DNA from: Streptomyces sp. MA5143a
GTDB lineage: Bacteria > Actinomycetota > Actinomycetes > Streptomycetales > Streptomycetaceae
NCBI RefSeq assembly: GCF_900290235.1
Contig: NZ_OLMK01000086.1
Location: forward strand, 1 to 64,000
Reading direction: 5' to 3'
DNA: 64,000 nucleotides
Shown here: positions 1 to 64,000 of the stretch, one piece after another
How the letters are laid out: the number at the start of each line of letters is the position of its first letter
Position numbering within the stretch: position 1 is the first letter of the stretch
Notes under the pieces: model-generated
Databases searched by the model: none
What the model was told of the DNA's origin: nothing
Seen by the model: the letters and a program-made list of their open reading frames with translations, nothing else
Position numbers and translations under genes: made by a program

Positions 1-3000
1 ACCCCAGCCCGTGCCGTCCGCACCGTCGGCGAACGCCTTGCAACGGCCGTCGGAGGCGAGACCGCCCTGGCGGGCGAATGCCTCGAACGCGGCGGTGGTG
101 GCCATCACGGCGGCGCCGCCGACGAGGGCGAGGCCGCACTCGTCGTCGCGCAGCGCCCGGACGGCGTTGTGGAGGGCGACCAGGGAGGACGAGCAGGCCG
201 TGTCGACGGTCACCGCCGGGCCCTCCAGACCCAGCGTGTAGGCGATGCGGCCGGAGAGGACGCTGCCGGCGGAGCCGGTGATGGCGTAGTCCCTGCCCTC
301 CTCGGTGGTGAGGGCCAGGGCGGCGTAGTCGAAGTGGCCGGCGCCGACGAAGACCCCGGTGCGGCTGCCGCGCAGCGAGAGGGGGTCGATGCCTGCCCGT
401 TCCAGAGCCTCCCAGGAGGTCTCCAGGAGGAGCCGCTGTTGGGGGTCCGTCGCCAGTGCCTCGCGCGGGGAGATACCGAAGAACGCGGCGTCGAACCCGG
501 CCAGGTCGTGGAGGAAGCCGCCCTCGGTGGGGAGGGCGCGTTCGTCGCCCGGAGCGGTGGTGTGCCAGCCCCGGTCGGTGGGGAAGGGCGTGATGCCGTC
601 GCGGCCCTCGGCGACGAGGCGCCACAGGTCCTCGGGCGAGCCGACGCCGCCGGGCAGACGGCAGGCCATGGCCACGACGGCCACGGGGTCGTCGCCCACG
701 GGGTCCCCGGCGGATGCTCCGGCGCGTGACGGTGCCGGTGCCGCGGCGGGTCGCGGGGCCAGCAGGGTGCGCAGTTCGGCGGCGACCGCGGTGGGGGTCG
801 GATGGTCGAAGACCAGGGTGCCGGGCAACCGCAGACCGGTGGCGGCGGTGAGCCGGTTGCGCAGGTCCAGGGCGGTCACCGAGTCGAGGCCCAGGTCGCG
901 GAAGGCGGCGTCGGCGGCGACGTCGGCCGCGTCGCTGTGGCCGAGTGCCGCCGCGGCCGACGAGCGGACGAGGTCCAGCAGACGGCGATCGCGTTCACGG
1001 TCGGTCAGGCCCGCGAGGGACTCCACCAGCGCGGGTGCGGCGGCCGTCCGCCGCTCGTCCGGGGCCGGTTCGGTCGTCCGGGGCGCCGCCTCGGGGAGGT
1101 CGTCGAGGAGGCTGCGGTGCCGGGAGAGACGGAAGCCGGTGGCGAAGGCCCGCCAGTCCATGTCGGTGACCGTCAGCGCCGTCTCGTCGTGGGCGACGGC
1201 GTCGAACAGCGCGCCGACGGCGGTGTCCGGGTCCATGGCCCGTACGCCGATCCGCTCGAACACGCGCTGGGCGCGGGCGTCGACCATGCCGCCCCCGCCC
1301 CAACTCCCCCAGGACACACAGGTGGCGGTGAGGCCGCGGGCGCGGCGGCGGGCGGCGAGGGCGTCGAGGTGGGCGTTGGCGGCGGCGTAGGCGGCCTGGC
1401 GAGCGCCGCCCCAGACGGCCGCGCCGGAGGAGAACAGCACGAAGGCGTCGAGGTCCAGGTGGGCGGTGAGTTCGTCGAGGTGGCGGGCCCCGCTCACCTT
1501 TCCGGCCGCCATCGCGGCGAGGTCGGCGGGGGTGAGGGTGTCGAGCCGGTCGAGCGCGCTGACGCCGGCGGCGTGCACGACGGCGGTGAGGGGGTGCTCG
1601 GCGGGGATCGCGTCGAGGACGGCGGCCAGGGCGTCCCGGTCGGCGGCGTCGCAGGCCGCGAGGGTCACCCGGGCGCCGAGGGCGCGCAGTTCCTCGGCGA
1701 GGTCGGTGGCGCCGGGCGCGTCGGCGCCTCGGCGGCCGGTCAGGACGAGGTGGTCCGCTCCGTCCCGGGCGAGCCGCCGGGCGACGTGTCCGCCGAGGGC
1801 ACCCGTGCCGCCGGTGATCAGGACGGTGCCGCGGGGCCGCTTGCGGGGGGCGGGAGCGGTGGTGGGGCGTGGCGCGCGGACGAGGCGGCGGACGCGGGGG
1901 CCCGTGGCGCGCAGCGCCCACTCCTGTTCGTCACCGGGGGCGGCCAGGACGGCGGCGAGAGAGCGGGCCGTCGTGTCGTCGGGCCGGTCGGGCAGGTCGA
2001 TGAGGCCGCCCCACACACCGGGGGTCGTCTCCAGTCCGACGACCCGGCCCAGCCCCCAGACCTGGGCCTGTTCGGGACTGACGTCGAGGGCCGGCCCGTC
2101 GGCGGGGATCGTCCCGCCGACGGGAGGCGTCCCGTATCCGCGAGCAGCTCCGTCGGCGGGGGTCGTCCCGCCGTCGGAGGTCGTTCCGTCGGCGGGGATC
2201 GTCCCGCCGATGGGGGTCGCGCCGCCGCCCTCGGAAGCCGTCCCGCCGACGCGGGTCGTCCTGCCGTCGGGGGCCGTACGGTCCATGGAGATCGGCGTGC
2301 CCGCGCCGGGCGTTCCACCGGTGCGGGCCGTCGCCTGCGCGCGGGTCGTCCCGTCGGCCCCCGTGGCGACCGCGCCCCGGGTCAGGCACCACAGTGGGCC
2401 GGTGCCGCCCGCGTCCAGCAGGGCCTGGACGGCTGTGAGGGTGGTGGCGGTGCCGGCGGGGACGTCCGGGTGGTCGGGGTGCGGCCGTACGTCGGTGGCG
2501 AGCAGGGAGACGACACCGGCCGCGGAGGCGTGGCGGCGCAGCAGTGCGGCGAGTTCGTCGCGTCTGGTGGCGGTGGTGACGGTGATCCGGTCGACGTGGT
2601 CGGCGCCGCGGGCGAGCAGGGTGTCCGCCACCCAGTCGGCCGTCGGGGTGGGGCCGGGGACGAGGAGGACCCAGTCGCCGGTGGGCCGGGCGCCGCTCGG
2701 TTCCGGGACGGGTTTCCAGGTGACGCGGTAGCGGCAGCGGTCGATGGCGGCGGTACGGCGGGCCGCCGCCCGCCAGGCGGCGAGCGCGCGCACGGTCCCG
2801 GCGAGGGAGTCGTCGGACCGGACGCCCAGTTGTTCGGCCACCGCAGGTGTGTCGTCCCGGTCGACGGCCTCCCACAGGGCCGTCGTCGCGGGGTCGTCCG
2901 CGGTGGCGGGCGCGGGCCGGTCCAGCCAGTGCCGGGAGCGCTGGAAGGGGTAGGTGGGCAGGTCGACCCGGCGGGCCCCGGTGCCGGCGAGCAGGGCCGT

Positions 3001-5646
3001 CCAGTCGACGGGGGCGCCGTGCGCGTACGCCTCCGCGAGTGCCTCCACGAACCGTTCGGGACGGCCGCCGGGCCCTCGGCGCAGCGTGCCGGTGACCGTG
3101 GCGGCGGACTCGGCGGCCTCCACGGTGTCCTGGACGGCCGCGACGAGCACCGGGTGCGGGCTGATCTCGACGAACAGGGTGTGGCCGTCGTCGAGCGCGG
3201 CGCGGGTCGCCTCCTCGAACCGGACGGTGTGACGGAGGCTGCGGTACCAGTAGCCGGCGTCGAGCCCGGCGGTGTCCAGGCGTCCACCGGTGAGGGAGGA
3301 GTAGTAGGCGGTACGGCCGGGGCGCGGGCGCACCGGGGCGAGGAGGCCGGTGATGCGGTCCTCCAGGGCGGTGATCCTCGGGGAGTGGGAGGCGTAGTCG
3401 ACGTTGACGCGCCGGGCGCGGGCCCCGTCGCGGGCGCAGTGGGCCTCCAGTTCGTCGAGGGCGGTCGCGTCGCCGGTGACGACGACCGCGGCGGGGCCGT
3501 TGACGGCGCCGATGTCGAGGCGGCCGGCCCAGGGGGCGAGGCGTGCGCGTACGGCGTCGGCGGGTTCGGCGACGGAGAGCATGCCTCCGCCGGCCGGCAG
3601 TTCGGTCAGGGCCCGGGAGCGCAGGGCGACGACGCGGGCGCCGTCGTCGAGGGTGAGCGCGCCGGCGACGACGGCGGCGGCGATCTCCCCCTGGGAGTGC
3701 CCCATGACGGCGTCGGGCCGGACACCGCAGGAGGCCCACAGCTCGGCGAGGGACACCATGGTCGCCCAGAGCACCGGCTGCACGACGTCCACCCGTGTCA
3801 GCAGGTCGGCGACGTCGGGGGCGCGCAGCACCTCGGTGAGCCGCCAGTCGGTGAACGGGGCGAGGGCGGCCTCGCACGCGGCCATACGGCGCGCGAACGC
3901 CGGTGAGGCGTCCAGCAGGTCCACCGCCATGCCCGCCCACTGGGAGCCCTGGCCGGGGAAGACGAACACGGTGCGGGCCGGTCCGGGGGCCGGGTGGTGG
4001 CCGTGCACGAGCCCGTGCGGGGCGGGGTCGTCGGCCGCCCCCGCGAGCAGGGCGAGCAGTCCGCCGCGGTCCGGGGCGAGGGCGACCGCGCGGTGCTCCA
4101 GGGGGGCGCGGGTCGTCGCCAGCGTCCAGGCGACGTCGGCGGCGGACGCGTCGGGGGTGTCCTCCAGGTGCCGGTGCAGGGTGCGGGCCCGGTCCCGCAG
4201 CGCGGCACGGGAGCGCCCGGTGAACGGCCAGGGCAGCAGGGGCGGCACGGCGAACGGGGCGGGCCCGGTCGGCTCCGGGGCGGTGCCGGACTCGCGATCG
4301 TCGGGGGCCTGTTCGAGGATGACGTGGGCGTTGGTGCCGCTGATGCCGAACGAGGAGACACCCGCGCGACGGGGCCGGCCCGAGTCCGGCCACGGCCGGC
4401 CCTCCGTCAGCAGGCGTACGGTGCCGTCGGACCAGTCCACCTCGGAGGTGGGTTCGGACGCGTGCAGGGTCGGCGGCAGGATCCCGTGCCGCATCGCCAG
4501 CAGCGTCTTGAGGACACCGGCGGCGCCCGCGGCGGCCTGGGTGTGGCCGATGTTGGACTTGAGGGACCCCAGCCACAGGGGCCGGTCCGAGGTGCGGCCC
4601 TCCCCGTAGACGGCGAGCAGCGCCTCCGCCTCGATGGGGTCGCCGAGGCGGGTTCCGGTGCCGTGGGCCTCCACGGCGTCGATGTCGGCGGGGGTGAGTC
4701 CGGCGTCGGCGAGTGCGGCCCGGATGACGCGTTCCTGTGCGGGTCCGCTGGGCGCGCTGAGGCCGTTGGACGCGCCGTCCTGGTTGACGGCCGTGCCCCG
4801 GACGACCGCGAGGACCGGGTGCCCGTGGCGGCGGGCGTCGGAGAGCCGCTCGACGAGGAGGAGGACGGCGCCCTCCGACCAGCCGGTGCCGTCGGCGCCC
4901 GCGCCGAACGCCTTGCAGCGGCCGTCCGCGGCGAGGCCGCCCTGCCGTTCGAAGCTGAGGAACGTGCCCGGGGTGGGCAGCACGCACACGCCGCCCGCGA
5001 GGGCCAGGTCGCAGTCGCCGCGCCGCAGCGCCTGGGCGGCGAGGTGCAGCGCGACCAGCGAGGAGGAGCAGGCGGTGTCCACGGTGACCGCCGGGCCGTC
5101 GAAGTCGAAGGTGTAGGCGATGCGGCCGGAGGCGACGCTCGCGGTGGTCCCGGTGAGCACATGGCCGCCGGTGTCGTCGGACGCCTCGTCCAGCCGCGGC
5201 CCGTACTCCTGGGAGACCAGGCCCGCGAAGACGCCGGTACGCCGGGACGCGGGCGAGCGTGGGGCGATCCCGGCACGTTCGAACGCCTCCCAGGCGGTCT
5301 CCAGGAGCAGCCGCTGCTGCGGGTCCATCGCCGCGGCCTCGCGCGGGGAGATCCCGAAGAAGGCGGCGTCGAAGCCCGCCACGTCCGTCAGGAAGCCGCC
5401 CGGGTACGCCACGTCCCAGCCTCGGTCGGCGGGCACCTCACCGATGGCGTCGTGGCCGCCGGCCACGAGGTCCCACAGCCGCCCCGGCGAGTCCGCGCCG
5501 CCGGGCAGGCGGCAGCCGACCCCGACGATCGCGACCGGTTCGCGCGCGCTGTCCTCGGCCGCGCGCAACCGCCCCCGGGTCTCGTGGAGTTCGGCCGTGA
5601 CCCGCTTGAGGTACTCGACCAGCTTCTCCGCTTCCGCTTCCGCCAT
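1..5646 (-). CDS. Modular type I PKS, module 2 (KS-AT-KR-ACP) and start of module 3; truncated by the window edge
   Basis: The reading frame is open from GTG/ATG-type start ATG 5646 to base 1, so the C-terminus is missing. Residues 1-30 form a charged helical N-terminal docking segment (EKLVEYLKRV). A KS follows at about 32-455 with an intact VDTACSSSL active site, then an AT at about 560-870. The AT has GHSQG and YASH motifs, which in this family indicate methylmalonyl-CoA. There is no DH or ER. The KR (nt about 1850-1250) lacks the LDD motif, has the Trp of A-type KRs (AAVWGG) and Gln three residues before the catalytic Tyr (RQAAY), so A1 type is predicted. The ACP has LGLDSV around nt 863-900. 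A second KS begins near nt 690, with its active-site Cys near nt 200. The start lies 5 bp after the preceding PKS stop, with a GGAG ribosome site, so the two are co-transcribed. The KR region holds a hexapeptide repeat tract. Confidence 0.93.
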   Translation of the reverse strand, partial: MAEAEAEKLVEYLKRVTAELHETRGRLRAAEDSAREPVAIVGVGCRLPGGADSPGRLWDLVAGGHDAIGEVPADRGWDVAYPGGFLTDVAGFDAAFFGISPREAAAMDPQQRLLLETAWEAFERAGIAPRSPASRRTGVFAGLVSQEYGPRLDEASDDTGGHVLTGTTASVASGRIAYTFDFDGPAVTVDTACSSSLVALHLAAQALRRGDCDLALAGGVCVLPTPGTFLSFERQGGLAADGRCKAFGAGADGTGWSEGAVLLLVERLSDARRHGHPVLAVVRGTAVNQDGASNGLSAPSGPAQERVIRAALADAGLTPADIDAVEAHGTGTRLGDPIEAEALLAVYGEGRTSDRPLWLGSLKSNIGHTQAAAGAAGVLKTLLAMRHGILPPTLHASEPTSEVDWSDGTVRLLTEGRPWPDSGRPRRAGVSSFGISGTNAHVILEQAPDDRESGTAPEPTGPAPFAVPPLLPWPFTGRSRAALRDRARTLHRHLEDTPDASAADVAWTLATTRAPLEHRAVALAPDRGGLLALLAGAADDPAPHGLVHGHHPAPGPARTVFVFPGQGSQWAGMAVDLLDASPAFARRMAACEAALAPFTDWRLTEVLRAPDVADLLTRVDVVQPVLWATMVSLAELWASCGVRPDAVMGHSQGEIAAAVVAGALTLDDGARVVALRSRALTELPAGGGMLSVAEPADAVRARLAPWAGRLDIGAVNGPAAVVVTGDATALDELEAHCARDGARARRVNVDYASHSPRITALEDRITGLLAPVRPRPGRTAYYSSLTGGRLDTAGLDAGYWYRSLRHTVRFEEATRAALDDGHTLFVEISPHPVLVAAVQDTVEAAESAATVTGTLRRGPGGRPERFVEALAEAYAHGAPVDWTALLAGTGARRVDLPTYPFQRSRHWLDRPAPATADDPATTALWEAVDRDDTPAVAEQLGVRSDDSLAGTVRALAAWRAAARRTAAIDRCRYRVTWKPVPEPSGARPTGDWVLLVPGPTPTADWVADTLLARGADHVDRITVTTATRRDELAALLRRHASAAGVVSLLATDVRPHPDHPDVPAGTATTLTAVQALLDAGGTGPLWCLTRGAVATGADGTTRAQATARTGGTPGAGTPISMDRTAPDGRTTRVGGTASEGGGATPIGGTIPADGTTSDGGTTPADGAARGYGTPPVGGTIPADGPALDVSPEQAQVWGLGRVVGLETTPGVWGGLIDLPDRPDDTTARSLAAVLAAPGDEQEWALRATGPRVRRLVRAPRPTTAPAPRKRPRGTVLITGGTGALGGHVARRLARDGADHLVLTGRRGADAPGATDLAEELRALGARVTLAACDAADRDALAAVLDAIPAEHPLTAVVHAAGVSALDRLDTLTPADLAAMAAGKVSGARHLDELTAHLDLDAFVLFSSGAAVWGGARQAAYAAANAHLDALAARRRARGLTATCVSWGSWGGGGMVDARAQRVFERIGVRAMDPDTAVGALFDAVAHDETALTVTDMDWRAFATGFRLSRHRSLLDDLPEAAPRTTEPAPDERRTAAAPALVESLAGLTDRERDRRLLDLVRSSAAAALGHSDAADVAADAAFRDLGLDSVTALDLRNRLTAATGLRLPGTLVFDHPTPTAVAAELRTLLAPRPAAAPAPSRAGASAGDPVGDDPVAVVAMACRLPGGVGSPEDLWRLVAEGRDGITPFPTDRGWHTTAPGDERALPTEGGFLHDLAGFDAAFFGISPREALATDPQQRLLLETSWEALERAGIDPLSLRGSRTGVFVGAGHFDYAALALTTEEGRDYAITGSAGSVLSGRIAYTLGLEGPAVTVDTACSSSLVALHNAVRALRDDECGLALVGGAAVMATTAAFEAFARQGGLASDGRCKAFADGADGTGWG
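2098..2286 (-). repeat. Degenerate 18-bp tandem repeat encoding Gly-Thr-Pro-rich hexapeptides inside the module 2 KR region
   Basis: Between the KR structural and catalytic halves the DNA repeats in units of 18 bp. On the coding strand they read as hexapeptides such as GTIPAD, GTTPAD, GTTSDG, GATPIG and GTPPVG. GTIPAD occurs twice and GTTPAD once. One unit (GAARGY) is diverged. The frame is preserved throughout. The tract looks like a flexible, hydrophilic linker insertion that grew by slippage. Confidence 0.8.
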
Positions 5647-5651
5647 GTGCG

Positions 5652-8600
5652 TCACTCCCCGCGCTCCTGCAGGTCGGTACCGAGTTCCCGGTCGATGAAG
5701 GAGAAGATCTCGTCGACGCTCGCCGTCCGGAGCGCCGCGCGTACGTCGCCGTCGCCGTTCCCGTCGCCGGCGTCGTCCTGCCCGGCACCGGCGCCGTTCG
5801 TGGCGGTGCCTGCCCGGGGTGTGCCGTTGCCGCCCGCCGGTGGGGGTACGGCCGCGACCGCCGTGGAGATGACCGCGGACCGCTCCTCGCACCGGGCGAG
5901 CAGGGCGCGCAGGCGCCGCGCCGCGGCGTGCAGTTCGCCGGGTTCGGCGGGTGTCCGGGTCAGGAGGTCCTCCAGGTGGCCGATCCCGTCGTCGAGCGAA
6001 CCCGCGGCGGACCGGGGCGCCGGCGCGAGCCGGGTGCGCAGGTAGCGGGCGACGGCCGCCGGTGTGGGCTGGTTGAACAGCAGCCCGGCGGGCATGCGGT
6101 GACCGCTCGCGGCGGTCAGCCGGTTGCGCAGCTCGACGCCCATCAGTGAGTCGAACCCCAACTCCTTGAAGGTGCGGGCGGCGTCCACGCGCCGCCCGTC
6201 CCGGTGGCCGAGGACCGCTGCGGCGTGCCCGCGGACCTGTTCGAGGAGGGCGGCCTCCTGTTCCGGGGCGGTGAGTCCGCCGGCGACGGTGAGGCGTGCG
6301 GCCTCGCTGTCGGCCCGCTCGTCGCCGCCGGGGCCGGTCCCGGCGGCCGCCCCGGCGGGGTCGCGCCAGGCGCTGCCTGCCAGTTCCCGGTACAGCGGTG
6401 AGGCTTCTCCGTCGTGCGCGGCGCGGCGCACCACCGGCAGGGAGAGCGCCAGCGGAAGCCGCAGCGCGGGGCCCGGCCTCAGCAGGGCGGCGTCCAGGAG
6501 CGCGAGGCCCTGTTCCGGGTCGAGCGGCAGGAGTCCGGTACGGCGCATCCGGCGCAGGTCGGTGTCGCTGAGCCCGGCGGTCATGCCCGTCGCGGGTCCG
6601 TCGACCGGGTCCGTGCCGGCCGGGTCCGCGGCGAGCGGGGCACCGGCTTCCGGGGCCCACGGTCCCCAGGCGAGGGACACGGCGGGCAGCCCCTGGCCGC
6701 GGCGCAGTTGGGCCAGGGCGTCGAGGAAGGCGTTGCCTGCCGCGTAACTGCCCTGGCCGGCAGCGCCGTTGACGCCGGACACGGAGGAGAACAGGACGAA
6801 CGCGGAGAGGCCGGCGTCGGCGGTCAGCTCGTGCAGGTTCCACGCGGCGTCGACCTTGGGCCGCAGGACGCGGTCCAGGTCGCCGGGCTCGATGGCCTCC
6901 ACCACGGCGTCGTGCAGAACACCCGCGGTGTGCACGACCGCCGTCAGGGGATGGGCGTCGGGTATCCCCGCGAGGACGGCGGCGAGCGCGTCCCGGTCCG
7001 CCGTGTCGCAGGCGGCGATCGTGACGTGGACGTCCGCGTCCCGGCGGAGGGCGGCCTCGATCCCGGCCGCCTCGGGGGCGTCGGCGCCCCGGCGGCTGAC
7101 CAGCAGCAGCCTGCGTACCCCGTGACGGGCCACGAGGTGCCGGGCGACGAGCCGCCCGAGGGCACCGGTACCGCCGGTGACGAGAACGGTGCCGTTCGGG
7201 TCGAGGGCCGTGCCGCTCCGGTCGGCGAGGAGGCCGACCGGGGCGCGGGAGGTGCCGTTCAGGCCGCCGCGGGTCGCGTACGGGGTGGGGGCCGCCGCTT
7301 TCCCGCGCGGCGGCGTCCGGGGAGTGCCGCCTCGGTCCAGGTCGGCGGCTCGGGCCGCCGGCCGGACGACGCGGGGCGCGTACAGGCGGCCCGCGCGCAC
7401 CGCGATCTGGGGCTCTCCGCAGGCGGCAGCGGTGGGCAGCGCGGTGGCGGACGCCGGGTCGTCGTCGAGGTCCACCAGGACGAACCGGCCCGGGTGCTCG
7501 GTCTGAGCCGAGCGGAACAGGCCCCACACGGGTGCCTCGGCGGGTTCGCACGGTCCGTCACCGGCCGCGACGGCGCGCCGGGTGACGACGACCAGCCGTA
7601 CGTCGGTGAGGCGGTCCTCGGCCAGCCACGCCCGCGCCAGCCCCGCGGCCCGGTGCGCGGCGGCACGGGCGGCGTCGGGCGCGGAGGCGCCGGAGAAGGA
7701 CTGCTCGGCGGGCGAGGTGGCGTCGGAAGGAGCGGCGTCGGAGGGGAAGGCGTCGGGAGGGACGGCGTCCGTGGCGGTCGTGCAGCGGGTGACGACCGTC
7801 TCGGGCAGCGGGACCGGTACGGCGAGGAGGGAGGCGAGGTCCGGGTGGCGGTCCGCGTCCGGTACGAAACCGGCCGGGAGAGTGCGCGGATCGCCGACCA
7901 GGGCCCAGCGGTCCGGCGGTGTGCCGGGCGGCGGCTCCAGGGGACGCCAGGCCAGCTCGTACGGGAGGGCCTCGTCGTAGGGGTGGGCGGAAGCCTCCGC
8001 GGGCGCGGGCCGGTGGCGCGGGGTGAGGGCGCCGACCGTCGCGACCGCCCGCCCGTCGGTGTCGGTGACGGTGACGGTGACGGTGTCGCCGTCCGTCGGT
8101 GTGATGCGGGCTCGCAGCCGTCCGGTGGGCGTGCCCCGCACCGTGACGTTCCGGTAGGTCGCCGAGTGCCAGAGCGCCGCGCCGCCCGTCCGGGTGAGCC
8201 TCAGGGCGTGCAGCACGCTCTCCAGGAGTGCCGGGTGCAGTCCGAAGTCCTCGGCGGCGACCTGGTCGGCGTCCGGCGTGATCAGCTCGGCCCAGACCTC
8301 GGTGCCCCGCCGCCACAGCGCGCGGAGCCCGGCGAGGCCCGGCCCGTGCACGACCGCGTCCGCGAGGTCGGGCCCGTCGGCGGCCGACGGCCGCACGTCG
8401 ACGGGCTCGGCACCTGTCGGCGGCCACGTGGCTACACCCCCGGAAGGGGCGGCGACGTGCGACGGGCGCTCCCCACCGGTCCCGGGGGCGTGCCCCGCCA
8501 CGGGGGCGGTGGCCAGGGTGCCCTCGGCGTGCCGGATCCATCCGGTGTCGCCGTCGTGGGGGCGGGCGTGCACGGTCACGGAGCGGTGACCGTGCGCGCC

Positions 8601-11600
8601 GCCCTGCGGGCCGACCGTGACCTGGAGGTCCAGGGCACCGCGCCGGGGCGGTACCAGCGGTGTCACGGGCAGCAGGTGCGCGACCCGGCCCGCGCCGGTC
8701 TCCCGGGCCGCGACGACCGCGAGGTCCAGCAGGACCGAGTCGGGGACGGACACCCTGTCGAGGACGGTGCGGTCGGTGAGCCAGGGCTGTCCGACGGCGT
8801 CGACGCGTCCGGTCAGCAGGGTGTGCCCGGAGTCGGCGAGCGTGACGGCCGAGGTGAGCAGCGGGTGGTCGAGCGGGGTGGCGCCGGGCGCTGTGGTGGT
8901 GCGGGCCGGGGTGGGGGCCACCCAGTAGCGGCGGCGCTGGAAGGCGTACGTCGGGAGTGTGTCGGGGCCGGCGGGCGGATGTCCCGCGAAGACCGCGCCC
9001 CAGTCGGGGGTGTGGCCGGTCACGTGCAGTCGCGCCACGGCCTCCGCCGCGCCCGGCGCCTCCGCCCGGTCCCGGCGCAGGACCGGCACGACGAGGGCGG
9101 GGGCGGGCGTGCCGGGCTCCTCCGTCAGGGACTCCCGGACCATCGCGCTGAGCACGCCGTCCGGCCCCAACTCGACGTAGCGGGTGGTTCCCAGGTCCCT
9201 CAGCCGCAGCACGGCGGCGTGGAAGCGGACCGTCTCGCGGACGTGGCGGACCCAGTGGGCCGGTGAGCACAGGTCGTCGGCGGTCGCCTCCCCGCCGGTG
9301 CGGTCGCTGATGACCGACAGGGCCGGAGGGTGGTAGGCGACCGAGTGGGCGACCTCCTCGAAGGCGGCGAGCATCGGGTCCATGTGGGGCGAGTGGAAGG
9401 CGTGGGAGACGCGCAGCATCCGGATGCGGCGGCCCCGTCGTTCCCAGTCCCGTGCCGTACGCGTCACGGCCTCCGTGTCGCCGGAGATCACCACGGCGGC
9501 TGGGCCGTTGACGGCGGCGAGGCCGATCTGGTCCTCCCGGCCGGCGAGGTCGGGCAGGATCTCCTCCTCGGTGGCCTCCACGGCCGCCATGGCGCCGGTC
9601 CCGGGCAGCGCCTGCATCAGCCGGCCCCGTGCGGCGACGAGGCGGCAGGCGTCGGGCAGGGAGAACACCCCGGCGACGTGCGCCGCCGCGAGCGCGCCGA
9701 CGGAGTGCCCGAGCAGATGGTCGGGGACGATGCCCCAGTGCTCCAGCTGGCGGAAGAGCGCCACTTCCAGCGCGAACAGGGCGGGTTGGGCGTACTCGGT
9801 GCGGTCGAGCAGGCCCGTCTCGTCGGCCAACACCTTCGTGAGGGGCTGCGCCAGATGCGGTTCGAGGTGCGCGGCCACCTCGTCCAGCGCGCGCCGGAAC
9901 ACGGGCTGCGCCGCGGCCAACTCCGTTCCCATGCCGCGTCGTTGGCTGCCCTGGCCGGTGAAGAGGAACACGGTGCGGCCCTCGACGGCCGTCGCCCGGA
10001 ACGCCGAGGCCGTGCCGGCGCCGGAGGCCAGGGCGTCGAGCCCGGCCAGCGCCTCCGCGCGGTCGGCGGCGACGACGGCGGCCCGGTGCGGGAGCGCGGC
10101 ACGGGTGACCGCGAGCGCGTGCCCGATACGGGCGAGCCCACCGGGTTCCCCGAAGGCGCCCTCCACCTGCGGCACGACGGCCAGCCGCGCCCGCATCCGC
10201 GTGACCTGCGCCGTCAACGCCTGCTCGGTCGCGGCGGACAGTACGAGGGGTATGGGGGACGCGAGGCGACCTGGGCCGGGACCGGTGCCGGTCCGGATCG
10301 CCTCGGCCTCGGGGGCGTCCACGAGGGGGGCCTCCTCCAGGACGACGTGTGCGTTCGTCCCGCTGATCCCGAACGACGACACCGCCGCCCGGCGGGGACG
10401 GCCGGTGTCCGGCCACGGCCGCGCCTCCGTCAGCAGTTCCACGGCCCCCGCCGACCAGTCCACCTCCGCCGTCGGTTCGTCCACGTGCAGGGTGCGCGGC
10501 AGTGTCCCGTGCCGCAGGGCCAGCACGGTCTTGATGACGCCCGCCACACCGGCCGCCGCCTGGGCATGCCCGATGTTCGACTTCAACGACCCCAGGTACA
10601 GCGGCCGCTCGCGGTCCTGCCCGTAGGTGGCGAGGAGCGCGTGCGCCTCGATCGGGTCGCCGAGCCGGGTCCCGGTGCCATGGGCCTCCACGGCGTCCAC
10701 GTCCGACGCCGACAGTCCGGCACGGGCCAGCGCGTCGCGGATCACTGCCTGCTGGGCGGGGCCGTTGGGCGCGGTGAGACCGTTGGAGGCGCCGTCCTGG
10801 TTGATCGCGGAACCGCGCAGCACGGCCAGGACCGTACGGCCGTTGCGGAGGGCGTCGGAGAGCCGTTCCACGACGAGGACGCCCACGCCCTCGGACCAGC
10901 CGGTGCCGTCGGCCCCCGAGGCGAACGCCTTGCACCTGCCGTCGCCCGCCAGCCCGCCCTGCCGGGCGAACTCCTCGAACAGACCGGGTGTGGCCATCAC
11001 CGCCACGCCGGCGGCGAGCGCCGTCGTGCACTCCCCTCGGCGCAGGGACTCGACGGCGAGGTGGAGCGCGACCAGTGACGACGAACAGGCCGTGTCCACG
11101 GTGACGGCGGGTCCCTCACAGCCGAGGACGTACGACAGACGGCCGGAGAGGACTCCGGCGGTGTTCCCGGTGAGCAGGTGGCCCCGCAGGTCGTCGGGCG
11201 CCTCGTGGAGCCGGGGCCCGTACTCCTGGGACATGGCGCCGACGTAGACGCCGGTCCGGGTGGACCGCAGGGAGGAGGGGGCGACACCGGCCCGTTCGAG
11301 GGCCTCCCAGGCCGTCTCCAGGAGCAGGCGCTGCTGGGGGTCCATCGCCAGGGCCTCACGCGGCGCGATGCCGAACAGGTCGGCGTCGAAGTCGGCGGCG
11401 TCGGCGAGGAATCCGCCCCGGTGGGTGCCGTCGCCCCAGCCGCGGTCGGCCGGCGGCGGGGAGATCGCGTCGACGCCGGCCATGACGGCCCGCCACAGTC
11501 CCTCGGGGTCGTTGAGGCCGCCGGGCAGCCGGCAGGCCATGCCGACGATCGCGACGGGCTCGTCGGCGGGGACGGGAACGCCCGTGGTGGGCCTGGTCTC

Positions 11601-14600
11601 CGCCGTGCCGTCCTCGGTGAGTCGCCGGGCGACCTCCGTGGGCGTGGGGTGGTCGAACAACAGGGTGGTGGGCAGCCGCCGGCCCGTCACGGCGCCCAGC
11701 CGGTTGCGCAGTTCGAGCGCCAGGTGGGAGTCGAAGCCCAGATCCTTGAAGGTCAGTTCGGGGGCGACGTCCGCCGCCGACCGGTGCCCGAGGACCAGGG
11801 CCGCCTCCGCCCGCACGAGGTCGAGCAGGTCACGCGGGCCACGTGGATCACGCGGGCGGTCGGGCACCGCCCCCGCGCGCTCGGCACGCGCGCCTGCCGC
11901 ATCCCCGCCACTCGTCCACGGAGCCGGCACGCCCTCGGCACGCGTGCCCGGGGCCGTGCCGGGCCACCCCTCCTGGCCCTCGGCCGGAGCCAGCCAGTGG
12001 CTGCGCCGCTGGAAGGGGTACGTGGGCAGGTCGAGGCGTGGGGCGGGCCGGTGTCCGGCGGAGGCGGGCGCCCAGTCGACATCGGTGCCCGCGACGAACG
12101 CCTGGGCCAGCGCGGCGGTGATCTGCGCGGGTCCGCCGTGGTTGCGGCGCAGCGTGGGGACCACCACGGGCGCCGTGCCGGTCTCCTCCACGGTCGCGGC
12201 GACCGCCGTGGTGAGGACCGGGTGCGGGCTGATCTCGATGAAGGTGTGGTGGCCGGCCCGCGCCAGGGCGGTGACGGCGGGGGCGAAGGCGACCGGCTCC
12301 CGCAGGTTCCGGTACCAGTAGGTGCCGTCCTGGCGCGGCCCGTCCTCCCCGAGCACGATCCGTCCGGGCTCGACGGTGGAGTACAGCGGGACACGGCCCG
12401 GCAGCGGGGTGACGTCGGCGAGCGCGTCGAGGAGTGCGGCGCGGACGTCCTCGACGTGGGACGAGTGGGAGGCGTAGTCGACGGCGACCTGGCGGGCGCG
12501 GACGTCGTCGGCGGCGCACGAGGCGAGCAGTTCCTCCAGTGCGTCGGGGGCGCCGGACACCACGACCGCGCCGGGGCCGTTGACGGCGGCGACCTCGACG
12601 CGTCCGCCGAGGGCCGCCAGCCGCGCCCGGACGCGGGCCTCCGACTCGGGTACGGCCACCATGCCGCCCCGGCCCGAGAGTCGGCGGGCGATCAGTTCGG
12701 CACGGCGTACGGCGATCCGGGCGCCGTCCGTCAGGGAGAGCACGCCCGCCACACAGGCCGCGGCGACCTCGCCCTGGGAGTGTCCGACGACCGCGGCGGG
12801 CTCGACGCCGTGGGCGCGCCAGACCTCGGCGAGGCTGACCATGACGGCCCACAGGACGGGTTGCAGCACGTCGACCCGGTCGAGCCCCGGGGCGTCGGGG
12901 GCGGCGCGCAGGACGTCGGTCGGCGACCAGTCGACGCAGGCCGTGAGGGGCTCCTCGCAGCGGGCCCACGCGGCGGCGAAGTCGGTGTCGCTGTCGAGGA
13001 GTTCGGCGGCCATGCCGACCCACTGCGAGCCCTGGCCGGGGAAGACGAAGACGGGACCCGCTCCCGCGGGCGGCAGGGGGCCGGGGTGGGTGACCAGGTC
13101 GGGGGTCCGTTCACCGGAGGCGAGTGCGGCGAGGCCGCGCGTCCCGGCCGGGCTGTCGGCTGCGAGCACCACCGCGCGGTGCGGGAACAGGGTGCGGGTC
13201 GTCAGCAGCGCGTGGCCGATGTCGGCCGGCGGTGCGTCCGGGGCGGCTTCCAGCAGGGCCCGCGCCTGATCGGCGAGCGCTTCGGGCGTCCTGGCGGAGA
13301 GCACCCACGGAACGACCGCGGTCCGCTGCTCCCCGGTGTCCGCGTCCGCCCCGGTGTCCGGGCTTCCACCCCGGCCGTCGACGCCCTCGTCCTCCCCGCC
13401 AGGGCCCGGGTCCAGCGCGCTCCCGCCTTCCTTCCCCTCCCAACTCGACAGGATCATGTGGCAGTTGGTGCCGCCGAGCCCGAAGGAGCTGACGCCGGCG
13501 ACGCGTGGTCCCTCGGTGTCGGGCCAGGGCTCGGTGGTGCGCTGGACGGTGAGGCCGAGGTCGTGCAAGGGGATCCGGGGGTGGGGCGTGTCGTGGTGCA
13601 GGGTGGGGACGAGGCGGGCGTCGCGCAGGCACAGCACCGTCTTCAGGAGGCCGGCGATACCGGCCGCGCCCTCCAGGTGCCCGATGTTGGTCTTGACCGA
13701 CCCGACGCGCAGCGGCCGGCCGGCCGGCCGGAACGCGCCCAGCGCCTGTCCGAGCGCGGCGGCCTCGGCGGGGTCGCCCTCGGGGGTGCCGGTGCCGTGG
13801 AGCTCGACGTACTGGACGTCCCCCGGCTCGATGCCCGCCCGCTCGCAGGCGAGGGTGAGCACCTCGCGCTGCGCCCGGGGGTCGGGGACGGTCAGGGCGC
13901 TGCCGCCGCCGTCGTTGTTGACGGCGCTGCCCCGGATCAGGCAGTGCACGCGGTCACCGTCGGCGAGGGCCCGGGAGAGGGGTTTGAGGACGACGAGACC
14001 GCCGCCCTCGCCCCGGACGTAGCCGTTGGCGCGGGCGTCGAAGGTGTGGCAGCAGCCGTCCGGCGAGAGCGCGCCGAGCCGGGCGACGGCGAGGGTGCTC
14101 TCGGGGGACAGGATGAGGTTGACTCCGCCCGCGAGGGCGAGGGTGCACTCTCCGCGGCGCAGGCTCTCCACGGCCAGGTGGACGGCGACGAGGGAGGAGG
14201 ACTGGCCGGTGTCGACGGTCAGGCTGGGGCCGCGCAGGCCGAGGGTGTACGAGACGCGGTTGGCGAGGAGGGAGCGCTGCACCCCGGTGAAGGTGTGCGG
14301 GGTGACGGCGGCGGGGCCGTGCCGATGCACGAGGTGGGCGTAGTCGTCGGCGAGGGCGCCGACGAAGACCCCGGTGCGGGTGCCGTTCAGCCCGGCGGGG
14401 ACGGCGCCCGTGTGTTCCAGCGCCTCCCAGCCGAGTTCCAGCAGCAGTCGCTGCTGGGGGTCCATCGCGGCGGCCTCGCGCGGGGAGATCCCGAAGAACG
14501 CGGCGTCGAACCCGTCGACGCTGTCGAGGAACCCGCCGCGCGGGCAGATGCCCGACACGTCGGGGACGGCGGCGCGGCGTGCGTCGGGGATTTCGACGAC

Positions 14601-14708
14601 GGCGTCACCACCGTCGGCGAGCAGGGCCGCGAACCGGGCCGGGTTGCCCGCTCCGGGCAGTCGGCACGCCATGCCGACCACGGCGATCGCCTCGGACGCG
14701 GCCGTCAT
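5652..14708 (-). CDS. Modular type I PKS: loading module (KSQ-AT-ACP) plus module 1 (KS-AT-DH(inactive)-KR-ACP)
   Basis: This 3018-aa protein begins the assembly line. The first KS (residues about 6-425) has Gln169 in place of the active-site Cys (VDTGQSSSL; codon CAG at 14202-14204). It keeps the HGTGT and NIGH histidine motifs, so it is a KSQ decarboxylase. There is no N-terminal docking helix, as expected for a starter protein. The loading AT (GHSQG near residue 640, then YASH) is methylmalonyl type, predicting a propionyl starter. ACP0 is near residue 990. Module 1 has KS (VDTACSSSL near 1206) and AT with GHSVG and HAFH (malonyl type). Its DH has lost the catalytic His. The KR (about 2500-2690) has LHD at the LDD position (B type), with Tyr in [10 protein letters not shown]1 is near 2850. 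The C-terminus ([13 protein letters not shown]) is a docking segment for the next protein. The start ATG has a GGGAGG ribosome site. Confidence 0.95.
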
Positions 14709-14779
14709 CCGCTTCCCTCCCTGTGTTCCGGACGTTCCGTCGCACGGCGTGTGCCGTGGGTTGTGCGGATCGGGTGCGG

Positions 14780-15310
14780 TCAGATCCGGTGGAAGTGGAG
14801 GATGTCGCCGGGGACCAGGTCGTCGCCGACGACGATGAAGCCGTGCTTGACGAGGTGGTCGGGGTCGACGATCTCGAAGTCCTCCACGAACCCGTGGCGG
14901 GTGCCGAAGACCGCGCTGTCCCCCGTGAGCCTGAAGTGGCCGTCGACCCAGCCGGGTCCGCTGAACGTGCCGTGGTGGCCCCAGTCGTCGTAGTAGAAGC
15001 TGACGAAGGACTTGTCGACGTCGCTCCAGCCCATCAGCCAGGTGGCGACGATGCCGGGCACCGGGATGCGCTGGGTCAGTTCGTAGAACCGGCCGTCCGC
15101 CAGGGGGCGGGTGGAGCAGGTCGCCTCACCGGTGGTGACCTCTTCCGTGGTGAGGTTGGTGTATTCGATGCGGAAATCCCCCAGGAGGAAATCCAGTTGC
15201 CGCATTTCCGCCGCGATGTCGTTGCGGACGGGCAGAACGACATCGCCACTCCCGACGGGAGCGGAATCCCGCGCAATGTCGTCCGAGGACTGAATGGGCT
15301 GCGCACTCAT
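14780..15310 (-). CDS. Small DUF1579/lipocalin-like beta-barrel protein; candidate spiroacetal cyclase or other tailoring enzyme
   Basis: This 176-aa protein has no signal peptide or membrane segment. It begins [12 protein letters not shown] after a short polar N-terminus and continues as alternating beta-rich segments ending DILHFHRI. That arrangement resembles DUF1579/lipocalin-like barrels. The ATG at 15310 was chosen over longer upstream starts because GGAG sits 5-8 bp before it and the upstream extension is low-complexity. It lies 71 bp upstream of the KSQ-bearing PKS gene on the same strand, and divergent from a P450. Small 10-strand beta-barrel proteins (OssO, OlmO) form spiroacetals in the ossamycin and oligomycin pathways. 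The genomic setting and fold type would fit that role here, but I cannot align sequences, so this is a hypothesis. A SnoaL-type or binding role is also possible. Confidence 0.6.
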
Positions 15311-15395
15311 GGCAACTCCGTTGACTGGGGACACCGTTGATACCGAAACGAAGTTATGGACCCGGCATTGCCGCGCACAAGCCCGGACGGATCTC

Positions 15396-15452
15396 TTAGG
15401 GGGGTTGCGGGACGTGATCCGGGGCGGCCTCGCGGGAGCTAGGGGTGTCCGG
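15396..15452 (+). promoter_or_regulatory. Candidate LAL-regulator operator upstream of the 15526 P450
   Basis: Two G-rich elements, TTAGGGGGG (15396-15404) and GCTAGGGGTGTCCGG (15438-15452), point towards the P450 start about 75 bp away. The second shares AGGGGTGTC with 37406-37420 and CTAGGGGT with 20912-20925. The gap 15311-15525 also serves the divergent beta-barrel gene. Confidence 0.5.
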
Positions 15453-15525
15453 AGTCTGCTGAGGTCAGTAGGCTCCCGGGGGCGGAGCCGGCCACCGTCC
15501 GGTTCCTTCACCGAGGAGCGAGGCG

Positions 15526-16737
15526 ATGACCACCGATCAGCAGTCTCCATTGCCGGAAACACAGGACGATTTCCCGTCCCTGCTCGCCTGGCTGACGAAG
15601 AGTCGGCAGGAGAATCCGGTTGTTCCCGACGCGTTTCCCGGCCTTTGGCATGTTTTCCGGTATGCCGATGTCTCCCGGATTCTGTCCGACACGGCCACCT
15701 ATTCCAGCGACATGTCCGCCGTGATTCCTTCGCATCCGGACACGGACTGGATGGCCAAGGGGAATGTGGTCGGAATTGACCCGCCGATGCACGGCAGGCT
15801 GCGTTCGCTGGTGAGCAGGGCGTTCACACCCCGGCTGGTCGCCGGCCTGGAGCCGCGGATCACCGAGCTGGCCTCCGGGCTGCTGGACGCGGTCGCCGAC
15901 CGCGACCGGTTCGACCTGGTCGAGGCGCTCACGCATCCGCTGCCGGTGTTCGTGATCGCCGAGCTGCTCGGCATCCCGACGGAGGACCAACCCCTGTTCG
16001 AGAAGTGGGGGCTGGACTTCATCCTCGCCAACGGGGGCGGTGAGAGCGCCCTGCCGAGCGAGGAGAACGTCGCCTCGTTCGTACGGACGGCCGTGGAGAT
16101 GCGGACGTACATGCTGGAGCAGATCGCCATGCGGCGCACGGCACCCCGGGACGATCTGATCACCCAGCTGGTCCAGGCCAGGACCGACGACGGGCAGCTC
16201 GACGACGACGAGATCGTCGGCTTCGTCGGCACCCTGCTGCTCGCCGGTCACATCACGACGACGGCGGTGCTCGGCAGTACCGTCCTGTGTCTGGACGAGA
16301 ACGCCGAGGCAGCCGCGGAGGTCCGCCGGGACCGCTCCCTGGTGCCGGCCGCCGTCGAGGAGTCGGTGCGGCTGCGTCCGGCCTTCTCCCGTCTGGTCCG
16401 TATGACCACCCGGGAGTCGGAGCTCGGCGGCGTGACGATCCCCGCCGGTCAGGTCCTGACGCTGTGGACGGTGTCGGCCAACCGGGACCCCGAGCGGTTC
16501 ACCTCCCCCGACGCCTTCGACCTCCACCGCGACCAGGGCCGCCATCTCGGGTTCGGCCAGGGCATCCACTTCTGCATGGGCGCCCCGCTGGCCCGGCTGG
16601 AGGCACGGATCGTGCTCAACCTGCTGCTGGACCGCTTCCCCGGGCTGAGGGTCGCCGCGGACGCGGACGCGGTGGCGTACCACCACCCGAAGAACGTGGT
16701 CGGTCCGCGCCGCCTGACCGTCGAGGTCTCCGGCTGA
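15526..16737 (+). CDS. Cytochrome P450 monooxygenase
   Basis: This 403-aa soluble bacterial class I P450 (CYP107-like macrolide tailoring type) probably hydroxylates or epoxidises the polyketide. Visible motifs are an I-helix AGHITTT, in which the usual acidic residue before the Thr pair is Ile but the threonines are kept; ESVR as the ExxR motif; and the haem-thiolate loop FGQGIHFCMG near residue 345-355. Length is normal. The start ATG follows GAGGAGCGAGGCG, a good ribosome site. It is the only plus-strand gene between the PKS blocks and is convergent with a second P450. The redox partner is not encoded nearby. A G-rich candidate operator lies upstream, so expression probably follows the cluster regulator. 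The substrate position cannot be deduced from sequence. Confidence 0.93.
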   Translation: MTTDQQSPLPETQDDFPSLLAWLTKSRQENPVVPDAFPGLWHVFRYADVSRILSDTATYSSDMSAVIPSHPDTDWMAKGNVVGIDPPMHGRLRSLVSRAFTPRLVAGLEPRITELASGLLDAVADRDRFDLVEALTHPLPVFVIAELLGIPTEDQPLFEKWGLDFILANGGGESALPSEENVASFVRTAVEMRTYMLEQIAMRRTAPRDDLITQLVQARTDDGQLDDDEIVGFVGTLLLAGHITTTAVLGSTVLCLDENAEAAAEVRRDRSLVPAAVEESVRLRPAFSRLVRMTTRESELGGVTIPAGQVLTLWTVSANRDPERFTSPDAFDLHRDQGRHLGFGQGIHFCMGAPLARLEARIVLNLLLDRFPGLRVAADADAVAYHHPKNVVGPRRLTVEVSG

Positions 16738-16742
16738 GGGGA

Positions 16743-16803
16743 CCGTGCACGGCGGAGGGCCTGCACCGCCCCTCGGGTGGTGCAGGCCCTCCGCCGTGCA
16801 CGG
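16743..16803. terminator. Bidirectional terminator hairpin between convergent P450 genes
   Basis: A perfect 25-bp inverted repeat (arms 16743-16767 and 16779-16803, 11-nt loop) fills the gap between the two convergent P450 stops. It is perfectly symmetric, so it can act on both strands. No T-tract follows on either side, which is common in high-GC actinomycetes. Confidence 0.85.
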
Positions 16804-16845
16804 ATCACTGGCCCCGGCTCACCGGAGCGGGCGTGTTCCGGCGGG

Positions 16846-18066
16846 TCACCAGGTGACCGGCATCCGTTCCACCTCGGGGTGCCAGCCGGGCCGGTCGTTC
16901 AGTTCCTCGACGGGCAGGGTGACCTTGAGGCCCGGCAGGCGGCGGAAGAGGGTGCCGTAGGCGACTTCGAGACCGATCCTGGTCAGGTTGGCACCGAGGC
17001 AGTGGTGGATGCCGGTACCGAAGGCCAGATGGCCGCGGCCCGCGCGGCGGACGTCCAGCCGGTCGGGCTCGGGGTAGTCGGCGGGATCGCGGTTGGCTGC
17101 CCCGTTGGCGACGGCGACTCCCTCGCCCGCGCGGATGAGCTGCCCGCCCACCTCCACGTCCTCCAGGGCGACCCGCGGCATCAGGTCCAGGGGGCTGATC
17201 AGCCGCATCATCTCGTCGACGGCTCCGGGGACGACGGCGGGGTCGTCGCGCAGCAGGTCCACCTGGTCGGGGTTCTCCAGGAGGAGTCCCACGCCCGCGG
17301 TCAGCATGGCCTGGACCGGTGACTGCCCGGCGATGAAGATCAGGAAGCACAGGTTGGCGAGTTCCGTCCTGCTGAGCGTGCCGGTGTTCACGTGCTTCTC
17401 GATGACGCGGCTGGTGGGGTCGTCACCGGGGTTCTGCTGCTTGTCGTCGATGAAGCGCAGGAAGTACTGCTGGAGTGCGATCATGCGGGTCGCGACCTCG
17501 TCGCCGACCTGCGCGGTGTCGGCCGCGGAGGTGGCCTGCCGGCGTACCTCGCGCTGGTCCAGCAGCCACGCCTGCATGTCGGCGTAGTCCATGCCGAGCG
17601 CCCAGCAGGTGATGGTGCCGGAGAAGGGTTCGGCGAACGCGGTGACCAGGTCCGTCTCGTTCCCGCCGGCCAGCATGGAGTCGATGAGTTCGTCGGCCTT
17701 GCGCTGCATCGCGGGGCGCAGGTTCTCGGCCCGGCGCAGGGTGAACTCGCTCACGACGGACCGGCGCTGCACCGTGTGCTGCGGCGGATCCATGGTGAAC
17801 AGCATCGGGAAGGCGCGCGACCCCTCGAACGCCTCGGCGTAGATGGGGTATCCGGGGTTGGTGATGTCGGAGCTGAAGCGCGCGTCGTTGAGGACGGCGC
17901 GGGCCTGGTCGTGACGGGTGATGAGCCAGACGCGCCGCCCGTTGTAGAGCCGCCCCGGTGCCGGCGCCCCGGTGGCCCGCAGGGCGGGGTACTCGGCGGG
18001 CGGCGCGTAGGGGCACGTTCTCAGCAGGGGGAAGTCGAAGTCCGCGGAGGGAGTGGCTTCGGGCAC
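16846..18066 (-). CDS. Cytochrome P450 with atypical I-helix lacking the acid-alcohol pair
   Basis: This 406-aa P450 has EMMR as ExxR and an intact haem loop FGTGIHHCLG. The I-helix reads IFIAGQSPVQAM. At the position of the canonical AG-x-(D/E)-T-T, both the acid and the threonine are replaced (Q-S-P-V). In P450s such as EryF, loss of the Thr is compensated by a substrate hydroxyl that helps deliver protons. A similar mechanism, or non-hydroxylating chemistry, is possible here. The GTG start at 18066 is preferred because AAGGA lies 8 bp upstream and the protein then has normal length; earlier starts read into non-P450 sequence. It is 97 bp downstream of the KAS III gene on the same strand and probably co-transcribed with the CCR-KAS III pair. 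Confidence 0.93.
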   Translation of the reverse strand: MPEATPSADFDFPLLRTCPYAPPAEYPALRATGAPAPGRLYNGRRVWLITRHDQARAVLNDARFSSDITNPGYPIYAEAFEGSRAFPMLFTMDPPQHTVQRRSVVSEFTLRRAENLRPAMQRKADELIDSMLAGGNETDLVTAFAEPFSGTITCWALGMDYADMQAWLLDQREVRRQATSAADTAQVGDEVATRMIALQQYFLRFIDDKQQNPGDDPTSRVIEKHVNTGTLSRTELANLCFLIFIAGQSPVQAMLTAGVGLLLENPDQVDLLRDDPAVVPGAVDEMMRLISPLDLMPRVALEDVEVGGQLIRAGEGVAVANGAANRDPADYPEPDRLDVRRAGRGHLAFGTGIHHCLGANLTRIGLEVAYGTLFRRLPGLKVTLPVEELNDRPGWHPEVERMPVTW

Positions 18067-18163
18067 GGGAGCGTTCCTTCGGTAGGAGCTTGCTGGGCGT
18101 GGGGGGACAGGGATCACGGCCCGCCCGGTGGAACCGGACCGGCGGCTGTGGGGGAGGTGGGGT

Positions 18164-19150
18164 TCACCAGCGCAGCAGGCAGAGCCCGGCTGCCATGCCC
18201 GCGCCGAAGCCGGCCAGCAGCAGCAGTTCGCCGTCGTGCAGCAGACCCGCGCGGGACGCCTCGTCCAGGGCCACGGGAACCGAGGCGGCGCCCATGTTGC
18301 CGTACGTGACGAGCGGGGTGTGGGTGCGGGCGCCGGTGAGGCCGCAGCGCTCGACGAGTTCACCGAGGAGCACGCCGTTGGCCTGGTGGGGCACGAAGTG
18401 CGCGATCTGGTCGCGGGTGGTGCCGGTGCGCCCGAGCAGGGGGTCGATCATCGGGGGGACGTTGTGCATGACGAAGTCGGCGACGCCGCGGCCGATCATC
18501 CGCAGGTAGTGGCCGCCGTTCGCGACGGTGTCGGCGGAAGCGGGGACGCGGCTTCCGCCGCCCTCGATCCAGATGAGTTCGTGGGCGTCGCCACGTCCGG
18601 CGAGTTCGACGTCCAGGATGCCGCGCTGTTCCGGCACGGCCCCGATCACCGCGGCGCCGGCGGCGTCGCCGAGGAGGACGGCGGTGCCCCGGTCGCCGTA
18701 GTCGAGGAAGCGTGAGTAGAGGTCGGCGCCGATGACCAGGGCGAGTGAACCGGGACGCTGGGCGACGAGGGCGCGGGCCACGTCGAGGGCGTAGACGAAG
18801 CCGGCGCAGGCGATGTTGATGTCGAAGGCGGCGGCGCGGTGGGCGCCGAGCGCGTTCTGCACCAGGGACGAGGTGGGCGGCAGGGGGGCGTCGCCGGTGG
18901 AGGTGGCGACGATGAGGTGGTCGATGCGGTCCGCCGTGACGTCCGCGTCGTCGAGGGCGGCGACGGCGGCGTGCCGGGCGAGGTCGGAGGTGGCCTCGTC
19001 GGGGGCTGCGTAACGGCGGCCGGTGATGAGGGTGCGGCGGCCGATCCACTCGGCGGTGATGCCGGGGACGCGGCGGGCGATCTCCTCATTGGTGATCTCC
19101 TCCTTGGGGAGGTAGGAGCCGGTGCCGAGGATGCCGATGGAGGTGGTCAT
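18164..19150 (-). CDS. 3-oxoacyl-ACP synthase III-like (NphT7-like acetoacetyl-CoA synthase candidate)
   Basis: This 328-aa FabH-fold condensing enzyme has the Cys-His-Asn triad visible in DINIACAGF, HFVPHQANG and TYGNMGAAS. Segments such as LVIGADLYSR, HFVPHQANGV and LLAGFG-GMAA closely recall NphT7, which makes acetoacetyl-CoA from acetyl-CoA and malonyl-CoA. The start overlaps the upstream CCR stop by 4 bp (ATGA), so the two are translationally coupled. Acetoacetyl-CoA, after reduction and dehydration, becomes crotonyl-CoA, the CCR substrate. The hydroxyacyl-CoA dehydrogenase and dehydratase needed in between are not in the window and could be housekeeping enzymes or lie further left. A longer acyl acceptor, as in reveromycin-type side-chain pathways, cannot be excluded. 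Confidence 0.88.
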   Translation of the reverse strand: MTTSIGILGTGSYLPKEEITNEEIARRVPGITAEWIGRRTLITGRRYAAPDEATSDLARHAAVAALDDADVTADRIDHLIVATSTGDAPLPPTSSLVQNALGAHRAAAFDINIACAGFVYALDVARALVAQRPGSLALVIGADLYSRFLDYGDRGTAVLLGDAAGAAVIGAVPEQRGILDVELAGRGDAHELIWIEGGGSRVPASADTVANGGHYLRMIGRGVADFVMHNVPPMIDPLLGRTGTTRDQIAHFVPHQANGVLLGELVERCGLTGARTHTPLVTYGNMGAASVPVALDEASRAGLLHDGELLLLAGFGAGMAAGLCLLRW

Positions 19151-20514
19151 GGGGTCACCGCCAGGGCGCCGGGCACGTCGGCGGCGAAAGCGCGCAGCGG
19201 GTTGAGGCGGTCCTCGCCGATTCTGGCCCGGAGTTCGGGGTCGGTGACGCCGAGGCCGGGTTCGGGGGCCAGGCACAGGACGCCCACCTTGCCGATGTGG
19301 TCGTTGCGCTGCACGAGCCGGGTGGCCTCGCCGACCTCGTCCAGGGGGAACAACGACGACATCACCGGCATGATGCGGCCCTGGCCGAACAGCCGTGCGC
19401 ACTCCCACTGTTCGTGGAGGTTGGCCACATGGCTGCCGATGACCCGTTTGAGTTTCATCCACAGGTAGCGGTTGTCGTAGCGGTGCCGGTAGCCGGTGCT
19501 GGAGCCGCAGGTGACGACGGTGCCGCCGCGCCGTACGACGAACAGGGACATCCCGAACGTGGCCTGTCCGACGTGTTCGAAGACGATGTGGGGGTCCTCG
19601 CCGGTCTCGCGGCGGATGACCGCGCCGAGCCGTTTGCCGTCGGCGATGGCCTGCTCGAAGTCGTCGCCCTCGGACTCGCCGATGCCGATCTCCGAGCGGT
19701 CGATGACGATGTCGCAGCCGAGTGCGCGCAGCGCCTCGGCCTTGCGGGGCGAGCCGACGACACCGACGGGTATGCCGCCGCCGTTCTTGACGAACTGCAC
19801 GGCGTACGCGCCGACCCCGCCCGTCGCGCCCCAGATCAGCACCACGTCACCCTGTTTCATACGGGCGCCCCGGTCGGAGACCAGCATCCGGTAGGAGGTG
19901 CCGGCGCAGGCGGGCACGCAGGCGGCCTCCTCCCAGGTGAGGTGGGCGGGTTTGGGGATGAGCTGCCCGGCGCGGGCCAGGCAGTAGTGGGCGAGGCCGC
20001 CGAAGTTGGTCTCGTAGCCCCAGGCGAGCTGGTGTTCGCCGAGCATGCCGTCGGCCTGGGTGACGGCCTCCTGCTCGTCGACGCAGGCCGCGTTGACGAG
20101 GACGTGGTCCCCGACGCGCCAACGCCGGACGGCGGAGCCGACCCGCACGATCACACCGGCCGCGTCCGAGCCGAGGACGTGGTACGGCTGGTCGTGGCGG
20201 GCGGCCCAGCCGCCCTGCCGTCCGTAGCCGGCGAGGAACCGGAAGGTCGGCAGGGGCTCGAAGGTGGCGGACCAGACGGTGTTGTAGTTGATCGAGCTGG
20301 CCATGACGGCGACGAGCACCTCGTCGGGCGCCGGCTCCGGCAGCGGCACGGGGCCGACGCGGAGGGTCTTGCGCACGTCCTTGTCGTCGACACCCCGGAA
20401 CGCGTCCACGTCCTCGATGCGGAGGTGGGCCGCGGTGAACTCCTCGGGCAGAGCCGCGCGCTCCACCTCCTCGGGACTCGCTCCCGCGAGCACCGCGTCA
20501 GTCACAGAACCCAT
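19147..20514 (-). CDS. ccr: Crotonyl-CoA carboxylase/reductase
   Basis: This 455-aa medium-chain dehydrogenase/reductase performs NADPH-dependent reductive carboxylation of 2-enoyl-CoA to alkylmalonyl-CoA, most often crotonyl-CoA to ethylmalonyl-CoA. Family signatures are SSINYNTVWSA near the N-terminus, WGYETNFGG and GSHVANLHEQW, which contain the Asn, Glu and His of the CO2-binding site. There is also a Rossmann motif GATGGVGAYAVQF. It heads an apparent operon with KAS III (4-bp overlap) and the atypical P450, giving a dedicated extender supply. All complete AT domains in the window carry malonyl (HAFH) or methylmalonyl (YASH) signatures, so the ethylmalonyl-using module is probably beyond the left edge. 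A G-rich candidate operator lies 53-71 bp upstream of the start. Confidence 0.95.
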   Translation of the reverse strand: MGSVTDAVLAGASPEEVERAALPEEFTAAHLRIEDVDAFRGVDDKDVRKTLRVGPVPLPEPAPDEVLVAVMASSINYNTVWSATFEPLPTFRFLAGYGRQGGWAARHDQPYHVLGSDAAGVIVRVGSAVRRWRVGDHVLVNAACVDEQEAVTQADGMLGEHQLAWGYETNFGGLAHYCLARAGQLIPKPAHLTWEEAACVPACAGTSYRMLVSDRGARMKQGDVVLIWGATGGVGAYAVQFVKNGGGIPVGVVGSPRKAEALRALGCDIVIDRSEIGIGESEGDDFEQAIADGKRLGAVIRRETGEDPHIVFEHVGQATFGMSLFVVRRGGTVVTCGSSTGYRHRYDNRYLWMKLKRVIGSHVANLHEQWECARLFGQGRIMPVMSSLFPLDEVGEATRLVQRNDHIGKVGVLCLAPEPGLGVTDPELRARIGEDRLNPLRAFAADVPGALAVTP

Positions 20515-20566
20515 GTCGGCCCTTCCTCGTACGGCTACCGGTGTCGTCGACGCTAGGTGAGGCTCC

Positions 20567-20585
20567 GCCCCCTAACGCCACCCCT
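20567..20585 (-). promoter_or_regulatory. Candidate LAL-regulator operator upstream of ccr
   Basis: On the minus strand this reads AGGGGTGGCGTTAGGGGGC, two AGGGG elements 12 bp apart pointing at ccr. It matches 17 of 19 positions of the element at 37436-37454 upstream of the thioesterase gene. Confidence 0.55.
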
Positions 20586-20628
20586 CAGATCCCGCGGGGC
20601 CCCCTGTCCCGGTGTGCGGGGCCGGCGC

Positions 20629-20838
20629 TCATTCCGCGATGGCGGTCCGGGTGATCCAGCGGAAGACGGCGACCTCCTCACCGTCGATGGTGGTGAACTC
20701 ACCTTTATGTACGAAGTGCTCGTATCCGGCACCCAGGCGGTGCTTGACCTTCTCCGTGAGCGAAGTGGCGAACTGCAGCCTCTCCTCGTCCGGGAAATAC
20801 GCCGGGCCGTCGGACAGGAATACCTTGAAATTGACCAT
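20629..20838 (-). CDS. Small DUF5988-like protein
   Basis: This 69-aa soluble protein has a strong GAGGAGG ribosome site 8 bp before its ATG. Its C-terminal half (GYEHF, then VFRWITRTAIAE) matches the pattern I associate with DUF5988, a family of very small actinomycete proteins often found in biosynthetic gene clusters. No catalytic motif is visible. It lies between the LAL regulator and ccr on the same strand, with its own G-rich candidate operator about 75-95 bp upstream. It is therefore probably a cluster member rather than a chance frame. The function is unknown. Confidence 0.7.
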   Translation of the reverse strand: MVNFKVFLSDGPAYFPDEERLQFATSLTEKVKHRLGAGYEHFVHKGEFTTIDGEEVAVFRWITRTAIAE

Positions 20839-20911
20839 GCCGAAAACCTCCTCAGCCAGGGATTCACAGTGGACTTTCGCCTTGGGGAGAATCTCGCAGT
20901 GGCCCTGCGCA

Positions 20912-20934
20912 CGGACAACCCCTAGGCACCCCCG
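20912..20934 (-). promoter_or_regulatory. Candidate LAL-regulator operator upstream of the DUF5988-like gene
   Basis: On the minus strand a GGGGGTG element is followed closely by CTAGGGGTTGTCCG. The latter resembles CTAGGGGTGTCC at 15439-15450. It sits just after the regulator stop codon and points at the small gene 75-95 bp away. Confidence 0.5.
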
Positions 20935-20945
20935 TAAAGGTGGTG

Positions 20946-23687
20946 TCAGGCGGACTCGGGCAGCCCCAGCTCGATATGGAGCGGCAGTTCCTGACGCGAG
21001 GTGATGTCGAGCTTCTTGTAGACACGAGTCAGGTGTTGCTCGACGGTGCTGACCGTGATGAAGAGTTCGGACGATATCTCACGGTTTGTCATGCCACGGG
21101 AGGCCAGGACCGCCACGCGCCGCTCCGAGTCGCTGAGTTTCGCGACGGGGTCGGGGGCCCGGAGGGGGCCGCGCGCGGCGCGTGCGGCGGGGCGTCCGTC
21201 GACGAGCCCGAGGAAGGCGATCCGCTCGCGCAGCGGGCCTGCCCCGCACTCCTCGGCCAGCTGCTGGGCCTTGCGCAGGGTCAGGTCGGCGCGGGCCGGC
21301 TGGTCGAGGCCCCGGTAGGCCTCCGCGAGGTCGACCAGGACGCGGGCCAGTTCCCAGGAGTTGCCGGACGCCTGGAGGTGCTCGGCGGCCCGGGTGAGCA
21401 GTCCGGGCCGCTCGGGCGGGAGGGCGAGCTGGGCCCGTACGCGCAGCCACGACCCGGCGGCCAGGGGGGTATCACTGCCGGAGAGGGTCTCGTGGTTCTC
21501 CAGGAGTTGCTCGGCCTCCCGGGTGTTGTCGAGGGCGAGCCAGGCCTCGGCCGCGTCGATCCGCCAGGTCGGCTGTGTCCTCAGGGACGCGTCGCAGCGT
21601 TCGGCGTGGCGGCCGAGGGCCAGGAAGTCCGACAGGGCGAGATGAGGGCGGCCCACGGCCAGCAGGAACCGGCCGCGTGCCCGGAGGTAGTCCAGTCCGT
21701 GCAGGCTGCGGAAGAACCCGTCGGGCACGGGCCGGTCCAGCAGTCGGACGGCCTCCTCGTACTGTCCGGACGCGGTGCAGGCGCTGATCAGGGCGGTGAT
21801 GACCTGGCCGCACAGCCAGTGGCTGGGCGCGTCCCCGCCCAGGTCCACGATCTCGCGGGCGTGGGTCTCGGCCTCGGCGAGCCTGCCGCGGGCGAGGGCG
21901 GCCTCGGCACGCAGGGCGGTGAACAGCTGGCGCCAGCCCTCGACACCGCGCGCGGCCGCCTCCCCCTGGAAGTGCTCGCACCAGGCGTCCGCGAGGTCGG
22001 GTCGGCCGGCGGTCATGAGGTGCCGCAGTTCGGGAACGATCAGAGCGAGGGTGGTGTCGCCGAGGGACCACGCGGCGAGGTGTTCCTCGATCTCGTGGAC
22101 GCCGGGGGTCCGGACGTGGTGCCCGATGACGCAGACGCCGAGGTTGACCCCGTCGGCGCAGACCCGGCCGTCGAAGTCGTGTTCCTCGCCGCAGGCGGTC
22201 CGTTCGGAGGACATCTGCAGGGACCAGGCGTCGGGTATGCCGGGGGTGAGGCAGAAGAGCCAGGGCCAGCCCTCGTTGAAGTAGTCGGGCTGCCCGTTCG
22301 CCTCCCCTCCGCCCGCGGCCTGTGCGGCCACGGTGCGGATCATCGCCCTGCCTTCGTCCAGCCGCCCGCATCCGATCATCAGCAGGGCGGCGAGCACGGT
22401 CCGTGCCGGGCAGGCGTCCGTCCCGTGGGAGCACTCGGGCCACTCGATCCGGCCCAGGTACTGGTGCTCGACCCGCCACGGGTCGGTGCGCAGCAGTACA
22501 ACGTAACGTTTCAGCGCGAGCCTGGCCCGTTCCCAGCAGTCGGTCGCGGCGTCATGGGCGAGGTCGACGCACGCGACGGCGAAGTCGGCGTCGTCCCTGG
22601 CCAGCGCCTCGTCGGTGGCGCGTTGGAGGACGGCCATCTGCCAGGGCTCGGTGACGGCGCCGATCTCCAGCAGATAGCGGGACGTCGCTCCGGCGCCCGC
22701 GCCGCGCCGGCGAACCTCTTCGGCGGCCAGCAGCAGGATCTCGGCGCGACGGTCGGGGTCGGCGTGCTCCAGGATCTCGTCCTCGATCACCGGATGCCGC
22801 AGCCGGCAGCCGTCGGCCACACCGGCCTCACGCAGCAGGTTCAGACCGCGCGCGATCTCCGCCCCTTCCAGACGCAGGACGGCGGCGAGCCCGACGGGGT
22901 CGGAGAACTCGCGCAGCGCGGCCAGGCCCAGGGCGACGGAGGAGGCCAGCGGGCCGCTGAGGCGTACGCAGTCCCGGGCGACCCGGGAGTACAGGCCGCG
23001 CGGGCTGGGCCAGAGTGCCCCGGCGCCGACTCGGGCCCGCATGTCCAGTTCCTCGGCCAGGGCCCGGACGAGCAGGGGGCTGCCGCCGCTGAGTGCGTGC
23101 ACCGCCTCGCGGTCGGCGTCGTCCAGAGGGCCGCCGTGCAGCGTCGCACAGAGCGCGGCGGCCTGGTCACGGTCGAGGGAGCCCAGCCTGATGCGGTGGA
23201 GGTTGGGCTGGCGGAGCAGGTCGCAGTGCACGTCGCCCTGGTAGCCACCGAACGGCAGCAGGGGCACGACCACCATGATGGGGCTGTTGCGCAGCCGGCG
23301 CCGCAGGGCCGCCAGCAGACGGCGCCAGGTGGACTCCTCGTGTTCCCGCGGCCCGTCCAAGCAGATGACGACGGGTGCGCGCTCGGCGAGCGCCGCCAGA
23401 CCGTCGCTTAAGTCCGGCGGCCACACGGATTCCGGTGCTCCCGGCGGAGCGGTGCGGTCCACCCCGGGCGCGACCAGATCATCGAGGTCGGGCCGGGACA
23501 GGACGGTGGCGCCCTTCTCCAGGGCATGATGGGCGAAGCCCTCCATGAGGTCGGTCTTCCCGGAGCCGACTCCGCCCTCCAGGACGACGGTCAGGGCTGT
23601 ACCGCGCTCGCATTCGGCGAGGAGGGCCGTCATGAGTTGCAGTTTGTCGTCTCGGCCAGAAAACAACATGTACCTAACCCCAATCAC
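20946..23687 (-). CDS. LuxR-family LAL transcriptional regulator of the PKS cluster
   Basis: This protein of about 913 aa has the architecture of large ATP-binding LuxR regulators. A Walker A motif GGVGSGKT lies at about residues 38-45 and a Walker B-like VVICLDG near residue 110. A long helical TPR/MalT-like middle follows. The C-terminal LuxR helix-turn-helix contains LSDSERRVAVLASRGMTNRE and TVSTVEQHLTRVYKKL. The start is uncertain: GTG 23687 or ATG 23669, giving MLFSGRDDK, which is a more typical N-terminus. Neither has an ideal ribosome site. Leu93 is encoded by TTA (23409-23411), the bldA-dependent leucine codon. Proteins of this class activate macrolide clusters. Its position between the PKS blocks and the shared G-rich promoter motif suggest it is the pathway activator. 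Confidence 0.93.
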   Translation of the reverse strand: MIGVRYMLFSGRDDKLQLMTALLAECERGTALTVVLEGGVGSGKTDLMEGFAHHALEKGATVLSRPDLDDLVAPGVDRTAPPGAPESVWPPDLSDGLAALAERAPVVICLDGPREHEESTWRRLLAALRRRLRNSPIMVVVPLLPFGGYQGDVHCDLLRQPNLHRIRLGSLDRDQAAALCATLHGGPLDDADREAVHALSGGSPLLVRALAEELDMRARVGAGALWPSPRGLYSRVARDCVRLSGPLASSVALGLAALREFSDPVGLAAVLRLEGAEIARGLNLLREAGVADGCRLRHPVIEDEILEHADPDRRAEILLLAAEEVRRRGAGAGATSRYLLEIGAVTEPWQMAVLQRATDEALARDDADFAVACVDLAHDAATDCWERARLALKRYVVLLRTDPWRVEHQYLGRIEWPECSHGTDACPARTVLAALLMIGCGRLDEGRAMIRTVAAQAAGGGEANGQPDYFNEGWPWLFCLTPGIPDAWSLQMSSERTACGEEHDFDGRVCADGVNLGVCVIGHHVRTPGVHEIEEHLAAWSLGDTTLALIVPELRHLMTAGRPDLADAWCEHFQGEAAARGVEGWRQLFTALRAEAALARGRLAEAETHAREIVDLGGDAPSHWLCGQVITALISACTASGQYEEAVRLLDRPVPDGFFRSLHGLDYLRARGRFLLAVGRPHLALSDFLALGRHAERCDASLRTQPTWRIDAAEAWLALDNTREAEQLLENHETLSGSDTPLAAGSWLRVRAQLALPPERPGLLTRAAEHLQASGNSWELARVLVDLAEAYRGLDQPARADLTLRKAQQLAEECGAGPLRERIAFLGLVDGRPAARAARGPLRAPDPVAKLSDSERRVAVLASRGMTNREISSELFITVSTVEQHLTRVYKKLDITSRQELPLHIELGLPESA

Positions 23688-23700
23688 ACCCCACCGTGTT

Positions 23701-23735
23701 CTGCGATTTGCTTGGGATCGACCAAGAAATCGCAG
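23701..23735. promoter_or_regulatory. Long inverted repeat just upstream of the LAL regulator gene
   Basis: Arms CTGCGATTTGCTTGG (23701-23715) and CCAAGAAATCGCAG (23722-23735) flank a 6-nt loop GATCGA. They are complementary except for one unpaired base. The element lies 14 bp before the GTG start and 210 bp after the upstream PKS stop. It is more A/T-rich than its surroundings. It could be an operator, a leader hairpin or the terminator of the PKS transcript. No T-tract follows. Confidence 0.6.
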
Positions 23736-23767
23736 AGCGCGCCGGACGGTCTACAGAACTGTCCGAT

Positions 23768-23858
23768 GGGTTCAGAACCCCCGCGAAAACCACATCGGTT
23801 TTGATGAGCCGATCCCTGGTTCACTGTCGCGGCCGATCAGCCCGGTTATCGGCTCGTC
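23768..23858. promoter_or_regulatory. Two further inverted repeats in the regulator promoter region
   Basis: GGGTTCAGAACCC (23768-23780) is a perfect 6-bp palindrome around a central A. GATGAGCCGAT (23803-23813) and ATCGGCTCGTC (23848-23858) form inverted arms with one mismatch, 34 bp apart. They lie in the 257-bp gap that must hold the regulator promoter. No function is assigned. Confidence 0.4.
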
Positions 23859-23944
23859 ACCAACATAGCCAAGGGCCAGCGACCATGGAAGCCAGCATTC
23901 CGGAAACGGGCTGGATGCGCAGTGTAAAGATTCTCAGAGTTTGA

Positions 23945-30532
<6,588 letters not shown>

Positions 30533-30575
30533 ACGTGCGTCACTTTCCTCGAGGTGGGGGGTGAGCTGCCGGCGG

Positions 30576-30639
30576 GGCACGTGGGGGGCGGCGTGCCGGA
30601 GCGGGTGGTGCACCGCCGGGCCAGGCGGCCGGGCGGTGC
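30576..30639. other. Intercistronic hairpins between two PKS genes
   Basis: The 130-bp gap between the PKS genes holds inverted repeats. GGCACG and CGTGCC flank a G-rich loop near 30576-30598. GCACCGCC (30610-30617) pairs with GGCGGTGC (30632-30639). They could affect processing or polarity. No promoter-like sequence was recognised here. Confidence 0.35.
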
Positions 30640-30662
30640 GGCCGGGGCGGATTCCGGCGGTT

Positions 30663-33600
30663 TCAGGGCAGTCGGACGCCGTCGTCGACCATGGCGAAGA
30701 GGTCGTCGTCGGAGGCCGTGTCGAGGTCGTGGTGCGGATCGTGCTCGGTGTCGTGGCCGTCGGTGGTGGCGTCCGGTCGGCGCCACGTCTCCAACAGGTG
30801 CCGCAGCCGCTCGTCGAGGTGCCTGCGGTCCGGGTCGTCGGGGGCGACCTCCCCGAGGTGCCGGAGGAGACCGTCGAGGAGGGTCAGTGCCTCCTGGGCC
30901 GGTGACGCCTGCGGCGGCGCGAGCTCGGCGCGCAGCAGGGCCACCAGCGCCTGGGGGGTGGGGTGGTCGAAGACGAGGGTCGCGGGCAGCCGCAGTCCGG
31001 TGGCGGCGCCGAGGCTGTTGCGCAGCTCGACGGCGGTCAGGGAGTCGAAGCCGAGTTCGCGGAAGGTGCGCTGCGAGCCGAGGGTCTGCGGCGAGCCGTG
31101 TCCGAGGACGGTGGCGGTGTGCGTGTGGACGAGGTCGAGCAGCAGCTGGTCGCGCTCGCTGTCGGACAGCGGGGCCAGCCGCTCGGCGAGGGCGGGTTCG
31201 CCCGCCGCGGCGCCGGCCGCGCGCCGCAGGGCGGAGGTCTGGACGAGGGCGCGGAACACGGCGGGCAGGGTGCCCGCCTCGGCCTGTCCGCGCAGGGCGG
31301 CGGTGTCCAGTGCCAGGGGTGCCACGGCGGGGGCGTCCACGCCGAGGGCGGTGTCGAACAGGGCGAGGCCCTGGTCGGCCCCGAGGGCGCGCAGGCCGGA
31401 CCGGGCCATGCGGCGCTGGTCGGTGTCGCCGAGTCCGGCGGTCATGCCGTCGCCCGCTTGTTCCCAGGCTCCCCAGAGCAGGGAGACGGCGGCGAGCCCG
31501 CGGGCCCTGCGCTGTGCCGCGAGGGCGTCCAGGCAGGTGTTCGCGGCGGCGTAGTTGGCCTGGCCGGGGTTGCCGGTGAAGCCGGACGCGGAGGAGAACA
31601 GGGCGAACACCGCCGGGTCGTGGCCGAGTTCGCGGGTGACGGAGTCGAGGTGGGCGGCGGCGTCGGCCTTGGGGAGCAGGACGCGGTGGAGCTGCTCGTC
31701 GGTGAGTCCCGCGGCGATGCCGTCGTCGAGGACGCCCGCGGTGTGGACGATCGCCGTGGTGGGCCGGTCGGCGGGCAGGCCGGCCAGGGCGGTTCGCAGG
31801 GCGTCGCGGTCGGCGACGTCGCAGGCGAGGGTGGTGACGTCGGCGGCGCCCGCCGCGCGCAGGTCCGCCTCCAGTTCCGCGGCCCCGGGGGCGGCGGGGC
31901 CGCGACGGCCGAGCAGCAGCAGGTGACGGGCGCCGTGGTGGGTGACGAGGTGCCGGGCGACGAGGCCGCCGAGGTGGCCGCCCGCGCCGGTGACCACGAA
32001 AGTGCCTGTCGGGTCCGGGCGGCGGGGCACGGTGAGGACGGCCTTGCCGACCAGCTTGGCCTGGCTGAGCGCGCGGAACGCGTCCCGGGCCCGGCGGATG
32101 TCCCACACCGTCAGCGGGGGCGGGGTGAGCGCCCCGTCCGCGAACAGGTCGAGGACCGCCCGGAGCATCTCGCGCATCCGGTCGGGGGACGCCTCCTGGA
32201 GGTCGTACGCCTGGTAGGTGACGCCGGGGTGGGCGGCGGCCACGTCCTGCGGGTCGCGGATGTCGGTCTTGCCCATCTCCAGGAAGTGGCCGCCGCGCGG
32301 CAGCAGTCCGAGGCCCGCGTCGACGAACTCCCCCGCCAGGCAGTCGAGGACGACGTCCATGCCCTGCCCGTCGGTGGTCCGCCGGAAGTGGTCGGCGAAG
32401 CCGAGGCTGCGCGAATCGGCGGTGTGGTCGTCGTCGAGCCCGGCGGCGCTCAGTACGTGCCGTTTCCCGGCGCTGGAGGTGGCGTACACCTCGGCGCCCA
32501 GATGGCGGGCGAGCTGGACGGCGGCCGTGCCGACGCCTCCGGCGCCCGCGTGGACGAGCACCTTCTGGCCGGGGCGGACGCCCGCGAGGTCCACGAGGCC
32601 GTAGTAGGCCGTGAGGTAGGCGATGGGTACGGCGGCGGCCTGTGCGAAGGTCCAGCCGTCGGGCATCGGTGCCAGCCAACGGTGGTCGGTGACGGCGACC
32701 GGGCCGAAGGTGGCGGGGCCGAGGCCGAGGACCCGGTCACCGGGCCGGAGGTCGGGCACGTCGGGGCCGACGGCGGTGACGACACCGGCGAGTTCGCCGC
32801 CGAGGCCGCGCATGCCGGGGACGAGGCCGAGGGCGACGACGACGTCCCGGAAGTTGACTCCGCAGGCGCGCACCTCGACCAGCACCTGGCCGGACCCGAG
32901 GGGTGCACCGAGGCTGTCGGGTGCCGGGACGAGCGCGAGGTCGTCGATGGTCGCGCCGTCGCCCGCGCGGTCGAGGACCCAGGGTCCGGGTCCGGGCGGG
33001 GGCAGCAGCGCCGGGTCGCGGGTGAGCGGCACCAGGCGGGGCGTGTGGAGGGTGCCGGCGCGGAGGGCGAGGCGGGGTTCGGGGTGGGCGAGGGCTCGGC
33101 CGAGGACGGCGGCCGACGCGTCGTCGCCGTCCCAGTCGACGACGGTGATCCGGTCGGGGTTCTCGTGCGCGGCGGAACTCAGCAGCCCCCACACGGCCGC
33201 CGCGACGGGGTCGGCGGCGGGGTCGTCGTCGCCGACCCGTGCGGCGCCCCGAAGGAGCACGGTGAGCCGGGCGCCGCTGTCGTCGGTCGACCAGCGTCGT
33301 ACGGTGTCGAGCGCCCGGCGGGTCGCGGTGTGCACGGCCGTCACGGCGTCCGGGTCGCCCGGTTCGGTGCCGGGCGGCAGCGCGGCGTCGAGGGCGACGA
33401 CGATCTGGTCGGCGTCCCGTGCGGCGGTGGCCGGGTCAGGGTGGTGGGCCGCGCCGGGGAACAGGGGCAGTCGGCCCGGGTCGCCGACGAGTGCCCAGCG
33501 GTCGGCCGGGGCGGCGGGCTCGGCCGGGAGGGGGACCTCCCCCCAGCCGGGCAGGAGGAGATCGCGGTCCGGGACGGCGGCCTGCGCGGGAGCGGTCGGA

Positions 33601-36600
33601 CCGGGGGCGGCGCGGACGGTGAGCGAGCGGATGTCCGCCACGGGGCTGCCCGTGGGATCCGCGAGGGCGAGGGCGAAGCTGTCGGGGCCGGTGGGGGTGA
33701 TCCGGACGCGCAGCGCGGTGGCCCCGGTGGCGTGGAGGGTCACTCCGTCCCACACGAACGGCAGCCTGCCCTCGTCGGCCGTCTCCGCGGCGGGGCCGCC
33801 GGCGAACACGGCGGCGTGCAGGGCGGCGTCGGCGAGCGCCGGGTGGAGGGCGAAGTCGTCGGCGTCCGTGACGGTTTCGGGCAGCGCGACCTCCGCGTAC
33901 ACCTCGTCGCCGTGGCGCCAGGCCCGTCGTACGCCCCGGAAGGTGGGCCCGTAGCCGAAACCGGCGGCGGCGAAACCGGGGTAGAGGGTGTCGGTGTCGA
34001 GGGGGGTGGCTCCGGCGGGGGGCCACGCGGCGCCGCTTGCCGGGTCGGTGGCGGGTTGTTCGGCGTCGAGGACGCCGTCGGCGTGGGTGGTCCAGTCGTC
34101 GCCGTCGGCCGTCTCGGGTCGGGAGGCCACGCGGAACGCGGACCGCCCGTCGGCGTCGGGCTCGCTGACGACGGCCTGGATGCGGACGCCTCCGGTGGCG
34201 GGCAGTACGAGTGGGGCCTGGAGGACGAGTTCGCCGACGCGCAGGGCCGTACGGGCGGCCCCGTGGTGCCGGGAGGCGGCGTGCAGGGCGAGTTCGAGGA
34301 GGGCGGTTCCGGGGACGAGGACGGTGCCGCCCACCGCGTGGTCGGCCAGCCAGGGGTGGGTGTCCAGGCCGAGGCGGCCGGTCAGCAGCAGGGTGCCGGT
34401 ACCGGCGACGGTGACGGCGGCGCCGAGCAGGGGGTGTCCGGCGGCGGGCAGTCCGGCCGCGCCGGTGGCGGCTGACGCCCCGGGCCGGGGCCGCAGCCAG
34501 TAGTGCCGGTGCTGGAAGGCGTAGGTCGGCAGGGACACGGGGCGGGCGCCCCGGCCCGCGTAGAAGGCGGCCCAGTCGACCGGGACGCCGCGGGTGTGCA
34601 GATGGGCCAGCGCGGTGACGAGCGCCGTTGCCTCGGGCTGGTCGCGGCGTTGGGCCGCCACGGGCCGGGCGGTGTCCTCGTCTCCGTCGGCCATCGCGGT
34701 CAGCGCGGCGTCCGGGCCGAGTTCGAGGGAGGTGGTGACGCCCGCCGCGCGCAGGGTGCGGGTCACGTCGTGGAAGCGGACGGTGTCGCGGACCTGTCGG
34801 GCCCAGTAGTCCGGCGACCGCCACTCCTCGTCGGTCTGCGGGGCACCGGTGACGCTGGAGACGACGGGGATCGTCGGGGGGCGGAAGGTGAGGGTCCGGA
34901 CGACGTCGCGGAAGGCGTCGAGCATGGGGTTCATCAACGGCGAGTGGAAGGCGTGGGACACGCGCAGCGTCCGGGTGCGGCGGCCGAGTCCGCTGAAGTG
35001 CTCGGCGACAGGGGCGACCGCCTCCGCGGTGCCCGAGGCCACCACGGACCGTTCGCCGTTGACGGCCGCGAGGGCGACGGTGTCCTCCCGCCCCGCGAGC
35101 AGCGGCGCGACCTCCTCCTCGGTGGCCTCGACGGCCACCATGGCGCCACCGGCCGGCAGGGCCTGCATGAGCCGGCCGCGGGCGGCCACCAGGGCACAGG
35201 CGTCGGGCAGCGCGAGCATGCCGGAGACGTGGGCGGCGGTGAGTTCGCCGATGGAGTGTCCGGCCAGGTGGCGGGGGGTGACTCCCCAGCTCTCCACGAG
35301 CCGGAACAGCGCCACCTCCATCGCGAAGGTCGCGGCCTGGGTGTACTGGGTCTCGTCGAGGAGCGCGGACGCGTCGGTGCCGGGCTCGGCGAACATGAGG
35401 TCCCGCAGGGGCCGTTCGAGGTGTCGGTCGAGTTCGGCGCAGACGGCGTCGAGGGCCTGCGCGAACACCGGGAAGACGGCGTGCAGTTCACGGCCCATCC
35501 CGGGGCGCTGGGCGCCCTGCCCGGTGAACAGGAAGGCGCAGACCTGTTCGTCGGCCAGGCCCGTCACCAGTCCGGGTGCCGGTTCCCCGGCGGCGAGGGC
35601 CTTCAGGGCGCGGGTGAGGTCGTCGCCGTCCGAGACGACGGCCACGGCACGGTGGTCGAGGGCGGTCCGGGTGGTGGCGGTGGCGTGACCGGCGTCGAGC
35701 AGCCGCGGGGCGGTGGCGCCGCTCATGTGCACGTGCAACCTGGCGGCCTGGGACCGCAGGGCGTCGGTGTCGCGGGCGGACACGAGGACCGGTACGACGG
35801 GCAGCGGCACGACGGTGTCCGCCTCACCGCCGGTGTCCGCCTCACCTGCGGTGTCCGCCTCACCTGCGGGTTCCGCCTCACCTGCGGGTTCCGCGTCCGT
35901 CGGGGCCTGTTCGAGGATCACATGGGCGTTGGTGCCGCTCACGCCGAAGGAGGAGACTGCGGCCCGGCGGGGGCGGTCGAGGTCGGGCCAGTCGCGCGGT
36001 TCCATGAGCAGTTCGACGGCCCCGGCGGTCCAGTCGACCTGTGGTGACGGCCGGTCGACATGGAGGGTGCGGGGCAGCCTGCCGTGACGCATGGCCATGA
36101 CCATCTTGATGACGCCGGCGGCACCGGCGGCGGCCTGGGTGTGCGCCAGGTTCGACTTCACCGACCCCAGCCACAGCGGTTGCCCATCGGGTCGCTCCGC
36201 CCCGTAGGTCGCCAGGAGCGCCTGGGCCTCCACGGGGTCGCCGAGGCGGGTGCCGGTGCCGTGCCCCTCCACGACGTCGACATCGGCGGCGGTCAGTCGG
36301 GCGTTCGCCAGGGCCTGGCGGATGACACGCTGCTGGGAGGGGCCGTTGGGTGCGGTCAGACCGTTGGACGCGCCGTCCTGATTGACGGCGGTGCCGCGGA
36401 CCACGGCGAGGATCCGGTGCCCGTGGCGGCGGGCGTCCGTGAGCCGCTCCACGACCAGCACGGCGGCGCCCTCGCCCCACGCGGTGCCGTCGGCGGCGTC
36501 CGCGTACGACCGGCAGCGGCCGAAGGGCGCCACATTGCCCTGTCGGCTGCTCTCGACGAACGTGGCCGGGCTGGACATGACGGTGGCGCCGCCGGCCAGC

Positions 36601-37280
36601 GCCAGGTCGCACTCCCCCGCCCGCAGTGCCTGGGCGGCGAGGTGCAGGGTGACCAGGGAGGAGGAGCAGGCCGTGTCCACGGTGAGGGCCGGCCCCTCCA
36701 GACCGAGGGTGTAGGCGACCCGGCCGGAGAGCACACTGCCGGACATGCCGGTACTCATCAGGCCCTGCACCTCGTCGGGGAGGGTGGACAGTTCGCCGCC
36801 GTAGTCGTGGTACATGAGGCCCGCGTAGACGCCGGTGCGGCTGCCGGCCAGCGAGGACGGCACGATCCGGGCGTGCTCCAGCGCCTCCCAGGCGACCTCC
36901 AGCAGCAGCCGCTGCTGCGGATCCATCGCCAGGGCCTCACGGGGCGAGATCCCGAAGAAACCGGCGTCGAACTCGCCCGCGTCGTACAGGAAGGCGCCCT
37001 CCCGGGCGCGGCTGGTGCCGAGCCCGTCGTCGTCGGCGAACAGGGCGTCGAAGTCCCAGCCGCGGTTGTCGGGCATGGGGCCCACCGCGTCGCGGCCCTC
37101 GTCCACCAGCCGCCACAGCTCGTCGGGGCCGTGGACACCGCTGGGGAACCGGCAGCCGATGCCGACGATCGCCAGGGGTTCGCTGTCGGCGTCCTCCAGC
37201 TGCTTCAGCCGTCTGTGCGCCTTGCGGAGATCGCCCGTCATCGTACGGATGTATTCGACGAGTCGAGCTTCGTCCGTCAC
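30663..37280 (-). CDS. Single-module type I PKS, fully reducing (KS-AT-DH-ER-KR-ACP), malonyl-type
   Basis: This 2205-aa single-module PKS has an N-terminal docking helix ([20 protein letters not shown]). The KS has VDTACSSSL near residue 200. The AT carries GHSIG (about 675) and HAFH, indicating malonyl-CoA. The DH is intact ([10 protein letters not shown] near 980, DAALHA). The ER has [11 protein letters not shown] near 1577. The KR has LDDG (B type) and Tyr in QANYAAANT. The ACP has LGFDSL near 2070. The C-terminal segment ([15 protein letters not shown]) is docking-like and could pair with the helix of the downstream PKS. The start is GTG with AGGGGG upstream. The predicted product of this extension is a saturated two-carbon unit without a branch. 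It is divergent from the type II thioesterase gene. Confidence 0.95.
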
Positions 37281-37405
37281 TGGAACCCCCTGGGGTCGGA
37301 GCCGTGCGGATGTTCACCAGGGAGCGGGCAGCGGTCGCCGCAGGACGGCGGGCCGAGCGGTCCTGGAAGATTGGACTTTCAAGTAGACGAGATCATGGGC
37401 GGGTA

Positions 37406-37454
37406 CCGACACCCCTGACCTCGCCCCGGGAGGTTAGGGGTGGGGTCAGGGGGC
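37406..37454. promoter_or_regulatory. Candidate LAL-regulator operators in the divergent PKS/thioesterase promoter
   Basis: On the plus strand AGGGGTGGGGTCAGGGGGC (37436-37454) points at the thioesterase, whose start is about 75 bp away. On the minus strand GGTCAGGGGTGTCGG (37406-37420) points at the PKS gene. ACCCCTGACC and GGTTAGGGGT form a 10-bp inverted repeat with one mismatch. Motifs recur at 15396-15452, 20567-20585 and 20912-20934. Confidence 0.55.
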
Positions 37455-37528
37455 CGACGGCGGCCGGGCGACGGCCGCCGGCTGTTAGCGTCCGAGGACC
37501 GCCAGCCCCCAGCTTCCGGAGCCGACAG

Positions 37529-38311
37529 GTGACCGTGCAGACCGAGGACAGGGATCTGTGGATCCGCCGCTACCACCCCGCCGCCGACAGTGACGTGAGG
37601 CTGCTGTGCCTGCCGCACGCCGGGGGCTCGGCGAGCTTCTACTTCCCGGTGTCCCAGGCCCTGTCCCCACGGGTCGAGGTGCTCGCGGTGCAGTATCCGG
37701 GCCGGCAGGACCGGCGCCTGGAGCCGTGCGTCGAGACGATCCCCGAACTCGCCGACCGGCTGCTGCCGTTGGTCCTCGCGGAGGCGGACCGCCCGCTGGC
37801 GCTGTTCGGGCACAGCATGGGCGCGTCCCTCGCGTTCGAGCTGGCGGGCCTGCTGGAATCGCGGGCCGGGGTGGTGCCGGTGACGCTGTTCGCCTCCGGC
37901 CGACGCGCCCCTTCCCGGTTCCGGGTGGAGGACGACGTGCACCGGCGCGGCGACGAGGCGCTCCTCGCCGAGATCAAACGGCTGGCCGGCACCGACAGCC
38001 GCATCCTCGGCGACGACGAGGTACTGCGCATGGTCCTGCCCGCGATCCGCAGCGACTACCGTGCGGCCGAGCTGTACCGCCCCGAGCGGACACACCGTCT
38101 GACCTGCCCGATCACGGCCCTGGTGGGCGACACCGACCCCAAGGCCCCCGTGGACGACGTACGGGCCTGGCAGGACCACACGACGGGTCCCTTCGCCATG
38201 AAGACCTACCCCGGCGGCCACTTCTACCTGGTCGAGCAGGCACCCGAGGTCCTCCGGCAGATCACCGAGACCCTGACCGGCGTACGGCCGTCCGGCCCGG
38301 TCGAGCCCTGA
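37529..38311 (+). CDS. Type II thioesterase
   Basis: This 260-aa alpha/beta hydrolase is the editing thioesterase of PKS systems, removing aberrant acyl groups from ACP domains. The catalytic residues are visible as Ser in GHSMG, Asp in GDTDPKAP and His in GGHFYLV. The N-terminal CLPHAGGSASFYF is characteristic of the family. The GTG start at 37529 is preferred to longer reading because GGAG lies 8 bp upstream and family proteins begin about 20 residues before CLPHAGG. It is the last gene that clearly belongs to the PKS cluster on the right. Its promoter shares the G-rich motif. Confidence 0.95.
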   Translation: MTVQTEDRDLWIRRYHPAADSDVRLLCLPHAGGSASFYFPVSQALSPRVEVLAVQYPGRQDRRLEPCVETIPELADRLLPLVLAEADRPLALFGHSMGASLAFELAGLLESRAGVVPVTLFASGRRAPSRFRVEDDVHRRGDEALLAEIKRLAGTDSRILGDDEVLRMVLPAIRSDYRAAELYRPERTHRLTCPITALVGDTDPKAPVDDVRAWQDHTTGPFAMKTYPGGHFYLVEQAPEVLRQITETLTGVRPSGPVEP

Positions 38312-38391
38312 CGCCTGCCGACGGGAACCGTTCGCCGTCGAACAGGTGGGCGGAGGGCGGCGGGCCGGCGCCGACGTACTAGGGTCACCCG

Positions 38392-40116
38392 GTGACGAGT
38401 AGCGACACGGCGTGTGGCCAGGTTGTTCAGGGCAGCGGTTCGTCGGGGGAGGTCGGTGACTGGCGGGGGCGGTTGCGCCGCTTCGGGTACGTCGGGCGTC
38501 CGGGGGCCGACGTGCGGGAACGGCTGGTTCCGGCGTTCCCCGAGCCGGGGACCCGGCCGTGGGAGCGCCTCGGGCTCGGGGCGGTCACGGCACACCGGGT
38601 CGCGCACGCGATGGGCTGGCTCGGCCCGTTGCTCGTCACCGTCCTGGCGGGCGCCGTCCGCTTCTGGGACCTCGGCCGGCCGCGCGCCGTGATGTTCGAC
38701 GAGACGTACTACGCCAAGGACGCCTGGTCCATGCTCCGGCTCGGGTACGAGGGCACCTGGCCGGACCGGAAGATCGCCGACCCGCAGATCCTGGCGGACC
38801 CTCAGGTGATCTCGTTGACCGATCCGGGGACCTTCGTCGCGCATCCACCCATGGGTAAGTGGGTCATCGCCGTCGGGGAGTGGATGTTCGGCCTCGACCC
38901 GTTCGGCTGGCGCTTCATGACGGCCGTCCTGGGCACGCTGTCGGTGCTGATGCTGTGCCGAATAGGACGCCGGCTGTTCCGGTCGACGCTGCTGGGATGT
39001 CTGGCCGGCGCGTTCATGGCGATGGACGGCCTGCACTATGTGATGAGCCGCTCCGCGCTCCTCGACATCATCGTGATGTTCTTCGTGCTCGCGGCGTTCG
39101 GCTGCCTCCTGGTCGACCGGGACCGTGCCCGGGCCCGCCTCGCGGCCGCCCTGCCGGTCGACGACGACGGCCGCGCGGCACCGGACGCGGACACCGCCGA
39201 ACGCGCCGGGACCGGGCCGCGGCCCTGGCGCCTCGCGGCCGGCGTCTGTCTGGGCCTGGCCGCGTCCACCAAGTGGAACGGCCTGTACGTCCTGGTGTTC
39301 TTCGTGGCCCTGACCGTGCTGTGGGACGTCGCCGCCCGCCGTGTCGCGGGGGCCCGCCACCCCTACCGTGCGGTGCTCCGCAAAGACCTCGGCTGGTCGC
39401 TGCTGTCCGTCGTCCCCGTGGCGGTGGTGACGTACGTGCTCACCTGGACCGGCTGGTTCCTGTCCGACAAGGGATACGGACGGCACTGGGCGGACGACCG
39501 GGGCGGACTCTGGTCGTGGATCCCGGCGCCGCTGCGCAGCCTGTGGCACTACGAGTACGGCGTCTACGAGTTCAACGTGGGCCTGCACACGGCGCACAAG
39601 TACGAGTCGAACCCGTGGAGTTGGCTGGTCCTCGGCCGTCCCGTGCTGTTCCACTACCAGTCGCCGCGGCCCGGACAGGACGGCTGCGCCACGGCCGTCG
39701 ACTGTTCACAGACGGTCCTCGCCCTCGGCACCCCGCTGCTGTGGTGGGCGGCGTGCCTGGCGCTCGGCTATCTGCTGTTCCGGTGGGCGCTGCGCCGCGA
39801 CTGGCGGGCGGGCGCGGTGCTGTGCGGTGTCGGCGCGGGCTATCTGCCGTGGTTCCTGTACCAGGACCGGACCGTCTTCTCCTTCTACGCCGTGGTGTTC
39901 GTGCCGTTCCTGTGCCTGGCCGTCGCGATGACGGTGGGCGCGCTGCTCGGGCCGCCGGGCGCGGACGCCAACCGCCGCTCGGCGGGCGCGATCGTCGCCG
40001 GCGCCCTGGTGCTGCTCATCGCGTGGAACTTCATCTACTTCTACCCGCTGTACTCGGGCCAGACCATCCCGTACGAGGGCTGGCGGGGCAGGATGTGGCT
40101 CGACACCTGGATCTGA
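38392..40116 (+). CDS. pmt: Dolichyl/polyprenyl-phosphate-mannose protein O-mannosyltransferase (GT39)
   Basis: This 574-aa polytopic membrane protein transfers mannose from polyprenyl-phosphate-mannose to secreted proteins. The DETYYAKD motif in the first extracytoplasmic loop (about residues 100-107) contains the Asp-Glu pair typical of GT39 enzymes. About ten hydrophobic segments follow, along with VAHPPMGKW, AASTKWNGLY and the C-terminal FYPLYSGQ segment. The start is GTG at 38392. It sits 80 bp after the thioesterase and is convergent with soxG. It is a conserved housekeeping gene in streptomycetes, and nothing links it to the polyketide, so I place the cluster boundary before it. Confidence 0.93.
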   Translation: MTSSDTACGQVVQGSGSSGEVGDWRGRLRRFGYVGRPGADVRERLVPAFPEPGTRPWERLGLGAVTAHRVAHAMGWLGPLLVTVLAGAVRFWDLGRPRAVMFDETYYAKDAWSMLRLGYEGTWPDRKIADPQILADPQVISLTDPGTFVAHPPMGKWVIAVGEWMFGLDPFGWRFMTAVLGTLSVLMLCRIGRRLFRSTLLGCLAGAFMAMDGLHYVMSRSALLDIIVMFFVLAAFGCLLVDRDRARARLAAALPVDDDGRAAPDADTAERAGTGPRPWRLAAGVCLGLAASTKWNGLYVLVFFVALTVLWDVAARRVAGARHPYRAVLRKDLGWSLLSVVPVAVVTYVLTWTGWFLSDKGYGRHWADDRGGLWSWIPAPLRSLWHYEYGVYEFNVGLHTAHKYESNPWSWLVLGRPVLFHYQSPRPGQDGCATAVDCSQTVLALGTPLLWWAACLALGYLLFRWALRRDWRAGAVLCGVGAGYLPWFLYQDRTVFSFYAVVFVPFLCLAVAMTVGALLGPPGADANRRSAGAIVAGALVLLIAWNFIYFYPLYSGQTIPYEGWRGRMWLDTWI

Positions 40117-40154
40117 CCGTCCGCCGCTCCACACACCGCCCCGGCCCGCCGAGC

Positions 40155-40757
40155 TCACACGTACTCGGTCGCCGCGTCCAGCAGCCAGTCCGCGAGATGG
40201 CCGGCGAAGGACGAGCGGACCAGGACCCAGAAACCGGCCCGGGGTTCGTCACGGGCGACCAGGACGACCTGGGTGCGGCCGAGGGTCGTCTGGGCGCAGC
40301 GGCCCGGAGGGAAGGCCCGCGGATGCAGGTCCAGGGGGCAGCCGTGGGCCAGGACGTCGCGGGCGCGGGGGCCGGCGACGAGGAGCGTGGTGCGCTGGGC
40401 GGAGACGTCGGTGACGGAGACCGGTTCGTCGCCTGCCGCCTCCCGGATCCGGGTCTCCAGGTCCCGCTCCCGGCCGGGCGGGGCCACCAGGAGCCATTCG
40501 TCGGGGCCGAGCCACAGCACCGTCGACTCACCGGCGCGGACGACGGTGTTGGGTTCGAGGGGCAGGGCCAGGTCCAGGGCGAGCCCCACGGCGTCGGCCG
40601 CCGGGCCCTTGGCGTCGAGGCGCACGTTCACCTGGGTGAGGAAGGGGAGTTCGGCGAGCCGGACCGCGCCGGCGGAGGAGCGGGTGGCGGCGGCCAGCCG
40701 GGCGGCGGCCCGGTCCAGGGGGCTGCGGGGCGTGGACGTGAGGACGGTGTCAGCCAT
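40155..40757 (-). CDS. soxG: Sarcosine oxidase gamma subunit
   Basis: This 200-aa SoxG subunit belongs to heterotetrameric sarcosine oxidase, which converts sarcosine to glycine with transfer of the methyl carbon to tetrahydrofolate or release as formaldehyde. The family pattern is seen in LPFLTQVNVRLDA, LWLGPDEWLL and the DVSAQRTTLLVAG segment, related to the folate-binding GcvT fold. The start overlaps the soxA stop by 8 bp, so it is the last gene of the dmgO-folD-soxB-soxDA-soxG operon. It is convergent with pmt across 38 bp. Confidence 0.93.
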   Translation of the reverse strand: MADTVLTSTPRSPLDRAAARLAAATRSSAGAVRLAELPFLTQVNVRLDAKGPAADAVGLALDLALPLEPNTVVRAGESTVLWLGPDEWLLVAPPGRERDLETRIREAAGDEPVSVTDVSAQRTTLLVAGPRARDVLAHGCPLDLHPRAFPPGRCAQTTLGRTQVVLVARDEPRAGFWVLVRSSFAGHLADWLLDAATEYV

Positions 40758-43700
40758 CGCGGCGGGCTCCCTCGGGGTCGAAGAGGACGGGGCTCGCGAC
40801 GGTCACGGGGACCAGCCGGTCGCCGACGGGGGCGTACAGCCGCTCGCCGATACGGTCCCGGCCGCCCTTGATCAGGGCGAGCGCGAAGGTCCGGCCGAGG
40901 GCGGCACTGCGGTAGCTGGAGGTGACATGACCGAGCATCGGGACGGGCGGCGCGGGGGGCACGCTGTCGGCGACCAGGTGGGTGCCCTCCGGGAGGAAGG
41001 TGCCGGGGTCCTCGGGGAGCAGGCCGACGAGCTGCTTGCGGTCGGGGCGGGCGGTGTCGGCGCGGGCGTAGGAGCGCTTGCCGATGAAGTCGGGCTTCTT
41101 CTTGGAGACCGCCCAGCCCATGCCGAGGTCCTGCGGGGTGACCGTGCCGTCGGTGTCCTGGCCGATGATGGGGTAGCCCTTCTCGGCGCGCAGCACGTGC
41201 ATGGTCTCGGTGCCGTAGGGGGTGATGCCGTGCGGGGCACCGGCCTCGTACAGCGCCTCCCAGAGGGCGAGGGCCTCCCACGGTGACACGTTGATCTCGT
41301 AGGCCAGTTCGCCGGAGAAGCTGATCCGGCAGACGCGGGCCTCGATTCCGGCGACGGTCGTCTCCCGCCACGCCATGAACGGGAAGTCGTCGTTGGCGAC
41401 GGCCAGGTCCGGTGCGAGGGAGCCGAGGACGTCGCGGGAGCGGGGGCCGACCAGGGCGACGGTGGCCCACTGCTCGGTCACCGAGGTGCAGTGGACGCGC
41501 AGGTCGGGCCACTCGGTCTGGAGCCACTCCTCCATCCAGTCGAGGACGGTGGCCGCGTTGCCCGTGGTCGTGGTGACCAGGAAGCGGTCCTGGGCGAGAC
41601 GGATGACCGTGCCGTCGTCGAAGACCATGCCGTCCAGGCGGCACATCACGCCGTAGCGGATCATGCCGACCTTCAGGGTGCTCATCATGTTGGTGTAGAG
41701 CCGGTCGAGGAAGACGGCGGCGTCCGGGCCCTGGACGTCGATCTTGCCGAGGGTGGAGGCGTCCATGAAGGCGACGCCCTCGCGGGCGGCCCGGCACTCG
41801 CGCAGCACGGCGGTCTCCATGTCCTCGCCGCCCAGCGGGTAGTACCAGGGGCGCTTCCACTGGCCGACGTTCTCGAAGAGGGCGCCGTGCGCGACATGCC
41901 ACTCGTGCAGGGCCGTCGTGCGGACCGGGTCGTGGAGGGCGCCCCGGTCGCGGCCCGCGAGGGCGGCGAAGGAGACGGGGGTGTACGGCGGCCGGAAGGT
42001 GGTCGTGCCGAGCGCGGAGACGTCCACGCCGAGCAGTTCGGCGACGACACCACTGGCGAGGACGCCGGACGTCTTGCCCTGGTCGTTGGCGGTGCCGGCG
42101 GTGGTGTACCGCTTGGTGTGCTCGACGGAGCGCATGCCGGCGCCGGTCGCGCGGGCCAGGTCGTCGACGGTGACGTCGCGTTGCAGGTCGACGAATCGGG
42201 GGGCGCCGTCGCGGCCGGGGACGGTGAACAGGTGCTGGGGCGGTGTCGGACGGGGCTGTGCGGGCACCTGCGGCAGGCGGGGCGTTTGTGCCGTGTAGCC
42301 CTCGGCCTCGATCGCGCGGGCACCTGCGGCGGCACCCTGCGCGAGGGCCCCGGCGAGGTCCGGTGTGCCGCTCGCGCCGCCCGCGACCTCGACGGCCTGA
42401 CGGCAGGTGTCGGGGACGAAGGTGCCGAGGGCCTCGTCGTGGCGGAGCCTGCCGCCGGCCTGGCTGAACAGGTGCGCCACCGGGTTCCAGCCGCCGGACA
42501 CCAGCAGCAGGTCGGCGGCGAACTCCCGTCCGCCCCCGGTCTCCCCGTACGGGGCGACGGTGACGGCGGTGAGCCGGGGGTCGCCGTCGGTGCCGATGAC
42601 GGCGTGGCCGGTCAGCACCTCGATGCCGGCCTCGCGGGCACGCTCGGCCCACTCCCCCGCCTCGGGGCGGGTGTCGGCGATCGCCGCGACGTCCACGCCC
42701 GCCGCGGCGAGGTCCAGGGCGGCGGCGTAGGCGCTGTCGTTGGTGGTGAGGACGACCGCGCGCCGGCCGGGCAGGACGCCGTGGCGGTGCAGGTGGGCGC
42801 GGGCCGAGGCGGCCAGCATCACACCGGGGCGGTCGTTGTCCGCGAAGGCCAGGGAGCGCTCGTGGGCGCCGGTGGCGAGGACGACCCGGCGGGCGCGGAT
42901 CCGCCAGACCCGCTCGCGGGAGACGTTCTCGGGGGCGGCCGCGCCGAGGTGGTTGGTGCGGCGCTCCACGGCGAGGAGGTGGTTGTCGTCGTAGTAGCCG
43001 AAGACGGTGGTACGGCTCAGGACGCGGACCTCGGGGGCGTTGCCGAGGCGGGCGGTGACCGTGTCGGCCCAGTCGAGGTGTTCGCCGGTGTCCAGGAGGC
43101 TGCCGCCGGGCTCGGGCCGGTCGTCGGCGAGGATGACGCGGGCGCCGCTTCCGGCGGCCGCCTCTGCCGCCGCGAGGCCGGCCGGGCCCGCGCCGACGAT
43201 CAGCAGGTCGCAGTGGGCGTGGACGGCGTCGTAGCGGGCGGGGTCGGGGACGGTGGCGAGGCGGCCCTGGCCGGGGAGGCTACTCGCGACAAGGCCGTCG
43301 TACAGCTCGACGGCGGTGGCGGGCAGCATGGGCTCGGGGAAGGGCTCCTGGATCTGGACGACCGCGTTGGGTTCCTCGACCCCGGCGGAGAAGATGCCGC
43401 GGGGGCGGCCGAGCTTGATGCTGGTGCCCGCCTGGATGACGCCGTTGGCGAGGAGCGCGGAGGCGAGGGTGTCGCCTCGGAAGCCGCGGTACTCGGTGCC
43501 GTCGAAGGTGAAGGTGAGGGGGGTGTCGCGGTCGATCCGGCCGCGGGTCGCGTGGCGGAACGGCTGGGTCGTCTCGCCCCCGCCGCCCCTACCCGTCCCC
43601 TCCTGAAGGGGCTCCGCCCCTTCGAACCCGGCGGGGGCTTCGCCCCCCGCACCCCCGCGGCGGTGGTCATTCGACTGCGGGCTGGTGGGGGCTGGTCGCG

Positions 43701-44064
43701 CCCCGCGGCGGAGCCGCATATCGGCACAGCCCCGCGCCCCTTCTGGGGCCGCCGCCCCGGACCCCGCTGAAAACACCGGCCTCGGCCCCACAGGTGCCGG
43801 GCGTTCCTCGCCCGCCCGGTACACCGTCAGGATCTCGTTGGTCGAGGTGTCGCGGACGGCGTTGAACCAGCGGCGGCAGCCCGCCGCGTGGCTCCAGCGT
43901 TCGGCGAAGGGGCCCTTGGGGTTGTCGCGGAAGAAGAGGTAGCGCGCCCACTCCTCGTCGGTGAGGGCCGACGGGTCCTCGGGGTAGGGGACGTGGGCCT
44001 GACCGCCGTAGTGGAACTCGGCCTCGTCGCGGGGCCCGCACCACGGGCAGGGGATGAGCAGCAT
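40750..44064 (-). CDS. soxDA: Sarcosine oxidase delta-alpha fusion
   Basis: Residues 1-100 are a complete SoxD (CPWCG near the start, then a His and Cys in SHAAGCRRWF, the zinc ligands). Residues from about 165 are a complete SoxA: an N-terminal 2Fe-2S-like domain, an FAD/NAD-binding domain (VGAGPAGLAAAEAAAGSGA) and a C-terminal GcvT-type folate domain to residue 1104. The two are normally separate genes. Here they are joined by a low-complexity linker (about residues 101-164) encoded by a palindromic repeat. The expected SoxA start, just before TTQPFRHAT, is GAG (43573-43575), not GTG or ATG. The nearest in-frame upstream ATG is codon 116. The enzyme may be a true fusion, or SoxA may start inside the linker. 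It lies 36 bp downstream of soxB. Confidence 0.85.
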   Translation of the reverse strand: MLLIPCPWCGPRDEAEFHYGGQAHVPYPEDPSALTDEEWARYLFFRDNPKGPFAERWSHAAGCRRWFNAVRDTSTNEILTVYRAGEERPAPVGPRPVFSAGSGAAAPEGARGCADMRLRRGARPAPTSPQSNDHRRGGAGGEAPAGFEGAEPLQEGTGRGGGGETTQPFRHATRGRIDRDTPLTFTFDGTEYRGFRGDTLASALLANGVIQAGTSIKLGRPRGIFSAGVEEPNAVVQIQEPFPEPMLPATAVELYDGLVASSLPGQGRLATVPDPARYDAVHAHCDLLIVGAGPAGLAAAEAAAGSGARVILADDRPEPGGSLLDTGEHLDWADTVTARLGNAPEVRVLSRTTVFGYYDDNHLLAVERRTNHLGAAAPENVSRERVWRIRARRVVLATGAHERSLAFADNDRPGVMLAASARAHLHRHGVLPGRRAVVLTTNDSAYAAALDLAAAGVDVAAIADTRPEAGEWAERAREAGIEVLTGHAVIGTDGDPRLTAVTVAPYGETGGGREFAADLLLVSGGWNPVAHLFSQAGGRLRHDEALGTFVPDTCRQAVEVAGGASGTPDLAGALAQGAAAGARAIEAEGYTAQTPRLPQVPAQPRPTPPQHLFTVPGRDGAPRFVDLQRDVTVDDLARATGAGMRSVEHTKRYTTAGTANDQGKTSGVLASGVVAELLGVDVSALGTTTFRPPYTPVSFAALAGRDRGALHDPVRTTALHEWHVAHGALFENVGQWKRPWYYPLGGEDMETAVLRECRAAREGVAFMDASTLGKIDVQGPDAAVFLDRLYTNMMSTLKVGMIRYGVMCRLDGMVFDDGTVIRLAQDRFLVTTTTGNAATVLDWMEEWLQTEWPDLRVHCTSVTEQWATVALVGPRSRDVLGSLAPDLAVANDDFPFMAWRETTVAGIEARVCRISFSGELAYEINVSPWEALALWEALYEAGAPHGITPYGTETMHVLRAEKGYPIIGQDTDGTVTPQDLGMGWAVSKKKPDFIGKRSYARADTARPDRKQLVGLLPEDPGTFLPEGTHLVADSVPPAPPVPMLGHVTSSYRSAALGRTFALALIKGGRDRIGERLYAPVGDRLVPVTVASPVLFDPEGARRDG
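43576..43764. repeat. Palindromic Streptomyces-type repeat inserted between soxD and soxA
   Basis: This stretch contains nested palindromes such as GAAGGGGCTCCGCCCCTTC (43605-43623), GCGGGGGCTTCGCCCCC near 43632 and GCGGCGGAGCCGC near 43706. It also has the segment reading CTGTGCCGATATGCGGC on the minus strand. That style is typical of intergenic repeats scattered through streptomycete genomes. Here it is translated in frame as a Gly/Ala/Arg/Glu-rich linker within the fused sarcosine oxidase protein. Confidence 0.75.
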
Positions 44065-44100
44065 GGTTCGGCTCCCAAGTGGTCCAGTGGTCCAGCGGTC

Positions 44101-45333
44101 CTAGTGGGCCACCGCGGCCGCGCCGTGCTCGTCGACGAGCGCGCCGGTGGTGAAACGGTCGAGCGAGAAGGGGGCGTTGAGGGGGTGGGGGGTGTCGTGG
44201 GCGATGGTGTGGGCGTAGACCCAGCCGACACCGGGGGTGGCCTTGAAGCCGCCCGTGCCCCAGCCGCAGTTGAGGTAGAGGTTGTCGACCGGGGTGAGGC
44301 CGATGATCGGCGAGGCGTCGGGGCTGACGTCGACGATGCCGCCCCAGGTGCGCAGGACGTGGGCGCGGGCGAAGACCGGGAAGAGTTCCAGGGCCGCCGA
44401 CATCTGTTCCTCGATGATGTGGAAGGCGCCGCGCTGTGTGTACGCGTTGTAGGAGTCGATGCCCGCGCCCATCACCAGCTCGCCCTTGTGGGCCTGGCTG
44501 ACGTACACATGGACCGCGTTGGACATCACGACCGTCGGGTGGACCGGTTCCAGCAGCTCGGAGACGAGTGCCTGCAAGGGGTGGCTCTGGAGGGGCAGTT
44601 CGATGCCCGCCATGGCCGCCAGCACCGAGGTGTGGCCGGCCGAGCAGAGGGCGACCTTGCCGGCCGCGATGGGGCCCAGGTTGGTCCGGACGCCGACCAC
44701 GCGGTTGCCGACCACGTCGAGGCCGGTGACCTCGCAGTTCTGGATGATGTCGATGCCGGCCGCGTCGGCGGAGCGGGCCAGGCCCCACGCGACGTGGTCG
44801 TGCTTGGCGATGCCGGCGCGGGGCTGGTAGGTGCCGCCGAGGACCGGATAGCGCACGTCGGGCGAGGTGTTGACGATCGGGCAGACGTCCTTCACCCCGT
44901 CCGCGTCCAGCCACTCGGCGTCGACGCCGTTGAGGCGGTTCGCCTCCACGCGGCGCACGCTGTCGCGGACGTCCTGGAGGCTGTGGGCGAGGTTCAGCAC
45001 ACCGCGCTGGGAGAAGAGGATCGGGTAGTCGAGTTCGTCCGCCAGCCCTTCCCAGAGCTTGAGGGCGTGCTCGTAGATGCCGGCGCTCTCGTCCCACAGG
45101 TAGTTGGAGCGGATGATCGTGGTGTTGCGGGCCATGTTGCCGCCCGCGAGCCAGCCCTTCTCCAGCACGGCGACCTTGGTGATGCCGTGGTTCTTCGCGA
45201 GGTAGTGGGCGGTGGCGAGGCCGTGTCCGCCGCCGCCGACGACGATCACGTCGTAGGACCGCTTCGGTTCCGGTGTGCGCCACAGCCAGTCGGGGTGCTC
45301 GGGGAGTTCGGCGCCGGGGGTACGGGGGCTCAT
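44101..45333 (-). CDS. soxB: Sarcosine oxidase beta subunit
   Basis: This 410-aa FAD-dependent oxidoreductase is the catalytic beta subunit of heterotetrameric sarcosine oxidase. The FAD-binding motif [15 protein letters not shown] is at about residues 31-45. A conserved His in AKHDHVAWG near residue 175 matches the position of the covalent flavin linkage in this family. The C-terminal [13 protein letters not shown] is also typical. ATG 45333 is preferred to the upstream GTG because GGAG lies 8-11 bp before it and family proteins start close to this point. The gene is 31 bp downstream of folD and 36 bp upstream of the soxD-soxA gene. Confidence 0.96.
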
Positions 45334-45364
45334 CGGACGGCTCCGTCCACGGGAAGGGACAGGT

Positions 45365-46225
45365 TCATACGGGGTTCGCGTTCCTCTCGGCGGCCTCGAC
45401 CACATTGGCGAGGAGCATCGCCCGTGTCATGGGGCCGACGCCGCCGGGCATCGGCGCGAGCCGGCCGGCCACCTCGGCGGCGTCCGGGTGCACATCGCCG
45501 ACCAGCCCGTCGTCGGTGCGGGTGATACCGACGTCCAGGACGGCCGCGCCGGGGCGCAGCATGTCCTTGGTGATCAGTCCGGGCGAGCCGGCCGCGGCGA
45601 CGACGATCTCCGCCTCGCGGACATGCCGGGCCAGGCCCTTGGTCCCGGTGTGGCAGAGGGTGACGGTGGCGTTCTCCGACCGGCGGGTGAGGAGGAGGCC
45701 GAGGGGGCGGCCGACCGTGATGCCGCGTCCGACGACGCAGACCCGGGCGCCGGCTACGGGGACGTCGTACCGGCGGAGCAGTTCGACGATGCCGCGCGGG
45801 GTGCAGGGCAGGGGTGCCGTCTCGCCGAGGGTGAGCCGGCCGAGGTTCACGGGGTGGAGTCCGTCGGCGTCCTTGGCCGGGTCCATCCGCTCCAGGACGG
45901 CGCCCGCGTCCAGGTGGCGGGGCAGCGGCAGCTGGACGATGTAGCCGGTGCAGGCGGGGTCCGCGTTGAGTTCGTCGATGACGTCCTCGACCTGCCGCTG
46001 GGTGGCGTCGGCGGGCAGTTCCCGGCGGAGGGAGGCGATGCCCACCTCGGCGCAGTCCCGGTGCTTGCCGGCGACGTAGGCGCGGCTGCCGGGGTCGTCC
46101 CCGACCAGCACCGTGCCGAGCCCGGGCGGGCGACCGCCGTCGGCGGTCAGCTTGGCGACTCGTTCGGCGAGTTCACGGCGGACGGCGGCGGCGGTCGCCT
46201 TCCCGTCAAGCGTCTGTGCGGTCAC
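45365..46225 (-). CDS. folD: Bifunctional methylenetetrahydrofolate dehydrogenase/cyclohydrolase
   Basis: This 286-aa FolD oxidises 5,10-methylene-THF to methenyl-THF and hydrolyses it to 10-formyl-THF. Motifs are YVAGKHRDC (the catalytic Lys region), YIVQLPLP, and the cofactor loop [12 protein letters not shown], close to the usual VVGRSxxVGxP. [10 protein letters not shown] is near the C-terminus. The start is GTG with GAGGGG upstream, 9 bp after the dmgO stop. Its placement between dimethylglycine oxidase and sarcosine oxidase, both of which generate methylene-THF, shows a dedicated role in demethylation rather than purine synthesis alone. A second, housekeeping folD elsewhere would be expected. 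Confidence 0.96.
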
Positions 46226-46234
46226 GGTGACCCC

Positions 46235-48747
<2,513 letters not shown>

Positions 48748-48831
48748 TCAATGTGCCTGTCGCGAGGAGGGGGTGTCAAGGGGTCCGTGACGTCGGAAAA
48801 CGGCCTTCGGAAAGGGCCCGGGAACGGCGAA

Positions 48832-48873
48832 GCCCGGCGGGCGGCGCACCCCTGTGCACGCCGCCCGCCGGGC
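48832..48873 (-). terminator. Terminator hairpin after the ABC transporter operon
   Basis: A 15-bp perfect stem (48832-48846 with 48859-48873, 12-nt loop) lies 34 bp after the substrate-binding protein stop on the minus strand. It separates the betB-transporter operon from the dmgO promoter. Confidence 0.75.
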
Positions 48874-48906
48874 TCGTCCGACCGGTCTTCCGACCTCGCT
48901 ACTCGA

Positions 48907-49884
48907 TCACTTGATCCAGGCGTCCACCTTGGCGCGGTTGGCCTCGACCCACTTCTTCGCCGCCGCCTCCGGCGCCATCTTGTCCACGGCGATGTACTTG
49001 GCCACGGTGTTCTGGTCGTCGTTCGTCCAGGTGAAGTTCTTGACCAGGTTGTACGCCGGGCTGTCCGACTTGGCGAACTTCGTGCTGACGATCTTGTCCA
49101 GTTCGTAGACGGGGTAGTCGCAGGCGACCTTCTCCGCGTCGGCGTCACAGCCGGTCTTGTACTCCGGCAGCTTCACCTTTACCAGGGGCACCTCGGACAT
49201 GAACCACTGCGGCTCGTAGAAGTAGCCGATCACCCATTCCTTGTTCTTCTCCGCCTTGCGGAAGGTCTGGATGAGCGCGGTCTCGCTGCCCGCGTACACC
49301 ACCTTGAAGTCCAGCTTCAGGTTCTTCACCAGGGCCTCGTCGTTGGTGACGAACGACGGGTCGCCGTCGAGGAGCTGGCCCTTGCCGCCGGACTCGGAGG
49401 TCCTGAACTTGTCGGCGTACTTGTTCAGGTTCTTCCAGTCGGTGATGTCGGGGTGCTCCTTGGCGAGCCACGGCGGCACGTACCAGCCGATCAGCCCCTT
49501 GTTGCCGGTGGCACCGGCCTCGACGGCCGTCTTCTGGTCGGTGATGTACTTCTTCTTCAGATCGTCGTGGCCCCAGTTCTCGATGACGGCGTCGACCTCA
49601 CCCGTCCCGAAGCCCTGCCAGGCGATCTCCTCCTTCAGGTCCTTCTTGGTGACCTTGCAGCCGAGGTCGTGCTCCGCGACGTACGCGACGACCGCCGCGT
49701 TGGCCTCGTAGCCCACCCACGGGTTCACGGCGAGGTTGAAGGCGCCGCACTTCCCGGAGCCGCCCGAACCGCCCGAGCCCGCCGATTCCTCACCGACCTT
49801 CGCGCCGCCGCAGGCGGTCAGGGCGAGCCCGAGGACGGCCGCTCCGGCCACGCCGGCTCTCCACTGTCGTACTTGTGTTGCCAT
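48907..49884 (-). CDS. Glycine betaine/choline-type ABC transporter substrate-binding lipoprotein
   Basis: This 325-aa protein has a lipoprotein signal peptide with lipobox LTAC (Cys25) and a Gly/Ser-rich spacer. The mature part is an OpuAC-type periplasmic-binding fold. Aromatic residues suited to binding a quaternary ammonium group are seen in NPWVGYEA, ENWGHDD and IGWYVPPW. It is anchored outside the membrane and delivers ligand to the adjacent permease. The ribosome site AAGGAG overlaps the permease stop codon 12 bp upstream. It is the last gene of the betB-ATPase-permease-binding protein operon and is followed by a hairpin terminator. Betaine is most likely; choline or carnitine remain possible. 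Confidence 0.93.
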   Translation of the reverse strand: MATQVRQWRAGVAGAAVLGLALTACGGAKVGEESAGSGGSGGSGKCGAFNLAVNPWVGYEANAAVVAYVAEHDLGCKVTKKDLKEEIAWQGFGTGEVDAVIENWGHDDLKKKYITDQKTAVEAGATGNKGLIGWYVPPWLAKEHPDITDWKNLNKYADKFRTSESGGKGQLLDGDPSFVTNDEALVKNLKLDFKVVYAGSETALIQTFRKAEKNKEWVIGYFYEPQWFMSEVPLVKVKLPEYKTGCDADAEKVACDYPVYELDKIVSTKFAKSDSPAYNLVKNFTWTNDDQNTVAKYIAVDKMAPEAAAKKWVEANRAKVDAWIK

Positions 49885-49896
49885 GGTCAGTGCTCC

Positions 49897-51926
49897 TTAC
49901 GCGCTCACGCGTCGCGCCGCGGCCTGAGTGATCCGGTCGAACATGACTCCGAGCAGGACGATGGCGAACCCGGCCGCCAGGCCCTTCCCGTACAGCTGCC
50001 CCTGGGAGAATCCGGCCACGACGTCGTGGCCGAGGGCGCCCGCTCCTACCAGGCCGCCCACGACAACCATCGACAGCACGTAGATCAGGCCCTGATTGGT
50101 CGCGAGCGTCAGGGCACTGCGTGACATCGGCAGTTGAACCTTGGTGATGATCTGCCAGGTGTTGCACCCGGCGGAGGTGGCCGCCTCGACGGTGGCCTCC
50201 GGCACGGCCCGCACCCCATCCGCGATGATCTTGATGGCGACGGGTGCCGCGTAGACGATCGCGGCGACGATGGCCGTGAAGCGGGTCGCCCCGAACAGCG
50301 CGAGGAACGGCACGAGGTAGACGAACGGCGGCATGACCTGCGCCGCGTCGAGGGTCGGCCGCAGCACCCGGTCCACGAGGAGGCTGCGCCCCATCCACAC
50401 CCCGAAGGCCATGCCGAGCACCATCACGAGCACGGTCGCCACGAGGGTGGAGGCCAGCGTCGTCATCGCGTCCGACCACAGGCCCGTCCCGACCAGCAGA
50501 GCCACGCAGACGGCGGCGACGGCACCGGCCCGCCATCCGCCGAGCACCACGCCGAGCGCGATCAGCACGGCGGCGACGAGCCACCACGGCGAGTCGGTGA
50601 GCAGCGACTGGAACGGGTTGAGCAGACCGTAGCTGATGGCGTCGCGGAAGGCGTTGGTGAGGCCGGAGAGGCCGTCCTGCACCCAGGTCGTGGTGGTGTC
50701 GGCCGCCTTCGCGATGGAGCTGCCGGTCGTGCCCTCGCCGGGGAACTCCGCCGCCCACACATAGGTGTGCGACAGGTAGACGAGGACGGCCGCGACCGTA
50801 CCGCCCGCGGCCAGCAGCGGCCGCCGCCAGGTCGTGAACCGGCCGCCGGCGTGCCGGGCCGCCTCCTGACGGGCGCTCGCCGCGGTGGTCACCCGGTCGA
50901 GGACGATCGCCATGACGACGATGGCGAGGCCCGCGTTGAAGGCGGTGCCCACGTCGAGTGACTCCAGGGCCTGCATGACGGTCTTGCCGAGGCCGGGCGC
51001 GTCGATCAGGGCGGCGATCGTCACCATGGCCAGGGCGGCCATGATCGACTGGTTGACGCCCATCACCACGGTCCGCTTGGACATCGGCAGCAGCACCTTC
51101 AGCAGTGCCTGCCGCCGGGTCGCGCCGAGCGAGTCGGCCGCCTCGACGGTGGTCTCGGGGACGGACCGGATGGCGTGCGCGGTGATCCGGATGGCGGGCG
51201 GCGCCGCGTAGATGACGGTGGCGATGGTGGCCGAGGCACCGCCGATGAGGAAGAACAGCGTCAGCGGGGCCAGGTAGACGAAGGTCGGCATCGTCTGCAT
51301 GAAGTCCAGGAAGGGCGTCACGATCCGGTTGAACCGGTCGGAGAGCCCTGCCCACACACCGAGCGGGATCGCGAACAGCAGCGCCACGAGGACCGCGGAG
51401 ACGGTGAGGGCCAGGGTGTCCATGCTCTCCTGCCACAGCCCCTGGAGCCCGAAGAAGGTGAAGCCGGCCACGGCCAGCAGCGCCACCCGCCAGTTGCCCA
51501 CGGCCCAGGAGACATAGCCGACGACGCCGACGACGCCGAGCCAGCCGATCTGCGGGAGGGGACGGCCGGCGGACGGCTGGGAGATCAGCTCCTGGACGAA
51601 GGTCACCAGGGTGTCGATGACCAGCCGGATCTCATTGAAGAAGTAGAGGAAGAGCGGGTTGGAGTTGCGGTTGGCGCCGATGGAGTCGTTGAGGTCGTTG
51701 ATCCAGCGGTGCAGATCCGTGAGGTCCGCCGCGGCGAGGGTCAGGGTCTGCCTGCCGCGCAGCAGGGCGAAGAGCACCAGCCAGACGACGACGATCGCCG
51801 CGACGGCGGTGCCGCGTCCGACTTTCCGTGTGCGGGCGCCTGGCGCGGCGGCCGGGGGGACGGCATCGGTCTTCAGCGGGGGTTCGGGCTTCTGCGGTTG
51901 TTCCGGCTTCTCCACGGCGACGGTCA

Positions 51927-51927
<1 letters not shown>
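49897..51927 (-). CDS. Glycine betaine-type ABC transporter permease, two permease domains in one chain
   Basis: This 676-aa membrane protein contains two homologous transmembrane permease units in tandem. The first is at about residues 130-350 and the second at about 440-670. Each has the EAA-type loop facing the ATPase (ETTVEAADSLGATRRQALLKV and EATVEAATSAGCNTWQIITKV versions). Paired phrases such as TPFLDFMQTMPTFVYL and RPTLDAAQVMPPFVYL show internal duplication. A Pro-rich cytoplasmic N-terminus of about 35 residues precedes the first membrane segment. Most relatives are homodimers of one unit. Its start overlaps the ATPase stop (TGATG), so translation is coupled. Confidence 0.93.
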
Positions 51928-54505
<2,578 letters not shown>

Positions 54506-54530
54506 TCGCCAAGCCCTTCAGCTGAAATGC

Positions 54531-54566
54531 GTTGCGCATCATGCATCCAATTGCTTGTGGTGGAAC
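54531..54566. promoter_or_regulatory. Paired 17-bp IclR-type operator, betB operon
   Basis: GTTGC-GCATCAT-GCATC (54531-54547, 9 of 10 arm matches) and ATTGC-TTGTGGT-GGAAC (54550-54566, 8 of 10) start 19 bp apart, 26-61 bp before the betB start. Confidence 0.6.
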
Positions 54567-54673
54567 ACCCTGTCGGGCGCCAAGACCTACGTCAAGAGGT
54601 TGGTGGATGACGATTCAGCCATGCGGACACTTGCGCGTCCACCCTTGACCGGGAGCGGCGTCAAGCCGACCAT

Positions 54674-54709
54674 GTTGCGTATCGCTCACCTTGTTGTGCA
54701 ATACGCACC
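54674..54709. promoter_or_regulatory. Paired 17-bp IclR-type operator, purU
   Basis: GTTGC-GTATCGC-TCACC (54674-54690) and GTTGT-GCAATAC-GCACC (54693-54709) each match 8 of 10 arm positions and start 19 bp apart. The second ends 3 bp before the purU ribosome site (GGAGG, 54713-54717), so binding would block transcription start or an early transcript. Confidence 0.6.
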
Positions 54710-54722
54710 GACGGAGGCTGTC

Positions 54723-55595
54723 ATGTCCCCTCGACCGCACCCTGGCCGTGAGTACGTCCTCACCCTCTCGTGTCCCGACAGCGCGGGGCTGGTCCACGCG
54801 GTGAGCGGCTTCCTCGTGAGGAACTCCGGGAACATCCTGGAGAGCCAGCAGTTCGACGACCGGCTCCAGGGCCGCTTCTTCATGAGGGTCCATTTCGATG
54901 TCTCCGACCCGGACGCGGAGCTGAAGACGCTGCGGTACCGGTTCGGTCCGGTCGCCGAGGCGTACCGCATCTCCTGGGCCCTCAGCGAGGCATCCACCCC
55001 GACCCGGACGCTCATCATGGTGTCCCGGTTCGGCCACTGCCTGAACGACCTGCTCTTCCGCAGCCGCTCCGGCGCCCTCAACATCGAGATCCCGGCGATC
55101 GTCTCCAACCACCGGGACTTCGAGGGGCTCGCGGAGACCTACGGCATCCCCTTCCACCACGTCCCGGTCACCCGGGACACCAAGGCCGAGGCGGAGGCGC
55201 GGCTGCTGGAGCTGGTGCGCGACCTCGACGTCGACCTGGTGGTGCTGGCCCGCTACATGCAGATCCTCTCCGACGACCTGTGCAAGCAGCTGGAGGGCCG
55301 CGCGATCAACATCCACCACTCCTTCCTGCCCAGCTTCAAGGGCGCCCGCCCCTACGACCAGGCCTACGACCGCGGGGTCAAGCTGGTCGGCGCGACGGCC
55401 CACTATGTGACCCCCGACCTGGACGAGGGCCAGATCATCGAGCAGGACGTGGTCCGCGTCGACCACTCCCTCGCCCCCAAGGACCTCGTCACCGTCGGCC
55501 GTGACGTGGAGGCGCAGGTCCTCGCGCACGCGGTGAAGTGGCACAGCGAGAGCCGGGTCATGGTGGACGGCAACCGCACGGTGGTCTTCCGCTGA
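54723..55595 (+). CDS. purU: Formyltetrahydrofolate deformylase
   Basis: This 290-aa PurU hydrolyses 10-formyl-THF to formate and THF. An N-terminal ACT domain (about residues 8-85, LSCPDSAGLVHAVSGFL) precedes a formyltransferase-type catalytic domain. That domain has NIHHSFLPSFKG and ATAHYVTPDLDEG, containing the Asn, His and Asp of the active site. The start ATG 54723 has GGAGG 5 bp upstream; earlier in-frame starts run through the divergent promoter and are rejected. It recycles THF when the demethylating oxidases overproduce one-carbon units. It is divergent from betB and carries its own paired operator. A hairpin terminator follows its stop. Confidence 0.96.
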   Translation: MSPRPHPGREYVLTLSCPDSAGLVHAVSGFLVRNSGNILESQQFDDRLQGRFFMRVHFDVSDPDAELKTLRYRFGPVAEAYRISWALSEASTPTRTLIMVSRFGHCLNDLLFRSRSGALNIEIPAIVSNHRDFEGLAETYGIPFHHVPVTRDTKAEAEARLLELVRDLDVDLVVLARYMQILSDDLCKQLEGRAINIHHSFLPSFKGARPYDQAYDRGVKLVGATAHYVTPDLDEGQIIEQDVVRVDHSLAPKDLVTVGRDVEAQVLAHAVKWHSESRVMVDGNRTVVFR

Positions 55596-55611
55596 GAGCG
55601 GGCACGACGGC

Positions 55612-55646
55612 GGGCGGGGCTGGATCTCCAGCCCCGCCCCTCTTTG
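55612..55646 (+). terminator. Intrinsic terminator after purU
   Basis: A 13-bp perfect G/C-rich stem (55612-55624 with 55627-55639, 2-nt loop as written) is followed by CTCTTTG. It lies 16 bp after the purU stop, in the gap before the convergent MetF-like gene. Confidence 0.85.
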
Positions 55647-55693
55647 TATACGGCCGGCGGGGGTGCCCGCGTCCAAAGCCCCGCCGGGGTGTG

Positions 55694-56530
55694 TCAGCCG
55701 TCGAGGCGGTCCAGCAGCGTGCGGCGCCAGGCCTCCGTCTCGGCGATCTGGTTGAACGTGAACAGGTGCAGCCCCGCCACCCCCGCCGAGGGCGCGGTGA
55801 GAGCACCCTCGGACCGGGTCAGCAGGGCCTCGGGCGAGTAGCCGCCGGGCGCGGCGAAGCGCAGGAACCACAGGGGGTGCCTGGCGAGGAACCGCGTCGA
55901 CTCCCCCACCCCGATCTTCGTCGCCATGGCCAGCAGCTTCGCCCGCTGCACGGGGCCGGCGACGCCCACGTACACGGGCAGCTCGACGCCCCTGCCCCGC
56001 ACCCGGGCGATCCACTGCCCGAGCACCCGCGGGTCGAAGCAGAGGTTGCTCACGACGTACGTGGCGTGCTCGCGCTTGTCCCACATGGCCTGGACGGTGA
56101 TGTCGTCGTGGATCAGCGGATGGCTCTCGGGGTAGCCGGTGACGCCGACCTCGGCGAAGGGCCGCCCCAGCTCGCTGAGGCGGCGCAGCACCGGCAGCGC
56201 CCCGTCGTACGTCCCGGCCGGCGGATCGGCGTCGCCGGCCGGCACGAAGACGTCGTCGACACCGGACTCGCGGAGCCGGTCGACGGTCTCCTTCAGGTGG
56301 GCGTCGTCCCGCAGCAGCCGCGCGGGCACGTGCGGGACGACGCGGTAGCCGTGGGCGGCGAGCCGCGCGGCGAGGTCGAGGGTCGGCTCCAGGCCCTTGA
56401 CGGGGGACGCCGTCACGGTGACGACGACGTCGCGCGGCACATGGGCGAGGACCTTCTCCTCCGTCGCCCTGGCGGGCAGCACCTCGTAGCGGACGCGGCG
56501 CAGCAGCGCACTGAGTCCCGGGGCGGTCAA
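55694..56530 (-). CDS. Methylenetetrahydrofolate reductase-like protein
   Basis: This 278-aa TIM-barrel protein belongs to the MetF/methylenetetrahydrofolate reductase superfamily. Supporting segments are VTVTASPVKGLEPTLDLAARL, a VPHVPAR region and FVPAGDADPP. The C-terminus ends FTFNQIAETEAWRR. It would use methylene-THF as substrate or bind a folate. It is not a canonical MetF, and MetF is usually a separate housekeeping gene. The start is uncertain: TTG 56530 lies 3 bp after the betA stop with GGGG upstream, and GTG at residue 18 is an alternative. Tight coupling to choline dehydrogenase suggests a role in handling methyl groups released from choline, perhaps demethylation or recycling to methyl-THF. 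Confidence 0.75.
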   Translation of the reverse strand: MTAPGLSALLRRVRYEVLPARATEEKVLAHVPRDVVVTVTASPVKGLEPTLDLAARLAAHGYRVVPHVPARLLRDDAHLKETVDRLRESGVDDVFVPAGDADPPAGTYDGALPVLRRLSELGRPFAEVGVTGYPESHPLIHDDITVQAMWDKREHATYVVSNLCFDPRVLGQWIARVRGRGVELPVYVGVAGPVQRAKLLAMATKIGVGESTRFLARHPLWFLRFAAPGGYSPEALLTRSEGALTAPSAGVAGLHLFTFNQIAETEAWRRTLLDRLDG

Positions 56531-56533
56531 CCT

Positions 56534-58204
56534 CTACCCCGCCGACTTCTGGGCGTCACGGTGGCGGTAGTAGGCCGCCGTGGACGCGGGCAGCGGCTCC
56601 TTGCCGAGGATCAGGTCGGCGGCCTTCTCCGCGATCATCATCACGGGCGCGTAGATGTTGCCGTTGGTGACGTACGGCATGACGGAGGCGTCCACGACGC
56701 GCAGGCCCTCGACGCCGTGCACCCGCATGCTGGTGGGGTCGACGACGGACATCTCGTCGGTGCCCATCTTGCAGGTGCAGGACGGGTGCAGGGCCGTCTC
56801 GCCGTCCTTGGCGACCCAGGCGAGGATCTCCTCGTCGCTCTCGACGGACGGCCCGGGCGAGATCTCCCCGCCGTTGTAGGGGGCGAGCGCGGGCTGGTTG
56901 AGGAGGTCGCGGGCCACGCGGACCGCCTCGACCCATTCGCGGCGGTCCTGTTCGGTGGAGAGGTAGTTGAAGCGCAGCGCGGGGTGTTCGCGCGGGTCCT
57001 TGCTCTTGATCTTCACGGAGCCGATGGCGTCGGAGTACATGGGGCCGACGTGCACCTGGTAGCCGTGGCCGCCGGCCGGTACGGAGCCGTCGTAGCGGAC
57101 CGCGATCGGCAGGAAGTGGAACATGAGGTTGGGGTAGTCGACGTCGTCGTTGCTACGGCAGAAGCCGCCGGCCTCGAAGTGGTTGGTGGCGGCGGGCCCC
57201 TTGCGGAACAGCCACTGGAGCCCGATGAAGGGGGCGCGCCACTTCGCCAGGTACGGCTGCATGGAGACCGGCTGTTTGCAGGCGTACTGGATGTAGACCT
57301 CCAGATGGTCCTGCATGTTCTCGCCGACGCCGGGGAGGTCGTGGACGACGTCGATGCCGAGGGCGCTCAGTTCCTCGGCGTTGCCGACGCCGGAGAGCTG
57401 GAGCAGCTGCGGGGAGTTGATGGCGCCGCCGCACAGGATGACTTCCCTGGCGCGGACCTGCGTCGGGGCGCCCTTGCCGCGCTGGTACTCGACGCCGACG
57501 GCCTTCTTGCCCTCGAAGAGGACGCGGGTGACGAGGGCGCGGGTGGTGACCGTGAGGTTGGGGCGCTTCCTGGCGGGCTTGAGGTAGGCCTTGGAGGCGG
57601 AGAGCCGGCGGCCGCGGTGGACGTTGCGGTCGAACTTGGCGAAGCCCTCCTGCCGGAAGCCGTTGACGTCGTCCGTGGGGGCGTGGCCCGCTTCCTCGGT
57701 GGCCTTGAGGAACGCGGTGAACAGCGGGTTGGTGGCGGGGCCGCGTTCGAGGACGAGGGGGCCGTCGTGGCCGCGGAACTCGTCGTCCGGGTCGGCGGCG
57801 AGACAGTTCTCCATGCGCCGGAAGTACGGCAGGCAGTGGGCGTAGTCCCAGCTCTCCATGCCCGGGTCGGCCGCCCAGCGCTCGTAGTCCAGGGGGTTGC
57901 CCCGCTGGAAGATCATGCCGTTGATGCTGCTGGAGCCGCCGAGCACCTTGCCGCGCGCGTGGTAGACGCGCCGGCCGCCCATGTGGGGCTCGGGCTCGGA
58001 CTCGTACTTCCAGTCGTAGAACCGGCTGCCGATCGGATAGGTCAGCGCCGCGGGCATGTGGATGAAGACGTCCCACGGGTAGTCGGACCGGCCGGCCTCC
58101 AGGACCAGCACACGGTTGGCCGGGTCCGCGGAGAGTCTGTTCGCCAGTGCGCTGCCGGCCGAACCGCCGCCGACGATGACGAAGTCGTAGTGCAGGGGAG
58201 CCAT
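56534..58204 (-). CDS. betA: Choline dehydrogenase (GMC oxidoreductase)
   Basis: This 556-aa FAD enzyme of the glucose-methanol-choline family oxidises choline to betaine aldehyde. The FAD motif [17 protein letters not shown] is at the N-terminus, with [18 protein letters not shown] near residues 85-102. The catalytic His is in [10 protein letters not shown] near 465, with an Asn in [19 protein letters not shown] near the C-terminus. Length and motifs match BetA proteins. ATG 58204 is preferred because GAGG is 6-9 bp upstream; longer starts read into promoter sequence. It is divergent from the iclR gene, is followed 3 bp later by the MetF-like gene, and has a paired 17-bp palindrome 49-84 bp upstream. 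Confidence 0.94.
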
Positions 58205-58252
58205 GGTGCCTCGTCTCGCTCGCGCCATCGGTACGCGAGGCATGCTAGACCG

Positions 58253-58288
58253 GTATCGCAATACGCACCAGGTTGCGAGCAACGCAAC
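58253..58288. promoter_or_regulatory. Paired 17-bp IclR-type operator, betA
   Basis: GTTGC-GAGCAAC-GCAAC (58272-58288) matches all 10 arm positions and is a perfect inverted repeat with 6-bp arms. GTATC-GCAATAC-GCACC (58253-58269, 7 of 10) starts 19 bp earlier. They lie 49-84 bp before the betA start. Confidence 0.7.
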
Positions 58289-58316
58289 TTGTCCCGGTGA
58301 GTTTCGCGCCTGTTAC

Positions 58317-58362
58317 TTGCAATCGTGTTGTTTACTGCGCGTATAGTTTCGTTGTGAGCAAC
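58317..58362 (+). promoter_or_regulatory. Putative leaderless promoter of iclR with overlapping paired operator
   Basis: TTGCAA (58317-58322) and TATAGT (58342-58347), 19 bp apart, could be -35 and -10 elements. The start codon GTG 58354 is 7 bp after the -10, so the mRNA may be leaderless. No ribosome site is visible. Operator pair GTTGT-TTACTGC-GCGTA (58327-58343, 6 of 10) and GTTTC-GTTGTGA-GCAAC (58346-58362, 9 of 10) covers the -10 and start codon, consistent with autorepression. Confidence 0.5.
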
Positions 58363-59151
58363 CACAGGCAAGACACCGAAACCTCGAATTCACAGTCCGG
58401 TGGAGTGCAGTCGGTCGACCGCGCCATCAGCGTCCTGGAGATCCTGGCCCAGCGCGGGGAGGCGGGCGTCAGTGAGGTGGCCGCCGAGATCGATGTTCAC
58501 AAGTCCACCGCGTTCCGTCTGCTCGGCGCCCTGGAGGCTCGCGGCCTCGTGGAGCAGTCGGGCGAGCGCGGCAAGTACCGGCTCGGCTTCGGCATCGTAC
58601 GCCTGGCCGGCGCGGTCACGGCCCGTATCGACATCACCCAGCAGGGCCGCCCGGTCTGCGAGCGGCTCGCGGAGGAGATCGGCGAGACCGTCAACATCGC
58701 GGTGCTCCAGGAGCACTACGCGATCAACCTCTACCAGGTGCGCGGCCCCGGGGCGGTGACCGCGCACAACTGGGTCGGCCAGCTGACCCCGCTGCACGCC
58801 ACGTCGAGCGGCAAGGTGCTGCTGGCGTACCTGCCCGCCCAGGAGCGCGCCGCGCTGCTGGCCGAGGCGGGCCTGAAGAAGGTCACGCCGCACACCATCA
58901 CCTCCAGGACCAGGCTGGAGAAGCATCTGGCGGAGGTGCGGGAGGCCGGCTACGCCTGGACCCAGGAGGAGTTGGAGATCGGCCTGCACGCCATGGCCGC
59001 CCCGGTCCTCGACCGGGAGGGACAGGTCATCGCGGCGGTCACCGCCTCGGGCCCCTCGTACCGGTTCACCGAGGAGCGGATGCGGGAGCTGGCGCCGGTG
59101 CTGATCAAGGGCGCCGAGGAGATCAGCCACCGGATGGGTTACCTGGGCTGA
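58354..59151 (+). CDS. IclR-family transcriptional regulator of choline/betaine catabolism
   Basis: This 265-aa protein has the two-domain IclR layout. The N-terminal winged helix-turn-helix is at about residues 18-80 (VSEVAAEIDVHKSTAFRLLGALEARGLV). The C-terminal effector domain (about 95-262) contains the typical LTPLHATSSGKVLLAYL and YAWTQEELEIGLHAMAAPV segments. The ligand is unknown; betaine, choline, dimethylglycine or sarcosine are natural candidates. GTG 58354 is chosen because it gives the usual spacing to the HTH; upstream sequence is promoter. It is divergent from betA and convergent with the Rieske oxygenase gene. Its location amid eight promoters sharing a paired palindrome makes it the likely regulator of the whole region. 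IclR proteins typically bind as dimers or tetramers. Confidence 0.93.
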   Translation: MSNHRQDTETSNSQSGGVQSVDRAISVLEILAQRGEAGVSEVAAEIDVHKSTAFRLLGALEARGLVEQSGERGKYRLGFGIVRLAGAVTARIDITQQGRPVCERLAEEIGETVNIAVLQEHYAINLYQVRGPGAVTAHNWVGQLTPLHATSSGKVLLAYLPAQERAALLAEAGLKKVTPHTITSRTRLEKHLAEVREAGYAWTQEELEIGLHAMAAPVLDREGQVIAAVTASGPSYRFTEERMRELAPVLIKGAEEISHRMGYLG

Positions 59152-59161
59152 TCCCCGGACG

Positions 59162-60289
59162 CTACGACCGGCCGCCCAGCCGTTCGCTGACCCAGTCGTG
59201 GAAGGCGCCGATGTGGTGCTCGCTGGGCACCAGGACGCCGCCCTTGGCGTACATCCGGGAGCTCATGCCCGGCTGTGTGCGTTCGCACGCGTCGAAGTCC
59301 TGCCGGTTGACCCGGTCGAAGAGTTCCACGGACCGGCTGACGTCCTTGCCGCTCTCCACGACGTGCGGGAGGTAGAGCCAGTCGCACTCGACGATCGTGC
59401 GGTCGACGGCCACCGGGTACATCCGGTGGAAGATCACATGGTCGGGGACGAGGTTGATGAAGACCTGCGGCTTGACGGTGATCGCGTAGTAGCGGCGGTC
59501 CTGGTCGTCCGAGACGCCGGGGATGCGGTCCAGCCCCTCGGAGCCGTCGACGGTGAAGCCCCGCACCTCCTCGCCGAACTCCGCGCCGTGGCCGACGTAG
59601 TACTGGGCCGCGTAGCCGTCCGCGAACTCGGGGAGCACCTCGGTGAGTTCCGGGTGGATCGTGGCGCAGTGGTAGCACTCCATGAAGTTCTCGATGATGA
59701 GCTTCCAGTTGGCCTTGACGTCGTAGACGATCCGCTTGCCGACGGAGAGGTTGTCGACGTCGTAGCGCTCGATGGACGCGATGTCGCCGAGCCGCTCGAC
59801 GACCGCGCCCATCACGTCCTCCTCGAAGGAGGGCGGGTTCTCCGCCAGGCACACCCAGACATAGCCGAGCCATTCCCGGACGGCCACGCCGACCAGGCCG
59901 TACTCGGTGCGGCCGACGTCGGGCATCTTGGTGAGGTTGGGGGCCGCGACCAGCTTGCCGTTCAGGTCGTACGTCCAGGCGTGGTACGGGCACTGGAAGG
60001 CCCGCTTGACCTCGCCGGTCTCCTCCGTGCAGAGCTTGGCGCCACGGTGCCGGCAGACGTTGAAGTAGGCGCGGATCGAGTTGTCCCGGGCGCGGGTGAC
60101 GAGGATGCTCTCGCGGCCCACGTCGACGGTGCGGAACGCGCCGGGCTTCGCCAGTTCGGAGGCGCGCGCGACACAGAACCACATGGTCTCGAATATGTGC
60201 TCCTGCTCCTGGGCGAAGATCTGCGGATCCGTGTAGGAGGAGCCGGGGAGGGTGGCGATCAGGCTGTCCGGCAGGCTGGTCGAGGTCAC
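59162..60289 (-). CDS. gbcA: Rieske oxygenase alpha subunit (glycine betaine monooxygenase candidate)
   Basis: This 375-aa Rieske non-haem iron oxygenase is proposed to demethylate glycine betaine to dimethylglycine and formaldehyde. The 2Fe-2S ligands are in CRHRGAKL (C79, H81) and CPYHAWTY (C100, H103). The mononuclear iron site is seen as ENFMECYHCATIHPEL, with its two His residues, and a later Asp in QDFDACE. GTG 60289 is preferred over ATG 60328 because GAGGAG lies 8 bp upstream. The ferredoxin and reductase genes just upstream on the same strand provide electrons. It has a separate promoter with a paired operator 67-102 bp upstream. Choline or carnitine monooxygenase is the main alternative, but choline is already covered by betA and betB. 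Confidence 0.88.
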   Translation of the reverse strand: MTSTSLPDSLIATLPGSSYTDPQIFAQEQEHIFETMWFCVARASELAKPGAFRTVDVGRESILVTRARDNSIRAYFNVCRHRGAKLCTEETGEVKRAFQCPYHAWTYDLNGKLVAAPNLTKMPDVGRTEYGLVGVAVREWLGYVWVCLAENPPSFEEDVMGAVVERLGDIASIERYDVDNLSVGKRIVYDVKANWKLIIENFMECYHCATIHPELTEVLPEFADGYAAQYYVGHGAEFGEEVRGFTVDGSEGLDRIPGVSDDQDRRYYAITVKPQVFINLVPDHVIFHRMYPVAVDRTIVECDWLYLPHVVESGKDVSRSVELFDRVNRQDFDACERTQPGMSSRMYAKGGVLVPSEHHIGAFHDWVSERLGGRS

Positions 60290-60355
60290 GGTGCACTCCT
60301 CGGGAAACGTCGTGGATCGGACTGTCACGCGCCGGGAAGAGCCACTCCGGACGGC

Positions 60356-60391
60356 GTTGTGTGTGGAGCAACGCTGCGCGCCATGAGGAAC
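60356..60391. promoter_or_regulatory. Paired 17-bp IclR-type operator, gbcA
   Basis: GTTGT-GTGTGGA-GCAAC (60356-60372) matches 9 of 10 arm positions. The partner 19 bp on, TGCGC-GCCATGA-GGAAC (60375-60391), matches only 6 and is weak. They lie 67-102 bp before the gbcA start, in the 130-bp gap after the reductase gene. Confidence 0.55.
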
Positions 60392-60419
60392 CGCAGCTTG
60401 GGGTGGTGCGGCTGCGGTG

Positions 60420-61580
60420 TCAAGGTGTGGCGGCGAGCTGCTTGCGCCAGCGGGTGAACAACCGGGGCTGGTTCATCCCGAGCACGGCGACCGGGTGTCC
60501 GGCGCGCCGGTAGACGGCGAGGACGTCGCGGTCGTCGGCGGCGCCCTGCTCGACGGTCACGCTGTCGGCGCCGGCCGCGTGACCGGCGAACTGGATCTTC
60601 ACGCCGTACTGGTCGGACCAGAAGTACGGCGGCCGGGGCACTCCCGGTTCCACGGCGCCGCCCGCCAGCAGGGTGGCGACGGCGGCGGCGGGCCGCTCCT
60701 GGGCGCCGGTCCAGTGTTCGACGCGGCGGTGGTGTCCGGCGCGCGGGTCGTACCAGGAGGCGCAGTCCCCGACGGCGACGACGCCGGCGAGGCTGGTGCG
60801 GCCGTCGGCGCCGCACGTCACGCCGTTGTCGAGCGCGATGCCGGATCCCTCCAGCCACTCGACGCACGGGCGGGCACCCACGCCGACGACGACGATGTCG
60901 GCGGGGATCGTCCGACCGTCCTCCAGGAGGACGGCGTCGACCCTGGCCTCACCGCTCAGCCCCTTGACGCCGACCCCGCACAGCAGCCGTGCGCCGTGGT
61001 CGGCGTGGAGGGCGGAGACGATACGGCCCATCTCCTCGCCGAGCGGCCCGGCGAGCGGTGTGGGCGCCGCCTCGACGACCGTGACGTCCAGGCCGAGCGC
61101 CCGGGCGGTGGAGGCGACCTCGGCGCCGATGAAGCCGCCGCCGATCACGACCATCCGTCCGCCGCCTGCCAGTTCGTCCCGCAGGGCGCGGGCGTCGTCC
61201 AGGGTGCGTAGGACATGCACCCCGGCGAGGCCTTCGGAGCCGGGCAGTTGCCGGGCGGCTGCGCCGGTGGCGATGACGATGCCGTCGGCCCGCACCGCAC
61301 CGCCGTCGGCGAGCCGGACGGTCCGCTCACGGGCGTCGAGTCCCACGGCCCGGGTGCCGAGCAGCCACTCGGCCCGCAGGTCCTCGCCGTCCGTCTCCAG
61401 CGCGAGGTCCCTCTCGCCGAGCACCCCGGAAAGGAAGTCCTTGGAGAGCGGGGGCCGGTCGTACGGGCGGTGGAGCTCGTCGCCGATGACGACGAGCCGC
61501 CCGTCGTAGCCCTGCTTCCGCAGCGAGCGCGCCGCCGAGAGGCCGGCGAGCGAGGCGCCCACGACGGCCACCGTCCTCAC
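60420..61580 (-). CDS. FAD-dependent ferredoxin reductase for the Rieske oxygenase
   Basis: This 386-aa pyridine nucleotide-disulphide-type reductase passes electrons from NAD(P)H to the Rieske ferredoxin. The FAD motif VVGASLAGLSAARSLR is at the N-terminus. YDRPPLSKDFL is typical of oxygenase-coupled reductases. The NAD(P) motif VVIGGGFIGAEVASTAR lies near 155, and VVAVGDCASW is the C-terminal FAD contact. The GTG start overlaps the ferredoxin stop by 4 bp (GTGA), so synthesis is coupled. It replaces the flavodoxin/ferredoxin-reductase-type GbcB of Pseudomonas. The oxygenase gene follows 130 bp downstream under its own promoter. Confidence 0.93.
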   Translation of the reverse strand: MRTVAVVGASLAGLSAARSLRKQGYDGRLVVIGDELHRPYDRPPLSKDFLSGVLGERDLALETDGEDLRAEWLLGTRAVGLDARERTVRLADGGAVRADGIVIATGAAARQLPGSEGLAGVHVLRTLDDARALRDELAGGGRMVVIGGGFIGAEVASTARALGLDVTVVEAAPTPLAGPLGEEMGRIVSALHADHGARLLCGVGVKGLSGEARVDAVLLEDGRTIPADIVVVGVGARPCVEWLEGSGIALDNGVTCGADGRTSLAGVVAVGDCASWYDPRAGHHRRVEHWTGAQERPAAAVATLLAGGAVEPGVPRPPYFWSDQYGVKIQFAGHAAGADSVTVEQGAADDRDVLAVYRRAGHPVAVLGMNQPRLFTRWRKQLAATP

Positions 61581-61939
61581 GCGGGACCACCGGCGAGCCG
61601 GGCGGCCACGCAGGGCGGCAGGTTGGGGGCGTCCGTGGACACCTTCACATAGATCATGCCGTCCTCGACGACGACCTCGTGCGTCCGCACCGGCAGCTTG
61701 GCCGGCGGAGCGTCGACCGCTCCGGTCCGCAGGTCGAACTTCGAGGCGTGCAGCGGGCATTCCACCTCGCAGCCCTCCAGCCAGCCGTCGGCGAGCGAGG
61801 CGTCCTGGTGGGTGCAGGTGTCGTCGATGGCGAAGACCTCGCCGTCGTCGGTGTGGAACACCGAGACCGGCGGGTCGATGTCGAGCCGGATGGCCTCGCC
61901 TCGCGGAAGATCGGCGAGACGGCACGCGGGAATCATCAT
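61577..61939 (-). CDS. Rieske-type ferredoxin
   Basis: This 120-aa small Rieske 2Fe-2S protein (NirD/BphF-like) shuttles electrons from the reductase to the oxygenase. The ligands are in CTHQDASL and CPLHASKFD. Two ATG codons are adjacent (61939 and 61936); the second has better spacing to the GAGG ribosome site, so the true start may be 61936. It is the first gene of the ferredoxin-reductase pair. A paired 17-bp palindrome lies 9-44 bp upstream. Confidence 0.93.
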   Translation of the reverse strand: MMIPACRLADLPRGEAIRLDIDPPVSVFHTDDGEVFAIDDTCTHQDASLADGWLEGCEVECPLHASKFDLRTGAVDAPPAKLPVRTHEVVVEDGMIYVKVSTDAPNLPPCVAARLAGGPA

Positions 61940-61947
61940 GACACCTC

Positions 61948-61983
61948 GGTGCGTATAGCGAAACGGATTGCGGTAAGCGCAAC
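61948..61983. promoter_or_regulatory. Paired 17-bp IclR-type operator, ferredoxin-reductase operon
   Basis: GGTGC-GTATAGC-GAAAC (61948-61964, 8 of 10) and ATTGC-GGTAAGC-GCAAC (61967-61983, 9 of 10) start 19 bp apart, just upstream of the ferredoxin ribosome site. Confidence 0.65.
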
Positions 61984-62072
61984 ATCAGTCTGGGGTCGCC
62001 CTGAACCCTTGTCAAGGCGTCGAAAGGCCCGCTTCCAACGTGCCCCCGGGCCGTCCTCAAGACAGCTCGAAA

Positions 62073-62108
62073 CGCCCGCACCACCTGCGGAAACAGGCAG
62101 TACGGGCG
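62073..62108 (-). terminator. Possible terminator after the mscR-MBL operon
   Basis: CGCCCG (62073-62078) pairs with CGGGCG (62103-62108), and an inner CCTG/CAGG adds an interrupted stem. It lies about 30 bp after the hydrolase stop on the minus strand. The stem is imperfect. Confidence 0.4.
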
Positions 62109-62135
62109 CCGCGCGGGGAGCCTCGGTCGAGCTGG

Positions 62136-62771
62136 TCAGAAACCGCGGTCGAGCCATTCCTGGAGGTGCGGGGCCTCCGTGGCGATCGTGGTCGTCCCCC
62201 CGTGACCGGTGTGGACGACGGTGTCGCCGGGCAGGGTCAGCAGCCGGTCGCGGATGGAGTCGACGATGGTGGGGAAGTCGCTGTACGACCTGCCCGTCGC
62301 GCCCGGTCCGCCCGCGAACAGGGTGTCGCCGCTGAAGAGGGCCGCCAGGTCCGGCGCGTACAGGCAGACCGCGCCGGGGGCGTGGCCGGGCGTGTGCAGC
62401 ACGGTCAGCCCGACACCCGCCACCGTCAGGACCTGACCGTCGGCGAGTTCACCGTCGGGTGCGCGCTCGGGGTGGGTCTGCTTCCACAGCGGCGTGTCGT
62501 CGGGGTGGAGCCAGATCGGGGCGCCGGTGCGCTCGGCGAGGGCGGGCGCGGCGTCGATGTGGTCGTTGTGGGCGTGGGTGCAGACGATGGCCGTCAGCCT
62601 GCGGTCACCGATGGCCTCGGCGATGGCGTCGGCGTCGTGGGCGGCGTCGATGACGACGACCTCGTGGTCGTCGCCGACGATCCACACGTTGTTCTCGACG
62701 TCCCAGGTGCCGCCGTCCAGACTGAACGTGCCCGAGGTGACGAGATGCTCGATACGGGCGCCGGTCGTCAC
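62136..62771 (-). CDS. Metallo-beta-lactamase-fold hydrolase, S-formylmycothiol hydrolase candidate
   Basis: This 211-aa protein has the glyoxalase II-type metal site THAHNDHID near residues 65-73, HTPGHAPG near 125 and GHGGTT near 190. Its start overlaps the preceding formaldehyde dehydrogenase stop by 4 bp (ATGA), so the two proteins are made together. In actinobacteria a partner of this fold beside the mycothiol-dependent formaldehyde dehydrogenase is thought to hydrolyse S-formylmycothiol to formate and mycothiol. That role is inferred from the gene pairing. A general glyoxalase II role is the alternative. Confidence 0.85.
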
Positions 62772-63853
62772 AGGACCACCACCGAGCGCAGCACGTCACC
62801 GTGGTGCATCCGCTCGAAGGCCTTCTCGACGTCGTCCAGGGCGATGGTCTCGGTGACGAAGGCGTCGAGGTCGAGTCGGCCCTGGAGATGGAGGTCGATG
62901 AGCATCGGGAAGTCACGGGACGGCAGGCAGTCGCCGTACCAGGACGACTTCAGCGAACCACCGCGGCCGAACACGTCGAGCAGGGGCAGCTCCAGCTTCA
63001 TCTCCGGGGTGGGCACACCGACGAGGACGACCGTGCCGGCGAGGTCGCGGGCGTAGAAGGCCTGCTGGTAGGTCTCGGGGCGGCCCACCGCCTCGATGAC
63101 GACGTCGGCGCCGAAACCACCGGTCAGCTCGCGGATCGCCTCGACGGCGTCGGTGTCGCGGGAGTTGACGGTGTGGGTCGCGCCCAGCTTCTCGGCGGTC
63201 CGGAGCTTGCGGTCGTCGATGTCCACGGCGATGATCTTCGCCGCGCCCGCCAGGTTCGACCCGACGACCGCGGCGGCGCCGACCCCGCCGCAGCCGATGA
63301 CGGCGACGCTGTCACCGCGGCCTACGTTGCCGGTGTTGATGGCGGCGCCGATGCCGGCCATGACACCGCAGCCCAGCAGACCGGCGGCCGCCGCGGACGC
63401 GGCGCGGTCGACCTTGGTGCACTGCCCCGCCGCCACCAGCGTCTTCTCCGCGAAGGCGCCGATGCCCAGCGCCGGGGACAGCTCCGTGCCGTCGGTCAGG
63501 GTCATCTTCTGCTTGGCGTTGTGGGTGGCGAAGCAGTACCACGGCCGGCCGCGCCGACAGGCCCGGCACTGCCCGCACACGGCACGCCAGTTGAGGATGA
63601 CGAAGTCACCGGGGGCCACGTCGGTGACCCCCTCCCCCACCGACTCCACGACACCGGCGGCCTCATGGCCCAGCAGGAAGGGGAAGTCGTCGTTGATGCC
63701 GCCCTCGCGGTAGTGGAGATCGGTGTGGCAGACCCCGCACGCCTCGATCTTGACCAGCGCCTCACCCGGTCCGGGGTCGGGCACGATGATCGTTTCCAGG
63801 CTGACGGGGGCGCCCTTCCCCCGCGCGACGACAGCACGGACCTGGTGAGCCAT
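62768..63853 (-). CDS. S-(hydroxymethyl)mycothiol dehydrogenase (mycothiol-dependent formaldehyde dehydrogenase)
   Basis: This 361-aa zinc-dependent class III alcohol dehydrogenase-type enzyme oxidises formaldehyde bound to mycothiol. Catalytic zinc ligands are in [10 protein letters not shown] and GHEAAGVVE. The structural zinc Cys cluster is [15 protein letters not shown]. The NAD motif is [14 protein letters not shown]. Its length equals that of characterised MscR proteins. ATG 63853 is chosen because GAGGAG lies 8 bp upstream. It handles the formaldehyde released by the Rieske oxygenase and the demethylating oxidases. A paired 17-bp palindrome lies 37-72 bp upstream. Confidence 0.9.
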
Positions 63854-63889
63854 GGCCACTCCTCGGCTGGTACAAGACCTCAGACTGAT

Positions 63890-63925
63890 GTTGCTTATGG
63901 CGGTACACAACGCATGTTCCGCAAC
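63890..63925. promoter_or_regulatory. Paired 17-bp IclR-type operator, mycothiol formaldehyde dehydrogenase operon
   Basis: GTTGC-TTATGGC-GGTAC (63890-63906, 8 of 10) and AACGC-ATGTTCC-GCAAC (63909-63925, 7 of 10) start 19 bp apart. They lie 37-72 bp before the dehydrogenase start. Nothing recognisable follows to the window end. Confidence 0.55.
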
Positions 63926-64000
63926 ACAGCATCGGGGAGGGCGGACCCGGGGTCAAGGATTCGACCTGGGGTTTCCGGCAGGCCCCGCAGGGGACCCGCC

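What the first reader, a model, noticed from the sequence alone, without database searches (positions are those of the whole stretch)
15396..37454. Shared G-rich motif at PKS-cluster promoters, probable operator of the LAL regulator
Elements with (C/T)TAGGGG or AGGGGTG cores occur upstream of the P450 (15438), ccr (20567-20585), the DUF5988-like gene (20912-20934) and the PKS/thioesterase divergent promoter (37406-37454). The ccr and thioesterase elements match at 17 of 19 positions, with AGGGG repeats 12 bp apart. Most point towards their gene from about 55-95 bp. A weaker version (GGGGTGTGATTGGGGTTAGG) lies at the regulator start itself.
Basis: partly seen in the sequence, partly recalled or inferred. 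Interest (0 to 1): 0.65.

Follow-up and report, generated by a model that had tools for sequence, protein, structure and literature searches.

The report
Activator boxes of a polyketide-cluster regulator
The G-rich DNA boxes found in front of genes in a Streptomyces antibiotic cluster are real, conserved promoter elements set at a fixed distance from the predicted start of transcription, and they recur in other clusters that carry the same type of regulator, so they are very probably the switch through which that regulator turns the cluster on.

Summary
All five (C/T)TAGGGG of the window lie between genes of one polyketide cluster (ossamycin type; the LAL is an OssR homologue). The boxes recur in five orthologous clusters; against the most distant (LAL 56% identical), 65 of 70 box columns are identical, 388 of 614 elsewhere. 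They have a fixed place: AGGGG ends 23-25 nt before a -10 hexamer at four promoters and 33 nt at the thioesterase, against the -35 element, as for a class II activator. Promoters outside the window and an unrelated LAL cluster show the same geometry. In 150 Streptomyces genomes TAGGGG-to-TAGCGT spacing peaks at 23-24 nt (31 of 128 listed hits, 8.3 expected); such hits lie near LAL genes more often than others (8 of 15 against 3 of 39). Best reading: direct-repeat LAL operators that work like MalT boxes. Binding is untested. A LAL site recalled from patents resembles the box, so novelty is moderate.

The parts
15396..15402 (+). Distal box TTAGGGG of the P450a promoter (43 bp upstream of the proximal box)
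   Evidence: TAGGGG kept in 5 of 5 sequences aligned
15439..15445 (+). Proximal box CTAGGGG(TG) of the P450a promoter, AGGGG 23 nt before the -10
   Evidence: GCTAGGGGTGT invariant in 5 of 5
15469..15474 (+). -10 hexamer TAGGCT of P450a (predicted)
   Evidence: spacing 23 nt in 4 of 5 sequences, 24 in G228
15526..16737 (+). Cytochrome P450 (P450a)
   Evidence: Pfam PF00067
14780..15310 (-). 176-aa DUF1579-like protein, OssO-type putative spirocyclase
   Evidence: weak PF07617 match below cut-off; same place and length as OssO in PMC6490886
20569..20575 (-). ccr box 1, TTAGGGG (AGGGG 13 nt before the -10)
   Evidence: identical in 5 of 6 clusters
20581..20585 (-). ccr box 2, AGGGG(TGG), 25 nt before the -10, 12 bp upstream of box 1
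20601..20605 (-). ccr box 3, AGGGG, 45 nt before the -10
   Evidence: at 45 nt in 5 of 5 sequences given (S. caniscabiei, which has lost the boxes, was not given)
20550..20555 (-). -10 hexamer TAGCGT of ccr (predicted)
19147..20514 (-). Crotonyl-CoA carboxylase/reductase (ccr)
   Evidence: TIGR01751 above cut-off
20919..20925 (-). Box CTAGGGG of the DUF5988 (OssX1-like) promoter, directly followed by TTGTCC
   Evidence: TAGGGGTTGTCCG invariant in 6 of 6
20929..20933 (-). Upstream G-run of the DUF5988 promoter
   Evidence: G-run present in 5 of 6, absent in G228
20890..20895 (-). -10 of DUF5988 (GAGATT; imperfect hexamer) 23 nt after the box (predicted)
   Evidence: A at position 2 and T at position 6 kept in 6 of 6 at 23-24 nt (read by eye from its rows)
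20629..20838 (-). DUF5988 protein, 69 aa
   Evidence: PF19450
20946..23687 (-). LAL regulator, OssR homologue (913 aa from GTG; likely true start ATG at 23669)
   Evidence: GerE PF00196 at 850-901, weak AAA_16 and TPR_MalT
23673..23692 (-). G-rich stretch at the LAL start codon; no -10 seen at the operator spacing (by eye); not counted as an operator
37412..37418 (-). Box TCAGGGG(TG) of the PKS promoter, 24 nt before TCTACT
   Evidence: ACACCCCTGAC invariant in 5 of 5
37382..37387 (-). -10 of the PKS gene (TCTACT; weak hexamer, predicted)
   Evidence: TCTACT or TCCATT at 23-24 nt in 5 of 5 (read by eye from its rows)
37434..37440 (+). Thioesterase distal box TTAGGGG(TG), AGGGG 45 nt before the -10
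37448..37452 (+). Thioesterase proximal box AGGGG, 33 nt before the -10
   Evidence: 33 nt in 5 of 5
37486..37491 (+). -10 hexamer TAGCGT of the thioesterase (predicted)
37529..38311 (+). Type II thioesterase
   Evidence: PF00975
30663..37280 (-). Modular PKS divergent from the thioesterase

Best explanation
The boxes are operators of the cluster's LAL regulator (a STAND ATPase with a C-terminal LuxR-type helix-turn-helix). One proximal TAGGGG(T) box lies at about -42 to -37, abutting the -35 element (e.g. TAGGGG-TTGTCC-N17-GAGATT), with one or more further AGGGG boxes upstream in direct repeat, about one or two helical turns away (10-12 or 20-22 bp; 43 bp at P450a). ATP-bound, oligomerised LAL binds the direct repeats on one face of the DNA and contacts RNA polymerase at the weak -35, so that the P450, ccr, DUF5988, thioesterase, PKS and (outside the window) P450c/PKS units come on together. 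Shown: position, conservation, spacing, recurrence, association with LAL genes. Inferred: that the LAL binds, that it activates, the -10 and -35 assignments, and the oligomer.
For: (1) Window against the G228 orthologue: 65 of 70 box columns identical, 388 of 614 other intergenic columns (P 4e-8). (2) Fixed spacing to the -10: P450a 23 (24 in G228), ccr 13/25/45, thioesterase 33/45 in all 15 sequences given; DUF5988 23-24 in 6 of 6 and PKS 23-24 in 5 of 5, with weaker hexamers. (4) Where another gene (SDR-like by eye) stands in place of P450a in S. caniscabiei, the box, its 23-nt spacing and TAGGCT stay; where the DUF5988-ccr spacer has collapsed there, the ccr boxes are gone. (5) An unrelated LAL cluster (36% LAL identity, seen in 4 genomes) has tandem TTAGGGG with AGGGG-N23-TAGCGT and N24-TACCGT. 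(6) Genus scan: spacing peak at 23-24, 31 of 128, P 1e-10; these spacings were in my note before the scan. (7) Within 60 kb of a LAL-type HTH: 8 of 15 (spacing 23-24) against 3 of 39 (other spacings), P 7e-4; such HTHs (E up to 1e-13) number 0-2 in 40 of 41 genomes and 7 in one. (8) Of 30 right-spaced hits read, those in loci with a KS motif or LAL match have T after TAGGGG in 19 of 20 and a GGGG within 14 nt upstream in 17 of 20; those in loci with neither, 1 of 10 and 2 of 10 (P 7e-6 and 0.001); neither feature was in the search pattern.
Against: No binding, transcript or start-site data. Of 10 other LAL loci fetched (of 11 found at 35-38% identity), 5 have neither KS motifs nor the geometry, and one KS-bearing locus (G058b) lacks the box, so not every such LAL uses it; the 4 positive loci are one orthologous cluster. 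Many right-spaced hits have no LAL within 20 kb (19 of 25 loci, and one of the other six is a poor 237-aa match), and 7 of 15 testable hits none within 60 kb; a third of the hits look like chance. The box count in the window equals the shuffle mean. DUF5988 and PKS -10 hexamers do not fit TANNNT. In plasmid LAL regions the geometry is rare: 4 matches in 3 of 12 regions (482 kb) against 0 in 240 kb of control, and most YTAGGGG there (14 of 16) do not fit it. Related genomes share promoters, so the P values overstate independence.
Confidence: 0.8

Rival explanations
1. The boxes are bound by a regulator encoded outside the cluster (for example a PAS-LuxR of the PimM type or another global LuxR protein) that serves many polyketide clusters, and the LAL acts elsewhere.
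For: The PimM operator half (CTVGGGA, recalled) resembles CTAGGGG; several right-spaced hits in PKS-bearing loci have no LAL within 20 kb.
Against: Boxes here are direct repeats without the facing TCCC half (by eye); association with LAL genes is strongest in the 23-24 nt spacing class; of the 17 window proteins that I scanned with Pfam only the LAL is a regulator.
Confidence: 0.1
2. The boxes are the -35 element of an alternative sigma factor, read together with a TAGCGT-like -10.
For: Fixed 23-25 nt spacing to the -10 and position next to -35.
Against: Extra boxes upstream at one or two helical turns, boxes at 13 and 33 nt, and an intervening -35-like TTGTCC or TGTC fit an activator better; no sigma gene was met among the 17 window proteins scanned.
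Confidence: 0.05
3. Chance G-runs in a GC-rich genome, picked out by eye.
For: The window count equals the shuffle mean; AGGGGTG is common and mostly coding.
Against: All five YTAGGGG intergenic, conserved beyond background, phased to the -10, found in held-out promoters and clusters.
Confidence: 0.03

Closest known systems
MalT boxes (E. coli, Klebsiella; MalT of Actinoplanes sp. SE50/110)
   Same: STAND ATPase with LuxR-type HTH; short G-rich box overlapping or abutting -35; repeated boxes. Passages of PMC7567727 give a repeat of GGA(T/G)GA bordered by G (GGGGA(T/G)GAGG) and about 34-35 nt to the start site; [quoted passage not shown]
   Different: Core here is TAGGGGT, not GGATGA; the Actinoplanes motif is an inverted pair (TCATCC-5-GGATGA); the inducer here is unknown.
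Putative FkbN (LAL, tacrolimus cluster) binding sequence
   Same: Operator proposed for a LAL of a macrolide cluster.
   Different: A review (PMC6022917, passages) describes two 7-nt inverted repeats similar to the PimM site, from information theory; the boxes here are direct repeats phased to the -10. The original paper was not seen.
LAL binding site CTAGGGGGTTGC in Warp Drive Bio patents (recalled, no call)
   Same: Nearly the same core; the 15396 element reads TTAGGGGGGTTGC.
   Different: Recalled only; a search of the paper library for that string found 0 papers, and patents are not held. I do not know whether -10 phasing or tandem spacing is described there.
Ossamycin (oss) and HM190 22-membered macrolide clusters
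   Same: Same kinds of genes in the same order round OssR, OssX1, ccr, P450s, OssO and thioesterase, save OssD (PMC6490886 and PMC7333363, passages).
   Different: The passages that I read mention no operator or promoter motif for OssR; the full texts were not read.
MilO (mildiomycin, LuxR family) operator
   Same: Direct repeats for a LuxR-family activator (PMC11784345, passages).
   Different: Repeat TGTC(N)3CGGT, 142 bp upstream of the start site, not at -35.

Membership tests
LAL / MalT-like STAND activator (the protein) | About 900-aa protein with C-terminal LuxR HTH | tested here: met
   GerE PF00196, 46 bits (cut-off 23.5), residues 850-901 of 913
LAL / MalT-like STAND activator (the protein) | N-terminal AAA/Walker ATPase | tested here: inconclusive
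   AAA_16 25.9 bits, below its cut-off 32.6; GGVGSGKT seen by eye
LAL / MalT-like STAND activator (the protein) | MalT-like TPR middle | tested here: inconclusive
   TPR_MalT 18.8 bits, cut-off 45
MalT-box-like operator | Box overlapping or abutting -35 of regulated promoters | tested here: met
   AGGGG 23-25 nt before the predicted -10 at P450a, ccr, DUF5988, PKS; thioesterase one turn further (33). Start sites not mapped.
MalT-box-like operator | Two or more boxes in direct repeat, same face | tested here: met
   ccr 13/25/45, thioesterase 33/45, P450a two boxes 43 bp apart; 10-bp repeats in other clusters. The PKS promoter shows one clear box only.
MalT-box-like operator | GGA(T/G)GA core | tested here: not met
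   Core is TAGGGGT; so it works like a MalT box but is not one
MalT-box-like operator | Bound by the regulator | not testable with these tools
   needs EMSA or footprint
PAS-LuxR (PimM) operator | Palindrome CTVGGGAWWTCCCBAG (recalled) | tested here: not met
   No facing TCCC half beside the boxes in the alignments (read by eye)
SARP operator | Heptamer direct repeats with 4-bp spacers | tested here: not met
   Core and spacings differ; definition from PMC3367932 passages

The most novel reading that the evidence does not exclude
The tandem TAGGGGT boxes phased at 23-24 nt from the -10 are a shared operator code for the whole subclass of Streptomyces LALs with the TVSTVEQHLTRVY recognition helix, so that regulons of silent modular-PKS clusters can be read from sequence and one LAL could cross-activate unrelated clusters.
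Probability: 0.5. Interest if true: 0.65.

Novelty: new variant of a known kind. Interest (0 to 1): 0.52.

Why it matters
LALs are frequent cluster-situated activators of modular polyketide clusters, but the passages that I could read give no established operator for them: one review says that the sequences recognised by the geldanamycin regulators have yet to be elucidated (PMC6784220), another gives only a putative inverted-repeat site for FkbN (PMC6022917). A box, an orientation and a distance make LAL regulons predictable, help to tell which genes belong to a cluster, and give a precise target for activating silent clusters.

Tried and rejected
AGGGGTG as a motif of its own: not enriched, mostly coding. 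The tandem pattern YTAGGGG-N7-GGGG in the own genome: 4 hits, none in the window, fewer than its mirror; the repeat spacing varies too much for one rigid pattern. The LAL-start element as an autoregulatory site: partly conserved but at the start codon with no -10 at the right distance (by eye). The mirrored-pattern control of the genome search was set aside, because the mirror of TAGGGG is far commoner (188 against 1,998). Presence of a LAL within 20 kb was a weak test (LAL 6 of 25, one of them a poor match, against 2 of 16 for other spacings and 1 of 12 in random 20-kb loci; KS motifs 14 of 25, 2 of 16, 0 of 12), since clusters are longer than that; the 60-kb test by HTH position replaced it. 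Rows dropped or chosen: 22 of 150 listed hits were set apart as one conserved locus (LuxR gene beside a protease); the list was cut at 150 rows, so totals are not known, and overlapping tandem boxes count as separate hits. One search covers the hits of 41 genomes that I chose by hand: all 31 hits at 23-24 nt, 47 of 70 at other spacings, and 3 of 8 (25-26 nt), 3 of 11 (33-34 nt) and 0 of 15 (the conserved locus) near a LAL. The 15-against-39 test uses only hits at least 60 kb into their contig; without that rule it is 10 of 31 against 4 of 47 (P 0.009). The 18 rows were picked (3 window sites and 15 from KS- or LAL-bearing loci); one search repeats the count on all 30 hits in the fetched loci. 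12 of 52 plasmid records with a LAL-type HTH were fetched. Literature: 9 searches. Of those with box letters, one search found nothing, one search gave 6 papers and one search gave 50 (25 listed), none recognised from the listings as a LAL operator; in PMC3367932 the string is in a primer.
Full report
WHAT IS THERE. The window is the first 64 kb of contig C181 (84,608 bp) of a 9.8-Mb genome; the closest named LAL loci are from Streptomyces. The cluster part (1 to about 38.3 kb) holds modular PKS genes, an OssO-like protein, two P450s, ccr, a DUF5988 protein, a LAL, two PKS genes and a thioesterase. The same kinds of genes in the same order, save OssD, are listed for ossamycin (PMC6490886; OssR, OssX1, OssC, OssO; passages), and the 22-membered spiroketal macrolide cluster of Streptomyces sp. 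HM190 has eight PKS, three P450, one ccr and one regulator gene (PMC7333363, passages). LAL orthologues: S. torulosus 89%, HM190 88%, S. ossamyceticus 77%, S. caniscabiei 72%, unnamed G228 56%. To the right (38.4 kb on) the ten proteins scanned look like primary metabolism and transport.

THE BOXES. YTAGGGG occurs five times in the window, each time intergenic by hand-set gene limits. The raw number is not above shuffle. Against the genome (188 in 9.81 Mb) 0.74 are expected in 38.4 kb (P 0.001). By automatic gene calls the non-coding share is 7 of 7 in the HM190 region (120 kb, 4.6% non-coding), 4 of 5 in G228 (one of the five lies outside the cluster), 2 of 2 in caniscabiei, 4 of 4 in torulosus and 3 of 3 in ossamyceticus; in the window the automatic calls put 3 of 5 inside ORFs that I judge spurious. 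Control loci: 4 in 240 kb; flank 0 in 46 kb.

CONSERVATION. In the alignments the ccr pair is identical in 5 of 6 clusters. It is missing in S. caniscabiei, where the DUF5988-ccr spacer has collapsed and ccr can ride on the DUF5988 promoter. The DUF5988 box is invariant in 6 of 6, the P450a proximal box in 5 of 5; the thioesterase/PKS boxes stand in 5 of 5 with sequence (torulosus is cut by a contig end). Window against G228: 65 of 70 box columns identical against 388 of 614. In S. caniscabiei no P450a match passed my 50% filter and a gene that reads like an SDR by eye stands in its place, but the box, the 23-nt spacing and TAGGCT are kept.

GEOMETRY. Distances from the end of AGGGG to the -10 are fixed: P450a 23 (24 in G228), ccr 13, 25 and 45, thioesterase 33 and 45, in the five sequences given for each. 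DUF5988 and PKS have poorer hexamers at 23-24 nt (read from its rows; not found by the TANNNT rule). The box is followed by TTGTCC or TGTC, a -35-like stretch, at DUF5988, P450a and PKS. The proximal box thus lies near -42 to -37 and others upstream. The own genome shows an HM190-like P450c promoter sequence on contig C33 at 11984-12040, probably the other half of this cluster; I could not read that contig.

OTHER CLUSTERS. Ten of the eleven loci found with LALs of 35-38% identity were fetched: 25 YTAGGGG in 400 kb, 23 called non-coding, in 7 of 10 loci. Four (G069, G165, G055, G096: one orthologous cluster) have tandem TTAGGGG with AGGGG-N23-TAGCGT and AGGGG-N24-TACCGT. The geometry is in 4 of 5 loci with KS motifs and 0 of 5 without. 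With these spacings in my note I scanned 150 genomes for TAGGGG-N10..40-TAGCGT. Of 150 listed hits, 22 belong to one conserved locus; of the other 128, 31 have 23-24 nt (8.3 expected if uniform, P 1e-10) and 16 have 33-34, one turn more. LAL-type HTHs (E up to 1e-13) number 0-2 in 40 of 41 genomes searched and 7 in G096. Hits at 23-24 nt lie within 60 kb of one in 8 of 15 testable cases against 3 of 39 for other spacings (P 7e-4). Of 30 right-spaced hits in fetched loci, the 20 in loci with a KS motif or LAL match have T next to TAGGGG in 19 and GGGG within 14 nt upstream in 17; the 10 in loci with neither, 1 and 2. So the right-spaced hits fall into real tandem operators of PKS clusters and chance matches. 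In 12 plasmid LAL regions (482 kb) YTAGGGG is 3.3 per 100 kb and TAGGGG-N22..25-TANNNT has 4 matches in 3 regions; in 6 control stretches (240 kb) 1.25 and 0, a weak difference by itself. Those 4 matches stand before annotated starts: the P450 next to the LAL and a metallophosphoesterase in L218, an aminotransferase in L223, a monooxygenase in L225.

MECHANISM. A STAND ATPase with LuxR HTH, short repeats and a box at -35 is how MalT works (PMC7567727 passages; rest recalled). I infer the same for this LAL: ATP-dependent oligomer on tandem boxes, contact with RNA polymerase at a weak -35. The LALs of these clusters share TNREI..L.(I/V)T(V/I/M)STVEQHLTR(V/A)Y(K/R)K with small variation, which fits one DNA code. 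Not shown: binding, activation, start sites.

LIMITS. Related genomes are not independent. The box is not universal among LAL loci, although they share the helix: G012, G209 and G058b have none in 40 kb. Several right-spaced hits have no LAL in reach. The LAL-start element is not an operator by this model. A closely similar LAL site is, from memory, in company patents; that lowers novelty and raises confidence, but I could not check it.

Noticed in passing
L131 about 1500-1545; also L124, L128, L130: Conserved locus: a LuxR-type regulator gene (HTH FISVKTVEATLTRVYRKLGI in 4 of 4 loci read) followed by a promoter-like stretch GAGGGTTTTCCCT...TAGGGG(G/C)TTCCCTCATTGGG...TAGCGT and, in 3 of 4, a trypsin-like protease (GDSGGPL). 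It made 22 of 150 listed hits; perhaps an operator of that regulator.
   Followed up: partly
G248 (S. caniscabiei) contig C19, about 30850-31100: Another gene (SDR-like by eye) stands where P450a is in the others, under the same operator and -10.
   Followed up: partly
window 18364-19146: About 780 bp between P450b and ccr without a confident gene; the ossamycin cluster lists a KASIII gene (OssD) between ccr and the P450s, so this may be a remnant.
   Followed up: no
G000 contig C119 116984-117018: A GGGG-N25-TAGCCT match lies just downstream of another LAL-type gene of the own genome (HTH at C119:117129-117305, minus), the same layout as LAL to DUF5988.
   Followed up: no
G228 contig C1, about 10025963-10025995 (105963-105995 of the joined stretch): Between P450c and the PKS gene two CTAGGGGG face each other as an inverted repeat, unlike the direct repeats elsewhere; could be a terminator or a two-way operator.
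   Followed up: no
window 38392-55595: Right flank: protein O-mannosyltransferase, sarcosine oxidase and folate one-carbon genes, glycine-betaine transporter, aldehyde dehydrogenase.
   Followed up: no
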